Source of the DNA: Actinoallomurus sp. | GTDB lineage: Bacteria > Actinomycetota > Actinomycetes > Streptosporangiales > Streptosporangiaceae | Reading direction: 5' to 3' | Assembly: GCA_025964625.1 (NCBI GenBank) | Contig: JAOPYL010000157.1 | Coordinates: forward strand, 1 to 49,238 | Length of the DNA: 49,238 bases | Shown here: one piece after another, positions 1 to 49,238 of the stretch | Numbering within the stretch: the stretch's first letter is position 1 | Layout of the letters: every line of letters begins with the position of its first letter | Made by a program: the position numbers and the translations under genes | Notes under the pieces: generated by a model | The model's database searches: none | The model's input: the letters and a program-made list of their open reading frames with translations, nothing else | Told to the model about the DNA's origin: nothing

Positions 1-2042
1 CCGAGCAGGCCCAGCAGGCGGGCCTCGACGAGGCGGTCGGTCAGCTCGATCCGGAGGCCCGGGTCCAGCTCCCGGCCGGACAGCTCCGCGACCACGTCGT
101 GCACCGTCTTTTCGAGCCGGGCCGCCATCATGATCACGCCGGCCCGTTCGAAGCTCAGCGTGGTCATGGTGACCGTCCAGCCCTGGTGGAGCGGGCCGAG
201 CAACGCGCTGCGGGGCACCCGGACGTCGTCGAAGAACAGCTCGGCGAACCCGCCCTCGCCGGTGAGCTGGGTGATCGGGCGGCGGGTGATCCCGGGTGCG
301 TCCAGCGGCACCAGGAGAGCCGAGATCCCCTTGTGCGGCTTGGCAGCGGGATCGGTGCGGACCAGCAGAAGGCAGTAGTCGGCCTCCATCCCCTCTGAGG
401 TCCAGATCTTCTGCCCATTGACCACGAACTCGTCGCCGTCCAGCGTGGCCTGGGTGCGCAGGCTCGCCAGGTCGCTGCCTGAGCCCGGCTCGGAGAAGCC
501 CTGGCACCACACCTCCGTGCCCGACTGGATGCCCACCAGGTGCCGCTGCTGCTCGGGGGTGCCGTAGTGCATCAGGGTGGGCGCGACATTGTTCACACCG
601 AGCACCCCGGCCAGGTCCGGGGCTCCCAGCTCGGCCAGCACCCGGTCGCAGGCGACCTGGTCGACGATGCCCAGGCCCCGGCCGCCGTACTCCACCGCCC
701 ACTGCGGAGCGATCCAGCCGGCGCCGTGCAGCCTGCGTTGCCAGTCCAGCCGGGCCGCGAAGGAGTCGTCGTCACCCCACTTCTCGCGGTGCGCGGGCAG
801 TAGCTTCTCGACCGTCGCGGCCAGCTCGGCCGCCGGGCCGGTCGCGGTGGCCATGCCGGACGCCCCGCGGGACGCCGCGGCAGGGCGGCGGGTCGGGTCC
901 AGCCGTCGCCGGTGCGCGGTGGCACCGCCGAACAGCGGGGCGGCCGCGCCCGCCCTGCGGTAGTAGAGGTGTGCCTCGTGCTCCCAGGTGAAGCCGATTC
1001 CGCCGAGGATCTGGATGTAGTCACCGGCGACCCGCTTCGCCACGGTGGTGGCCTCCAGCAGGGCGAGCGAGACCGCGTCGTCCAGGGCGTCGGCCGGGGC
1101 GGCGGAGTCGAGCAGGCCGGTGGCGTGCCGAGCCGCCGCGCGGGCCAGCTCGACGCCCGTCAGCATGTCGGCGCACATGTGCTTGATCGCCTGGAACGAC
1201 CCGATCGGACGGCCGAACTGCTCACGGTCGGCGGCATAGGCCACCGCGGCGGTGAGGCAGTGGCCGGCGGCGCCGACCAGCTCGTTCGCCAGAGCGGCTC
1301 CCGCGGTGGCCAGGCTGCGCCGCATCGACGCGACGGCGGACTCGCCCCGGCTCAGGACGACGGCGGTCGCGGACCGGAGCGTGAGTGCGCCGACCGGGCG
1401 CAGTGGGTCCAGGCCGGCGATCCTGCGCAGCTCGACCCCGGCGGTGTGGGCGGCCACCGAGAGCAGGAGCGGGCCGTCCGCGCTGTCGGCGAGCAGCACC
1501 AGGTGGTCCGCCTCCGGGGACAGCACGAGATCGGCGTGGCCGGAGACGCGCGCGACGTCGTCCGGGTCATCCTCGGCGCCGCCCGTCTCCACCTGGAATC
1601 CGCCCGGCGCTCCCCAGAGCCCGTCCCGCGCGGTCCAGGCCACGGTGGCCACGGCCGAGCCAGTGCAGATCCGGCCGAGCAGCGCGCCCGCCGCTTCGTC
1701 GGAGCGGGCAGACCCCCCGGGGACCTGGAGCGCCCCGATGGCGCCGGCCGTCGCGACGGCGGGGGTCGGGGCCAGAGCCGCGCCGCAGGCCTCCAGGGCG
1801 ATGGCGAGGTCGGCCCAGTGGCCGCTCGAGCCGCCGAGGTCCTCGGCGACCGGCAGACCGGCCATGCCGAGTTCGGCCAGCCGCGACCACAGGGGAAGTT
1901 CGCTGACCGATGCGGGGTCGGCCACCTGCCGGTGGGCCGCGTCGTCCGGCCAGTGCCGTGCCAGCACTCCGGTGACCGCGTCGGCGAGGGCTTGCTGGTC
2001 TTCGGTGTCGGCCACCGCGACGTTGCTCTGCACGTCGATCAC
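1..2042 (-). CDS. Fused two-domain acyl-CoA dehydrogenase (C-terminus outside window)
   Basis: One uninterrupted frame encodes two acyl-CoA dehydrogenase modules in tandem; about 680 codons are visible and the 3' end runs off the window. Module 1 (about residues 1-360) looks like a beta-type partner: it has the REQFGRPIG stretch near residue 271 and the QILGGIGFTWEHE signature near 343, but no CQGFSEPGSGSD-type flavin signature. An Arg/Ala-rich linker of about 35 residues leads into module 2 (Met 397 onward), which has that signature near residue 511 and looks catalytic. Fused enzymes of this type, such as mycobacterial FadE34, mimic alpha2-beta2 heterotetramers that act on bulky acyl-CoA side chains. 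The GTG start is chosen for the AAGGGA Shine-Dalgarno just upstream. It is divergent from the SDR, with two copies of the regional operator between them. Met 397 could be an internal start, but no stop separates the halves. Confidence 0.85.
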   Translation of the reverse strand, partial: MIDVQSNVAVADTEDQQALADAVTGVLARHWPDDAAHRQVADPASVSELPLWSRLAELGMAGLPVAEDLGGSSGHWADLAIALEACGAALAPTPAVATAGAIGALQVPGGSARSDEAAGALLGRICTGSAVATVAWTARDGLWGAPGGFQVETGGAEDDPDDVARVSGHADLVLSPEADHLVLLADSADGPLLLSVAAHTAGVELRRIAGLDPLRPVGALTLRSATAVVLSRGESAVASMRRSLATAGAALANELVGAAGHCLTAAVAYAADREQFGRPIGSFQAIKHMCADMLTGVELARAAARHATGLLDSAAPADALDDAVSLALLEATTVAKRVAGDYIQILGGIGFTWEHEAHLYYRRAGAAAPLFGGATAHRRRLDPTRRPAAASRGASGMATATGPAAELAATVEKLLPAHREKWGDDDSFAARLDWQRRLHGAGWIAPQWAVEYGGRGLGIVDQVACDRVLAELGAPDLAGVLGVNNVAPTLMHYGTPEQQRHLVGIQSGTEVWCQGFSEPGSGSDLASLRTQATLDGDEFVVNGQKIWTSEGMEADYCLLLVRTDPAAKPHKGISALLVPLDAPGITRRPITQLTGEGGFAELFFDDVRVPRSALLGPLHQGWTVTMTTLSFERAGVIMMAARLEKTVHDVVAELSGRELDPGLRIELTDRLVEARLLGLL

Positions 2043-2067
2043 GGTCCCTTCGTATGCCCCGACTCTT

Positions 2068-2086
2068 GGGGTACGCAATGTCAGAA
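2068..2086 (+). promoter_or_regulatory. Regional operator copy, fused dehydrogenase side
   Basis: GGGGTAC-GCAAT-GTCAGAA: the right half is exact and the left half keeps GTAC. It lies 26 bases upstream of the GTG of the fused acyl-CoA dehydrogenase. An outer dyad ACGCA/TGCGT brackets the right half. Function is inferred from recurrence of the element across the window. Confidence 0.6.
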
Positions 2087-2161
2087 TCTATGCGTTGGCC
2101 GGGGTCGTTTCGGGACCCGTCCTGCCGCAGCCTTGTCAGGATAGTTCGGCAAGGTGCATTG

Positions 2162-2180
2162 TGTGAACGCAGCGTCAGAA
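2162..2180 (+). promoter_or_regulatory. Regional operator copy, SDR side
   Basis: TGTGAAC-GCAGC-GTCAGAA, same orientation as the neighbouring copy 94 bases away. It ends 18 bases before the ATG of the mycofactocin-type SDR and just upstream of its Shine-Dalgarno, a position suited to repression. Confidence 0.6.
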
Positions 2181-2198
2181 TCGATGAGGGAGTGTGCC

Positions 2199-3035
2199 AT
2201 GGGAAGGCTTGACGGGCGAGTCGTCTTCATTACCGGGGCGGCCAGGGGGCAGGGGCGCTCACATGCCGTCCTGTTCGCGGAGGAGGGCGCCGACATCGTC
2301 GGCGTGGACATCTGCGCGGACATCGACGTCCTCACGTACAAGCTGGCGACGCCGGAGGACCTCGAGGAGACCGCACGCCTCGTGAAGGAGACGGGCCGCA
2401 CCATGCTCACCCGCACGGTCGACGTGCGGGACAAAGAGAGTCTTCAGGCGGCCTTCGACGCCGGTGTCGAACGGTTCGGTCACATCGACACGGTGATCGC
2501 CAATGCGGGCATCGTGATGAGCAACACCGCCGAGCGGGACGCCGCCGAGGCGTTCCGCGTCGGAATCGACGTCATGCTGGTCGGTGTCTGGAATACCTTC
2601 CAGGTGGCGATGTCGCATCTGATCGAGCGCGGCAAGGCCGGCCACCACGGCAACATGATCGCGACCAGCTCCATGGCCGCCCTGCTCGGTATGGGGAACG
2701 GCAACGGCGGGGACGACGCGTACGGTGCGGCCAAGCTCGCCGTGATCGGCCTGGTCAAGCAGTACGCCAACTACCTCGCGCAGTATCACGTGCGGGTCAA
2801 CGGGGTCGCGCCGACCAACTGCGCGACGCCCATGGTGACGGAGAACCCCGAGCTGTTCAACGTGATGAGCGCCTACCCGAACCTCGCCAACGCGATGCAG
2901 ACGCTGCTGCCCGACGTCCCGATGATCGAACCCCGCGACGTCAGCGAGGCCATGCTCTTCCTGCTGTCCGACTCCGGCCGCTACTTCACCGGCAGCGTGC
3001 TCAACGTCGACGCGGGGATGGCCATCCGCAGGTAG
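2199..3035 (+). CDS. Mycofactocin-coupled type SDR oxidoreductase
   Basis: A 278-residue short-chain dehydrogenase that should oxidise a secondary alcohol (or reduce the ketone) with tightly held NAD. The N-terminus MGRLDGRVVFITGAARGQGR carries the TGxxxGxG nucleotide motif (residues 12-19) and is typical of the SDR subfamily that depends on the redox peptide mycofactocin (carveol dehydrogenase-like, TIGR03971). The insert after VDICADID, with LATPEDLEET, is also typical of that subfamily. NAG is at 102-104 and the catalytic Ser 157/158, Tyr 175 and Lys 179 are present. The ATG is preferred over an in-frame GTG at 2154 because GAGGGAG precedes it and the GTG would place the operator inside the gene. 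It leads a four-gene plus-strand set. Substrate unknown; a terpenoid or alicyclic alcohol is plausible. Confidence 0.9.
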   Translation: MGRLDGRVVFITGAARGQGRSHAVLFAEEGADIVGVDICADIDVLTYKLATPEDLEETARLVKETGRTMLTRTVDVRDKESLQAAFDAGVERFGHIDTVIANAGIVMSNTAERDAAEAFRVGIDVMLVGVWNTFQVAMSHLIERGKAGHHGNMIATSSMAALLGMGNGNGGDDAYGAAKLAVIGLVKQYANYLAQYHVRVNGVAPTNCATPMVTENPELFNVMSAYPNLANAMQTLLPDVPMIEPRDVSEAMLFLLSDSGRYFTGSVLNVDAGMAIRR

Positions 3036-3113
3036 GGCCGCCCGGGAAAGCGCGGCCCGGGCCGAGCGGAGCCAGGGCCGCTCCCAACGAGACAGGGATG
3101 AGAGCAACCGTCC

Positions 3114-3698
3114 ATGACACTGGATCTCAAGGCCGCCGACTACACCCTCTCCGGCCTGCGACCGTTTCCCGTCGCCGTGACGACCATCCACGATGGTAGA
3201 GCCAACGGCCTGATATCGCTGTCGGCGGGCTCCGGCGGGATCGTGCCCGAAGCGCCGCGGGTGACGATCAGCCTGACCAAGTACAACCTGACCCATCGGA
3301 TGGTGCTCGACTCGGGCGTGTTCGCGATGCACCTGCTCGCGGCCGGTCCGGAGCCCGAGCTCGACGCCTCGCTGCGCATCCTGATGGGGCTCGGCGGCAG
3401 TTCCGGCCGGGACGGCGACAAGCTGGCCCAGTTCACCACCAAGCCGGGCGTCACGGGATCGCCGATCCTGCTCGACGCGCTCAGCTACGTCGAAGGCCGC
3501 GTGGTGGGCACGCTGGACGCCGAGGAGAACACCATCTTCCTCGCCGACGTCGTCGCCGCCGAGCGGCTGCGCGAGGGCGAACGGCTGCGTATCGGCGAGG
3601 CGTGGGGCAGGCTGCCGAAAGAATGGATCGAGCGGTACGCGGCCAACCACGGACCGCAGCTGGAGAACGCGCGCCGCAACCGAGGGCTGGCCGGTTGA
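3114..3698 (+). CDS. Flavin reductase domain protein
   Basis: A 194-residue protein of the FMN-binding flavin reductase fold, the size of small components that supply reduced flavin to two-component monooxygenases. Support is the overall pattern: PFPVAVTTIHDGRANGLISLSAGSG near the N-terminus, then LTKYNLTHRMVLDSGVFAMHLLA, where the family binds flavin phosphate, and a conserved core ending near FLADVVAAERL. The nearby LLM oxidoreductase could take its reduced flavin, although LLM enzymes may instead use F420. Its stop overlaps the next start (TGATG), so the two are probably translated together. The ribosome site is weak (GGGATGAG, rather far from the ATG). Confidence 0.8.
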   Translation: MTLDLKAADYTLSGLRPFPVAVTTIHDGRANGLISLSAGSGGIVPEAPRVTISLTKYNLTHRMVLDSGVFAMHLLAAGPEPELDASLRILMGLGGSSGRDGDKLAQFTTKPGVTGSPILLDALSYVEGRVVGTLDAEENTIFLADVVAAERLREGERLRIGEAWGRLPKEWIERYAANHGPQLENARRNRGLAG

Positions 3699-4315
3699 TG
3701 GAGGGAACAGGGGAGTACGGCCGCGACGAGGTGGAGGCGGCGTTCCGGCACTACTTCCTGACCGGTCCGGTCGGGGAGGACTGGGCCGCCTGGTCCAGAC
3801 TTTTCACCGATGACGCGACGTACAACGACCACTTCTGGGGCGTTTTTCGCGGACCCGCCGAGATTCAGCAGTTCCTGGAGGGCACCATGTCCTTCGCGCC
3901 GCATGTCTACTCACCGCTGGTCTGGTACAACATCGACGGTTCCCGAGTGGTCTATCAGGTCGTCAACCGGGCGGACAGCCCCAGCCCGGGCGGCGACCCG
4001 ATCGACTTCCCCTCTCTGCAGGTGATCCGGTACGCGGGGGAGGGCAAGTGGTCCGCCGAGGAGGACTGGTGGACCGTTGCGGAGATGAAGCTGTTCAACC
4101 AGCGGTACGCCAAGGCGAGGAACGACGCCGGGACCGGGGCCTGCGATCCGCTGTCGCGGCTGGACTGGGGCCCGTGGGTGGACTGGGCCCGGCCGCGCGA
4201 AGGCCATGGGGCCGCGCCGTCCTGGCTGGGCCATGACGTCACACCGATCACCCGCCTCGCCGACATGACCGTCGGGCGGCGGCATCCCCGGTCCGCGTCC
4301 GGCCGGCGTGGGTGA
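3698..4315 (+). CDS. NTF2-like (SnoaL-type) protein
   Basis: A 205-residue protein whose first 140 residues fit the NTF2/SnoaL cone fold: EVEAAFRHYFLTG, then WAAWSRLFTDDATYNDHFWGVFRG, then a polar strand pair around VVYQVVNRAD. Members act as small isomerases, hydratases, dehydratases or mere binding proteins in aromatic and polyketide pathways, so the reaction cannot be assigned. The last 60 residues are Pro/Arg-rich and probably disordered. The start overlaps the stop of the flavin reductase gene; an earlier in-frame start would lie inside that gene. Co-expression with the reductase and LLM enzyme suggests a shared substrate. Confidence 0.75.
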   Translation: MEGTGEYGRDEVEAAFRHYFLTGPVGEDWAAWSRLFTDDATYNDHFWGVFRGPAEIQQFLEGTMSFAPHVYSPLVWYNIDGSRVVYQVVNRADSPSPGGDPIDFPSLQVIRYAGEGKWSAEEDWWTVAEMKLFNQRYAKARNDAGTGACDPLSRLDWGPWVDWARPREGHGAAPSWLGHDVTPITRLADMTVGRRHPRSASGRRG

Positions 4316-4327
4316 GGGCGGGGGCCG

Positions 4328-5245
4328 ATGCGATTCAACCTGATGTTCCCGATGCGGGCGGTCAAGCACTACGAGACCTGGCGGGCGGACGGCGACCTCG
4401 GCACGGTCGCGCATATCGCGGAGGAGGCCGGGTTCGACGGGTTCTCCATGAGCGAGCACCCGTTCCCGGAACAGGGCTGGCTGAGCAATGGCGGCCACCA
4501 CGCCTTCGACCCGTTCGTCGCGCTCAGTTTCGCCGCCGCGTCCACCCAACGCATCAAGCTGATCACCTATGTGATGGTGGCGGGCTACCGCAACCCGTAC
4601 CTGGCCGCCAAGGCGATCGCGAGCCTGGACCTGCTGTCGCGGGGCCGGATGATCGTCGGTATGGGCGCCGGGTATCTGCAACCGGAGTTCGAGGTACTGG
4701 GCGCCGACTTCCCGGCGCGCGGAAAGAACCTTGAGGCGGCGATCCCGGCGATGCGGGCCGCCTGGACCGGCGCCGACCGTCCCGGTCCGCCGTTCCCCGC
4801 GAAGGGTCACAGCATGCTGCCCCCGCCGGCCCAGCCGGGAGGGCCGCCGATCTGGATCGGCGGCAACAGCCCTGCGGCGCGGCGCCGGGCGGTGATCCTC
4901 GCCGACGGGTGGATGCCCATGGGACAGTCCCGGGTGGTCGCGGAGATCACCGGGACCCCGGCCCTGGAGACCGTCGCGGAGCTGTCAGAGCAGATCCGTG
5001 CCATGCAGGAAAAGCGGTCCTCCGCCGGGCTGTCCCTTTTGGACGTGTCGTTCGTGCCGTTCGACAGCGAGCTGCTCCGCCACGGCGGAGCGGAGGAGTT
5101 CGCCACCCGGGTCCGCGGACAGCTCGACGCGTATGCCGAGGCAGGGGTCACCTGGATCACGATCGAGCCGGTCAGCCGGAGCCTCGAGGCTTTTCGCCGC
5201 GATGTCGGCCGGATCGGGGAGCTGCTGATCTCGTCGTCCCGCTGA
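4328..5245 (+). CDS. LLM-class flavin/F420-dependent oxidoreductase
   Basis: A 305-residue luciferase-like TIM-barrel oxidoreductase. Characteristic blocks are MRFNLMFPMRAV at strand 1, AEEAGFDGFSMSEHPFP at strand 2, the LLSRGRMIVGMGAGYLQPEFEVLG segment that marks the F420/FMN-binding LLM class, and PPIWIGGNSPAARRRAV near residue 175. Such enzymes either use F420 for hydride transfer or FMNH2 for oxygenation; with a flavin reductase three genes away both remain possible. A GAGGGCGGGG ribosome site precedes the ATG by a few bases. It is the last gene of its operon and is followed by a strong inverted repeat. Confidence 0.85.
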   Translation: MRFNLMFPMRAVKHYETWRADGDLGTVAHIAEEAGFDGFSMSEHPFPEQGWLSNGGHHAFDPFVALSFAAASTQRIKLITYVMVAGYRNPYLAAKAIASLDLLSRGRMIVGMGAGYLQPEFEVLGADFPARGKNLEAAIPAMRAAWTGADRPGPPFPAKGHSMLPPPAQPGGPPIWIGGNSPAARRRAVILADGWMPMGQSRVVAEITGTPALETVAELSEQIRAMQEKRSSAGLSLLDVSFVPFDSELLRHGGAEEFATRVRGQLDAYAEAGVTWITIEPVSRSLEAFRRDVGRIGELLISSSR

Positions 5246-5257
5246 GCCGTAGAGGAA

Positions 5258-5298
5258 GCCGTGAGCCATACCCGATCCGTACGGGCACGGCTCACGGC
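5258..5298. terminator. Bidirectional hairpin between convergent LLM genes
   Basis: Perfect 10-base arms GCCGTGAGCC (5258-5267) and GGCTCACGGC (5289-5298), with a nested CCCG/CGGG pair in the loop. It fills the short gap between two converging genes. No T-run, as usual for GC-rich actinomycete terminators. Confidence 0.75.
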
Positions 5299-5304
5299 GC
5301 CAGC

Positions 5305-6402
5305 TCACACGCTCGTGCGCCGGACCGCGTCGATCACGGCGGGCAGCTGGTCGGGCGTGCTGCCGTGCAGCACCAGTTCGTCCGCCCCGGCGGCCAGGTA
5401 CTCCCGGAGGCGCGACACGCAGTGCTCCGGCGAGCCGACCGCCGAGGAGGAGGCCAGCCATTCGGCGGGCAGGACGGTGGCGGCATCGGTGAGCTGGTCG
5501 CGGGTGCGCACGAAGTCGGCCGACCCCCTGACTCCGGTGAGCTGGGGGTGTTCGCGCAGGCGCCGCAGCGGGCCGGGGTCCCAGCCGTTGGCCTCCGCGA
5601 GCTGCTCGCCGAAGCCGGAGATCTGGAAGTAGGTGACGGCGCGACCGCCGACCACGGAGGCCTCCTCCTGCGGCGGCAGCCCGGACGCGGTGACCACCGT
5701 GGCGTAGACCCGGACCGACACGGGGTCCCGGTCGGCGGCTTCCGCCGAGGCGCGTACGAGCTCGACCGATCGGGCGACCGCCTCCGGGGTCAAGAACGGG
5801 TGCAGCAGCACACCGTCGAAGTGCGAGCCCGCCAGGGCGAGGGTCTTGGGTCCGATCGCGGCGAGCAGCAGCGGAGGCGGGGGTGCGTCCGGCAGGTCGG
5901 AGAGGCGCATCGCGGGGAAGCGCCCGGCGGGGCCGTCGTAGGAGACCTTCTCGCCGTTGCACAGGCGGCGCAGGATGTCGGCCGAGTCGGCCAGGATCCG
6001 GTTGGTCACCGGCGGCAGCCCGACCGCCTTCCACATGGCGGCGACGGACCGGCCGAAGCCGAGCACGAACCGCCCCCCGGTCAGTCCCTGAGCGGTCATG
6101 GCCATGGAGGCGAGCACGGCGGGATGCCGGACCTGGAAGTGCGTGATGCCGGCGGCTATTCGCGCTCGGCTTGTGACCTGGCCCAAGGCGCCCGCCAGTA
6201 CACCGAGGTCCTTGGTGCCCCAGCGCTCGCTCAGCCAGACGGACCCGAGCCCGAGTTCGTCGGCGGCCCGGGCCTGCGCAAGGGCGGGCCGAGGGTCCGA
6301 CACCCGGCCCGGGAGGACGTAGGCCCCGAGCACGCTTGGGTCGATCGGGGTGTCCCTGTCGCGTACGACACTCGACAAGGTCTCGGGAGGGGGTGTGGTC
6401 AT
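5305..6402 (-). CDS. Second LLM-class oxidoreductase (TIGR03857/F420-type)
   Basis: A 365-residue luciferase-fold protein, clearly paralogous in fold but not close in sequence to the LLM gene it converges on. Blocks include PALAQARAADELGLGSVWLSERWG, ARIAAGITHFQVRHPAVLASMAMT, and LTGGRFVLGFGRS, the usual LLM glycine-rich loop. LLAAIGPKTLALAGSHFDGVLLH matches the later barrel strands. The ATG at 6402 has GGTGG four bases upstream; another in-frame ATG at 6411 is possible and overlaps the operator, so the transcript may be almost leaderless. It is a single-gene unit, divergent from the phosphotransferase. Confidence 0.82.
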   Translation of the reverse strand: MTTPPPETLSSVVRDRDTPIDPSVLGAYVLPGRVSDPRPALAQARAADELGLGSVWLSERWGTKDLGVLAGALGQVTSRARIAAGITHFQVRHPAVLASMAMTAQGLTGGRFVLGFGRSVAAMWKAVGLPPVTNRILADSADILRRLCNGEKVSYDGPAGRFPAMRLSDLPDAPPPPLLLAAIGPKTLALAGSHFDGVLLHPFLTPEAVARSVELVRASAEAADRDPVSVRVYATVVTASGLPPQEEASVVGGRAVTYFQISGFGEQLAEANGWDPGPLRRLREHPQLTGVRGSADFVRTRDQLTDAATVLPAEWLASSSAVGSPEHCVSRLREYLAAGADELVLHGSTPDQLPAVIDAVRRTSV

Positions 6403-6410
6403 GGCCACCA

Positions 6411-6429
6411 TTCTGACACTATGTACACA
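6411..6429 (-). promoter_or_regulatory. Regional operator copy between LLM and phosphotransferase genes
   Basis: On the minus strand TGTGTAC-ATAGT-GTCAGAA, one of the two copies with the full TGTGTAC left half. It lies immediately upstream of (or overlapping) the LLM start and about 35 bases from the phosphotransferase start, so it could control both. Confidence 0.65.
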
Positions 6430-6463
6430 AGAAGGCGAGGCCCGAGCGCGCTGTGGAGGTGTC

Positions 6464-7600
6464 GTGACCCGGGAAGCGAAGGAACCGCCGGAGACAACGG
6501 CCGCGTCCGGGGCCCAGGAGCCGCCGGCCGCGGCGGCGACGCGTGAAGCGCTCCGTGGCTGGCTGTCGGACCGGCTGGCCCGGCAGGGCTGCCGTGAGGT
6601 CACGCTAGGTGAGCTGTCCCAGCCGGACGCGGGTTACTCCGGGCGTACGGTCTTCGCCACGGCCACCTGGATCGCGCGGGACGGCGAGCCGCGCCGCGAG
6701 GAACTCGTGGTCCGCGTGCAGCCGCCTGAACAGCAGCTGTTCGTCGCGCCCGACGCGCTGCGGCAGGCCAGGACCATGCGCGGGCTCGCGTGCCGGTCAG
6801 GCGTGCCGGTACCGGTGATCTGGTTCACCGAAGACGATCCCGAGGTGTTCGGCGCCCCGTTCTACGTGATGGGCCGGGTGCACGGGCGGGTGCCCGGCGA
6901 CGTGCCGAGCTGGCATGCCCGGGGCTGGACCACCGAGTTGGCACCGGGACAACGTCGCCGGCTGTACGACAACGGGCTGGCCGCGCTCGTGGCCTTGCAC
7001 CGGGTCGACTGGCGACCCGAGCTGGGCTTCCTGGCGGCGGAGGGGACCGGCAGCGCGCTGGACCGCTACCTGGTCCGGTTGGAGCGCTGGTACGAATGGT
7101 GTGGGCCGAGCCGGCGGTTCGGCCCGGAGATCCTCGACGCGGGGCTGGCCTGGGTGCTCGACCACCGCCCGGAGGATCCCGGCGAGGTCGTGGTGTGGGG
7201 CGACGCGCGGATGGGGAACATCTGCTTCGGCGAGGACCTCGGAGTGGCCGCGCTGTTCGACTGGGAGACCGCGACGATCGGGCCCGCAGGGATCGACCTC
7301 GGCTGGTGGCTGATGTTCGAGCGATACCTCTGCGAGGCACAGGGCCTCCGGCGCCTGGACGGCGTGCCCGGCCGGGATTCGACGATCGCCCGCTATCGCG
7401 AGCTTGGCGGGGCCGAGATCCCCGACATCGACTACTACGAGCTGCTCGCGGGCGTCGTGATGACGCTGATCTCCAGCCGGCTGGCGGACGTCCTGGTGGA
7501 CACCGGTCGTGTGCCGCCTGCGATCGCCGCTACCTACCCGACCCGCGCGGTAGGGCTGGTGCGGGAGTCCCTAGCCCGGATCGGCGCCAGGCAACGGTGA
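6464..7600 (+). CDS. Aminoglycoside phosphotransferase-fold kinase (ACAD10/11-type)
   Basis: A 378-residue kinase-fold protein of the APH family. The catalytic loop VVWGDARMGNICF corresponds to the HGDxxxxN brace with Trp in place of His, and FDWETATIGPAGIDLGWW supplies the metal-binding Asp. Upstream, the EELVVRVQPPEQQLF strand carries the position of the ATP lysine as Arg. Such proteins in fatty-acid and steroid gene sets resemble the N-terminal domain of ACAD10/11, which phosphorylates 4-hydroxyacyl-CoAs; antibiotic resistance is less likely in this context. The GTG is chosen for GGAGGT just upstream, though the spacing is only three bases. It is followed closely by a MaoC-type hydratase. 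Confidence 0.8.
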   Translation: MTREAKEPPETTAASGAQEPPAAAATREALRGWLSDRLARQGCREVTLGELSQPDAGYSGRTVFATATWIARDGEPRREELVVRVQPPEQQLFVAPDALRQARTMRGLACRSGVPVPVIWFTEDDPEVFGAPFYVMGRVHGRVPGDVPSWHARGWTTELAPGQRRRLYDNGLAALVALHRVDWRPELGFLAAEGTGSALDRYLVRLERWYEWCGPSRRFGPEILDAGLAWVLDHRPEDPGEVVVWGDARMGNICFGEDLGVAALFDWETATIGPAGIDLGWWLMFERYLCEAQGLRRLDGVPGRDSTIARYRELGGAEIPDIDYYELLAGVVMTLISSRLADVLVDTGRVPPAIAATYPTRAVGLVRESLARIGARQR

Positions 7601-7619
7601 TCTCTGACCTGGGAGCGTC

Positions 7620-8498
7620 ATGACCGAAGCGCCCGAACGGTTCCTCGCGCTCGAACGCGACTGGCGGCCCGGCGAACTCGTCGCGACGGACCGGGTGACG
7701 GCCCTGCCGGCGTCGGTGTTCGCCGCCCTGCTGGACCAGCCCACTCCGGCGCGGGACGAGGGTGACCCGCTGCCGCCGCTGTGGCACTGGTTCCTGTTCC
7801 CGCCCGTGTATCCGCAGTCGGCGCTGGGGTCGGACGGGCACCCGGCCGACGGATCGTTCACACCGCCACTGCCGCAGCGGCGTCGTATGTTCGGCGGCGG
7901 CCGGTTGTCGATGACCGAGCCCCTGCGCTGCGGGGATGAGGTGGTCCGGCGCTCGGCCGTGACCTCGGTGCGCACGCGCAAGGGCGGCTCTGGCTGGCTG
8001 CTGCTGGTCACCGTACGGCACGAGTTCACCGTCGACGGCCGGCCGCGCCTTGCCGAGGAGCAGGACCTGGTCTACCGCGAGCCGCCGGCGACGACCGTAC
8101 CGGCCGCCGCGGTGGCCGCCGGTGGCGAGGCGCCCGCCCCCGAGGGTCCGTGGCGGCTGGACCTGCGGCCCGATCCCGTGGTGCTGTTCCGCTTCAGTGC
8201 GCTGACCTGGAACGCGCACCGCATCCACTACGACCGGGACTACGCGGTGGGCGTCGAGGGCCACGCCGGGCTCGTCGTGCACGGCCCGCTGCTCGCTCTG
8301 CTGCTCCTCGAACTGCCTCGGCGGTTCGCGGAGGGACGAACGGTCGAGTCGTTCTCCTGGCGGGCCCGGCGTCCGCTGTACGACCACGACCTGGTGAGGG
8401 TCGGGGGTGCGCCGGCCGAGGGTGGGCGCAAAGCGGCCCTGACCGCGGGATCGGCTCGGGTGGCGGACGCCGTGACAGGTGAGGTCGTCTTCGGCTGA
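7620..8498 (+). CDS. MaoC/HTD2-type two-domain hydratase (mesaconyl-C4-CoA hydratase-like)
   Basis: A 292-residue double hot-dog protein of the FAS1-like/HTD2 dehydratase group. The segment PPLWHWFLFPPVYPQSALGSDGH and the following PLPQRRRMFGGGRL are hallmarks of mesaconyl-C4-CoA hydratase and related acyl-CoA hydratases. The second hot-dog domain holds RFSALTWNAHRIHYDRDYA, the hydratase loop with its His, and GHAGLVVHGPLLALLLL. Expected role: reversible hydration of an enoyl-CoA, perhaps a branched one. A GGGAG ribosome site lies five bases before the ATG. It follows the phosphotransferase by 19 bases and ends before a perfect terminator. Confidence 0.85.
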   Translation: MTEAPERFLALERDWRPGELVATDRVTALPASVFAALLDQPTPARDEGDPLPPLWHWFLFPPVYPQSALGSDGHPADGSFTPPLPQRRRMFGGGRLSMTEPLRCGDEVVRRSAVTSVRTRKGGSGWLLLVTVRHEFTVDGRPRLAEEQDLVYREPPATTVPAAAVAAGGEAPAPEGPWRLDLRPDPVVLFRFSALTWNAHRIHYDRDYAVGVEGHAGLVVHGPLLALLLLELPRRFAEGRTVESFSWRARRPLYDHDLVRVGGAPAEGGRKAALTAGSARVADAVTGEVVFG

Positions 8499-8545
8499 CC
8501 TGGCCCGTCGGGCCTTTGGTCATGACTTCGGCGCGGACCGGAAAT

Positions 8546-8590
8546 GCCGTCGCGTTCTCCCCCGCATCCGCGGTGGGAGAACGCGACGGC
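8546..8590. terminator. Bidirectional terminator, perfect 16-bp stem
   Basis: Arms at 8546-8561 and 8575-8590 pair perfectly over 16 bases (GCCGTCGCGTTCTCCC with its complement) around a 13-base loop. It sits between the converging hydratase and amidohydrolase genes and is the best terminator in the window. Confidence 0.85.
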
Positions 8591-8596
8591 GAGCGC

Positions 8597-9769
8597 TCAG
8601 TTGGACCGGGGGAAGCGCAGCATCCGGCGCGCGTTGGTCTCGACGATCATCTTGACCTCGTCGTCCGGTACGTCGGCGAGCACCTCACTCGCGCGCTTGC
8701 GGCTGTTGGGCCAGTTGGAGTCCGAGTGCGGGTAGTCGATCTCCAGCATGATCCGGTCGATACCGATGGCGTGCCGGTTGGTGAGCCCGTGCTCGTCGTC
8801 GATGAAGCAACCCCAGAAGTGCTCGCGGAACAGGTCACTCGGCCGTGCCTCGCGGTCGATGTCCTGGTACCAGCGGTGCCGCTCCCAGCTGTAGTCCGAA
8901 CGCTCCAGGATGTAGGGGATCCAGCCGATGCCGCCCTCCGCGAGGGAGAACTGGAGCCGGGGGAACCTCTGCAGCGCGCCGGAGAACAGCAGGTCCACCG
9001 TGCTCCACATCAGGTTGGAGGAGAACAGGATGGTCGGTACGACGAACGGCGCGTCCACCGGTGACATCTCGCCCGCCACCGGCTTCATCGAGGAGAACGA
9101 GAAGCCGGGCATGAACGACCCGGAACCGAAGTGCAGCGAGATCGACGTCTCGGTGTCGGAGGCCACCTGCCACAGCGGGTCCCAGTGCTCGCTGTGGAAC
9201 GACGGCAGGCCCAGCGGCACCGGACTGTCGGGGAAGGAGATGGTGCGGGCGCCCTTGGCGGTGACCCGCTTGGCCTCGGCGACGGCCAGATCGATGTCCC
9301 AGACCGGCAGGATCGCCATCGGCACGAACCGGTCCGGAGCGGTGGCACACCACTCGTCGATGTAGAAGTCGTTCCACGCCTGGACGCACACCAGGGCGAG
9401 GTCCTTGTCCTTCGCGCGGAAGAACGTGCTGCCGCCGAAACCGGGGAAGGACGGGAAGCACAGCGCGGCCTGTACGCCGTCGAGGTCCATGTCCTTGACC
9501 CTGGCCGCCGGGTCGTAGCACCCAGGGATCATGTCCTCGTAGCGGACGGGGTCCAGACCCCAGTCCTTGGGGTCCTTGCCCGCGACGGCGTTCAGCCCGA
9601 TGGTCGGGAAGACCTTGTCGTCGTAGTGCCACAGATGCTTGCCGTCGATCTCCTTGATGCGCGGAGCCGCATCGCGCAACGTGGCGGGGACGCGGTCCTG
9701 CCACACCCGCGGATGCTCCACAAGGTGATCATCGACGGAGACGATCTGGTGGTGTTCCTGCAATGGCAT
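8597..9769 (-). CDS. Amidohydrolase-2 family metal-dependent hydrolase/decarboxylase
   Basis: A 390-residue TIM-barrel protein of the ACMSD-like amidohydrolase-2 family. The N-terminus reads QIVSVDDHLVEHPRVWQDRVP, where the family's HxH metal pair is replaced by DDH, as is common in actinobacterial members. Later blocks are ISLHFGSGSFMPG (metal His), FPRLQFSLAEGGIGWIPYILERSD, and LEIDYPHSDSNWP (catalytic Asp and His). Family members decarboxylate or hydrolyse aromatic or ring-cleavage products; which applies is open. The ATG at 9769 has GGAGGG seven bases upstream and replaces a longer in-frame option. It is divergent from a small protein gene, with an operator copy between. Confidence 0.85.
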   Translation of the reverse strand: MPLQEHHQIVSVDDHLVEHPRVWQDRVPATLRDAAPRIKEIDGKHLWHYDDKVFPTIGLNAVAGKDPKDWGLDPVRYEDMIPGCYDPAARVKDMDLDGVQAALCFPSFPGFGGSTFFRAKDKDLALVCVQAWNDFYIDEWCATAPDRFVPMAILPVWDIDLAVAEAKRVTAKGARTISFPDSPVPLGLPSFHSEHWDPLWQVASDTETSISLHFGSGSFMPGFSFSSMKPVAGEMSPVDAPFVVPTILFSSNLMWSTVDLLFSGALQRFPRLQFSLAEGGIGWIPYILERSDYSWERHRWYQDIDREARPSDLFREHFWGCFIDDEHGLTNRHAIGIDRIMLEIDYPHSDSNWPNSRKRASEVLADVPDDEVKMIVETNARRMLRFPRSN

Positions 9770-9800
9770 CTTGGCCCTCCAACGAATCAACCGAGGCCGT

Positions 9801-9819
9801 TTCTGACGCTGTGTCTACA
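9801..9819 (-). promoter_or_regulatory. Regional operator copy between amidohydrolase and small gene
   Basis: On the minus strand TGTAGAC-ACAGC-GTCAGAA; the right half is exact and the left has GAC instead of TAC. It lies 32 bases upstream of the amidohydrolase ATG and about 50 from the divergent small gene. Confidence 0.6.
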
Positions 9820-9867
9820 AAACTGTATATCCTGTGTGAAGGAGACCGCCAGAGCTGTGGAGGAAAA

Positions 9868-10164
9868 ATGGCCGAGGCAAGCGAAGCCGCGTCCGTCCAG
9901 CGGCCCGAGGACGACGACCACGACCTGCTGACTTTCGGCGAGGCGGGTGCAAGGCTGGAGATCGAGATCCGGGAGACGCGGGCGCTCGTACGCGAGCTCG
10001 AGGAGGGCTCGCCGCGCGACGACGCCGCGCTTGAGCGGGCGAGGGCGCGCCTGCGCGCGCTGGAGGAAGGCGCCGAGCGCAACCGGGCGCAACCCATCAA
10101 CGACGCGAACTTCGAAAGGTTCTTCGGCTACTCGGGCGAGGCTCGGCGCAATACCACCTGGTGA
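9868..10164 (+). CDS. Small charged coiled-coil protein, function unknown
   Basis: A 98-residue acidic and arginine-rich protein. From about residue 22 it has a long helical, heptad-like stretch (ARLEIEIRETRALVRELEEG, then LERARARLRALEEGAERN), followed by a distinct C-terminal tail FERFFGYSGEARR. No enzyme motif, signal or membrane segment is visible. Short proteins of this look appear beside acyl-CoA genes in actinobacteria, but I cannot name the family with confidence. GGAGGA five bases before the ATG is a strong ribosome site, and the operator upstream supports a real, regulated gene. It could be an assembly or adaptor partner for one of the local enzymes. Confidence 0.75.
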   Translation: MAEASEAASVQRPEDDDHDLLTFGEAGARLEIEIRETRALVRELEEGSPRDDAALERARARLRALEEGAERNRAQPINDANFERFFGYSGEARRNTTW

Positions 10165-10214
10165 GGCGCGGCCGGTGCGCGGCTCGACGGCGAACGTGGA
10201 CCGGGCATCGGCTC

Positions 10215-10232
10215 GGCGCCCGTACGGGCGCC
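10215..10232. terminator. Palindromic hairpin between convergent genes
   Basis: An 18-base perfect palindrome (GGCGCCCG-TA-CGGGCGCC) in the gap between the small coiled-coil gene and the converging SDR gene. Confidence 0.6.
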
Positions 10233-10236
10233 CGGG

Positions 10237-11016
10237 TCAGCGGACCATGAGCATGCCGCCGTCCACGGCGAACACCTGACCGGTGATGAACCGCGAGCCG
10301 GGGCCGGCGAGGAAGGACAGGAGCGGTACGAGATCGCGGTCGACGTCGCCCAGCCGGCCATCGATGGGCATGAGGGACTTGATCTGGGCGTCGTGGGCGG
10401 CCAGCTGCTCGGGCGTCAGCGAGGCCCGCGTCGTCGCGTACATCGGGGTCGAGATCGCCGGGGCGATGGCATTGACGGTGATGCCGAGTCCGCCCCACTC
10501 CTGGGCGACCGTGCGCGTCCAGGCCAGCACCGCACCCTTGCTCGCCGCGTAGTGGGCCTTGTTGGGCAGGCCGATCACCCCGGCCGCGGAGGCGAAGTTC
10601 AGTATCCGGCCGCCGTTCTCGCGCAGGTGCCCGAACGCGGCCTGGTTGGTGAGAAACGTGCCCTTCGCGTTGACCTCGAGCACCCGGTCCCAGTCCTGCA
10701 CGGCGATCGTCTCGGCCGGGGCTCCCGGGGCGATGCCGGCCGCGTGCACCAGCACGTCGAGGCCGCCCAGCAGCTCGGCGGCGCGGGTGAACGCGGCCTC
10801 GACGGAGTCCGGCCGGGTCACGTCGCACTCGACGAAGTCCGCACGGCCCGGCCCCTCGGCGGTGGCCTTCTCAGCGATCTCGACGGCCGGGCGGACCTGG
10901 ACGTCGCAGGACACCACGGCGGCGCCGGCCGCGGCGAAGGCGCGGACGATGCCGGCGCCCATCCCGCTGGCGCCGCCCGTGACGAGGGTGCGGATGCCCG
11001 TTAGCGAGTCGGTCAC
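10237..11016 (-). CDS. SDR family oxidoreductase
   Basis: A 259-residue classical short-chain dehydrogenase. The cofactor motif is TLVTGGASGMGAGI, NAG is represented by HAAG in VLVHAAGIAP, the active site has FASAAG then YAASKGAV (Tyr-x3-Lys), and the C-terminus ITGQVFAVDGGMLM is standard. Likely reactions are 3-hydroxyacyl-CoA or cis-dihydrodiol dehydrogenation; nothing in the sequence decides which. The GTG is chosen for GGAAGGA eight bases upstream; a nearby ATG runs straight into a stop. It lies 55 bases downstream of another SDR gene on the same strand, probably as one operon. Confidence 0.88.
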   Translation of the reverse strand: MTDSLTGIRTLVTGGASGMGAGIVRAFAAAGAAVVSCDVQVRPAVEIAEKATAEGPGRADFVECDVTRPDSVEAAFTRAAELLGGLDVLVHAAGIAPGAPAETIAVQDWDRVLEVNAKGTFLTNQAAFGHLRENGGRILNFASAAGVIGLPNKAHYAASKGAVLAWTRTVAQEWGGLGITVNAIAPAISTPMYATTRASLTPEQLAAHDAQIKSLMPIDGRLGDVDRDLVPLLSFLAGPGSRFITGQVFAVDGGMLMVR

Positions 11017-11071
11017 ATGACGTCCTTCCGTATGGCGCCGGCGAGCCGGCGCGGGACTGGAGATCATCGGC

Positions 11072-11863
11072 TCAGCTCTCGGCCACCGAGGCTTCGGCGT
11101 CGGCGACGGCATCACCGTTGATCGAGAACCCGCCGTCGGCGGTGAGCTGTGAGCCGGTGACGAACTCGGCCTGGTCCGACGCGAGGTACGCCACCGCGTA
11201 GGCGATGTCCATCGGGTTGCCGATCCTGGTCAGCCGCCCGCCGCCGGTGTGGTGACCGGAATCGCCCCGGGAGGCGACGACCCGGCCGACCAGGACCGAG
11301 TTGGCCCTGATCCCGTGTGCGGCGCCCTCGACGGCGAGAGTCCGGGTGAGCGCGGTGACCCCGGCCTTCGCCGCGCCGTAGGCGCCGAACCCCTTGAAGC
11401 CCGCGATGGCCTGGCCGGAGGAGATGTTCACGATCGACGCGCCCTCGGCGGCGGCGAGGTGCGGCCAGGCGTACTTCGAGGCCCAGAACACGTTGCCGGT
11501 CAACGTCCCGGTGAGGATGCGCTCCCACTCCTCGGTGGTGTAATCGACCAGGTGCTTGACCGTCGTCGCGACGACCTCGGTCGGGGCGGCGTTGTTGACC
11601 AGCGTGGTCAGTGCGCCGAACCGGCGCACCGTCTCGTCGATGACCTCGCGCACGTTGGCCTCGTCGGTCACGTCCAGCCGGAAGAACTCGGCGGTGCCGC
11701 CGGCCTCGCGGATGCGGGCGACGACCTTCTCCCCCTTCTCGACCGTACGCCCGGTGACGGCGACCGACGCCCCCTCGGCGGCGAGGTGCTCGGCGATGGA
11801 CCGACCGATGCCGCGGGTCGAGCCCGACACCAGAGCGACCTTGCCCGCCATCAACCGACCCAT
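11072..11863 (-). CDS. SDR family oxidoreductase
   Basis: A 263-residue classical SDR. VALVSGSTRGIGRSIAEHLA gives the TGxxxGIG-type motif with Ser for Thr, VNNAAP stands for NNAG, and the active site is NISSGQ then YGAAKAGV. The C-terminal FVTGSQLTADGGFSING is typical of NAD(P) SDRs. It has a 10-residue polar insert (VASRGDSGHHTGGG) in the substrate loop, a region that usually shapes specificity. The ATG has GGGAGA eight bases upstream. First gene of a two-SDR operon, divergent from the isochorismatase-fold gene. Confidence 0.88.
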   Translation of the reverse strand: MGRLMAGKVALVSGSTRGIGRSIAEHLAAEGASVAVTGRTVEKGEKVVARIREAGGTAEFFRLDVTDEANVREVIDETVRRFGALTTLVNNAAPTEVVATTVKHLVDYTTEEWERILTGTLTGNVFWASKYAWPHLAAAEGASIVNISSGQAIAGFKGFGAYGAAKAGVTALTRTLAVEGAAHGIRANSVLVGRVVASRGDSGHHTGGGRLTRIGNPMDIAYAVAYLASDQAEFVTGSQLTADGGFSINGDAVADAEASVAES

Positions 11864-11928
11864 GTTCGTCTCCCAGTGTTCGCGCCCGGCGGCCAGCGTC
11901 CGCATCGTGTGTTCGAAGGTGGCACTAG

Positions 11929-11943
11929 TGTCAGATTCTGTCA
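11929..11943. promoter_or_regulatory. Overlapping half-sites of the regional operator
   Basis: TGTCAGA-T-TCTGTCA, an inverted repeat with one mismatch, made of two half-sites close to GTCAGAA and its complement but overlapping rather than spaced by five. It lies in the SDR/isochorismatase divergent region. It is weaker evidence than the spaced copies. Confidence 0.4.
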
Positions 11944-12052
11944 ACGCTAGAGGTGTCAAAGTGCTCTTTTAGTGGGAAGATCGGTATGGTCGTCACGTCA
12001 GACTGCCCGTCATCGGCGGACGGTGGATGTGGTCAGCGTCGATGGGAGGCCC

Positions 12053-12724
12053 GTGGGACCGGATGATTCGTTCGGCAGCGCGGCACTGGTCATCAGCGAG
12101 TGCCAGCGGGGCCTGCTCGATCCCGCGACGTCCATGACACCCGGACTCGCGGCGCACGCGGCGGAGCAGGGCATCGTGGACCGCATCGCCGGGCTGGCCG
12201 CCGCCTTCCGCGCGGCCGGGCGGCCTGTCGTGCACTGCCTCATCGAGCATCGGCCCGACCTGGCCGGGGTGAAGCGCAACTCGCTGTTGGGTTCGCTGAC
12301 GCTGAAGCACCGTCGGCTGATCGCCGGGACCGAGGACGTACTGCCGCCGCCCGCGCTGACCCCGGCACCCGCCGACCATGTCAGCCGCCGGGCCGTCGGG
12401 CTCACCGCCTTCTACGGCACCGATCTCGACGCGACGCTCCGCCTCCGGTCGGTGGAGACGATCGTCCTGACCGGAGTGTCCACCGATGTGGCGATCCCGG
12501 GGTTCGCGCTCGAGGCCGTCAACCGGGGCTACTACGTACGCATACCCGCCGACTGCGTCGCCGGCACGTCGGCCGGTTCTCACCGGGCGATGATGAGCGG
12601 CCTCCTGCCGGTGGTCTCCCGGATCACCGACGCCGAGGCCGTACTGGCGGGCCTACGGACGACCATGCACTCACAGCGTGACGGTTCGGCCGGAGACGGC
12701 CGTCGAGACAAGGATGGACGATGA
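12053..12724 (+). CDS. Isochorismatase-fold protein lacking the catalytic cysteine
   Basis: A 223-residue protein of the cysteine hydrolase/isochorismatase fold: LVISECQRGLL at strand 1, RPVVHCLIEHRPD, LTAFYGTDLDATLR, LTGVSTDVAIPG and GYYVRIPADCVAG. In canonical enzymes the catalytic Asp sits in strand 1 and the nucleophilic Cys in the GVSTxxCV loop; here they are Glu 16 and Ala 147/Val 146, so ordinary cysteine hydrolysis is unlikely. It may be a binding protein or act by other chemistry. The start is uncertain: this GTG has GGGAGG three bases upstream, another GTG is at 12023. Its stop overlaps the DUF35 start (ATGA), tying it to the thiolase-fold gene that follows. Confidence 0.78.
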   Translation: MGPDDSFGSAALVISECQRGLLDPATSMTPGLAAHAAEQGIVDRIAGLAAAFRAAGRPVVHCLIEHRPDLAGVKRNSLLGSLTLKHRRLIAGTEDVLPPPALTPAPADHVSRRAVGLTAFYGTDLDATLRLRSVETIVLTGVSTDVAIPGFALEAVNRGYYVRIPADCVAGTSAGSHRAMMSGLLPVVSRITDAEAVLAGLRTTMHSQRDGSAGDGRRDKDGR

Positions 12725-13149
12725 CCCGACCCGCTTACCGCATCCTGCCGGAGGTGACGGCGGACTCCGCGGCGTTCTGGGCCGGCGGCGCCGACGGCGA
12801 GCTGCGCATCTACCGCTGCCGGTCCTGCTCCCGGTACTTCCACCCGCCGGTGGGGGTGTGCTTCCGCTGTCGCAGCCGTGAGGTCGGCCCGGAGGCCGTG
12901 TCCGGCCGGGCGACGGTGGCCGCCTACACCGTCAACCACCACCCGTGGTTCGGCGAGGCGTTCCCGCCGCCGTACGTCGTGGCGATCGTCGAACTCGACG
13001 AGGACCCCGACACCCGGCTGACCACGCAGATCGTGGACTGCGCGGTCGAGGACGTGCGGATCGGCATGGAGGTCGAGGTCGACTTCGAACACCACGACGA
13101 TGTGTGGGTGCCGGTGTTCCGGCCCGCCGAGGGGAGCAGCGCGTCATGA
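12721..13149 (+). CDS. DUF35 OB-fold acyl-CoA-binding protein, zinc ribbon type
   Basis: A 142-residue DUF35 protein: an N-terminal helix, a rubredoxin-like zinc ribbon with Cys 33, 36, 47 and 50, and an OB fold beginning at GRATVAAYTVNHHPWFGEAFPPPYVVAIVEL. Members bind acyl-CoA and form complexes with Cys-less thiolase-fold partners, as in the ChsH2-Ltp2 steroid aldolase or archaeal HMG-CoA synthase. The four-base overlap with the thiolase-fold gene downstream strongly suggests that the two products form such a complex. The last residues are a short polar tail. Confidence 0.9.
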   Translation: MTRPAYRILPEVTADSAAFWAGGADGELRIYRCRSCSRYFHPPVGVCFRCRSREVGPEAVSGRATVAAYTVNHHPWFGEAFPPPYVVAIVELDEDPDTRLTTQIVDCAVEDVRIGMEVEVDFEHHDDVWVPVFRPAEGSSAS

Positions 13150-14330
13150 CCTTCGTGGACGACAAGGTCGTCATCACCGGGATCGGCCAGTCGGCCGTCG
13201 GCCGCAAGCTGGGCAGGGGCGGGGTCGACCTGGCCATCGACGCCGCGCTGGAGGCCATCGCCCACGCCGGCCTGGATCCGGCCGACATCGACGGCGTCGC
13301 CAGCTACCCGGGCCCGGTGCCGGCCGAGGGCGGCTTCGTCGGGGCGACGACCCACGACGTCCGCGACGCGCTGGGCCTGCGCACCACGTGGGCGATCAGC
13401 GGCGTGGAGACCCCCGGCCAGGCCGGCACGCTGATGGACGCCGCCGCCGCGATCGCCACCGGCCGCGCCACCCACGTGCTGTGCTTCCGCAGCGTGTTCG
13501 AGTCCACCGCGCAGGCCGCGGGCCGGGCCAAGGCGCTGACGCAGGTGGCCAGCCGGGCCGCCGGGCACACGGAGTTCCGGATGCCCTTCGGTGCGGCCTC
13601 ACCGGCGAACTGGATCGCGATGTACGCCCAGCGGTACATGCACGAGTTCGGGCTCACCCGCGAGCAGCTCGGCCAGATCCCGATCAACGGTCGCCGCAAC
13701 GCGGCTCTGAACCCGAAGGCGATCTACCGGGACCCGATGAGCCTGGACGACTACCTGTCCGCCCGGCTGATCTCCTACCCGTTCGGGCTCTACGACTGCG
13801 ATGTCCCGTGCGACGGAGCCACCGCGGTGATCCTGTCGAGCAGAGCCGCGTGGGGCGGGTCGGACCACGCGCCGATCGCCATCGAGGCGGCCGGTTCCGG
13901 GCTCTACGAACGGCACACCTGGGACCAGCGGTCCGACCTCACGACCATGGCGGCACACGACGCGGCGCACCACATGTGGCAGCAGACCAGCCTCACGCCG
14001 GCCGACGTCGACTTCGCCGAGCTCTACGACGGCTTCAGCTACCTCTGCGCACAGTGGATAGAGGCGCTGGGGTTCTGCAAGCACGGCGAGGTGGGGCCGT
14101 TCCTGGAGGACACCGAGCACTACGCCATCGGCGGGGAGCTGCCGATCAACACGCATGGCGGTCAGCTGTCGGCCGGCCGGCTGCACGGCTACGGCTTCCT
14201 GCACGAGGCATGCCTGCAGCTGTGGGGCGAGGCGGGGGAGCGGCAGATCCGCAAGGACGTCGAGGTGGCGGCGGTCGGCATCGGCGGCGGCCCGGAGGCC
14301 GGCTGCCTGCTGCTCCGTCGCGACGGCTAG
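13146..14330 (+). CDS. Thiolase-fold lipid-transfer protein, probable aldolase subunit
   Basis: A 394-residue SCP-x/Ltp-type thiolase-fold protein. The position of the thiolase nucleophile reads ISGVETPGQAGTL, without Cys, so classical thiolysis is not expected. It keeps ELYDGFSYL and INTHGGQLSAGRLHGYGFLHEA; tyrosines in these two blocks are the ones considered catalytic in the steroid retro-aldolase Ltp2. With the coupled DUF35 gene it most likely cleaves a beta-hydroxyacyl-CoA into a carbonyl compound and a shorter acyl-CoA, or does the reverse. The ATG overlaps the DUF35 stop. Of the three thiolase-fold genes here, this is the one closest to Ltp2 at both tyrosine blocks. Confidence 0.87.
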   Translation: MTFVDDKVVITGIGQSAVGRKLGRGGVDLAIDAALEAIAHAGLDPADIDGVASYPGPVPAEGGFVGATTHDVRDALGLRTTWAISGVETPGQAGTLMDAAAAIATGRATHVLCFRSVFESTAQAAGRAKALTQVASRAAGHTEFRMPFGAASPANWIAMYAQRYMHEFGLTREQLGQIPINGRRNAALNPKAIYRDPMSLDDYLSARLISYPFGLYDCDVPCDGATAVILSSRAAWGGSDHAPIAIEAAGSGLYERHTWDQRSDLTTMAAHDAAHHMWQQTSLTPADVDFAELYDGFSYLCAQWIEALGFCKHGEVGPFLEDTEHYAIGGELPINTHGGQLSAGRLHGYGFLHEACLQLWGEAGERQIRKDVEVAAVGIGGGPEAGCLLLRRDG

Positions 14331-14339
14331 CGGTGGTGC

Positions 14340-14392
14340 GACGGCCTGTTCCGCGGCGCCGGGGGAAGAAGCACGCCGTGGAACAGGCCGTC
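14340..14392. terminator. Bidirectional terminator, 19-bp stem
   Basis: Arms 14340-14358 and 14374-14392 (GACGGCCTGTTCCGCGGCG against its complement) pair over 19 bases with one mismatch. They lie between the converging thiolase-fold and CoA-transferase genes. The gap holds no other feature. Confidence 0.8.
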
Positions 14393-14479
14393 AGGTCCCG
14401 CTGCCCGGATGGGGATCAGGCCCCGGTGCCACTTGGCGGCAGGACATCGTCCGAGCGCGGGGCGCCACGCTCGGGACGC

Positions 14480-15694
14480 TCAGAGGACGGCGCCGGAGAT
14501 CTTCAGCTCCAGGATCCGATCCATGTCCAGGCCCAGCTCGCCGAGCACCTCATCGGTGTGCTCGCCATGTCCGGGTGCCCTGCGGGTGTCGCCGGACTCG
14601 CCGTTGAACTGCAGGGGCGCCGGGACCAGCTGGAAGGAGTTCCCGTTGGCGTCCGTCAGGTCCTGGAGGTAGCCGTTCGCCACGACCTGCGGGTCGGACA
14701 GCACGTCGATCGGTCGCTGCACGGGCGCCCAGGCGCCCTTGACCGTGGAGAGCACCGCCGTCACCTCGTCGAAGGTACGGGCGGCGAACAGCTCCGCGAG
14801 CGCGGCGATGGCCTCGGTGTTGTTCTTCATGCGCGCGGCGTGGTCGGCGAAGCGGGGGTCGTCGATCAGCTGGGGCCTGCCGAGTGCCGTCACCAGCTCC
14901 GGCCAGAACCGGTCGGACTGCAGCATGACCAGCGACACGAACCGGCCGTCCTTGGTGGCGTAGGTGTTCACCAGTGCGTTCGGGGCCTGGGACGGCTGGT
15001 AGCGGGGGATGCGCTCGACGCCGAACGCGGCGGACGCCGCCAGGCTCGCGCCCATCGCCCAGGTGCCCATCGACAGCAGCGAGCCGTCGACGGTGAGGGC
15101 TTCGCCGGTGCGTTCGCGGTGCAGCAGCGCCGCCGAGATGCCACCGGCGATGGTCAGGCCGCCGAGCACGTCGCCGAAGGCCGCCCCCGGCTGAGTGACC
15201 GGGTAGCCGAGCTCGTCGGGGCTGACCGTGTCGGCCGCGCCGGACCGGGCCCAGAACGTGGAGTTGTCATAGCCGCCCCGGTCGGCCTCGGCGCCCTGGG
15301 GTCCGTGCGCGGAGCCGCGGGCGTAGATGACGTTCGGGTTGACCGCCCGGATGTCGTCCACGTCGATGTGCAGCTTCGCGCGCTGGGCCGGCAGGAAGTT
15401 GGTGAGGAAGACGTCACATTCCCGGGCTAGCCGCAGCAGCAGTTCGTGGCCTTCGGCCGACTTGATGTCCAGGCCGACGCTTCGCTTGCCGCGGTTGGGC
15501 AACTCCACCATGTGCGCCACCCCGCCGAGCGGGACGAGACCGGAGGTCACCAGACCGCGTTGCGGGTCGCCGGTCTCCGGATGCTCGATCTTGATGACGT
15601 CCGCGCCCCACTCGGCCAGGATGCCGCCCGCAACGGGGACATAGGTCCACGATGCGACTTCGAGCACTCGGATTCCGTTCATGATCGCGACCAT
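14480..15694 (-). CDS. CaiB/BaiF family (class III) CoA-transferase
   Basis: A 404-residue class III CoA-transferase. N-terminal blocks are GIRVLEVASWTYVPVAGGILAEWGADVIKIEHP and RGKRSVGLDIKSAEG; ADRGGYDNSTFWARSG carries the catalytic aspartate position; PGAAFGDVLGGLTIAGGISAALLHRERTG is the conserved core. The family moves CoA between carboxylates, or in the AMACR branch racemises 2-methylacyl-CoAs. Sequence alone does not choose, and a racemase role would suit branched side chains. The ATG at 15694 has GAGGAG upstream; a second Met four codons on is possible. Single-gene unit, divergent from the thioesterase. Confidence 0.88.
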   Translation of the reverse strand: MVAIMNGIRVLEVASWTYVPVAGGILAEWGADVIKIEHPETGDPQRGLVTSGLVPLGGVAHMVELPNRGKRSVGLDIKSAEGHELLLRLARECDVFLTNFLPAQRAKLHIDVDDIRAVNPNVIYARGSAHGPQGAEADRGGYDNSTFWARSGAADTVSPDELGYPVTQPGAAFGDVLGGLTIAGGISAALLHRERTGEALTVDGSLLSMGTWAMGASLAASAAFGVERIPRYQPSQAPNALVNTYATKDGRFVSLVMLQSDRFWPELVTALGRPQLIDDPRFADHAARMKNNTEAIAALAELFAARTFDEVTAVLSTVKGAWAPVQRPIDVLSDPQVVANGYLQDLTDANGNSFQLVPAPLQFNGESGDTRRAPGHGEHTDEVLGELGLDMDRILELKISGAVL

Positions 15695-15782
15695 CGTCGG
15701 CTCCTCGATATCGGTGGGAGGTCCGCGACGGGCACGGGTTAGAGCCGGCCCGGCCACGGCACCGGAAAAGACTCTAACGGTC

Positions 15783-15801
15783 ATGTCACCTATTGTCAGC
15801 A
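15783..15801 (+). promoter_or_regulatory. Weak regional operator copy
   Basis: ATGTCAC-CTATT-GTCAGCA: five of seven bases of the right half (GTCAG) and the terminal AC of the left are kept. It lies in the CoA-transferase/thioesterase divergent region, 89 bases from the former's start. Confidence 0.4.
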
Positions 15802-15838
15802 CGTCTGGGCTGGTGCTTTGTCGATCTATAGACCGTCT

Positions 15839-15857
15839 ATCTGACTCGATGTATGTT
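15839..15857 (-). promoter_or_regulatory. Regional operator copy upstream of thioesterase
   Basis: On the minus strand AACATAC-ATCGA-GTCAGAT, six of seven in the right half. It ends seven bases before the chosen thioesterase start. Confidence 0.5.
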
Positions 15858-15863
15858 TCGAGG

Positions 15864-16832
15864 ATGTCTTTGTCCATGCCGCACGCGGCGGCCCCCGTCG
15901 TCGGAACCTCCGCAGCAGGGCCGACCCTGCTGGACCTGCTGGATATCGAAGAGATCGAACAGGACCTGTACCGCGCCTCGGTCGTCTTCGACGAGCCGTT
16001 CCCGCTCTACGGCGGTCAGGTCGCGGCGCAGGCCCTGTTGGCCGCAGGGCGTACCGTGGCACCGGATCGCGCTCCGCACTCCCTGCACGGCTATTACCTG
16101 CGTGGCGGTGTCTCGGCCAAGCCGACCGTCTTCAGGGTCGAACGTGACCGCGACGGGCGGTCGTACTCCGCGCGGCGGGTCGTGGCGATCCAGGACGGCA
16201 AGGTCATCTTCAACCTGAGCGCGTCGTTCTCCGTAACGGAACCGGGCGTCGACCGCGAGGTCGATCCTGGGCCCGAGGTGCCGCGGCCTGCGGACCTGCC
16301 CGCCGCCGAACTGCCCCGGCTGCTGTCGACGGAGTCCAGGCTGCCCCCGCAGCCGTACCCCGGTGTGGAGTGGCCGACGAGGTTCTGGGCCCGCTGCACG
16401 CTCGACCTGCCAGCGTCCCCCCTGGTGCACGCCTGTGTCCTGACCTACCTGTCGGACATCTCCAGCGGGCTGCTCGCCCTGCACGATGGCGTCGGCGAGA
16501 CCGGGCCCAGCCTCGACCATGCCGTCTGGTTCCACCGTCCCGCGCGGCTCGACGACTGGGTGCTGCTCGACCTGGTTCCCCACACCGTCGCGCGCGCCCG
16601 GGGCTGGTACACCGGCACCGTACGCCGTGCGGACGGCACGCTGGCCGCGAGCCTTGCCCAGGAATCGCTCTTCCGCTCCCCACCGCCCAGCCCGGCGGGG
16701 GCCGGAACGGAGGCGCCTGAGATGGCGGCCCCGACGAAGATCGACACCATCCCGTACCCGGCCGAGCCCTCCCTGCTGGCGGAGGTGACCGACGCGATCC
16801 GCGCCGCCGGCACCGCGGGGGCCAGAGCGTGA
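15864..16832 (+). CDS. tesB: Acyl-CoA thioesterase II
   Basis: A 322-residue double hot-dog thioesterase of the TesB family, which hydrolyses medium and long acyl-CoAs to free acid and CoA. Diagnostic blocks: LLDLLDIEEIEQDLYRA, then PLYGGQVAAQALLAAGRTV with HSLHGYYLRGG, and in the second domain LTYLSDISSGLLALH and SLDHAVWFHRPARLDDWVLLDL. The catalytic Asp/Thr/Gln set of the family lies in these second-domain blocks. The start is uncertain; in-frame ATGs also occur at 15849 and 15876, none with an ideal ribosome site. The stop overlaps the next gene's GTG. It may prevent trapping of CoA on slow intermediates. Confidence 0.88.
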   Translation: MSLSMPHAAAPVVGTSAAGPTLLDLLDIEEIEQDLYRASVVFDEPFPLYGGQVAAQALLAAGRTVAPDRAPHSLHGYYLRGGVSAKPTVFRVERDRDGRSYSARRVVAIQDGKVIFNLSASFSVTEPGVDREVDPGPEVPRPADLPAAELPRLLSTESRLPPQPYPGVEWPTRFWARCTLDLPASPLVHACVLTYLSDISSGLLALHDGVGETGPSLDHAVWFHRPARLDDWVLLDLVPHTVARARGWYTGTVRRADGTLAASLAQESLFRSPPPSPAGAGTEAPEMAAPTKIDTIPYPAEPSLLAEVTDAIRAAGTAGARA

Positions 16833-17596
16833 GCGGTGAGCTCCTGGTCGAGGACGTGGGCGCGGTCCGGGTGCTGACACTCAACCGCCCCGGGGCCCGC
16901 AATGCTCTCAGCGGGGGGTTGATCAGCGCTCTCTACCGGGCGCTGCTCGACGTCGACGCGGACGACTCGGTCCGCGTCGCGGTCCTCACCGGAGCCGATC
17001 CCGCCTTCTGCGCCGGTGTCGACCTGAAGCAGGCCGCGCGTGAGGGCGCGGCGTACTTCAGGCGCTTCGAGGACGAGAACTGCGTCGGCCGGGTCGCGCT
17101 GGTGCGCAAACCGGTCATCGGCGCCGTGAACGGCGCCGCGTTCGCCGGCGGCCTGGAGATCGCGCTTGGCTGCGACTTCCTGCTCGCCTCCGACCGCGCG
17201 GTGTTCGCCGACACCCACGTCCGGGTCGGTGTCCTCCCCGGTGGCGGGCTCACCGCGCGGCTGCCGCAACTCGTCGGGTCCGCCTGGGCGCGGCGCATGT
17301 CGATGACCGGCGAGGTGGTCGACGCGGCGCAGGCCGAGCGGATCGGCCTGGTCACCGAGGTGGTGGCGCACGACCGGCTCCGTGAACGCGCCCTCGAGCT
17401 GGCCGCCGCGGTGGCCGAGGTGGCGGGGGAGCCCATGCGCGCGCTCACGCGGATCTACGCCGAGAGCGCCGCGAGCCAGCTCGGTCCCGCGCTGGAGATC
17501 GAGACCGCCGTCGCACGGGAGCACTCCAGCTTCGACGGGCTGGAGGAGCGCCGGGTGGCCGTCACCCGCCGCAACCGGGATCAGCTGCCCGGCTGA
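16829..17596 (+). CDS. Enoyl-CoA hydratase/isomerase family protein
   Basis: A 255-residue crotonase-fold protein. The oxyanion-hole blocks AFCAGVDLKQ and NGAAFAGGLEIALGCDF are present and Glu 110 matches the first catalytic glutamate, but the second one (LPE-type motif) is lost, reading THVRVGVLPGGG. One glutamate is compatible with isomerase, hydrolase or retro-type crotonase reactions as well as slow hydration. It begins with a GTG overlapping the thioesterase stop, so the pair is translationally coupled, and converges on the aldehyde dehydrogenase gene with only 20 bases between. Confidence 0.85.
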   Translation: MSGELLVEDVGAVRVLTLNRPGARNALSGGLISALYRALLDVDADDSVRVAVLTGADPAFCAGVDLKQAAREGAAYFRRFEDENCVGRVALVRKPVIGAVNGAAFAGGLEIALGCDFLLASDRAVFADTHVRVGVLPGGGLTARLPQLVGSAWARRMSMTGEVVDAAQAERIGLVTEVVAHDRLRERALELAAAVAEVAGEPMRALTRIYAESAASQLGPALEIETAVAREHSSFDGLEERRVAVTRRNRDQLPG

Positions 17597-17616
17597 CGGC
17601 GGTGCCGGCCGGCCCC

Positions 17617-19083
17617 TCAGCCGAGCGTGAACGGATCCCGGGTCTCCCCGGACAGCTCCACCCAGATCGCCTTGGTCTCGGTGTAGTCGCGGATGGCGTC
17701 GGCGCCGTTCTCCCGGCCGATCCCCGACAGGCCGAAGCCGCCGAAGGGGACCTGCGGGGCGACCGCACGATAGGCGTTCACCCACACGGTGCCCGCGCGC
17801 AGCCGCGCGGCGATCCGGTGTGCCCGGTGCACGTCCTTGGTCCACACCGAAGCCGCGAGTCCGTACGGGGTGCCGTTGGCGAGCGCGACGGCCTCATCCT
17901 CGGAGGAGAACGTGCTCACCGCCAGCACCGGCCCGAAGATCTCCTCGGTGATCGCGCGGGCGTCCTCGGGCAGGTTGGTGAGCACGGTGGGCCGGACGAA
18001 GTAGCCGCCCAGCTCCGGCACCGGCTCGCCGCCGCAGGCGATGGTCGCGCCCTGCTCCCGGGCGGCACCGAAGTGCTCCAGCACCTTGGCGAACTGACGG
18101 TCGTTGGCCAGCGGTCCCATCTCCGTCGCCTCGGCCCGGGGGTCACCGATGACGATCTGGTTGGCGCGCTCGACGACCTTGCCCACCAGCCGCTCGGCCA
18201 CCGACTCGTGCACCAGCAAGCGCGAACCCGCCAGGCAGGTCTGACCGGCGGCCGCGAACACCCCGGCGACCAGGCCGTTGGCCGCCGCGTCGAGGTCGGC
18301 GTCGGCGAAGACGACCTGCGCGGACTTGCCGCCCAGCTCCAGGGTCACCCTGGTGACGTTGTCGGCCGCGGCGTGGGCCACCGCCTTACCGGTCTCGGTG
18401 GAGCCGGTGAACGCGACCTTGTCCACCCCGGGATGCGCGGACAGCGCCTTCCCGGTCTGCGGGCCCCACCCGGTGATCACGTTCACGACGCCCGGCGGGA
18501 AGCCCGCCTCCGCGATGAGTCCGGCCAGGGCGACCGTTGACGCGGGCGTGTAGTCGCTCGGCTTGACGACCACCGTGCAGCCGGCGGCGAGGGCGGGGGC
18601 TAGCTTCCAGGTCAGCAGCAGGAGCGGGGAGTTCCAGGGAGTGATCGCGGCCACGACGCCCACCGGCTCGTGCCGGGTGTAGACGAGGTAGTTGGGCTTA
18701 CCGGTGGGGATCACCTCGCCCTGGAGCTTGTCGGCCAGCCCGGCGAAGTAGGTGTACCAGGCGGGCAGACCTTTGGCCTGGCCCGCCATCTCCCGCAGTA
18801 GCTTGCCGCCGTCGCGTACCTCCAGCTCGGCCAGCCGGTCGGCGTCCCTGGCGATCAGCCCGGCCAGCGTCCGGAGCAGCTCGCCGCGGTCCGTCGCGGT
18901 GAGCGCGCCCCACGGGCCCGACAGCGCGGCGCGGGCGGCGGACACCGCCCTGTCCACGTCTTCGGCCGTGCCGTCCGCGACCTGCGCCCATGGCTCACCG
19001 GTGTAGGGGTCGAGCGACTCATAGGTCCGCGCCGAGTCCGACGGCACGAACTTGCCGTCGATGTAGAGACTGAACTGCTCCAT
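17617..19083 (-). CDS. NAD(P)-dependent aldehyde dehydrogenase
   Basis: A 488-residue aldehyde dehydrogenase of usual length. It has PWNSP (Asn 151), the cofactor block FTGSTETGKAVAHAA, general base Glu 249 in LELGGKSAQ, nucleophile Cys 283 in AAGQTCLAGSR, and EIFGPVLAVSTF. It oxidises an aldehyde to the acid, in keeping with a pathway producing aldehydes from alcohol oxidation or aldol cleavage. GGAGGAG precedes the ATG. It is the last gene of the ten-gene minus-strand operon that begins with the 86-residue protein. Confidence 0.92.
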   Translation of the reverse strand: MEQFSLYIDGKFVPSDSARTYESLDPYTGEPWAQVADGTAEDVDRAVSAARAALSGPWGALTATDRGELLRTLAGLIARDADRLAELEVRDGGKLLREMAGQAKGLPAWYTYFAGLADKLQGEVIPTGKPNYLVYTRHEPVGVVAAITPWNSPLLLLTWKLAPALAAGCTVVVKPSDYTPASTVALAGLIAEAGFPPGVVNVITGWGPQTGKALSAHPGVDKVAFTGSTETGKAVAHAAADNVTRVTLELGGKSAQVVFADADLDAAANGLVAGVFAAAGQTCLAGSRLLVHESVAERLVGKVVERANQIVIGDPRAEATEMGPLANDRQFAKVLEHFGAAREQGATIACGGEPVPELGGYFVRPTVLTNLPEDARAITEEIFGPVLAVSTFSSEDEAVALANGTPYGLAASVWTKDVHRAHRIAARLRAGTVWVNAYRAVAPQVPFGGFGLSGIGRENGADAIRDYTETKAIWVELSGETRDPFTLG

Positions 19084-19106
19084 CGCTCCTCCTGATACCG
19101 CAGGCT

Positions 19107-20258
19107 CTAGTCGAGCCCGCCGCGCTTGACCAACTGGGCCGCGATGACGTTGCGCTGGATCTCGTTGGTGCCCTCACCGACGATCATCAGCGGTGCGTCG
19201 CGGAAGTACCGCTCGACGTCGAACTCCGTCGAATAGCCGTAACCGCCGTGGACCCGGACCGCGTTGAGTGCGATCTCCATCCCGACCTCTGAGGCGAACA
19301 GCTTGGCCATGCCCGCCTCCATGTCGCAGCGTTGCCCCGCGTCGTACTGGCGGGCCGCGTACAGGGTCAGCTGGCGCGCCGCGGTCAGCTTGGTGGCCAT
19401 GTCGGCCAGGTAGTTGCCGACCGACTGGTGTTTCCAGATGGGCCGCCCGAAGCTTTCGCGCTCCTGCGCGTAGCGCAACGCGTCGTCCAGGGCGGCCTTG
19501 CCGACCCCGAGCGCGCGGGAGGCCACCTGGATGCGGCCGATCTCCAGGCCCTTCATCATCTGTGCGAACCCGTGGCCCTCCTCGCCGCCGAGCAGCGAGA
19601 ACGCCGGGGCGCGATAGTCGGAGAAGGACAGTTCGCAGGACTCGACACCCTTGTACCCCAGCTTCGGCAGGTCCCGGGACACGTCGAGCCCAGGGCCGTG
19701 CTCCACGAGCAGGATCGACACGCCCCGGTGCCGGGGCGTCGCGGCCGGATCCGTCTTGCACAGCAACGCGATCAGCTGCGAGCGCCGGGCGTTGGTGATC
19801 CAGGTCTTCGCGCCGTTGACGACGTACTCCTCGCCGTCCCGGCGCGCGACGGTGGTGATGGCCTGCAGGTCGGAACCGCCGCCGGGCTCAGTCAGCGCCA
19901 TCGTCGCGCGGATCTCGCCGGTCGCCATCTTCGGCAGGTACCGGTCCTTCTGCTCCTGCGTCCCGAACGCCAGCAGCAGCTTGGCCACCACGGTGTGGCC
20001 GCCCATGGCCCCGGCCAGGCTCATCCAGCCGCGGGCGAGCTGCTCGGTGACCTGGACGTAGCACGGCGTCGACACCGGCGCCTCACCCCACGGCTCGGGA
20101 ATCGCCAGGCCGTAGATCCCGAGTCCCTTCATCTGCTCGATGAGCTTGTCCGGGTACTGGTTCGCGTGCTCCAGCTCGCGTACGACCGGCCGGACCTCAC
20201 GGTCGACGAAGTCACGGACGATGTCGACGACGGCCTGCTCTTCGACGCTCAGTTCCAC
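19107..20258 (-). CDS. Acyl-CoA dehydrogenase, full-length canonical
   Basis: A 383-residue acyl-CoA dehydrogenase with all standard elements: ATMALTEPGGGSDLQAI (flavin and substrate), KTWITNARRSQ, RESFGRPIWKHQSV, VHGGYGYSTEFDVERYFRDA, and the catalytic base Glu 362 in IVGEGTNEIQR. Unlike the split pair in the neighbouring operon it should act as a homotetramer. It makes a 2,3-double bond in an acyl-CoA and passes electrons to ETF. The GTG has AAGGAG seven bases upstream. The gap to the preceding CoA-transferase gene is 19 bases, within the operon. Confidence 0.92.
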   Translation of the reverse strand: MELSVEEQAVVDIVRDFVDREVRPVVRELEHANQYPDKLIEQMKGLGIYGLAIPEPWGEAPVSTPCYVQVTEQLARGWMSLAGAMGGHTVVAKLLLAFGTQEQKDRYLPKMATGEIRATMALTEPGGGSDLQAITTVARRDGEEYVVNGAKTWITNARRSQLIALLCKTDPAATPRHRGVSILLVEHGPGLDVSRDLPKLGYKGVESCELSFSDYRAPAFSLLGGEEGHGFAQMMKGLEIGRIQVASRALGVGKAALDDALRYAQERESFGRPIWKHQSVGNYLADMATKLTAARQLTLYAARQYDAGQRCDMEAGMAKLFASEVGMEIALNAVRVHGGYGYSTEFDVERYFRDAPLMIVGEGTNEIQRNVIAAQLVKRGGLD

Positions 20259-20277
20259 GCCAGCTCCTTCAGATGAC

Positions 20278-21462
20278 TCAGATGACGCCGTCGGCCCGCA
20301 GCCGCGCGGTGTCGGTGTGGGTACGGCCGAGCTCGCGCAGGATCGCGTCCGTGTGCTCGCCGACCGCCGGGACGGCGTCCATTCGCGCGGTGACACCATC
20401 CAGTGTGACCGGCGGCAGGAGCGCGCGTACCGGACCACCAGGGGTTTCGACCTGGCGCCAGCGTTCGCGCCCGCGCAGCACCGGGTGGTCCAGGAACTGG
20501 GGCACCGTGCGCAGCCTCGCGTTGGCGATGCCGGCCGCGTCCAGCTGCTCCACGGCGGCGGCGGTCCCGAGCTCGGCGAGCCGGTCGGAGATGAGCCTGT
20601 TGAGCTCGGCCCTGTTGGCCACCCGCGCCGAGTTGCGCGCGAACCGCTCGTCCGTGGCCAGGGCCGGGTCCTTCAGCACGTCGGAACAGAACGTGCGCCA
20701 CTCCCGGTCGTTCTGCACCGCGACGATGACCACGTCCCCGTCGGCGGTCGGGTAGGGACCGTAGGGCGCGATGGTCGCGTGCTCGCCGCCGACGCGGCCC
20801 GGCGGGCGGCCGCCGTAGTCGGTGTAGTACGCGGGGGAGCCGAGCCACTCCGCGAGCGCCTCGAACAGCGAGATCTCCACGGCGGGCGCGATGCCCGTGT
20901 TCGCACGCTGGAGCAGCGAGGTGAGGATGCCTGAGAAGGCGTACATCCCGGCCGCGATGTCCGCGACCGAGATGCCCACCTTCACCATGTCCTCGGCCGT
21001 GCCGGTCACTGACATCAGGCCGGTCTCGGCCTGCACCAGCAGGTCGTACGCCTTGCGGTCGGCCCACGGCCCGCTCGACCCGAACCCGGACACGTCGCAG
21101 ACAACGAGCCGGGGCAGCCGTGGATTCAGCTCCGCCGCGCTCAAGCCCAGGCGGGCGGCCGCGCCGGGCGCGAGGTTCTGGACGAAGACGTCCGCGCCGG
21201 CCAGCAGCTCGTCGAGGATCGCCCGGCCGGCGGGGGACTTCAGGTTGAGCGTCAGCGACTCCTTGGACCGGTTGAGCCACACGAAGTAGCTCGACTGGCC
21301 GTGCACGGACTCGTCGTAGCCGCGCGCGAAATCCCCGGCGCCGGGCCGCTCCACCTTGATCACCCTGGCGCCCAGATCCGCGAGCTGGCGGGTGGCGAAC
21401 GGGGCCGCCACCGCCTGTTCGAGGCTGACCACCGTGATGCCGTCCAGGGGACGGGCGCTCAC
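20278..21462 (-). CDS. CaiB/BaiF family CoA-transferase
   Basis: A 394-residue class III CoA-transferase, only distantly similar to the other one in the window. Blocks: LDGITVVSLEQAVAAPFATRQLADLGARVIKVERP, NRSKESLTLNLKSPAGR, DRKAYDLLVQAETGLMSVTG with the catalytic Asp position, and VGISVADIAAGMYAFSGIL. The CDVSGFGSSGPWADR segment is typical of transferases rather than racemases. It could load CoA onto an acid from another CoA ester of the pathway without using ATP. The GTG overlaps the stop of the enoyl-CoA hydratase-like gene. Confidence 0.9.
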   Translation of the reverse strand: MSARPLDGITVVSLEQAVAAPFATRQLADLGARVIKVERPGAGDFARGYDESVHGQSSYFVWLNRSKESLTLNLKSPAGRAILDELLAGADVFVQNLAPGAAARLGLSAAELNPRLPRLVVCDVSGFGSSGPWADRKAYDLLVQAETGLMSVTGTAEDMVKVGISVADIAAGMYAFSGILTSLLQRANTGIAPAVEISLFEALAEWLGSPAYYTDYGGRPPGRVGGEHATIAPYGPYPTADGDVVIVAVQNDREWRTFCSDVLKDPALATDERFARNSARVANRAELNRLISDRLAELGTAAAVEQLDAAGIANARLRTVPQFLDHPVLRGRERWRQVETPGGPVRALLPPVTLDGVTARMDAVPAVGEHTDAILRELGRTHTDTARLRADGVI

Positions 21463-22238
21463 CGCAGGCGCCGCTCTCGACGCTCGCCGTGGGCCGTGGG
21501 CTCGCGGCCGTGGTTGCCGAGCTGGGCGTAGGACAGGCCGTGCCGCTGGGACAGCGACCACGGCTCGTCCAGCGCCTCCCACACGGCTCGGACGGTGCCC
21601 TGGACCGCCTCGGGCCGCCGGCTCGCGATCTCCTCGGCCAGTGCCTGCGCCGCCGGCCACAACTCCGCGCGCTCGACCACCTCGGTCACCAGGCCCAGCC
21701 GCAGCGCCGTCGCGGCCGTGATGCGTTCCTCGTTGCCGGTCAGCGCCCACCGCAGCACGTCGCCGAGCGGCACCCCGCGCCGCACCATCCCCACCGGTTC
21801 GAGCGCGGAGACCATGCCGCCGTTGGCGTGCGGGTCGAAGAAGGTGGCGTCGTCGGAGCAGATCACGATATCGGACTCATTGATGAAGTACATCGCCCCG
21901 CCCGCGGCCATGCCGTGGACGGCGGTGATCACCGGCTTCCACACCCGGTGCTGCTTGGGCCCGAGCAGCACACCGGGATCCTGCTGGTTCCAGATGTTCT
22001 GATCGCTCCACCACGGGCCCTCGGTCATGTCGATCCCGGTGCAGAAGGCCCGGTCGCCCGCGGCGCGCAACACGGCCACATGGATGTCGTCGTCGTCGCG
22101 GACCCGTTGCCAGATCGCGGCGATCTCGGTCGTCATCCTCTGGTTGAACGAGTTCAGCCGGTCGGGGCGGTTCAGCGTGATCGTGGCGACGTGCCCGGAC
22201 ACCTCGAACAGCACAGTCGACCCGTCGGACGCCGTCAT
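21459..22238 (-). CDS. Crotonase-fold protein lacking both catalytic glutamates
   Basis: A 259-residue enoyl-CoA hydratase-family protein. The first oxyanion block is AFCTGIDMTEGPWW and the second MAAGGAMYFINESDIVICS. Where hydratases have GGxxE, this has GGAMY, and the second glutamate region reads FFDPHANGGMVS, so neither catalytic Glu is in place. A Trp-rich insert (GPWWSDQNIWNQQD) replaces the usual flexible loop. It is therefore unlikely to be a simple hydratase; ring-handling or C-C cleaving crotonases also depart from the glutamate pair. Both ends overlap neighbours by four bases. Confidence 0.82.
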   Translation of the reverse strand: MTASDGSTVLFEVSGHVATITLNRPDRLNSFNQRMTTEIAAIWQRVRDDDDIHVAVLRAAGDRAFCTGIDMTEGPWWSDQNIWNQQDPGVLLGPKQHRVWKPVITAVHGMAAGGAMYFINESDIVICSDDATFFDPHANGGMVSALEPVGMVRRGVPLGDVLRWALTGNEERITAATALRLGLVTEVVERAELWPAAQALAEEIASRRPEAVQGTVRAVWEALDEPWSLSQRHGLSYAQLGNHGREPTAHGERRERRLR

Positions 22239-23827
22239 CGCTTCCCCTCGGCGGCGAACCGGCCGGTCAGCTCGCGCTTGACGATCTTGCCCATCGCGTT
22301 CCGGGGCAGGGTTGCCACGATCTCCAGCTGCTCCGGCAGCTTGCGGATGCTCAGGCCGTGGTCGCGCAGGTGCGCGCACAGACCCACCAGGTCCGGCGGT
22401 GCACCGGGGTCGGCCGGTACGACCACCGCGCACGCCCGCTCACCGGTCTCCGCATCGGGCAGCCCGACGACCGCGACCTCGGCGACGGCCGAATGGGTGA
22501 TCAAGAGTTCCTCCAGTTCGCGGGCGGAGATGTTCTCCATCTTGCGGATGATGACGTCCTTCATCCGTCCGGTCACCGTGACATAGCCCCGTTCATCGCG
22601 GAAGCCGAGATCGCCGGTGCGGAAATAGCCGTCGGCGTCGAACGCCTCGGCGTCCAGCGACGCGTCGACGTAGCCGAGCATCAGCTGCGGGCCGCGCACG
22701 CGCAGCTCACCGGTCTCGCCGTCCTCGGCGCGGGTGCCGTCGGGCCGCACCACGATCACCTCGCCGCCCTCGCCGGGGCAGCCCTCCGACGTCGCGTGGT
22801 CGGCGTCGGTGTCGTCCCAGCGGCCCCAGGTGATGTACGGGCATTCGGTCAGTCCGTAGCCGGACACGACGCCGACGCCGCCCAGCTCGCGCTTCACCTC
22901 ATAATGCAGGGATTCGGGGCGCGGCGACCCGCCGCAGAGCGTGACCCTGGCCCGGGGGAACAGGGGTGTTCCCGGCTGTGCGCGCTGCCGCGCCAGATAG
23001 GCCTTGATGAAGGGGAGACCCGAGCCGACGAGCGTGACGCCCTGCTCGGTCAGCAGGTCCACGGTGGTATGCGGGTCGAACACCGCACTGACGATCATGC
23101 TGCTGCCCGTACGCAGCGCGCTCAGCACGTGGGCGATTCCGCCGACGTGCGCCATCGGCAGCAGGGTCGCCGTGACGTCCTCGGGCCGCAGCGCAAGGTG
23201 CGCGCAGAACGTGCCGGACGCCGCGATCAGCCCGCGGTCGGTGTGCTTGGCGCCCTTGGCGTCCGAGGTCGTACCGGAGGTGTAGAAGATCCACCGCACC
23301 GCCGGCCCGCCGTCGGGTGCGTCCGCGGGTGGCTCCGGCGGCAGCGAGGCCGGGTCGCCCTCGGGTAGTCCGTCGTCCACGCGCAGCACTTCGAGCCCCG
23401 GTTGGGCGGCCGCCACCGTCCTGGCCATCGCCTCGTGGTCGACGCCCCGGAACATGCCGGGCACCAGGAGCCAGCGGGTGCCGGCCTGCCGGCAGATGAA
23501 GCCGAGCTCCCGCTCGCGCAGCATCATGACCAGCGGGTTCTGTGTCGCGCCCAGCCTCGCCAGCGCCAGCGCCAGCGTGATGGTCTCAATCCGGTTCGGT
23601 AGCTGCCAGGACACCACGTCGCCCGGCCGTACGCCGAGCGACAGTAGCCCGGCCGCCGCACGCTCCACCGCGTCGCGCATTTCGCCGAACGTCACCCGGC
23701 GCCGGTGCTCGTCGACGACGACCCTCGCGTCCGGCGTCGCCTCCGCGCGCGCGACCAGCAGCCGCCAGATCGTGCCGGCCTCGAGACCGCCGGCCGGCAC
23801 CGGTGCGGCCGTCCGCGTCCGCTGCAC
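22235..23827 (-). CDS. AMP-forming acyl/aryl-CoA ligase (IpfF-like position)
   Basis: A 530-residue ANL-superfamily ligase that adenylates a carboxylate and transfers it to CoA. P-loop WIFYTSGTTSDAKGAKH, motif SGYGLTECPYITWG, the FRTGDLGFRDERGYVTVTGRMKDVI hinge, and the C-terminal lysine in LPRNAMGKIVKREL are all present. Following the Rieske alpha and beta genes it corresponds to the ligase that activates aryl-acyl acids in the ipf set. The start is uncertain: this GTG lies just after the beta-subunit stop, while a TTG overlapping that stop is also in frame; neither has a good ribosome site, so translation is likely coupled. Confidence 0.9.
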   Translation of the reverse strand: MQRTRTAAPVPAGGLEAGTIWRLLVARAEATPDARVVVDEHRRRVTFGEMRDAVERAAAGLLSLGVRPGDVVSWQLPNRIETITLALALARLGATQNPLVMMLRERELGFICRQAGTRWLLVPGMFRGVDHEAMARTVAAAQPGLEVLRVDDGLPEGDPASLPPEPPADAPDGGPAVRWIFYTSGTTSDAKGAKHTDRGLIAASGTFCAHLALRPEDVTATLLPMAHVGGIAHVLSALRTGSSMIVSAVFDPHTTVDLLTEQGVTLVGSGLPFIKAYLARQRAQPGTPLFPRARVTLCGGSPRPESLHYEVKRELGGVGVVSGYGLTECPYITWGRWDDTDADHATSEGCPGEGGEVIVVRPDGTRAEDGETGELRVRGPQLMLGYVDASLDAEAFDADGYFRTGDLGFRDERGYVTVTGRMKDVIIRKMENISARELEELLITHSAVAEVAVVGLPDAETGERACAVVVPADPGAPPDLVGLCAHLRDHGLSIRKLPEQLEIVATLPRNAMGKIVKRELTGRFAAEGKR

Positions 23828-23832
23828 CGCGC

Positions 23833-24345
23833 TCAAAGGAGGAACGCCATCGTCGGCAGGGGGGCGCCCGCGTTGACCAGGTGCACGGTCTTGGCGACCA
23901 GTCTCGGCCCGCGCTCGGGATCGGTCGTGCGCACCCGGTGGATGACACGTCCCGCCCACACGCTCATGTCGTACCGGTACTCGTACAGGACGAAGTTCGA
24001 GCCGACGGTGACCGTATCGTCGTCGCGGTCGAGGAGTTCCAGGTTGGTCAGCAGCCTGCGCATCATCGACGGCGGGGTCTGGGAGTGCCGGGAGCCGGTG
24101 TTGAGCTGGGCGACGCGGCTGCGGATCCGGCGGCGGTTGTCGTACACGTAGGACAGGTCCGTGTTCGGGTCGGCGTCCGGGGACATCGGCACCCAGTAGA
24201 GGCCGTCGTCGTCCCAGAGCGCCTCCCACTCGGAATAGCGCGCCTCGTCGGCGAGCCGCGCCTCCAGGTACAGGAACGACTCGATCGCCGGGTCGATGCC
24301 CACGGCGCCGGTTCGTACGGACCCGGTCTCGGTGGCGCTGGTCAT
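23833..24345 (-). CDS. Ring-hydroxylating dioxygenase beta subunit
   Basis: A 170-residue small subunit of Rieske non-haem iron dioxygenases, with the cone-like fold. Typical blocks: IESFLYLEARLADEARYSEWEALWDDDGLYWVPM, DNRRRIRSRVAQLNTG, and SNFVLYEYRYDMSVWAGRVIHRVR. The subunit is structural and builds the alpha3-beta3 hexamer. Its ATG overlaps the alpha stop, ensuring balanced expression. It matches the ipfB position in the aryl-propionate system. Confidence 0.92.
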   Translation of the reverse strand: MTSATETGSVRTGAVGIDPAIESFLYLEARLADEARYSEWEALWDDDGLYWVPMSPDADPNTDLSYVYDNRRRIRSRVAQLNTGSRHSQTPPSMMRRLLTNLELLDRDDDTVTVGSNFVLYEYRYDMSVWAGRVIHRVRTTDPERGPRLVAKTVHLVNAGAPLPTMAFLL

Positions 24346-25643
24346 CGGTTCACTCCTTCCGGGGCGTCGAGGACCGAGGCCCAGTGCTGCCACAGTCCGC
24401 GCTGGGGCGTCTCGGAACTCTTGTCGTGATTGACCGTCCCGGAGTCCTCGTGCACGTCGGTGGTCGCGCCTCGGGCCAGCATGAGCCACTCCGGGCTGCG
24501 GGCGGCCAGGCCGAGCTGGTTGCGGGCCCCGATCTCCCCGTCGTCGGCGATGAGGAAGCCCGCCGGTCCCATGGCGCCCTCGGTGCGCCGCAGCATGCGG
24601 GTGTTCAGCTCGTCCATCCCCGGAATCAGTGCGGGTGTCGTGTAGGCGATGGTCTCGCCCGGCGCGAGCGGCTCGACGAACATGATGTTCATCTCGGCCA
24701 GGAACAGGTTGGGGAAGATCATTGTGTGCGGCGGGCCGACCACGAACGCCTTGTGCGTGTCCTCGGGGCCGTGCGCCTCCTCCATGGCGGCGACGTAGCG
24801 CGGCAGCTTCTCCCGGGGTGCCCGGCCGAACCACACGAACTCCTCGTCCAGGCGGGAGTACTCGGGCAGGTAGTCGATCTCGGAGTGGCCGTCGCCGAGA
24901 TCCCGGACGTAGACCTCGACCTTGCTCGGCACGTGCGAGACCTTGGCCTCGCGCACCGCCTCATACACCGACTGGTGGGTGAACAACGCGTGGTAGCCGT
25001 CCACGTTGTTCTCGATCACCATCTTCCAGTTGCTGAAGTGGCGGTGCTTCATCCAGCCGGCCCGCAGGTCCAGCCCACCGGTCGGGGAAAGTGCCAGCAG
25101 CCGGTCGATCGCGCCGGTGGCCCGGCCCAGGTGCTCGCGCAGCGAGATGCCGTCCGGCGACAGCGAGGCGAACACGAAGCCCCCGTACTCGTCCACCCTG
25201 GGCGCCGGGGCGAGGCCCAGCTCGCTCCTCCTGGCGAGGAACTCCTCGGAGTAGCCGGTACGCATGGGCACCGCGACCAGCGCTCCGTCGTTCTTGAACG
25301 TCCACCCGTGATACGGACAGCGGAAGGTCGTGCTGTTGCCGCGCTCGGCGTTGCACAGCCGGTTGCCCCGGTGCGCGCAGCGGTTCGCCAGCACGTGCAC
25401 CTTGCCGTCGCGGCCACGGCTGACGATCATCGGTTCGCGCCCGATCCGCCGCGTGACATAGTCGCCCGGCTCGGGCACCTCGCTCTCGTGGGCGACGAAG
25501 ACCCAGCCCTGCCGGTAGATGCGCTCCAGTTCGAGCTCGAACACCTCTGGGTCGGTGTAGACCGACCCGTGCACCCGGTCGGGCCGGACCAGGTCACGCA
25601 CCCCGTTTCGCCTCGGCGCGGGCCGCGTCTCGACTTCGGTCAT
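24342..25643 (-). CDS. Rieske ring-hydroxylating dioxygenase alpha subunit
   Basis: A 433-residue catalytic subunit. The Rieske [2Fe-2S] site is Cys 89-x-His 91 and Cys 109-x2-His 112; the mononuclear iron site is ENNVDGYHALFTHQS, with His 218 and His 223 and the bridging Asp 215. It should place two hydroxyls on an aromatic ring using electrons from the reductase encoded at 35.7 kb. Its position between a thiolase/DUF35 pair and a CoA ligase suggests that the substrate is an aryl-acyl-CoA attacked at the ring carbon bearing the side chain, as for IpfAB. Its ATG overlaps the DUF35 stop. Confidence 0.95.
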   Translation of the reverse strand: MTEVETRPAPRRNGVRDLVRPDRVHGSVYTDPEVFELELERIYRQGWVFVAHESEVPEPGDYVTRRIGREPMIVSRGRDGKVHVLANRCAHRGNRLCNAERGNSTTFRCPYHGWTFKNDGALVAVPMRTGYSEEFLARRSELGLAPAPRVDEYGGFVFASLSPDGISLREHLGRATGAIDRLLALSPTGGLDLRAGWMKHRHFSNWKMVIENNVDGYHALFTHQSVYEAVREAKVSHVPSKVEVYVRDLGDGHSEIDYLPEYSRLDEEFVWFGRAPREKLPRYVAAMEEAHGPEDTHKAFVVGPPHTMIFPNLFLAEMNIMFVEPLAPGETIAYTTPALIPGMDELNTRMLRRTEGAMGPAGFLIADDGEIGARNQLGLAARSPEWLMLARGATTDVHEDSGTVNHDKSSETPQRGLWQHWASVLDAPEGVNR

Positions 25644-26113
25644 CAGGGGTCCTCCCTTTCACCATGTGGAGTTGTGCGTGCTGTGAAGGCCGGAACGGCC
25701 ACGTCGCCGAGACGGCGGAAGCCGATCGAGACGGCGTCGCCGATCGCGGGCGGGTGGGGGAGCGGCTCCAGCGACGTCAGCACCAGGCGGTGGCCGCCGG
25801 CCATCTCGACGTCGGCGACCGGGTACGGAGCGCGTGCGCGGACCAGGCCGCGTTCCAGCCGGTGCACCATGGTCACGGAGTGCACGGTCCCGCGCGGGTC
25901 CACCGGCCGCCAGTCGGCGCCGGTGGTGGCGCACCCGTCGCACACCCTCTGTTCGAGTTCGAGGGCCAGGCCGCACGCCGGGCAGAAGGGGAGCACGAGC
26001 AGGCCGTCGGCGGCGCCGGAGTACAACGGCGCCAGCGGATCGCCGTCGACGGCCGGGGCCAGCTCCGCGCCGAGCAACCAGTCCTCCGCCACCACGCCCA
26101 CAGTCTCCGTCAT
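25643..26113 (-). CDS. DUF35 OB-fold protein, IpfE-like position
   Basis: A 156-residue DUF35 protein with zinc ribbon cysteines 44, 47, 58 and 61, and an OB fold from GTVHSVTMVHRLERG to VSIGFRRLGDVAVPAF. Expected to bind the CoA ester and partner the thiolase-fold protein whose stop it overlaps by four bases. It corresponds to ipfE. An N-terminal segment of about 35 residues before the zinc ribbon is longer than needed and may contact the partner. Confidence 0.9.
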   Translation of the reverse strand: MTETVGVVAEDWLLGAELAPAVDGDPLAPLYSGAADGLLVLPFCPACGLALELEQRVCDGCATTGADWRPVDPRGTVHSVTMVHRLERGLVRARAPYPVADVEMAGGHRLVLTSLEPLPHPPAIGDAVSIGFRRLGDVAVPAFTARTTPHGEREDP

Positions 26114-27264
26114 GCCGCCTCCAGCACCAGGCAGGCGTGGTGGTCGATCCGGCCGCCGATCCCGCCGACGAGCGCGGTACGCGCGCCCGTCACCTGCCGG
26201 TCGCCGCCATCGCCGCGCAGCTGGACGATCGCCTCCACCAGCGGTGTCATGCCCTGAAGGTAGAACCCGGACAGCTGGCCGCCCCCGGTGTTGGTGGGCA
26301 GTGCCCCACCGGGCGCCAGGGCGCCGGAACGGGCCAGCGGCCCGGCCTGCCCCGGCCCGCAGAAGCCGTACTCCTCCAGCAGGCACAGCGTCACGATCGT
26401 GAACGGGTCGTACAGCTCCAGCACGTCCAGGTCGCCACGGCTCAGTCCGGCCTCGGCGAGCGCGTCCTCGACGGCGGCGCGACCGCCGCCGAACCATGAT
26501 TCGTCTCCGGCGCGCCGCCGCCGTACCGGGTGTGCCCGGCCGCTCCCGATGACCCGCACGGGCGTGTGCCGGGCGGCGGGGAGATCCGGGCTGAGGACCA
26601 CGGCGGCCGCGCCGTTGACCGGGCGCGCGCAGTCCAGGCGGCGCAGCGGCGTGGACACCATCGGGCTGGCGCGGTAGGTGTCGGCGTCCAGGGGCGTGCG
26701 CTGCACCGCGTCGGGGTTGCCCTGGGCCCAGGCGCGGGCAGCGAGGGCCACCGACCCAAGGTCGTCCGGCGAACCGCCGGTGACGGCGAGCCAGCGGGCG
26801 GCGAGCAGGGCATAGGTCGGCACCGAACCGAGCACGCCGGAGGCGCGTTCGAGCCCGCGTACGCCGGAGTTGCCCCCGCTGCGGGCGTAGGTGGAGCCGG
26901 CGCCGCCCGCGGCCCGCAGCGGCGCGTCCGCGAAGACGCACGCCACGGTCCTGGCCTCGCCGGTACGGATCGCGAGCTGGGCGCGCCGCACCATCGCGAC
27001 CGTCGTCGCGCCCTTGATCTCCACGTGCTCCAGCAGCCGGAGGTCGCCGAGCCCGGCCTGCGCGGCGAGCGTAACGCCGACCCGGTCCGGGCGGACCCCC
27101 TGGCTCGACCCGACGAGCAGGCCGTCCAGCTCCGTGTGCGCGAGCCCGGCGTCGTCGAGGGCGGCGCGCAGCGCGCGCGCGGCCAGCTCGGCCGCGGAGC
27201 CACCCGGCTTGGTAGACATGGGTGTCAGACCGAGGCCGATGATCGCGGACTGCCGGGCGCTCAT
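26110..27264 (-). CDS. Thiolase-fold (SCP-x-like) protein, IpfD-like position
   Basis: A 384-residue thiolase-fold protein. The nucleophile loop reads HVEIKGATTVAMV, with no Cys, and the C-terminal block is PTNTGGGQLSGFYLQGMTP, without the GHP motif. ELYDPFTIVTLCLLEEYGFC keeps the Tyr of the YDxF block seen in the steroid aldolase Ltp2. With the coupled DUF35 protein it is best read as a retro-aldolase that would release the side chain as an acyl-CoA from a ring-1,2-diol and leave a catechol. The ATG overlaps the stop of the small leading gene. Confidence 0.88.
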   Translation of the reverse strand: MSARQSAIIGLGLTPMSTKPGGSAAELAARALRAALDDAGLAHTELDGLLVGSSQGVRPDRVGVTLAAQAGLGDLRLLEHVEIKGATTVAMVRRAQLAIRTGEARTVACVFADAPLRAAGGAGSTYARSGGNSGVRGLERASGVLGSVPTYALLAARWLAVTGGSPDDLGSVALAARAWAQGNPDAVQRTPLDADTYRASPMVSTPLRRLDCARPVNGAAAVVLSPDLPAARHTPVRVIGSGRAHPVRRRRAGDESWFGGGRAAVEDALAEAGLSRGDLDVLELYDPFTIVTLCLLEEYGFCGPGQAGPLARSGALAPGGALPTNTGGGQLSGFYLQGMTPLVEAIVQLRGDGGDRQVTGARTALVGGIGGRIDHHACLVLEAA

Positions 27265-27521
27265 CGGCCGCGCTCGTCCCGGTAGTGCCCGACCCGGAGC
27301 CAGTCGAGGCGGTCCTCGGGAGTGGCGAGGCAGAGGCTCGCCAGCTCGAGGGGGGACAGCAGGATCTCCGCGCCGGTCTCCAGATCCTGGACCAGCAGGC
27401 GAGGGCCGTTTCCGCGCTCATCGAGCGTGATCCGCACGGAGGCGAACTCGTTGCGCAACTCCGTCAGCGGACGGCGTCCGGGGTCGGTGTTTCCCGTACC
27501 GAGCCCGTCGCTCCCCGTCAC
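27261..27521 (-). CDS. Small protein leading the dioxygenase operon, function unknown
   Basis: An 86-residue protein with a polar, Gly-rich N-terminus and a compact C-terminal half: ASVRITLDERGNGPRLLVQDLETGAEILLSPLELASLCLATPEDRLDWLR. The pattern suggests a two- or three-stranded sheet and a helix; there are no metal ligands apart from single residues and no membrane segment. The GTG start has no clear ribosome site, so the mRNA may be leaderless or start close by. It overlaps the thiolase-fold start by four bases, and a gene that opens a nine-gene coupled chain is unlikely to be accidental. I do not recognise the family. Confidence 0.7.
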   Translation of the reverse strand: MTGSDGLGTGNTDPGRRPLTELRNEFASVRITLDERGNGPRLLVQDLETGAEILLSPLELASLCLATPEDRLDWLRVGHYRDERGR

Positions 27522-27563
27522 CGGATCGGAGTTTCTATCGACGATGCCACGTCATGGTTATAT

Positions 27564-27582
27564 CGTAGACTCGCTGTCAGAA
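27564..27582 (+). promoter_or_regulatory. Regional operator shared by the two core operons
   Basis: CGTAGAC-TCGCT-GTCAGAA in the 88-base gap between the divergent dioxygenase and meta-cleavage operons. It lies 28 bases before the extradiol ATG and 43 before the small-gene GTG. The included TAGACT also fits a -10 hexamer for the rightward promoter, so a bound repressor would block it. Confidence 0.65.
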
Positions 27583-27609
27583 ACAATGTCCCTACGTGAA
27601 GGGTTGCCG

Positions 27610-28167
27610 ATGTCCAGTCCCCCTCCCGCCCAGCTCACGCACGTCGGGCTCTATGTCGAAGATATGGACAGGATGGCCGATTTCTACCAGCGGCTCCTGG
27701 GCATGGTCATCACCGACCAGGGTGAGTTCCTCGGTAAGCGGCTCACCTTCCTCAGCCGCGACGCGGACGAGCATCACCAGCTCGTGCTGGTCACCGGCCG
27801 GAAGGTCCCGGACGGGGTGCAGCTGCTGTCACAGGTGTCGTTCCGGTTGGAGGACGAGGACCTCAAAGGCCTGCGCTGGTTCCGCACGACGGCTCTCGAG
27901 CTCGGTGCGACGGGCATGGAGGGCCGCAACCACGGCAACAGCTGGAGCATCTACTTCGAGGACCCCGAGGGCAACCGGCTGGAGCTGTACGCCCCGACGC
28001 GGTGGTACGTCAGCCAGCCGTGGCGGGTCGCGCTCGACCTCGACCGGACCGATGAGGAGATCCGCGAAGAGACCCTCAAGCTGATCGAGGAGTCCGCCAC
28101 CTGGCAGCCGGTCGAGACCTGGAAGACGGAGCTGGCCACGAGGCTGGGCACGGAGGCTGAAGCGTGA
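27610..28167 (+). CDS. One-domain extradiol dioxygenase (VOC fold)
   Basis: A 185-residue vicinal-oxygen-chelate protein whose pattern matches the short, single-module type I extradiol dioxygenases. Putative Fe ligands are His 11 in LTHVGLYV, His 55/56 in DEHHQLVLV, and Glu 125 in NRLELYAP; NHGNSWSIYFEDPEGN ahead of the Glu is the extradiol signature and supplies His 108. It should cleave a catechol next to the hydroxyls (meta-cleavage). The genes that follow encode the next three steps, which supports the call over glyoxalase or other VOC functions. GAAGGG precedes this ATG; an upstream ATG at 27586 is weaker. Confidence 0.85.
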   Translation: MSSPPPAQLTHVGLYVEDMDRMADFYQRLLGMVITDQGEFLGKRLTFLSRDADEHHQLVLVTGRKVPDGVQLLSQVSFRLEDEDLKGLRWFRTTALELGATGMEGRNHGNSWSIYFEDPEGNRLELYAPTRWYVSQPWRVALDLDRTDEEIREETLKLIEESATWQPVETWKTELATRLGTEAEA

Positions 28168-29036
28168 GTGAGCAGGAGCCCGATTACCGCAGCATCTGGA
28201 CGTGGCTGCGGGAGGTGGAATTCCGTCAGGGGTGGTGTGACGCGGGCGGCATCAGGACCCGGTTCGCCGAGGCGGGCGATCCCGACCTGCCCGGTCTCCT
28301 CCTCCTGCACGGCACCGGCGGCCACTGGGAGACCTTCGCGCCGAACCTGGGGGCACTGAGCGAGCACTTCCACTGCGTCGCGGTCGACATGGTCGGCAAC
28401 GGCTTTTCGGCCAAGCCCGACTACGACTACGAGATCGCGGTCTACGTACGGCAGATGCTGGCGGTCCTCGACCACTTCGGCATGACGCGTTCCTCGGTCG
28501 TCGGCATGTCGCTGGGGGCCTGGGTCGCCGCCCGGCTGGCGCTGGACGCGCCGGAGCGGGTCGAACGGGTCATCCTGATGTCGCCGGCCGGGCTCGTCGC
28601 CACCGCGTCCAACATGGCGCGCATCCGCGCCGAGCGGACGAAGGCGGTCGAGGACCCGAACTGGCAGTCCATCAAGGCGATGTTCGATCACCTGATCGCC
28701 GAGGAGCGCAACCGGATCCCGGACGTCATCGCGCTGCGCCAGGCGATCTACCGGCTGCCGGACACCCGCGAGTCCATCGACCACCTCCTGATCCTGCAGG
28801 ACCCCGAGGCGCGGGAACGCAACCTGTTGTCCGAGGAGCAGTGGCGCTCGATCACGGCCCCGACCCTGGTCGTCGCGTCCGGCAAGGACTACAGCGAGTA
28901 CGAGAACACCGCCCGCCGCGTCGCCGCGCTGCTGCCCGACTCCCAGCTGCTGGAGATGCCGAACGTCAAGCACTGGCCCCATTTCGAGGACCCCGAAGTG
29001 TTCAACCCGGCCGCGCTGAAGTTCCTGCTGGGGTGA
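28164..29036 (+). CDS. Alpha/beta hydrolase, probable meta-cleavage product C-C hydrolase
   Basis: A 290-residue alpha/beta hydrolase. [17 protein letters not shown] forms the oxyanion loop, Ser 116 in GMSLG is the nucleophile, SGKDYSEY provides the acid, and His 270 in [13 protein letters not shown] completes the triad. The MhpC/BphD group hydrolyses the ring-fission product to 2-hydroxypenta-2,4-dienoate and a carboxylic acid. Its place between the extradiol dioxygenase and the dienoate hydratase fits that role. GTG overlaps the previous stop. Confidence 0.9.
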
Positions 29037-29040
29037 CAGG

Positions 29041-29862
29041 GTGACTGCCACATTCGATGACGCCCTGATCGAGGACATGGCGCGCCGGCTGGACGAGGCC
29101 GAGCGCACCAGGACCCCGATCCGCCAGCTCTCCCTGCAGTACCCGGAGATGACCATCGAGGACGCCTACGCGGTCCAGCGCGCCTGGGTGGCCGACAAGC
29201 TGCGGAAAGGCCGGGTCCTTCGGGGCCGCAAGATCGGCCTCACCTCCCAGGTGATGCAGAGAGCGGTCTCGATCAACGAGCCGGACTACGGCGCGCTGTT
29301 CGACGACATGTTCTTCGAGGACGGAGCGACCGTGCCGTACGGCCGCTTCATCCATCCCCGCGTCGAGGTGGAGCTGGCGTTCGTGCTCGGCCGGCCGCTG
29401 AAGGGCCCCGGCATCACGGTGTTCGATGTGCTGAGCGCGGCGGAGTACGTCACGCCGGCGTTGGAGATCCTGGACGCGCGGGTGCAGATGAGCGACCCGG
29501 AGACCGGGCACCTGCGCACGATCGTCGACACGATCGCGGACAACGCGGCCGATGCCGGGATCGTCGTGGGCGGCCGGGCGGTGCGGCCGATGGACGTGGA
29601 TCTGCGCTGGGTCGCCGCCGTGCTGCACCGCAACGGCGTCATCGAGGAGTCGGGCGTCGCCGCGGCCGTGCTCAACCACCCGGCCAACGGGGTCGCGTGG
29701 CTCGCCAACCGGCTCGCGCCGTACGGCGACGGGCTCGAGCCGGGCCAGGTCGTCCTCGCGGGCTCGTTCACCCGGCCGGTGCACGCTGCGGACGGTGACG
29801 TGTTCCTCGCCGACTTCGGGCCGCTCGGCACGCTGAGCGTCCGCTTCGAGGCGGCGCCGTGA
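29041..29862 (+). CDS. 2-hydroxypenta-2,4-dienoate (2-keto-4-pentenoate) hydratase
   Basis: A 273-residue member of the FAH-like hydratase family (MhpD/BphH/HsaE). [34 protein letters not shown] is the family hallmark, and [16 protein letters not shown] carries the metal-binding Glu residues. It adds water to the dienoate to give 4-hydroxy-2-oxovalerate (or a longer homologue if the dienoate is alkylated). Starts four bases after the hydrolase stop and overlaps the aldolase start. Confidence 0.93.
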
Positions 29863-30626
29863 CGCGCGCGGACCGCTGGGCCGACCGGCTGCGCGGCGAG
29901 ATCCCGCTGATCGGGATGTGGGTGGTCTCGGGCAGCGCGTACGCGGCCGAGATCTGTGCCGGCGGCGGCCTGGACTGCCTGATCATCGACTGCGAGCACG
30001 CCCCGAACAACGTGCCGTCGCTGGTGCCGCAGCTCCAGGCCGTCGCGCCATACCCGGTCGAGACGATCGTCCGCCCCCCGACGGGCGACCCTGTGCTCAT
30101 CAAGCAGTTGCTCGACATCGGGGTGCGCAACCTCATGGTGCCGATGGTGGAGTCCGCCGAGCAGGCGCGAGCCCTCGTCGCCGCCATGCGCTACCCACCG
30201 GAGGGCATCCGGGGAGTCGGCGCCGCGTTCGCCAGGGCGTCCCGGTGGGGTCGCGTACCCGGCTACCTGGCCGGCGCCGCCGAGGAGCTCACGCTGACCG
30301 TGCAGGTGGAGTCGCGCTGGGGCCTGGACGAGGTCGGGGCCATCGCCTCGGTGGGGGGAGTCGACGCGGTCTTCTTCGGGCCGGCCGACCTCGCCGCGTC
30401 ATTCGGCCACCTCGGGGAGGCCGAACACCCGGAGGTGCTGTCCTCGATCGAGCAGGCCATCGGGACCGTCGCCGCGCTCGGCAAGGCGGCCTGCGTCAAC
30501 GCCTTCGCCGAACCCACTGCGCGCCGCTACCTGGCGGCGGGTGCGCGGCTCGCGGTGGTGGGCGCCGACGTCACCCTGCTCGCCCGGGGGAGCGAGGAAC
30601 TCGCGGCGCGCTACCGACAGCCCTGA
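29859..30626 (+). CDS. HpcH/HpaI family class II 2-oxo-4-hydroxy acid aldolase
   Basis: A 255-residue TIM-barrel aldolase of the HpcH/HpaI family. [32 protein letters not shown] contains the base-bearing Dx[10 protein letters not shown] the conserved Arg, [15 protein letters not shown] the metal Glu, and [12 protein letters not shown] the metal Asp. It should split 4-hydroxy-2-oxovalerate to pyruvate and an aldehyde. Most catechol pathways use the unrelated DmpG/MhpE aldolase paired with an acetaldehyde dehydrogenase, neither of which is in this window. Followed by a hairpin. Confidence 0.9.
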
Positions 30627-30632
30627 ACCCGT

Positions 30633-30659
30633 CGAGCCGGGCCGGTGACACCCGGCTCG
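30633..30659 (+). terminator. Intra-operon hairpin after the aldolase gene
   Basis: Perfect nine-base arms CGAGCCGGG and CCCGGCTCG around a nine-base loop, in the 68-base gap before the acyl-CoA dehydrogenase. It may be a partial terminator or mRNA end that lowers expression of the distal genes. Confidence 0.55.
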
Positions 30660-30694
30660 CCGACCCTTGCGTCATTCATGGAGAGGAGGCCGGA

Positions 30695-31876
30695 GTGGAT
30701 CTCGACTTCACGGCCGAGCAGATGGAGTTCCGCGACGAGGTGCGGACCTGGCTGACCGAGCACGCTCCCACCGAACCCCGGCCGCACCTGGACGCCGCCG
30801 CCATGCGCGAGTACGACCTGGCGTGGCAGCGCACCCAGTGGGATGGCGGCTGGGCCGGAATCGCCTGGCCCGAGCGGTACGGCGGCCGGGGCCTCACCCT
30901 CGTGCAGCAGCTCATCTGGTACGAGGAGTACGCCCGGGCGGGGCTGCCGAGCGTGGACGCCTGCTTCGTCGGCCTCAACCACGCGGGCCCGACGCTGATC
31001 ACCACCGCCACCGAGGAGCAGAAGAACTTCCACCTGCCCCGCATCCTGCGTGGGGAGGACGTGTGGTGCCAGGGTTTCTCCGAGCCCGGCGCCGGCTCCG
31101 ACCTCGCGGCGCTGAGCACCCGCGCCGAGCTGGACGGCGATGAGTTCGTCGTCACCGGCCAGAAGATATGGACCAGCTTCGCCATGATCGCGGACTACCA
31201 GGAACTCCTGGTGCGCACCGATCGGGACGGGGCGAAGAAGCACCACGGCATCACCTGGCTGATCTGCGACATGCGCTCGCCGGGTATCGAGGTGCGGCCC
31301 ATCGAGACCATCGAGGGCGGCGCCGAGTTCTGCGAGGTCTTCTACGACGAGGTCCGTATCCCGGTTGCCAACGTGGTCGGCGAGCGGGACAAGGGCTGGC
31401 GGGTGGCGATGTCCACGCTGTCGTTCGAGCGCGGCACCGCCTACACCGCCAGCCAGGTCCGGCTGTCGGACACCGTGGAGAAGCTCATCGACCTGGCGCG
31501 GGAGCGGACCGGCCCGGACGGCCGGCGGCCGGCCATCGCGGACGACGAGCTGTCCCGCCGGCTGGCGACCGCCCGCGCCGAGGTGGCCGCGCTGCGGGCG
31601 ATGACGTACGCCGGCATCTGCCGCAACCTGCGCTCGGACACGCCGGGCCCGGAGGGCTCGATGCTCAAGCTGTACTACGCCGAGATCGCCAAGCGCGTGG
31701 CGCGCCTGGCGATGGACATCCTGGGCGCCGACGGCCTGCGGGCGACCTCCCGCTGGGACCGGCCCTTCGGCTGGTCCGGCAACTACCTGTACTCCTTCTC
31801 CACCTCGATCGGCGGGGGCACGTCGGAGATCCAGCGCAACATCATCGGCGACCGGGTCCTCGGACTCCCGCGCTGA
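30695..31876 (+). CDS. Acyl-CoA dehydrogenase, alpha-type subunit
   Basis: A 393-residue acyl-CoA dehydrogenase. WCQGFSEPGAGSDLAALSTRAELDGDEFVVTGQKIWTS supplies the flavin signature. The C-terminal block is FSTSIGGGTSEIQRNIIGDRVLGLPR, where the usual catalytic EGT is GGT, so the base must sit elsewhere, perhaps the Glu in STLSFERGTAY. This pattern and the shorter partner gene downstream indicate an alpha2-beta2 enzyme of the FadE28/FadE29 kind, used for short branched side chains on rings. The GTG has a strong GGAGAGGAGG ribosome site. Confidence 0.9.
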   Translation: MDLDFTAEQMEFRDEVRTWLTEHAPTEPRPHLDAAAMREYDLAWQRTQWDGGWAGIAWPERYGGRGLTLVQQLIWYEEYARAGLPSVDACFVGLNHAGPTLITTATEEQKNFHLPRILRGEDVWCQGFSEPGAGSDLAALSTRAELDGDEFVVTGQKIWTSFAMIADYQELLVRTDRDGAKKHHGITWLICDMRSPGIEVRPIETIEGGAEFCEVFYDEVRIPVANVVGERDKGWRVAMSTLSFERGTAYTASQVRLSDTVEKLIDLARERTGPDGRRPAIADDELSRRLATARAEVAALRAMTYAGICRNLRSDTPGPEGSMLKLYYAEIAKRVARLAMDILGADGLRATSRWDRPFGWSGNYLYSFSTSIGGGTSEIQRNIIGDRVLGLPR

Positions 31877-31891
31877 CCGCCGCGACGGCGG
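31877..31891 (+). terminator. Short stem directly after the alpha-type dehydrogenase stop
   Basis: CCGCCG-CGA-CGGCGG begins at the base after the stop. The 108-base gap that follows holds nothing else I recognise apart from the next ribosome site; the stem could stabilise the mRNA or attenuate. Confidence 0.35.
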
Positions 31892-31984
31892 AAATCGCAA
31901 ATACCGGAGCGCGGGCGCTCGCGATCGCGCGTCTTTCGATCGGCCGGCCGTACGGCGGCCACCGATCCGACACTGGAGGGCACC

Positions 31985-33013
31985 GTGGATCTTCTCTCTT
32001 CGGCCGACCAGCTCGAACTGGCCAGGGTCGCGGCCGAGTTCTTCACCGAGCAGTCGCCGATCGGCGCGATCAGGGACCGCAGGGACGAACCCGGCGCGGT
32101 CAGCCGCAAGCTGTGGTCCGCCGGGGCGGACCTCGGACTGCTCGGGCTGAGCGCCGCCGAGGACATCGGCGGCGCCGGGCTCGACCTGGAGGACGAGGCC
32201 CTGCTGTTCCGCGAACTGGGCCGGCGGCTGGTGCCGGGACCGTTCTTGTCCTCGGTGCTCGGCGCGCGTGTCGCGGCGCTGGGCGGCCAGGCCGACCTCG
32301 CCCGGTCGATCGTCGACGGTGAGGTCCTGGTCGGGCTCGCCCTTCGCAGGGACGGCGAGCCGGGGGGCGGCGGACCGGTGGAAGGCACGTTCGCCCTGTT
32401 CGACACGCCGGACACCCGGTACGTCCTCGTGGCCGACCCGTCAGGAGCGGGCCTGCTGGACACGGCCTCGCTGGCCGAGGTTCAGACGACCGAGTGCATC
32501 GACCCGGGCACCCGGCTCGCCTACGGGCGGGCCGACGGGGTAGTGCCGCTGTGCTGGGTGCCTGCGGAGGACGACCCGATCCGGTCGCGCGGGCTGGTGC
32601 TCGCCTCGGCCGTCCTGGTCGGCATCGCCGAGGCGGCGCGGGACCTGTCGGTCGAGCACGCCAAGACGCGGGTCCAGTTCGGCCGCCCCATCGGGGTCAA
32701 CCAGGCGATCAAGCACGCGTGCGTGGACATGGCGGTCGCCTCCGAGGCGGCGTGGGAGCAGACCCTCTTCGCCGCGATCAGCCTGCGTTCGGGCCGGGCC
32801 GACGCGGAGTTCCAGGTGCTGGCGGCCAACGTGGTGGCCGGCCGTGCCGCGATCGACAACGCGGCGGCGACCATCCAGGTCCACGGCGGGATGGGCTTCA
32901 CCTACGAGCACGACGCACACCTTTACCTCAAGCGGGCGCACGTGATCGAGCAGTTCTTCGGCTCGACCCGCGACCAGCTCGACGACCTGCTCAGCCAGGA
33001 GGCCGCACAATGA
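31985..33013 (+). CDS. Acyl-CoA dehydrogenase, beta-type subunit
   Basis: A 342-residue acyl-CoA dehydrogenase-fold protein, shorter than the family norm of about 380. It lacks the CxGxxEPGSGSD signature (the region reads EVLVGLALRRDGEPGGGG) but keeps RVQFGRPIGVNQAIKH and VHGGMGFTYEHDAHLYLKRA. It therefore looks like the partner that shares the flavin site with the preceding gene's product. It resembles module 1 of the fused dehydrogenase at the left end. The GTG has GGAGGG upstream; the stop overlaps the next ATG. Confidence 0.9.
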   Translation: MDLLSSADQLELARVAAEFFTEQSPIGAIRDRRDEPGAVSRKLWSAGADLGLLGLSAAEDIGGAGLDLEDEALLFRELGRRLVPGPFLSSVLGARVAALGGQADLARSIVDGEVLVGLALRRDGEPGGGGPVEGTFALFDTPDTRYVLVADPSGAGLLDTASLAEVQTTECIDPGTRLAYGRADGVVPLCWVPAEDDPIRSRGLVLASAVLVGIAEAARDLSVEHAKTRVQFGRPIGVNQAIKHACVDMAVASEAAWEQTLFAAISLRSGRADAEFQVLAANVVAGRAAIDNAAATIQVHGGMGFTYEHDAHLYLKRAHVIEQFFGSTRDQLDDLLSQEAAQ

Positions 33014-34152
33014 GCCGCAGAACAGTGATCGCCGGGGTGGCGCTGGCCGACACGGCCGGCACCGCCACCAACCCGTACGGCCTGATCGCGCAGGCCAGCA
33101 GGCGCGCCCTGGCGGACGCCGGCCTGACCCCGGACCAGGTGGACGGGCTCGGGTCGACCGGGCAGGGCACCCTGCCGCCGATCGAGGTCGGTGAGTACCT
33201 CGGGCTCCGGCCCCGCTGGATCGACTCGACCTCCGTCGGCGGCGCGTCCTGGGAGGTCATGGTGGCGCACGCCACCGACGCCATCGCCGCCGGCCACGCC
33301 GACGTGGTGCTGCTGACGTACGGGTCGACGGCCCGGTCCGACCTTCGCAGGGGGTTGCGGACCGCGAACCTCAACTGGGGGTCCCGTGGCCCGTTGCAGT
33401 GGGAGTCGCCCTACGGGCACACACTGATCGCCAAGTACGCGATGGCCGCGCGGCGGCACATGCACGAGTACGGCACGACGATCGAGCAGCTCGCCGAGAT
33501 AGCCGTGGCCGCGCGCGCCAACGCGGCGGACAACCCCGACGCGGCGTACCGGGATCCGATCACCGTCGACGACGTGCTGGCCGGCCGGATGATCGCCGAC
33601 CCGTTCACCAAGCTGCACTGCTGCATCCGCTCCGACGGGGCCGCGGCCGCCGTGCTCGTGGCCGAGGACCGCCTGGCGGACCTGCCCGGCAAGCCGGTGT
33701 GGGTGCTGGGCGCGGCGGAGTCCGTCTCGCACGTGTCGACGAGCCAGTGGCCGGACATGACGACGGGGCCTGCGGAGGTCTCCGGGCGGCTGGCGTTCGA
33801 GCGGGCCGGGGTCACCCCCGACGACATCGACGTGTGCGAGCTCTACGACGCCTTCACGTACATGCTGCTGGTCACCCTGGAGGACCTCGGTTTCTGCAAG
33901 AAGGGTGAGGGCGGGCCGTTCGTCGCCGACGGCCGGCTGCGGCTCGGCGGTGCCCTCCCGACCAACACCGACGGCGGCGGGCTCTCGGCCTGCCATCCCG
34001 GGCAGCGCGGGCTGTTCCTCGTCGTGGAGGCCGTGCGGCAGCTGCGCGGGGAGGGCGGTCCCCGGCAGGTGCCGGACGCGAAACTGGCGTGTGTCAGCGG
34101 AACCGGTGGCTGGTTCTGCTCGAGCGGCACCGTGATCCTGGGCGCGGAGTAG
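33010..34152 (+). CDS. Thiolase-fold protein without nucleophilic cysteine
   Basis: A 380-residue thiolase-fold protein. The nucleophile loop reads DSTSVGGASWEVMV, with no Cys; CELYDAFTYMLLVTLEDLGFC is kept, and the C-terminal block is PTNTDGGGLSACHPGQRGLFLV, closer to the thiolase HP motif than the other two copies and without the second tyrosine of Ltp2. It has no adjacent DUF35 gene; the lone DUF35 gene at 44.2 kb could be the partner. The context after a split acyl-CoA dehydrogenase suggests side-chain shortening. Confidence 0.87.
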   Translation: MSRRTVIAGVALADTAGTATNPYGLIAQASRRALADAGLTPDQVDGLGSTGQGTLPPIEVGEYLGLRPRWIDSTSVGGASWEVMVAHATDAIAAGHADVVLLTYGSTARSDLRRGLRTANLNWGSRGPLQWESPYGHTLIAKYAMAARRHMHEYGTTIEQLAEIAVAARANAADNPDAAYRDPITVDDVLAGRMIADPFTKLHCCIRSDGAAAAVLVAEDRLADLPGKPVWVLGAAESVSHVSTSQWPDMTTGPAEVSGRLAFERAGVTPDDIDVCELYDAFTYMLLVTLEDLGFCKKGEGGPFVADGRLRLGGALPTNTDGGGLSACHPGQRGLFLVVEAVRQLRGEGGPRQVPDAKLACVSGTGGWFCSSGTVILGAE

Positions 34153-34154
34153 CC

Positions 34155-35678
34155 GTGACGGGAGCAGCGCCGCTGCGCGGCGAGTTCGACACGGTCGGCC
34201 AGGTCCTGGACGCGGCGGCCGGGCAGCACGCCGACCGTGAAGCGTACGTGGAGCCCGGCGGCTCCCGGATGACGTTCGCCGAATGGGCGCGAGCCTCCGC
34301 AGGACTCGCGGGTGTGCTCGCCGAGCGGGGGATCGGCCGGGGTGACGTCGTCGCGCTGATGCTGCCCTCCTCGATCGACTACGCGGTCTGCTACGCGGCC
34401 CTCGCCCGGCTCGGTGCGATCACGACCGGGCTCAACACCCGTCTCGGGCCCCAGGAGGTCGCCGGCATCCTGGACCAGGCCCGTCCGGCGCTGGTGATCC
34501 GCGACCCGCAGGCCGGGCCGGCGGGGCCGCCACCGGGGGTTCCGGTGCTGGAGCGCACCGAACTGGCCGGTGCCTATGACCATGCGGGGCCCGCGGCCCG
34601 CGCCGAGGTGTCGGCGTCGGACCCGGTCGTGGTGATCTGGACCAGCGGCACGACGGGGACCCCGAAGGGTGCCTGGTTCGACCACCGGAACCTCGCCGCG
34701 TCCGCCGCGGCGTCGGGCGTGATGAGCGCGCCGTACGACCGCCGGCTCGTTGCGACCCCGTTCGCCCACGCCGGCTATATGGCGAAGTTGTGGGACCAGC
34801 TGGCCTGGGGCACGACCGTGGTGATCTCGCCGGTGCCCTGGTCGGCGCCTGCCATGGCGCGCCTGCTGCGCGAGGAGCGGATCACCGTGGCCGGCGGCGT
34901 GCCGACGCAGTGGGCGAAGTTGCTCGAGGAACCGGACGACGGTCCGCTGCCGGACCTGCGGGTCGGCGTGTCCGCGACGGCTCCCGCGCCGCCCCAACTC
35001 GTGGAGCGCACCAGGAAGCGCCTCGGCGTGCCATTGGTGGTCCGGTACGCGATGACCGAGTCGCCGACGATCTGCGGCACCGAACCAGGCGATCCTCCGG
35101 AGACTCAGTTCCGTACCGTCGGCCGCCCGCAGGAGGGTGTCGAGGTGCTGGTCACCGACGACCAAGGGCGGCCGGTACCCGCCGGGGTGGTCGGCCGGGT
35201 CCGGGTGCGCGGCGGCTGCGTCATGCGCGGTTACTGGGGCCGGCCCGACCTTACCGCCGAGGTGCTCACCTCGGACGGCTGGCTGCTGACCGGCGACTTC
35301 GGCCGGATCACGCCGGACGGCAACCTGGTGCTGGCCGGCCGTGCCTCCGACCTTTACATTCGGGGCGGCTACAACGTCTATCCGCTCGAAGTAGAAAACG
35401 CGCTGTCCGAGCATCCCGGGGTGGCCAAGGTCGCGGTGGTCGGCACCCCGGCCCCGGTGATCGGCGAGATCGGTGTCGCCTTCGTCGTGCCCACCGACCC
35501 GGCCCGCCCGCCCGGCCGCGACGAACTCCGGGAATGGACCCGCGCCCGGCTCGCCGACTACAAGGCACCCGACCGCGTCGAGATCGTCGACAGCCTCCCG
35601 CTGACGCCCATGCTCAAGACGGACCGCATCGCCCTGCGCGAGGCCGCTGGTCGGGACGCGCGACGGGAAACGGCATGA
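34155..35678 (+). CDS. AMP-forming acyl-CoA ligase
   Basis: A 507-residue ANL ligase. VVVIWTSGTTGTPKGAWFDHRN is the P-loop, RYAMTESPTICG the second core motif, LLTGDFGRITPDGNLVLAGRASDLYIRGGYNVYPLEVENAL the hinge region, and the C-terminal catalytic Lys is in LPLTPMLKTDR. It is not close to the ligase in the dioxygenase operon. Sitting after the ring-cleavage genes, it may activate the carboxylic acid released by the C-C hydrolase for beta-oxidation by the split dehydrogenase. GTG start with GGAG seven bases upstream. Confidence 0.9.
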   Translation: MTGAAPLRGEFDTVGQVLDAAAGQHADREAYVEPGGSRMTFAEWARASAGLAGVLAERGIGRGDVVALMLPSSIDYAVCYAALARLGAITTGLNTRLGPQEVAGILDQARPALVIRDPQAGPAGPPPGVPVLERTELAGAYDHAGPAARAEVSASDPVVVIWTSGTTGTPKGAWFDHRNLAASAAASGVMSAPYDRRLVATPFAHAGYMAKLWDQLAWGTTVVISPVPWSAPAMARLLREERITVAGGVPTQWAKLLEEPDDGPLPDLRVGVSATAPAPPQLVERTRKRLGVPLVVRYAMTESPTICGTEPGDPPETQFRTVGRPQEGVEVLVTDDQGRPVPAGVVGRVRVRGGCVMRGYWGRPDLTAEVLTSDGWLLTGDFGRITPDGNLVLAGRASDLYIRGGYNVYPLEVENALSEHPGVAKVAVVGTPAPVIGEIGVAFVVPTDPARPPGRDELREWTRARLADYKAPDRVEIVDSLPLTPMLKTDRIALREAAGRDARRETA

Positions 35679-35696
35679 GCCGCCCCGTACGGGCCC

Positions 35697-36779
35697 TCAG
35701 AACTCGATCTTGATGGTCTCGTCGCCGTCCCAGCCCGGTTCGGGCAGCGACTGGCAGCCGAGGATGTAGCCCTCGGCCACGTCGTCCTCGCCGAGCACCT
35801 CATTGTGCTTCATGGTGACCCGGCCTTGGAGCAGGGTGGCCTGGCAGGCCCCGCACTCACCGTCCCGGCAGGAGTAGGGGGCGTCGATCCCCTTGCCGAG
35901 CAGGAAGTCGACCAGGGGAGTGGTGGCAGGCCAGTCGAGGGCGTGCGTCCGGCCGCCTACCGCCACCTCCAACGGCACGGTCATCGTGCCTTCCCCCAGG
36001 CCATCGGGGGCGTCGTCCGGCTGCGGCGCCGGCGCTTCGGCGAACGGGTCGCCGGACAGTGAGGTGAAGACCTCCATGTGCACGGCCGCCTTTGGCATGC
36101 CGGGAGAGGACAGCGCGTCGGCCACGGCGGCCATGAACGGGGCCGGTCCGCAGACGAAACTCTCGTATCCGGCGAACGGCGCGGCCAGCGCTTGGAGCTG
36201 CGTCCGGCTGGGCAGGCCCTGCAGGGACTCCAGCCAGTGGATCACGGTGAGCCGATGCGGGTGACGGGCGGCGAGGGTGGCGAGCTGCTCGCGGAAGATC
36301 ACGGAGGACTGGTCGCGGTTGGCGTAGATGAGGACGATCTTCCCGGATCCCGCGGCGAGGGCGGACTTCACGATCGAGATCACCGGGGTGATGCCGCTGC
36401 CACCGGCGAACATCAGCAAATGGGCGTCCAGGTCCTTGGGGGTGAACACTCCGCTGGGCGGCAGCACCTCGATCTCCGTACCCGCGTGGACGTTGTCGCA
36501 GAGCCAGTTCGAGCCATAGCCGTCGGCCGTGCGCTTCACCGTGACCGAGAGGTCGTCGCCCTGGTGCGGCGAGCTGGCGATGGAGTAGCAGCGGGCGACC
36601 GATCCGGTCCGTTCGCTGGGCACCCGGAGGGTGAGGAACTGCCCCGGTCGGTAGGCGAAACGTTCCCGGTCGGCCTCGGGCACCTCGAACACCAGGGACC
36701 TGGCATCGGACGTCTCCTCGATCACGCGCGAGACGCGCAGTATCCGGGAGCGGCCCTGCCCGTTGGTCGAGGTCATCAT
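35697..36779 (-). CDS. Oxygenase reductase: FAD, NAD and plant-type [2Fe-2S] domains (KshB/PaaE-like)
   Basis: A 360-residue three-domain electron-transfer protein. The FAD site is RCYSIAS (63-69), the pyridine nucleotide site GGSGITP (126-132), and the C-terminal ferredoxin has Cys 304, 309, 312 and 342. This order is that of KshB and PaaE. It is the natural NADH-to-Rieske electron donor for the dioxygenase, which has no ferredoxin gene of its own nearby. Two adjacent ATG codons could start it. It converges on the ligase operon and has its own operator copies. Confidence 0.92.
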   Translation of the reverse strand: MMTSTNGQGRSRILRVSRVIEETSDARSLVFEVPEADRERFAYRPGQFLTLRVPSERTGSVARCYSIASSPHQGDDLSVTVKRTADGYGSNWLCDNVHAGTEIEVLPPSGVFTPKDLDAHLLMFAGGSGITPVISIVKSALAAGSGKIVLIYANRDQSSVIFREQLATLAARHPHRLTVIHWLESLQGLPSRTQLQALAAPFAGYESFVCGPAPFMAAVADALSSPGMPKAAVHMEVFTSLSGDPFAEAPAPQPDDAPDGLGEGTMTVPLEVAVGGRTHALDWPATTPLVDFLLGKGIDAPYSCRDGECGACQATLLQGRVTMKHNEVLGEDDVAEGYILGCQSLPEPGWDGDETIKIEF

Positions 36780-36818
36780 TCACGTCCTGTCTCGCTGGCG
36801 GCGCCGTTGCCGATCTGA

Positions 36819-36837
36819 TGTGTACTACTCGTCAGAA
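36819..36837 (+). promoter_or_regulatory. Regional operator copy near reductase start
   Basis: TGTGTAC-TACTC-GTCAGAA, a full match to the consensus. The right part is also a perfect palindrome ACTCGT-CAGA-ACGAGT (36827-36842), the most symmetric copy in the window. It lies 40 bases upstream of the reductase ATG. Confidence 0.65.
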
Positions 36838-36908
36838 CGAGTGGGGCTGCACTGCCGGGGATCAGCCCGAGTGCTCTCCGAAACCGGGATGTCCGACGGG
36901 CGAATCGA

Positions 36909-36927
36909 CGTGTACATGATGTCAGAA
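36909..36927 (+). promoter_or_regulatory. Second regional operator copy in the same gap
   Basis: CGTGTAC-ATGAT-GTCAGAA, 13 of 14 half-site bases as in the best copies. It has no recognised gene on its right within reach except the end of the regulator gene, so it may assist the copy at 36819 or serve an unannotated transcript. Confidence 0.55.
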
Positions 36928-37013
36928 ACGCCGTTGCCAGGACAACGTGGGGAAACACACACCGATACGGTAAGGGCCGACGGCCTCCTGGCCTTGGCCG
37001 GTCAGCGGAGTGA

Positions 37014-38363
37014 CTAGCGGGCAGGGCCGGGGTTGTACAGACCCCGCTCCATCACGCGGGCGATGAGTTCGACGACGTCGTCGGCGGGGCGGTCGGCGTC
37101 CTGCTCCAGCGCCGCCTCGGGGATCCGTTCAAGCAGCGCGCCCTGGATGACGGCCGCCACGTCGGGGTCGAGCGGGTGCGGCCGGTCCACCCGGGCAAGT
37201 ACGGCCAGCGCCGCGACATGCATGTCCCGTGTCACCCTGCGGACCACGCTGAGCAGACGGGGATCCTCTGACGTGCCCTCAAGCCAGGCGCGCATGATCC
37301 CGAGATAACGGGCGTGGAAGTGCAGATAGTCGGCCAGCCAGTCGCGCAGCTGTGCCTCGCCGTCCCCACTGGGGTCGATGACGGCGAACCTGTCCACCAG
37401 GTCGCGCATGTCCTTGGCGCACTCGCGGGTCAGCTGCAGCAGCAGGTCGAGCTTCTCATCGAAGTACTTGTAGAACGTGCCACGTGCGAAGCCCGCCTCG
37501 GCGACGACGTTGTCCACGCCGGTGCCGTGGTATCCGCGCTCCGCGAACAGCTTGGCGCCCGCGTCGATCAGTTGTCGCACCGTGGCCGCCGCGCGGGGGC
37601 GCAGTCCGGCCAGCCGGTCGGGTACCTCCGGTGCCTCGTCCTGCGATTCCGCCGCGGCGTCCGGGTGCGGGGTCCTGGCCTTGCGCTGCGGCATGTCGAC
37701 GACGTCGAAGACCTCGCGCGGGGTGTCGGGAAAGAGCATCAGCTGGACGAACACCGCCAGGCCGTCCAGCAGCTGGTCGGCGGTCAGCGCCGGCGTGTAG
37801 CCCATGTGCCGGAAGTAGTTGAACCGGTGTACGGCGCTGGAGAGGGCCACGGCCGCGTCCAGTGGGTCGAGGCCGGAGATCTCCGAAGACTCCAGGCGGC
37901 GCGCGATCCTGGCGTTATAGGACCGGGAGAATTCGGCGACCAGTGGCCGGACGTTCGTCCCCGGGGTGTCGACGTTGGCCCACTGGACGAACATCGTGGC
38001 GTACTTGTCGTACACGTAGGCCCACTCGCCGAGCCACCAGTGCAGGTTGTCGAAGCCGAGCCGGGTCGGCCCGAGCGGACCGATCCGCCGGACCACGCGC
38101 ATCAGGGCGCTGCCACACTCGTCCAGCAGCTCGACGAAGATCTGCTCCTTGCTCTCGAAGTACTGGTAGAGCGTGGAACGGGAGGTGCCGGCCGCCTTGG
38201 CGATGGCGTCCACCGAGGTCGCGTGGAATCCCTGGGACTCGAACAGCCGGAGCGTCTCCTCGACGATCCTCTGCCGTGTGCGCGCGCCTCGCTGACCCAC
38301 CACTAGGCTGGTGGGTCCGTAGCCCTCGCGCCGGAGAGTCTCGTTTTCTGACTGTGTGGCCAT
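37014..38363 (-). CDS. Tandem TetR-family transcriptional regulator (two TetR modules)
   Basis: A 449-residue protein with two complete TetR DNA-binding domains. Helix-turn-helix 1 spans about residues 30-76 (SVDAIAKAAGTSRSTLYQYF) and helix-turn-helix 2 about 260-307 (GVDNVVAEAGFARGTFYKYF), each followed by its own ligand-binding helical domain; a Pro/Glu-rich linker (about 212-255) joins them. Usual TetR proteins are about 200 residues. Mycobacterial Mce3R is a known tandem example, linked to lipid catabolism. One chain with two different readers would suit an asymmetric operator such as the element repeated here. It is the only regulator gene in the window and follows two MaoC genes in one operon. 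Confidence 0.93.
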   Translation of the reverse strand: MATQSENETLRREGYGPTSLVVGQRGARTRQRIVEETLRLFESQGFHATSVDAIAKAAGTSRSTLYQYFESKEQIFVELLDECGSALMRVVRRIGPLGPTRLGFDNLHWWLGEWAYVYDKYATMFVQWANVDTPGTNVRPLVAEFSRSYNARIARRLESSEISGLDPLDAAVALSSAVHRFNYFRHMGYTPALTADQLLDGLAVFVQLMLFPDTPREVFDVVDMPQRKARTPHPDAAAESQDEAPEVPDRLAGLRPRAAATVRQLIDAGAKLFAERGYHGTGVDNVVAEAGFARGTFYKYFDEKLDLLLQLTRECAKDMRDLVDRFAVIDPSGDGEAQLRDWLADYLHFHARYLGIMRAWLEGTSEDPRLLSVVRRVTRDMHVAALAVLARVDRPHPLDPDVAAVIQGALLERIPEAALEQDADRPADDVVELIARVMERGLYNPGPAR

Positions 38364-38381
38364 CAGACGTCAGGGTAACGG

Positions 38382-38804
38382 CTAGGTGGCCAGCAGGAAA
38401 TCCGCCGACGCACTGACCGCGACGCCGCCGTTACTCCGGGTCGCCGTCAGGCCGGTCGTGACCAGCCAGCCGTCGGCCCGCCGCTCGACCGCCGTGACCT
38501 CCCCGGAGCAGGTGAGCACGTCGCCCGGCCAGACCTGCTCCTGGAAGCGGACCCCGAAACGGCGGACGTTCCGTGCGCCGAGCCAGTCCACGGCGTAGGA
38601 GGCCAGTAGCGCGGCGGAGTGCATACCCTGCGAGAACACCGACGGATAGCCGGCGGAGCGTGCGAGGGTGTCGTCGTAGTGCATCGGGTTGAAGTCCCCG
38701 GAGGCGCCGGCGTACCGGGCGAACATCCGCGTGGTCAGCGGGCCGAAGTCCCGGGCGGGGGCCTGCGCGCCGACGTCGAGTGGGGGACGGCCGATGTCGG
38801 TCAT
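38382..38804 (-). CDS. MaoC-fold enoyl-CoA hydratase subunit
   Basis: A 140-residue single hot-dog protein with the hydratase-2 motif: Asp 37 and His 42 in GDFNPMHYDD, then GYPSVFSQGMHSAALLASY. It should be the catalytic half of a heterodimeric (R)-type enoyl-CoA hydratase, as in HadAB or ChsH1-ChsH2 systems. The other half is the gene whose stop overlaps its ATG. The regulator gene begins 18 bases after its stop. Confidence 0.9.
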   Translation of the reverse strand: MTDIGRPPLDVGAQAPARDFGPLTTRMFARYAGASGDFNPMHYDDTLARSAGYPSVFSQGMHSAALLASYAVDWLGARNVRRFGVRFQEQVWPGDVLTCSGEVTAVERRADGWLVTTGLTATRSNGGVAVSASADFLLAT

Positions 38805-39235
38805 GCGGCACCTTCCTGCCGTGGCGCGGTCTCGATGAGGGTAGAGCGGCCCTCGGCGACGAGCGTCCCGTCCTCGGCCCGGTATTCGGTCACCACGACG
38901 GCGAACCGCATCAGGCCACCTCGCTTGCCCGGCTTCTCGTACCGGTCCTCGATCCGCTCGATGGCCCTGAGTACCTGGCCGGCCTGGGGCGGCGGCCCGT
39001 GGAAGACGTACTCCTGCTGGCCGTGCAGCAGGCGTCTGCGGTCGAAACCCACGTTCACCCGGGCGCCATCGGGTGCCCAGAGCGCCCCACTGGTCAGGAA
39101 GGTCGGCGGCACGATGGCGTCCGGTCCCCGGTAGGCCGGGTCCTCGGACTGCATCGCGGCCGCGAACTCCTGGATCTTCCCGCGCTCAACGACCACCTCG
39201 TACTCGGTGCCGTGAGCGCCCACCGGCGCGTCCAT
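38801..39235 (-). CDS. FAS1-like dehydratase / MaoC N-terminal-type subunit
   Basis: A 144-residue hot-dog protein of the FAS1-like dehydratase type. It has IQEFAAAMQSEDPAYRG at the start, PPTFLTSGALWAPDGARVNVGFDRRRLLHGQQEYVFHGPPPQAGQVL in the middle, and lacks the Asp-x4-His catalytic loop, as non-catalytic partners do. Together with the next gene it makes a heterodimer. GAGGGAG precedes the ATG. First gene of the operon ending with the tandem TetR regulator, so hydratase and regulator are co-expressed. Confidence 0.88.
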   Translation of the reverse strand: MDAPVGAHGTEYEVVVERGKIQEFAAAMQSEDPAYRGPDAIVPPTFLTSGALWAPDGARVNVGFDRRRLLHGQQEYVFHGPPPQAGQVLRAIERIEDRYEKPGKRGGLMRFAVVVTEYRAEDGTLVAEGRSTLIETAPRQEGAA

Positions 39236-39271
39236 CGCTACTCCCTCGCGTTGCGTCTCCGGTGAAACCTG

Positions 39272-39290
39272 GCGTGACGTGACGTCAGAA
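39272..39290 (+). promoter_or_regulatory. Regional operator copy, MaoC-regulator operon side
   Basis: GCGTGAC-GTGAC-GTCAGAA, 36 bases upstream of the FAS1-like gene start. It includes TGACGTCA, a perfect palindrome. It would allow autoregulation of the tandem TetR gene. Confidence 0.55.
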
Positions 39291-39345
39291 CGGTGTGATC
39301 GCGTTGGGCCGCTTCGTCAAGCACAAACTAACAGAGAAGCTTTTC

Positions 39346-39370
39346 ATCTGCTACTAACCTGGTTGCAGAT
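39346..39370. repeat. Inverted repeat in the divergent promoter region
   Basis: ATCTGC (39346-39351) and GCAGAT (39365-39370) flank a small palindrome AACC-T-GGTT (39356-39364). The region is AT-richer than its surroundings. It may be a site for a second regulator; nothing else supports that. Confidence 0.4.
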
Positions 39371-39390
39371 TAGTGACGCTACTGTCAGAA
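39371..39390 (+). promoter_or_regulatory. Regional operator copy, dehydrogenase operon side
   Basis: TAGTGAC, six bases, then GTCAGAA: the right half is exact, the left keeps GAC, and the spacing is six rather than five. It lies 34 bases before the aldehyde dehydrogenase GTG. Confidence 0.5.
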
Positions 39391-39424
39391 TACTCGTGTA
39401 GGCGACTCAAGCGGAGGAGCTGGT

Positions 39425-40867
39425 GTGGGGGAACACGCTTTCATCGGCGGTGGCTGGCGCCCGTCCTCGGCGGCCGCCACCATCGAGGTTCGCTCTCCGG
39501 CCACTGACCAGGTGGTCGGCACCGTGCCGGACGCGACGGCCGCCGATGTAGACGCCGCCGTGGCCGCTGCGCGCGCCGCGTTCGACGATGGTTCATGGCC
39601 GAGCACGAGCCCGGAGCACCGGGCCGATGTGCTCGGCCGGTTCGGTAAGGCGCTCAAGGCCCGCTCGGATGAACTGATCGCCCTGATCTCCGACGAGGTC
39701 GGCTCGCCGCGCACCTGGGCACGCACCGGGCAGCTCGCCACCGCTCTCGGCGTCTTCCGGGCCTACCGAGGCCTCGCCGCCTCCTACCCCTGGACCGAGA
39801 CCAGGCCCGGCGTGTTCGGAAACGACGTCCGGGTCCGCGCGCTGCCGGCCGGGGTGGTCGGCGCGATCGTGCCGTGGAACGCGCCTTTGTTCAGCGCCGC
39901 GCTGAAGGTCGCGCCCGCGCTCGCGGCGGGCTGCACGGTCGTGCTCAAGCCGTCCCCCGAGGCCCCGCTGTCCGCCTTCGTGCTGGCGGAGATCGCCGCC
40001 GAGATCGGATTGCCCGACGGCGTGCTCAACGTGGTGGCCGGCGGCGCCGAGGCCGGCGAGTGTCTGGTCCGCGATCCTCGCGTCGACAAGATCAGCTTTA
40101 CCGGCTCCACGGCCGTCGGCCGGCGGATCGGGGCGCTGTGCGGCCAGGACATGCGCCGCGCCACGCTCGAACTGGGCGGCAAGTCCGCGGCCGTACTGCT
40201 CGACGACGTGCGGTTGGACGAGCACACCGTCGGCCGGCTCGTCGCCGGGGCGATGGACAACAGCGGGCAGATCTGCATGGCGCTCGGCCGGATCCTGGCG
40301 CCGCGCTCCCGCTACGCGGAGGTGGTCGACGCGCTCGGCGCCGCCGTCGCGGCGCTGCGGGTCGGCGACCCGGCGGATCCCGCCACCGAGCTCGGCCCGG
40401 TCATCTCCGAACGGTCGCGGGACCGCGTCGAGGGCCACGTCCGGAGGGCGCTGTCCGACGGAGCCCGCATCGTCACCGGCGGCGATCGGCCTGCCGGCCT
40501 GGAGCGCGGCTGGTATCTGCGGCCGACGGTTCTGGCCGACGTGGACAACCGGATGACGATCGCCCGGGAGGAGATCTTCGGCCCCGTCGCGACCGTCATC
40601 CCGTACGACTCCCAAGACGAGGCGGTCACCATCGCCAACGACTCCGACTATGGGCTGGCGGGAGCCGTCTGGACGGCGGATCCGGCCAGGGGTGAGGCCG
40701 TCGCGGCCCGGCTGCGGGCCGGGTCGGTAGCGGTCAACTCCTCGGCGCCGATGGACCTCGGCAGCCCGTTCGGCGGGATCGGCGCCTCCGGGATCGGCCG
40801 CGAGGGCGGCCCCGAGGGAATCGCCGCCTACGTCGAGACCCAGTCGATCATCCTGCCCGCACACTGA
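39425..40867 (+). CDS. Aldehyde dehydrogenase
   Basis: A 480-residue aldehyde dehydrogenase, with Asn 152 in PWNAP, FTGSTAVGRRIG for the cofactor, base Glu 249 in LELGGKSAA, nucleophile Cys 284 in NSGQICMALGR and EIFGPVATVIPY. It is about as different from the other aldehyde dehydrogenase as family members usually are. It is followed at once by an alcohol dehydrogenase and a P450, implying a chain hydroxylation, alcohol, aldehyde, acid. GTG with GGAGGAG upstream. Confidence 0.92.
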   Translation: MGEHAFIGGGWRPSSAAATIEVRSPATDQVVGTVPDATAADVDAAVAAARAAFDDGSWPSTSPEHRADVLGRFGKALKARSDELIALISDEVGSPRTWARTGQLATALGVFRAYRGLAASYPWTETRPGVFGNDVRVRALPAGVVGAIVPWNAPLFSAALKVAPALAAGCTVVLKPSPEAPLSAFVLAEIAAEIGLPDGVLNVVAGGAEAGECLVRDPRVDKISFTGSTAVGRRIGALCGQDMRRATLELGGKSAAVLLDDVRLDEHTVGRLVAGAMDNSGQICMALGRILAPRSRYAEVVDALGAAVAALRVGDPADPATELGPVISERSRDRVEGHVRRALSDGARIVTGGDRPAGLERGWYLRPTVLADVDNRMTIAREEIFGPVATVIPYDSQDEAVTIANDSDYGLAGAVWTADPARGEAVAARLRAGSVAVNSSAPMDLGSPFGGIGASGIGREGGPEGIAAYVETQSIILPAH

Positions 40868-40882
40868 TCAGGAGGACCATTC

Positions 40883-42004
40883 GTGGAGACTCTCGCCGCG
40901 GTGCTCTGGGAGCGCCGAGCACGGTGGTCGGTCGAGCCCATCGAGCTCGACCCACCGGGCCCGCAGGAGGTGCTCGTCGAGCTGCACGCCTCGGGCATGT
41001 GCCACTCCGACGAGCACATCGTGACCGGGGACATGCCGTTTCGGCTGCCGTGCATCGGCGGGCATGAGGGCGCCGGCGTGGTGAAGGAGGTCGGCTCCCA
41101 GGTGACGTCCCTGGAGCAGGGCGACCACGTGGTGTTCGGGTTCATGCCCTCGTGCGGCCGCTGCCCGTCCTGCTCGACCGGCCACCAGAGCCTGTGCGAC
41201 CTTGGGGCGCGACTGTACTCGGGACGCCAGATCGCCGACGGCACCGCCCGGCACCATGCCCGTGGTCAGGACCTGTCCACCGCGTGCCTCGTCGGTTCCT
41301 TCGCCTACCACACGGTCGCCAACGAGGCCAGCTGCGTGAAGGTCGACCCGGCCGTACCGCTCGACCGGGCGTGCCTGCTGGGCTGCGGGTTCATCACCGG
41401 TTGGGGATCGGCCGTCTACGCCGCCGAGGTCCGGCCCGGTGACACCGTGGCCGTCGCGGGCGTCGGCGGCATCGGCGCCGCTGCCATCCAGGGCGCCAAA
41501 CTCGCCGGCGCCAGAGTCATCGTGGCCATCGACCCGGCCGCGGAGAAGAAGGAACAGGCGCTGACGATGGGGGCGACTCATGTGGCCGGCTCCTGGGACG
41601 AGGCGCCCTCGGTGGTCGAGGACGCGACGTGGAACCGAGGCGTGGACAAGTTCATCTGCACCATGGGGGTCGGGGACGGCGCACTGGTCGCGCGGGCGCT
41701 GGCGATGACGGCCAAGCGCGGCCGGCTCGTCGTGACCAACATCCACCCGATGGCGGAGAACTCGATCAGCGTCAACCTGATGGACCTGACGCTGAGTGAG
41801 AAGCAGATCGTCGGCAGCCTGTACGGCTCCGCGAACCCGCGGGCCGACATCCCGAAACTGCTCGAGCTGTGGAGCTCCGGCCAGGTCGACCTGGATGCCA
41901 TCGTGTCCAGGACCTACCCGCTCGAAGGCATCAACGACGGCTACGCCGACATGCGCACCGGTCGCTTCCTGCGCGGGGTACTGCGCTACCCGGCCGCCGG
42001 TTGA
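40883..42004 (+). CDS. NDMA-dependent zinc alcohol dehydrogenase (mycofactocin-associated type)
   Basis: A 373-residue zinc-containing MDR alcohol dehydrogenase. Catalytic zinc: Cys 40, His 61-Glu 62 and the Cys in LLGCGFITGWGSAV; structural zinc: Cys 91, 94, 97 and 105. The Rossmann motif is AGVGGIGAAAIQGAKLAG. Overall it matches the actinobacterial group with bound NAD that needs NDMA or mycofactocin as electron acceptor (TIGR03989). No mycofactocin biosynthesis gene lies in this window, so the cofactor must come from elsewhere. GTG start with AGGAGG. Confidence 0.9.
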   Translation: METLAAVLWERRARWSVEPIELDPPGPQEVLVELHASGMCHSDEHIVTGDMPFRLPCIGGHEGAGVVKEVGSQVTSLEQGDHVVFGFMPSCGRCPSCSTGHQSLCDLGARLYSGRQIADGTARHHARGQDLSTACLVGSFAYHTVANEASCVKVDPAVPLDRACLLGCGFITGWGSAVYAAEVRPGDTVAVAGVGGIGAAAIQGAKLAGARVIVAIDPAAEKKEQALTMGATHVAGSWDEAPSVVEDATWNRGVDKFICTMGVGDGALVARALAMTAKRGRLVVTNIHPMAENSISVNLMDLTLSEKQIVGSLYGSANPRADIPKLLELWSSGQVDLDAIVSRTYPLEGINDGYADMRTGRFLRGVLRYPAAG

Positions 42005-42032
42005 ACCGGCCACGACGAGGAGATCTCGCGAG

Positions 42033-43310
42033 ATGACGCTACTGGATAGCCTGCCGGGGAACGTGCTGGACGACCTGACCTGGTGGACCCGCCCCGTCGC
42101 CGAACGGGACGCGCTGTTCGCCAGGTTGCGCACGGAGAGCCCCAGGCCGTTCGTCCCCGAACTCGACCTGAACGGCACGCCAAGGGGCGGCGGCTTCTGG
42201 GCGCTGACCCGGCTCGACGACGTGGCCGAGGTGAGCAGGCGCCCCGATGACTTCTGCTCCGGCAAGGGGACCAACATCTTCGACCAGCCGCCCCGGCTCC
42301 GGGAGTACCGCGGGTCGATCATCGACATGGACAATCCGGAACACGCCCGCCACCGGCGGATCGTGTCGCGGGGCTTTACCGCCAAGACCCTGGCCGCGCT
42401 GCACGCCGACATCGAGAACAGCTCGCGGGAGATCATCGGCGCGGTCGCGGAACGGGGAGAGTGCGATTTCGTCACCGAGGTCGCGGCCCTGCTGCCGCTG
42501 CGGATCGTCAACAACATGATGGGCATCCCGCGTGCCCACGAGAAGTTCATCTTCGACCAGACCAACATCGTGCTCGGCGCGAGTGATCCTGAGTACGTCG
42601 CCGACCAGACCCGCCGGGGAGTCGCCAGGGCGGTCAACGCCGCAGGGGAGCAACTCGCCGAGCTGCTGCGCGAACTCGCGGACGAGCGTACGAGGGAACC
42701 CAAGGACGACCTGATCACCAAGTTGGTCGCCGCGCGGGACGGGGAGAACCTGTCTCCGCAGGAGCTGGCCTCGTTCTTCATCCTGCTGGTCGGCGCCGGC
42801 AACGAGACCACCCGCAACGCCATCTCCCACGGGCTGGTGGCGCTCACCCGGTTCCCCGAGCAGCGCGCGCTGTGGCAGGGCGACGTCGACACCCACACCG
42901 CGAGGGCCGTCGAGGAACTCGTGCGCTGGGCGTCTCCGGTGCTGCACATGCGCCGCACCGTCACCCGCGACGGCGTCCGGCTCGGCGACCAGGAGTTCGG
43001 CGAGGGCGACAAGGTCGTGCTGTGGTATCGCTCGGCCAACCAGGACGAGGAGTACTTCGCCGATCCGACCGCCTTCGACATCACCCGCGAGCCGAACCCG
43101 CACGTGTCCTTCGGCTCGCCGGGCCCGCACCACTGCCTCGGCGCGAACCTCGCCCGCCTCGAACTGTCGGTCGCCTTCCGCACGCTGTTCGAGCTGCTGC
43201 CCGACATCCGGGCGGTGGGGGAACCCGAACCGCTCCGGTCGAACTTCCTGCACGGCATCAAGCACCTGCGCGCCGAGTTCACCCCGGCGCGTGTGGGGAG
43301 TGCGTCATGA
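42033..43310 (+). CDS. Cytochrome P450
   Basis: A 425-residue soluble bacterial P450. The oxygen-binding I-helix is GAGNETT (254-260), the ExxR pair is Glu 295 and Arg 298, and the haem cysteine is Cys 368 in FGSPGPHHCLGANLARLE. It hydroxylates an unactivated carbon using the ferredoxin and ferredoxin reductase encoded three genes downstream. Neighbouring alcohol and aldehyde dehydrogenases suggest terminal oxidation of an alkyl or methyl group. GAGGAG lies about 11 bases before the ATG. The CYP family cannot be assigned by eye. Confidence 0.95.
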   Translation: MTLLDSLPGNVLDDLTWWTRPVAERDALFARLRTESPRPFVPELDLNGTPRGGGFWALTRLDDVAEVSRRPDDFCSGKGTNIFDQPPRLREYRGSIIDMDNPEHARHRRIVSRGFTAKTLAALHADIENSSREIIGAVAERGECDFVTEVAALLPLRIVNNMMGIPRAHEKFIFDQTNIVLGASDPEYVADQTRRGVARAVNAAGEQLAELLRELADERTREPKDDLITKLVAARDGENLSPQELASFFILLVGAGNETTRNAISHGLVALTRFPEQRALWQGDVDTHTARAVEELVRWASPVLHMRRTVTRDGVRLGDQEFGEGDKVVLWYRSANQDEEYFADPTAFDITREPNPHVSFGSPGPHHCLGANLARLELSVAFRTLFELLPDIRAVGEPEPLRSNFLHGIKHLRAEFTPARVGSAS

Positions 43311-44122
43311 GTGCCGAGTCGGCGGCCGAGGAGGCCGTCCTGCATGCCGACTCCGGCGGCATCCGGCGGATCATCCTGAACCGCCCGGAGGCCGCCAACG
43401 CGCTGCGCCCGCAGGACCGCGACGCGATGATCGAGCTGCTGCTGGACGCCGACGCGGACCACGCCGTACGGGTCGTGGTGATCGAGGCGCGGGGCCGGCA
43501 TTTCTGCGCGGGCGCCGACGTCAAGGCGCTGGCCCGCAGCCGGGGAGGCGACGAGAAACGGGTCACCGACGGGATGCGGCGGATCATGACAGGGGCGCAG
43601 CGGTTGATCGCCTCGGTCCTGGACTGCGGCAAGCCGGTGATCGCAGTCGTGCAGGGCCCGGCCGCGGGCATCGGCGCGCACCTGGCCCTGGCCGCGGACC
43701 TCGTTGTGGCCTCGGAGGAGGCCACCTTCGTCGAGTCATTCGTACGCAGGGGCCTGGTCGTCGACGGCGGCGGGGCCTACCTGCTGCCGCGCCGCCTCGG
43801 TATGCAGAAGGCCAAGGAGCTCGCCTTCTTCGGGGACGCGCTCCCGGCCGCGGAGGCCCTGGCCCTCGGGCTGGTCAACCGGGTCGTACCGGCCGGAGAG
43901 CTCGCGGCCACCGCCGAGGACTTCGCTCAGCGTCTCGCCGTCGCCCCGACGAGTGCTATCACGTTGACCAAGCGGTTGCTCAACGCCTCGCCGGACGGAG
44001 ACCGCGCCTCGGCCTTCCTGGCGGAGGGCATGGCGCAGGAGATCCAGTCCTACGCGGGTGACTCCGGTGAGGGGATCCGCTCGTTCGTCGAACGCAGGCC
44101 GCCGGAGTACCGCGGCTGGTGA
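43307..44122 (+). CDS. Enoyl-CoA hydratase/isomerase family protein
   Basis: A 271-residue crotonase-fold protein. HFCAGADVKALARSRGG and GPAAGIGAHLALAADLVV form the oxyanion hole. The first catalytic Glu position is His (GIGAH), and VESFVRRGLVVDGGGAYLL replaces the second, so simple hydration is doubtful. The C-terminal SGEGIRSFVERRPPEYRG is usual. Its ATG overlaps the P450 stop. Confidence 0.87.
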   Translation: MSAESAAEEAVLHADSGGIRRIILNRPEAANALRPQDRDAMIELLLDADADHAVRVVVIEARGRHFCAGADVKALARSRGGDEKRVTDGMRRIMTGAQRLIASVLDCGKPVIAVVQGPAAGIGAHLALAADLVVASEEATFVESFVRRGLVVDGGGAYLLPRRLGMQKAKELAFFGDALPAAEALALGLVNRVVPAGELAATAEDFAQRLAVAPTSAITLTKRLLNASPDGDRASAFLAEGMAQEIQSYAGDSGEGIRSFVERRPPEYRGW

Positions 44123-44162
44123 GCCGCCGGATCTCCCCGGCGGGTGAGAGGAGTTGTTGAGT

Positions 44163-44576
44163 ATGGCCACGAGCACGGGCGCCGATCTGCCCACGGTGGA
44201 CGATGACAGCCGCGTGTACTGGGACGGCTACCGCGAGGGCCGGTTCCTCATCGCGAGGTGCGGCGCCTGCGGACGGGTCCACCACTATCCCCGGCCGATC
44301 TGCCCGTTCTGCTGGAGTGACCAGGTCGCGCCGTCGCCGGCGTCCGGGCGCGCGACGCTCTACACCTACTCGACCGTGTACATGAACGACCTCGCGCCCT
44401 TCCGGGACCGGCTGCCGTACGTCGCGGCGATGGTCGATCTCGAGGAAGGCCCTCGGGTCATGACCACCGTGGTCGGCTGCGAACCGGCAGAACTGCGCGT
44501 CGGTATGGCCCTAGTGGTCGACTTCCAGCCCCTGAGCGACGAACTCACCGCCCCGGTGTTCCGGCCCGCGCTCTGA
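44163..44576 (+). CDS. DUF35 OB-fold zinc ribbon protein without adjacent thiolase
   Basis: A 137-residue DUF35 protein with zinc ribbon cysteines 33, 36, 47 and 50, and an OB fold from GRATLYTYSTVYMNDLAPFRDRLPYVAAMVDL. Unlike the other two it is not next to a thiolase-fold gene; likely partners are the thiolase-fold protein at 33.0-34.2 kb or something beyond the window. AGAGGAG lies nine bases before the ATG; an in-frame TTG at 44154 is a poorer start. Confidence 0.88.
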   Translation: MATSTGADLPTVDDDSRVYWDGYREGRFLIARCGACGRVHHYPRPICPFCWSDQVAPSPASGRATLYTYSTVYMNDLAPFRDRLPYVAAMVDLEEGPRVMTTVVGCEPAELRVGMALVVDFQPLSDELTAPVFRPAL

Positions 44577-44627
44577 GGGCCACCTGCGGCCCGATATCCA
44601 CCCGCCCGAGATGTGAAGGAAGCTCGA

Positions 44628-45551
44628 ATGACCGCCCTGCTGGAAGGCAAGACCGCCCTCGTCACCGGTGCCGGCCACGGCATCGGCCGCGCCCATGCCC
44701 TCGAACTGGCCAGGCACGGCGCCACGGTCATCGTCAACGACCTCGGGTCGTCGGTGTCCGGTGAGGGCAGCGGCCGTGACGCCGACCGGGTCGTCGAGAT
44801 CATCGCCGCGCGCGGTGGCAAGGCGATCGCCGACTACGGGGACGTGGGGGACGAGGACCAGGCCGAGGCGATGGTGGCCGCCGCCTTCGACCAGTTCGGG
44901 CATCTCGACATCGTGGTGAACAACGCCGGGATCGTACGGGACCGCGCGATCTGGAACATGACCGCGCAGGACTTCGACCTGGTCATGCGGGTGCACGTAC
45001 GGGGGAGCTGGCTGGTCAGCCGCGCGGCGGCCCGCCGGTGGCGGGCGATCGCCAAGAGCGGCGATGGCTCCGTGTACGGCCGGATCATCAACACCACCTC
45101 GGGTGCGGGTCTGCTCGGCAACTTCGGGCAGTCGAACTACGGTCCGGCCAAGGCGGCGATAGCCGGGCTGACCCAGACGCTCAGCCTCGAGCTCGCGGGT
45201 ATCGGCGTCACCGTCAACGCGATCAGCCCCGGCGGGGTCACCCGGCTGTCCGGGACGCTCTCCGGCACCGAGGCGCCGCCGGAGCCCGACGAACGCCCCG
45301 ACGACGAGTTCGACCCGAAGGACCCGTCGTTGAGCTCACCCGTCGTGGCCTGGCTCGCCAGCGAGCAGGCGGGACACGTCAGCGGCCAGGTGATCCGCGC
45401 GATGGGGGAGACGATCACGCTGATGCGCGGCTGGACGCGAGGGGAGACCCTGAGCAACGGCGGCAAGCGCTGGGACGCCACAAAGCTCGGGACCCGGCTG
45501 GCCACGGACGTCTTCCACACCCGCGCACCCGGCCTCCGTCTCGGCGGCTAG
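44628..45551 (+). CDS. SDR, multifunctional-enzyme-2-like 3-hydroxyacyl-CoA dehydrogenase
   Basis: A 307-residue SDR. TALVTGAGHGIGRAHALELARHGATVIVNDLG is typical of the dehydrogenase part of peroxisomal MFE-2 and its bacterial relatives; NNAG is in VVNNAGIVRDRAIWNM and the active site in NTTSGAGLLGNFGQSNYGPAK. It is longer than most SDRs because of a C-terminal extension with a Pro/Asp-rich loop. It probably oxidises a 3-hydroxyacyl-CoA formed by one of the hydratases. GAAGGA is seven bases before the ATG. Confidence 0.88.
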   Translation: MTALLEGKTALVTGAGHGIGRAHALELARHGATVIVNDLGSSVSGEGSGRDADRVVEIIAARGGKAIADYGDVGDEDQAEAMVAAAFDQFGHLDIVVNNAGIVRDRAIWNMTAQDFDLVMRVHVRGSWLVSRAAARRWRAIAKSGDGSVYGRIINTTSGAGLLGNFGQSNYGPAKAAIAGLTQTLSLELAGIGVTVNAISPGGVTRLSGTLSGTEAPPEPDERPDDEFDPKDPSLSSPVVAWLASEQAGHVSGQVIRAMGETITLMRGWTRGETLSNGGKRWDATKLGTRLATDVFHTRAPGLRLGG

Positions 45552-45606
45552 CGCGTCGCGCTCCTTTCCGGCATCGTCAGCAGAACCCCTCACCAGGAGC
45601 CCGAAC

Positions 45607-45798
45607 GTGAGAATCATCGTCGACCGCACGCGGTGCACCGGCCTTGGCATGTGCGAATCCGTCGCCCCCGACGTGTTCGAGGTCAACGATGACGGTGAAC
45701 TGGAGCTGAGGACGGCGACCGTGCCCGAGGGCCGTCTGGCCGAGGTGGAGCAGGCCGTCGCCTGCTGCCCGAACGAGGCGCTACGGCTGGCCCCGTGA
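45607..45798 (+). CDS. [3Fe-4S] ferredoxin
   Basis: A 63-residue ferredoxin. Cys 10 and Cys 16 in CTGLGMC and Cys 54 in CCPNEAL form the three-ligand site typical of actinobacterial P450 partners; the adjacent Cys 53 is extra. It passes single electrons to the P450 encoded two kilobases upstream in the same operon. GTG start with AGGAG; the stop overlaps the reductase start. Confidence 0.93.
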   Translation: MRIIVDRTRCTGLGMCESVAPDVFEVNDDGELELRTATVPEGRLAEVEQAVACCPNEALRLAP

Positions 45799-47063
45799 AC
45801 GAGGTCGGGCACCTGGTCGTCGTCGGCGCGTCGCTGGCCGGGCTGCGTGCCGTCGAGGCGGCGCGCCGGACCGGCTTCGCCGGGCGGATCACGCTGATCG
45901 GCGCCGAGGATCACCTGCCCTATGACCGGCCGCCGCTGTCCAAGGCGTTCCTGGAGGAGGCCGGCGTCCCCATTCCCACGTTCCGCGACGAGAAGGTGCT
46001 GCGGGACGAGCTCGGCGTCCGGCTGATGCTCGGCGCGCCGGCCACCCGGCTCGACACCGACGGGCGCGCGGTCGTCGTCGGCGACCGGACGGTGGCCTAC
46101 GACGCGGTGGTGCTGGCCACCGGCGCGTCCGCGCGCGAACTGCCCGGCGGACGGGACTTGGCCGGCGTGCACACACTGCGCACCCTCGACGACGCGGTCG
46201 CGATCCGCGCGGCCCTCGACTCCGGTGCCCGTACCGTCGTGATCGGTGCCGGGTTCATCGGTTCGGAGGTGGCCGCCGCGGCACGCCGGCGCGGCCTCGA
46301 GGTCGTGGTCGTGGAGGCGGCGGCGACCCCGCTGGTACGGGCGGTCGGGGAACCCATGGGCGAGGTCTGCGCCGCCCTGCACCGCAGGCACGGCACCGAG
46401 ATGCGGTGCGGTGTCGGCGTCACCGGACTCGACGGCGCGGGCCAGGTGGAGCGGGTGCTGCTGTCCGACGGTTCGGCGCTGCCGGCCGACCTGGTGGTCG
46501 TCGGGGTGGGTGCCGTCCCCGCCACCGGCTGGCTCGCGGGTTCCGGGCTGCTCCTGGATGATGGCGTCGTCTGTGACGAGACCCTGTTCACCGGCGTGGC
46601 CGGGGTCTATGCGGCCGGTGACGTCGCGCGCTGGCACAACCCGATGTTCGACCGGCCGATGCGGCCAGAGCACTGGACCAGCGCCGCGGAGCAGGGCGCG
46701 GTGGCGGCCCGCAACGCCCTCGAACCGGACGCCGCGACGCCGTACTCCACGGTGCCGTACTTCTGGTCGGACTGGTACGGCAGCCGTATCCAGTTCGTCG
46801 GCATCCCCGGAGCGGACGAAGTGCGAGTCGTAGACGGCGACGTTCGCTCCGACGGCCGGCTCGTGGCGCTGTACCGGGAGGGCGACCGGCTGGTGGGCGC
46901 GCTTACCCTCGATGCGCCGGCACACGTAATGAAGTACCGCGGCCTGATCATGCGCGGGGCGTCCTGGCGGGACGGGCTCGCCTTCGCCGCCGAACGCCGC
47001 AGCGGGGCCGCGGCCAGACCTGTCAGTCGCGATCTCGATACCGATGCCATTGTCGACAGATGA
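45795..47063 (+). CDS. FAD-dependent ferredoxin reductase
   Basis: A 422-residue NAD(P)H:ferredoxin reductase of the putidaredoxin-reductase type. The first Rossmann motif is VVVGASLAGLRAVEAAR, then PYDRPPLSKAFL, the second Rossmann motif VVIGAGFIGSEVAAAARRRGLEVVVVEA, and the FAD motif VYAAGDVARW. VPYFWSDWYGSRIQFVG is the C-terminal dimerisation/ferredoxin region. Translationally coupled with the ferredoxin, it completes the P450 electron chain. Confidence 0.93.
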   Translation: MNEVGHLVVVGASLAGLRAVEAARRTGFAGRITLIGAEDHLPYDRPPLSKAFLEEAGVPIPTFRDEKVLRDELGVRLMLGAPATRLDTDGRAVVVGDRTVAYDAVVLATGASARELPGGRDLAGVHTLRTLDDAVAIRAALDSGARTVVIGAGFIGSEVAAAARRRGLEVVVVEAAATPLVRAVGEPMGEVCAALHRRHGTEMRCGVGVTGLDGAGQVERVLLSDGSALPADLVVVGVGAVPATGWLAGSGLLLDDGVVCDETLFTGVAGVYAAGDVARWHNPMFDRPMRPEHWTSAAEQGAVAARNALEPDAATPYSTVPYFWSDWYGSRIQFVGIPGADEVRVVDGDVRSDGRLVALYREGDRLVGALTLDAPAHVMKYRGLIMRGASWRDGLAFAAERRSGAAARPVSRDLDTDAIVDR

Positions 47064-47074
47064 GGAGTGTCAGC

Positions 47075-47386
47075 ATGAAGTTCAAGCCGGGAAGCCGACT
47101 GCGCAGCCAGGTCGACGCCACCGAGGTCATCATCGTCCGCCCGCCGGCCGGTGACGTGGTGGTGGCGTGTGGCGGGCACCCCATGATCGACCCGCAGGCC
47201 CAACCGGAACCGGGCCTGACCGCCGTCGCCGACGAGGCCGGCGGTACGCAGATCGGCAAGCGCTACACGGTGCCCGGGGACTCCGCCTTCGAGCTGCTGG
47301 TGACCAAGGCCGGGACGAGCGGGCTCGCCGTCGACGGCGTCGCTGTGGTGCTCAAGGAAGCCAAGCCCCTGCCGGCGAGCGACTGA
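47075..47386 (+). CDS. Small conserved-looking protein, function unknown
   Basis: A 103-residue protein with an N-terminal strand-rich part ([23 protein letters not shown]) and a CGGHPMID turn with one Cys and one His, then [26 protein letters not shown]. No signal or membrane segment. It has the look of a small beta domain and could bind a metal or cofactor, but I do not recognise the family. GAGGAG precedes the ATG and it lies 11 bases after the ferredoxin reductase stop, so it belongs to the P450 electron-transfer set. Confidence 0.75.
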
Positions 47387-47397
47387 ACGGCGGCTGG

Positions 47398-48051
47398 ATG
47401 ACAACCCCCCGGCGCCCCGGCACCGATGGCGCTTCGCCCGGCGCGGGCACCCACTCCCGAGAGTCGATCGGCGCCGGCCTGCGGAGGCTGCGGCGGATCG
47501 GCCTCCCGGCCGAGGGGAAGCGGACCGCCGCGGTGGCGATCGCCATCCGTACCGGTGCCGGCAGTGGCGAACCCGGCGTCTGGCTCACTCGCCGGGTCTC
47601 GACGATGCGGGCGCACCCTGGCCAGTTCGCGTTGCCCGGTGGCCGGCTCGACCAGGGCGAGGACGCGGTCGACGCCGCACTGCGCGAGCTGCGGGAGGAA
47701 CTCGGTGTGGTGGCCGACCGCTCGCAGAGCCTGGGCCTGCTGGATGACTACGCGACCCGTTCCGGCTACGTCATCACCCCGGTGGTGGTCTGGGTCGGGG
47801 AGGCACCCCCACTGACGCCGAACCCGGCCGAGGTGGCGGAGGTGCACACGATCCCGTTCACGGACCTGGACGTGACGCCCAGGTATCTGCGCATCCCCGA
47901 GTCCGACCGTCCGGTGATCCAGCTGCCCCTGCTCGGCCATCTGGTGCACGCTCCCACGGCCGCCGTGCTCTTCCAGTTCCGCGAGGTCGCGCTCCGGCAG
48001 AGGATCACCCGGGTCGCCCACTTAGAGCAGCCCGTCTTCGCCTGGAGGTAG
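47398..48051 (+). CDS. Nudix hydrolase, CoA pyrophosphatase type
   Basis: A 217-residue Nudix protein. [20 protein letters not shown] precedes REELGV in the Nudix box (G-x5-E-x7-REL-x-EELG), and the HPGQ stretch before the box is that of NudL-type CoA or acyl-CoA diphosphatases. It would cut CoA esters to 3',5'-ADP and acyl-phosphopantetheine, clearing dead-end CoA thioesters. The first 40 residues are polar and probably disordered. It lies 11 bases after the small protein gene, at the operon's end. Confidence 0.87.
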
Positions 48052-48191
48052 CCGCCGGGCGCGCCCTCGCCGTACCTGGCCTCGACCTTGTACGGAGGGA
48101 CTGTCGGTCTGAGCATTCAGTTCAACTATTAACCTGATGAGCGGAGAATCGGAGGTACCCACCCCTGGCGGCGCGGCACTGTGGTCCCTAT

Positions 48192-48210
48192 AGTTCTTAA
48201 TCATCGAACT
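48192..48210. promoter_or_regulatory. Inverted repeat upstream of enoyl-CoA hydratase
   Basis: AGTTC-N9-GAACT in an AT-rich stretch 21 bases before the ATG; the related palindrome AGTTCAACT lies at 48119-48127. The GTCAGAA element is absent here, so this promoter seems to answer to a different regulator. Confidence 0.45.
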
Positions 48211-48231
48211 GTTTGTGCGAGGAGTTCTCGA

Positions 48232-48984
48232 ATGACCGTCCTGGTCGAGCAGCGCGACGCGGTGACCGTCGTGACGATCAACCGTCCCGAGGCGCGCAAC
48301 GCGCTGGACGCGGAGACGATGGCGGGCATCGGCGAGGCGCTCACGGCGGCGGAGCACGACAGCGCTGTCGGCGCCGTGGTGTTGACCGGTGCCGGAGATC
48401 GCGCCTTCTGTGCCGGCATGGACCTGCGCGCGTTCGCCGCCGGTGGCGCGATGATCGACAAGTCGCGCCCCGGCCTCGAGGTCTTCACCGAACGTGTGTA
48501 CCCGAAGCCGATCGTCGCCGCTGTGAACGGCACCGCGGTGGCCGGCGGGTTCGAGCTGGTACTGGCCTGTGACCTCGCGGTCGTGGCCACGCACGCCAGG
48601 TTCGGACTTCCCGAGGTCAAGCGTGGCCTGGTCGCGGCCGGCGGCGGGACGAACCTGCCCCGTCGCATCCCCCTCGCGCTGGCGCTGGAGCTCGGGCTCA
48701 CCGGGGAGACCATCGAGGCGGAACAGGCGTTGCGGCTCGGCCTGGTCAACCGCGTCGTGCCAGGCGACCAGGTGCTCGCCGAGGCGCTCGCCCTGGCCGG
48801 CACCATCGCGCGCAACGGGCCGCTCGCCGTCAAGGTGACCAAGGAGTTGATGGTCGCGCAGGCCGGCGGCGCCGGCCGGGATGAGATCGCGGCCGCGGCG
48901 GCACCGGTCTTCGCCAGCGCCGACGCCAAGGAGGGCGCGATCGCCTTCGCGGAGAAGCGCGAACCACGGTGGACCGGCGCCTGA
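48232..48984 (+). CDS. Enoyl-CoA hydratase, canonical
   Basis: A 250-residue crotonase with both catalytic glutamates: Glu 108 in AVAGGFELVLACD and Glu 128 in FGLPEVKRGLVAAGGG. The oxyanion block is AFCAGMDLRAF. Of the crotonase genes in the window this is the one that fits ordinary beta-oxidation hydration. GAGGAG is eight bases before the ATG. It is followed by a thiolase gene, as in a beta-oxidation unit. Confidence 0.92.
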   Translation: MTVLVEQRDAVTVVTINRPEARNALDAETMAGIGEALTAAEHDSAVGAVVLTGAGDRAFCAGMDLRAFAAGGAMIDKSRPGLEVFTERVYPKPIVAAVNGTAVAGGFELVLACDLAVVATHARFGLPEVKRGLVAAGGGTNLPRRIPLALALELGLTGETIEAEQALRLGLVNRVVPGDQVLAEALALAGTIARNGPLAVKVTKELMVAQAGGAGRDEIAAAAAPVFASADAKEGAIAFAEKREPRWTGA

Positions 48985-49056
48985 TGATCACGGTCCCGAC
49001 GACCTCGCTGGCGGCCGGCTCATCTCCGGCCAGGTTGGTTTTCAAGGAGGAGTGCT

Positions 49057-49238
49057 GTGCGTGACGCGGTGATCGTGGCGGCGGGGCGGACCCCGGTCGG
49101 CAAACGGAACGGCGCCCTGTCCGGGGTGCATCCCGTGGACCTGTCGGCGCGGGTGCTGGAGGCGCTCGCCGAGCGTTCCGGCATCGACCCGGTCGTGGTG
49201 GACGACGTGGTCTGGGGCTGCGTGGCCCAGGCCGGCGA
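49057..49238 (+). CDS. Acetyl-CoA C-acyltransferase (thiolase), N-terminal fragment
   Basis: About 60 codons are visible before the window ends. VIVAAGRTPVGKRNGALSG followed by HPVDLSARVLEALAERSG and VDDVVWGCVAQAG is the classical N-terminus of degradative thiolases (FadA type). The nucleophilic Cys region lies outside. GTG with AAGGAGG six bases upstream. It follows the canonical enoyl-CoA hydratase and should close the beta-oxidation cycle. Confidence 0.9.
   Translation, partial: MRDAVIVAAGRTPVGKRNGALSGVHPVDLSARVLEALAERSGIDPVVVDDVVWGCVAQAG

Follow-up and report, generated by a model that had tools for sequence, protein, structure and literature searches.

The window we investigated, a stretch of 49,238 nucleotides from an Actinoallomurus sp., contains a minus-strand operon (22235-27521) whose gene content and sequences give good support to the notion that it works like the Ipf system for ibuprofen. 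In that system, propionyl-CoA and isobutylcatechol are released by a retro-aldolase that follows a ligase and an oxygenase, and an Ibu-negative mutant carries an insertion in ipfD (PMC9195938). The operon is one half of a divergent locus, and we consider it likely that an Ipf-like upper pathway, which would strip an acyl side chain off an aromatic ring, is joined here to a lower pathway encoded in the divergent genes. Our literature search found no actinobacterial member of this kind of operon in print.

The operon begins with a small open reading frame (27261..27521, minus strand like all genes in this paragraph, GTG start, 86 amino acids), followed by a thiolase-fold protein of 384 amino acids, the retro-aldolase candidate (26110..27264, Pfam Thiolase_C_1), a DUF35/OB-fold partner of 156 amino acids (25643..26113, OB_ChsH2_C), the Rieske dioxygenase alpha subunit (24342..25643, Rieske and Ring_hydroxyl_A), the beta subunit of 170 amino acids (23833..24345, Ring_hydroxyl_B), and an AMP-forming CoA ligase, lig1 (22235 to about 23806, start codon provisional, AMP-binding and AMP-binding_C). 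Four of the five junctions overlap by 1-4 bases (small frame/thiolase, thiolase/DUF35, DUF35/alpha and alpha/beta); with a ligase start near 23806, the beta and ligase genes would not overlap. The Pfam assignments and these overlaps confirm the consecutive, mostly overlapping thiolase, DUF35, Rieske alpha, Rieske beta and ligase genes described in the sequence-only reading. However, that reading took the set to be five genes, whereas the small frame upstream and the divergent lower-pathway operon also belong to it; its right boundary, 27521, is the GTG start of the small frame, which it did not list. At the other end, lig1 overlaps an enoyl-CoA hydratase/isomerase-fold gene (21459..22238), which is conserved with the operon in 41 of the 50 genome loci. 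Beyond it lie genes for a family III CoA-transferase (20278..21456, start provisional), an acyl-CoA dehydrogenase (19107..20261, start provisional) and an aldehyde dehydrogenase (17617..19083). The nearest models for the transferase are of the succinate-glutarate or formyl-CoA type, and counterparts with at least 55% identity are found in only 7 of the 50 genome loci. We dropped its identification as an alpha-methylacyl-CoA racemase, and with it the hint of a 2-methyl-branched acyl-CoA, since the listed models and PDB matches are CoA-transferases.

The operon was found at 50 actinobacterial species loci. When four plasmid loci are added to these genome loci, the small frame, thiolase, DUF35, alpha and beta genes are all present, in the same order and on one strand, in 47 of the 54 related loci, and in the remaining seven the absent gene falls at a contig end. 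A gene order kept in 47 of 54 loci is not due to chance. The Rieske alpha and beta genes adjoin the thiolase-fold and DUF35 genes, as an Ipf-type system requires.

The thiolase-fold protein groups with IpfD and other Rieske-linked relatives in a well-supported clade (100/99; 25 rows, 14 of them actinobacterial and 11, IpfD included, from proteobacterial loci and plasmids). This clade is separate from Ltp2/Sal and from relatives whose fetched flanks contain no Rieske gene; the window protein does not branch with TcLtp2 and falls outside the Ltp2 and Sal branches. The catalytic tyrosines of Ltp2, Tyr294 and Tyr344 (PMC12329534), align to Y285 (in YDPF) and Y335 (in GFYLQGM) of the window protein, and both are invariant across 40 relatives. 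The nucleophile column (position 85) holds Gly and position 287 holds Pro, so that neither of the two cysteines of an SCP2-type thiolase, the nucleophile and the one in the HDCF-type motif, is present. The sequence-only reading had called the protein Cys-less, which holds for these catalytic positions, though the protein has five cysteines (109, 212, 294, 302 and 378). Its assignment to the IpfD-like, retro-aldolase type is supported by the clade, the retained tyrosine pair and the missing nucleophile. However, the Cys-less state is not enough by itself to point to retro-aldol cleavage: Gly occupies the nucleophile column in every Rieske-linked row, but 56 of the 59 aligned rows share this Cys-less column, a trait of the wider subfamily. 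Tyr335 also occurs in some paralogues from the same genome. Because they are shared this widely, neither the Gly nor Tyr335 is by itself diagnostic of the reaction.

The parallel drawn earlier with the Ltp2-ChsH2 steroid aldolase stands for the tyrosine pair, but not for an identical active site. Ltp2 has YDHF, and the oxyanion His, whose replacement causes an about 14-fold loss in Ltp2 (PMC12329534), is not matched in the YDPF of the window protein. In the Rieske-linked rows this motif reads YD[P/A/S]F or YEAF; in each of the 12 rows of the larger clade that lack Rieske genes it is YDCY. The window DUF35 protein has the zinc-ribbon pattern C-x2-C-x10-C-x2-C, the canonical C4 pattern of the Ltp2 partner (PMC12329534). 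The Ltp2-ChsH2(DUF35) (PDB 6OK1) and Sal-Shy(DUF35) (PDB 9MYR) pairs have the same fold and a DUF35 partner, and a tertiary beta-hydroxyacyl-CoA, the type of substrate used by Ltp2, would be expected for the window pair too. They differ in the motif (YDHF or YDCY), and the window DUF35 protein, unlike those of Ltp2/Sal-type systems, is not fused to a MaoC hydratase. In our proposal the beta-hydroxyl would come from the dioxygenase and not, as in those systems, from a hydratase.

The closest described system is ipfABDEF (Rhizorhabdus wittichii MPO218 pIBU218 and Sphingomonas Ibu-2), with identities of 42% for alpha (29% to XylX), 44% for beta, 43% for the thiolase-fold protein and 30-34% for DUF35. 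The Y-D-x-F and FYLQGM active-site blocks are common to both, and a CoA ligase is likewise part of the ipf cluster; however, the gene order differs, the ligase adjacent in the window is not orthologous, and IpfE lacks the zinc-ribbon cysteines found in the window DUF35 protein. The window alpha has its catalytic ligands (Rieske ligands in 89-112, CxH...CxxH; iron motif NNVDGYHALFTH from 212). Its grouping with the Ipf alpha subunits is supported at 88/82 with outgroups, but this falls to 45/9 after removal of five long-branch rows, and we do not claim that it forms one clade with IpfA. The alternative grouping with a second Rieske alpha/beta group is not rejected (p 0.112). This second group (Mycobacterium avium plasmid pP7a, R. 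opacus PD630, Pseudonocardia and Variovorax) lies among CoA-pathway genes and is similar to the window proteins in alpha (43-45%) and beta (45-48%), whereas thiolase matches do not exceed 28% and several hydratases and dehydrogenases are found in their place. An AMP-binding ligase is annotated beside its alpha gene only in L011 and L012, and in L010-L012 a small protein follows beta.

If the operon were to encode a benzoate- or toluate-type dioxygenase acting on free aromatic acids, the CoA genes nearby would be unrelated to it. The best NCBIfam model for alpha is indeed benA (TIGR03229), and the alpha/beta type is the same. However, the score of 195.6 bits is far below the cut-off of 780.95, the identity to XylX is low, the linkage to thiolase and DUF35 is conserved, and the AU test rejects a grouping of the window alpha group with BenA/XylX (p-AU 0.0012). 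The sequence-only reading had named a benzoate- or toluate-type alpha as the outcome that would speak against it; the alpha is not of this type. The model score and the AU test thus largely refute this explanation, which we regard as very improbable. An alternative that concerns the thiolase/DUF35 pair is that it catalyzes genuine thiolysis in side-chain beta-oxidation and happens to lie beside a ring dioxygenase that makes an ordinary dihydrodiol. Many beta-oxidation genes surround the operon, and SDR genes elsewhere in the window are possible dihydrodiol dehydrogenases. The fold is also compatible with this alternative, as the Z-scores (TbSLP 46.9, Ltp2 46.5, archaeal acetoacetyl-CoA thiolase 46.4, Sal 45.6, SCP2 thiolases 44.3-41.1) give no split between aldolases and thiolases of this type. 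It is the residues, not the fold, that make this explanation unlikely: Cys is absent from the nucleophile column and from position 287, the Ltp2 tyrosine pair is invariant in a protein that forms a single clade with IpfD, and three other relatives in the same genome (L098, L100 and L101) do retain the nucleophile-column Cys. A Friedel-Crafts-type acyltransferase or acylase would combine the same two folds, as in PhlABC, and PhlC and its relatives appear in the fold and sequence match lists. However, no HMGS/KSIII-like partner was found among the scanned operon proteins, and the sequence search with the window thiolase scores Ltp2 at 129 bits and PhlC at 57 bits; we give this explanation hardly any credence. 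A Foldseek search with the fold model of the window thiolase placed Sal-Shy at rank 1 (E 2.6e-32) and Ltp2-ChsH2 at rank 6 (E 2.1e-30).

In the Ipf-like upper pathway that we favor, a ligase would form the aryl-acyl-CoA. Judging from its family and motifs, the alpha/beta oxygenase would then dihydroxylate the ring carbon that bears the side chain and its neighbor, giving a tertiary beta-hydroxyacyl-CoA. Electrons may be supplied by a reductase such as the candidate FAD/NAD/[2Fe-2S] enzyme at 35697..36779 (minus strand), an orthologue of which is within reach in only 2 of the 50 genome loci. The clade and residues of the thiolase-fold protein suggest that it and DUF35 would perform retro-aldol cleavage, with Tyr285 accepting the ring-hydroxyl proton and Tyr335 protonating the acyl-CoA enolate, after which the ring ketone would tautomerize to a catechol. 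The sequence-only reading had equated the operon ligase with IpfF; however, lig1, whose Rhodococcus counterpart forms one fused gene with the gene that follows, is only 28% identical to IpfF. A better IpfF-like ligase (34% to IpfF) adjoins the operon in 45 of the 54 related loci, and this genome has a 71% orthologue of it on another contig. A further ligase gene, lig2, is found at 34089..35678 on the plus strand; its reading frame start overlaps the preceding gene, and homology begins at about 34179.

The divergent plus-strand operon encodes a VOC-fold protein of 185 amino acids, a candidate ring-cleavage dioxygenase (27610..28167), an alpha/beta hydrolase that may cleave a C-C bond (28164..29036), an HpaH-type hydratase (29041..29862; TIGR02312, 445 bits, cut-off 351.5), an HpaI-type aldolase (29859..30626; TIGR02311, 315.5 bits, under the cut-off of 368.8), two acyl-CoA dehydrogenases, and a second thiolase-fold protein (33010..34152; PRK06158 subfamily, over cut-off; 78% identical to its Rhodococcus DK17 counterpart). 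The best model for the first dehydrogenase (30668..31876, start provisional) is the PimC large subunit (259 bits, cut-off 624), and those for the second (31985..33013) are IpdE2 and the PimD small subunit, under their cut-offs. Of the 44 loci for which 6 kb or more of upstream sequence is available, 43 have the hydrolase, HpaH and HpaI genes, diverging from the operon. The VOC gene is present in only 8 of the 50 genome loci and in 1 of the 4 plasmid loci. H11, EHH and a C-terminal Glu are conserved in its product (11 sequences), with Gln at the canonical second His, and we are unsure whether it is the ring-cleavage enzyme; the extradiol models TIGR03211 and TIGR03213 gave weak matches over this genome, none above cut-off. 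The aldehyde dehydrogenase on the other strand is 74% identical to its counterpart in the Rhodococcus DK17 locus; its best models are of the betaine-aldehyde, phenylacetaldehyde and HpaE (488.8, cut-off 638) types, all under cut-off.

By kind of enzyme, judged in place of a thn sequence alignment, these genes resemble the tetralin lower pathway of Sphingopyxis granuli TFA (PMC6563040): hydrolase, HpaH-like hydratase, HpaI-like aldolase, aldehyde dehydrogenase, CaiB/BaiF CoA-transferase and two-subunit PimCD-like dehydrogenase are all present in the window, with HpaH over its cut-off and HpaI and the dehydrogenases under theirs. The upper pathway of the thn system is unrelated, and the CoA-transferase occurs in few window-related loci. 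The lower pathway of the ibuprofen system differs as well, in that IpfL/IpfM use a semialdehyde dehydrogenase where the window has hydrolase, HpaH and HpaI kinds (PMC9195938, PMC10004696). The gene content suggests, less strongly than for the earlier steps, that the divergent operon would open the catechol and, as for tetralin, pass a dicarboxylic fragment to the hydratase, aldolase, aldehyde dehydrogenase and two-subunit acyl-CoA dehydrogenase. This tetralin-like content points to a substrate ring that is fused to an alicyclic ring or bears a carboxyalkyl chain, as in an aromatic terpenoid; with lower confidence, the intermediate may thus be an alicycle-fused catechol. The argument for a fused ring is indirect, because the PimC, IpdE2, PimD and HpaI assignments are under curated cut-offs. 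The same first three steps could instead start from a simple acid with a single ring, an arylacetate or a 2-arylpropionate; the HpaH/HpaI-like genes would then handle fragments of the homoprotocatechuate type or others, and not a fused ring. Ipf itself takes monocyclic acids, and both the hydratase over the HpaH cut-off and the HpaE score of the aldehyde dehydrogenase would fit such a substrate. However, among the scanned window genes there is no above-cut-off HpaD and no HpaF, and the C-C hydrolase, the PimC and IpdE2/PimD-kind pair and the CoA-transferase are present as in the tetralin set; we consider a monocyclic substrate a real possibility, albeit not a probable one.

It is tempting to speculate that alicycle-fused aromatics, such as aromatic terpenoids, are the natural and widespread home of ibuprofen-type chemistry, with a dioxygenase and retro-aldolase, tetralin-like opening of both rings and the small protein as an extra Rieske component; we regard this as a doubtful but possible extension. 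If it were true, the ibuprofen operon would represent one branch of an older kind of enzyme that also spread among soil actinomycetes, releasing the side chain of a dearomatized ring by retro-aldol cleavage would be a general solution and not an oddity of drug degradation, and the search for natural substrates could start from a defined group of some 15-20 genes. In our search of the literature on dehydroabietic acid, or on HpaH with related genes, none of the papers listed appeared to concern this cluster.

The 86-amino-acid protein, which has no family in Pfam or NCBIfam, probably assists the oxygenase as an accessory: at 25 of the 29 sites sampled elsewhere, Rieske genes are close to it, and it could be an unrecognized component of such oxygenases. 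Tblastn did not find it at the ipf locus, where a diverged copy could escape detection. With its fold model (pLDDT 79.3, pTM 0.62), the best Foldseek match had E 1.3, and the best VIA matches had Z 4.9 (TolB, rmsd 2.0, 41 residues aligned) and 4.8 (PUR-alpha, rmsd 3.4-3.5, 72 aligned); we assign no fold relative from these matches.

The genome also contains a separate Ltp2-like gene (L105). For a Rhodococcus acyl-CoA dehydrogenase beside a flavin reductase, we rejected an HsaA-type flavin monooxygenase, as the listed models and PDB matches are mostly ordinary acyl-CoA dehydrogenases. More loosely associated with the operon are plus-strand genes at 3114..5245 for a flavin reductase, a SnoaL-like protein and an F420-type luciferase-fold oxidoreductase, which are 58-67% identical to genes near the Rhodococcus DK17 or X5 operons.

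The five genes that the sequence-only reading had assigned to the reverse-strand operon at 22235-27521, namely a CoA ligase, the beta and alpha subunits of a Rieske oxygenase, a DUF35 protein and a thiolase-fold protein, are all confirmed by Pfam. Upstream of the thiolase gene, and overlapping it by 4 bases, lies an 86-aa open reading frame with a GTG start (27261-27521, reverse strand) that has no match in Pfam or NCBIfam. Beyond the ligase, the same strand encodes an enoyl-CoA hydratase-fold protein, a family III CoA-transferase, an acyl-CoA dehydrogenase and an aldehyde dehydrogenase. The divergent side encodes a VOC protein, an alpha/beta hydrolase, a hydratase whose score exceeds the HpaH cut-off and an HpaI-like aldolase, together with a pair of acyl-CoA dehydrogenases, another thiolase-fold protein and a further ligase; a reductase gene then follows on the reverse strand. 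An open frame of 937 aa at 40868-43681 matches no Pfam family; it could encode a regulator or be in the wrong frame. The chemistry most likely resembles that of the Ipf (ibuprofen) system; the gene set is an actinobacterial variant of its own, marked by a different arrangement of ligases, a tetralin-like lower-pathway make-up and an undescribed small Rieske-linked protein.

A PDB sequence search with the thiolase-fold protein returned the steroid side-chain aldolase Ltp2 (6ok1) first, then 4u4e and the Sal aldolase (9myr). The catalytic residues reported for TcLtp2 in PMC12329534, Tyr294 and Tyr344, align with Y285 and Y335 (after a check of the residue numbers in the chain used), and both are invariant across 40 aligned relatives. 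Of 59 aligned rows, 56 have Gly in the nucleophile column, and only three, all paralogues from the same genome, have Cys there; loss of the nucleophile is therefore a trait of the wider subfamily. The 25 Rieske-linked rows form one clade in the thiolase tree (support 100/99), the Rieske label requires a single change, and Ltp2 and Sal fall outside. At the second position after the first Tyr, the actinobacterial Rieske-linked rows have Pro and the remaining Rieske-linked rows have Ala or Ser (YEAF in one of them). This position is Cys in all 12 non-Rieske rows inside the same large clade; a row counts as non-Rieske if tblastn with the window alpha and beta gave no match in its fetched flanks, which are short in some loci. 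A sister thiolase-fold protein, with YDCY and YMWGM in the aligned rows, occurs in Chloroflexi/Dehalococcoidia (L064-L069, L071-L073, L075, L078, L080, L081, L084-L086, L089 and L093); all these loci except L080 have a DUF35 match, and no Rieske genes were found in their fetched flanks.

The AlphaFold model of the thiolase-fold protein (pLDDT 85.5, pTM 0.89) retrieves Sal-Shy first and Ltp2-ChsH2 sixth in Foldseek. Aldolase and thiolase Z-scores from VIA overlap: TbSLP 46.9, Ltp2 46.5, an archaeal thiolase 46.4, Sal 45.6, SCP2 thiolases 44.3-41.1 and canonical thiolases at most 34.8. Steroid side-chain cleavage is probably separate from the operon, because the same genome holds another, Ltp2-like aldolase (L105, G000:C137:22613-22969) with YDHF and GEAYIHGM, which groups with TcLtp2.

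The alpha subunit carries the Rieske ligands and the iron motif, shares 42% identity with IpfA and 29% with XylX, and scores far under the cut-off of every NCBIfam model listed. The sequence-only reading had named a grouping with benzoate- or toluate-type enzymes as an outcome that would refute it; the AU test rejects a clade of the window group with BenA/XylX (p-AU 0.0012). A clade with a second Rieske group, from CoA-pathway clusters, is not rejected (AU p 0.112), and support for the grouping of the window and Ipf alphas falls from 88/82 to 45/9 once five long rows are dropped. The DUF35 proteins also differ: IpfE (L008, pIBU218 12130-12528) lacks the zinc-ribbon cysteines, whereas the window protein and its four plasmid orthologues have them. 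The Ipf pathway steps and the ipfD insertion are described in PMC9195938. In the excerpts of PMC9956071 and PMC10004696, proteobacteria are the only taxa named with ipf-like genes. The latter excerpt lists, for Patulibacter, a Rieske protein among proteins possibly involved, and Nocardioides and Rhodococcus as ibuprofen degraders or transformers, and names no ipf operon for any of the three. Searches of the open-licence literature listed no paper on an actinobacterial ipf-like operon.

The window is contig C136 in a draft genome of 5.84 Mb. The closest named matches to its thiolase are in metagenome-assembled genomes assigned to Actinoallomurus (90%), Actinomycetes (83%) and Streptosporangiaceae (82%) by their labels. 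A thiolase-alignment scan of 84,980 species genomes, considering only stretches that match one of two peptide patterns, gave 318 relatives; the best 80 of these include 50 with actinobacterial titles (66-90% identity), after which identity drops to 49% or lower. These 50 loci contain DUF35 in 50, alpha in 49, the small open reading frame in 48 and beta in 45; in the seven lacking a core gene, the gap falls at a contig end. Within the window's own family, an orthologue at 82% or more occurs in only four of 200 sampled genomes, the window genome included (next matches at most 49%), so the gene set is patchy. Plasmids carry it too: in a tblastn search with alpha, six records, one from Streptomyces NBC_00564 and five from Rhodococcus, matched with 60-80% identity and pIBU218 with 41.7%, and the divergent core is common to all four of the six that were opened. 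Hydrolase, HpaH and HpaI occur together in 43 of the 44 loci (of 54, the four plasmid loci included) that extend 6 kb or more beyond the thiolase on its upstream side, the exception, L046, being without HpaI; they lie on the opposite strand in all 45 loci that have all three.

The operon ligase is 28% identical to IpfF. Its counterpart in the Rhodococcus plasmids is fused to that of the enoyl-CoA hydratase-fold protein (together about 800 aa; L005:17456-19855, L006:17454-19853, L007:15397-17817), and a different ligase, 34% identical to IpfF, comes after beta; no ligase follows beta in the Streptomyces plasmid locus. Of the 54 loci, 45 have this second, IpfF-like ligase with an identity of 50% or higher. 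Its 71% orthologue in the source genome lies on another contig, C370, next to a CoA-transferase and to a dehydrogenase that is a 75% orthologue of another one in the Rhodococcus locus. Window positions 3114-5245 hold 58-67% relatives of three genes that lie close to the Rhodococcus operons, for a flavin reductase, a SnoaL-like and an F420-type protein; at 50% or more, these three occur in 25, 1 and 19 of the 54 loci, respectively. The pathway may therefore be split between loci in the source genome.

The tetralin pathway, according to the review PMC6563040, uses a C-C hydrolase, a hydratase and an aldolase that are similar to homoprotocatechuate enzymes, with an aldehyde dehydrogenase, a CaiB/BaiF CoA-transferase and a large/small pimeloyl-CoA dehydrogenase; this set is explained there by hydrolysis within a fused ring giving one dicarboxylate. 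The same enzyme kinds are encoded in the window. The best model for the large acyl-CoA dehydrogenase is PimC, and those for the small one are IpdE2 and then PimD, all below their cut-offs. By analogy, we infer that the substrate catechol would have an alicyclic ring fused on or bear a carboxyalkyl chain; to call it a terpenoid would be guesswork. The weakest point of this reading of the lower pathway is ring cleavage: the VOC gene occurs in eight of 50 genome loci and one of four plasmid loci, its protein has Gln at the second canonical ligand, and two extradiol models searched in the genome gave weak matches only. Three Comamonadaceae/Burkholderiales loci (L070, L074 and L077) combine a Rieske-linked aldolase with a hydratase match, 35-66% identical to the window HpaH, and L074 additionally has VOC, hydrolase, HpaI and aldehyde dehydrogenase genes. 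They possibly bridge the Ipf and actinobacterial layouts.

When 396 genomes of the phylum were searched with a profile of the small protein, 36 hits in 26 genomes came up. Thirty of these hits were returned as loci, and 29 remained once the window's own was set aside. A match to the window alpha or beta lies within a stretch of about 3.2 kb at 25 of the 29; as a rough single-genome control, 13 thiolase loci of comparable size from the source genome (L094-L098 and L100-L107, the operon's excluded) contain no such match. Among the remainder, the distance to a Rieske alpha match is about 1.3 kb in L133 and, with another model, about 3.5 kb in L118; L112 and L123 have no known Rieske match. A second copy in the source genome (L166:8374-8607) overlaps a beta-like gene of a second Rieske system. 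The small protein is therefore linked to Rieske alpha/beta rather than to the aldolase. Its model has four strands and two helices, and fold searches with this model gave no clear match. Unnamed proteins of this kind, about 65-100 aa long, lie near Rieske alpha/beta genes of several kinds (window 27261-27521; L166:8374-8607; L109-L137). The core in the operon's own group reads NEFA-V---D--GN-PRLL-ED-E-G---LSPLELAS, and a few genomes have two small-protein matches in a single open frame.
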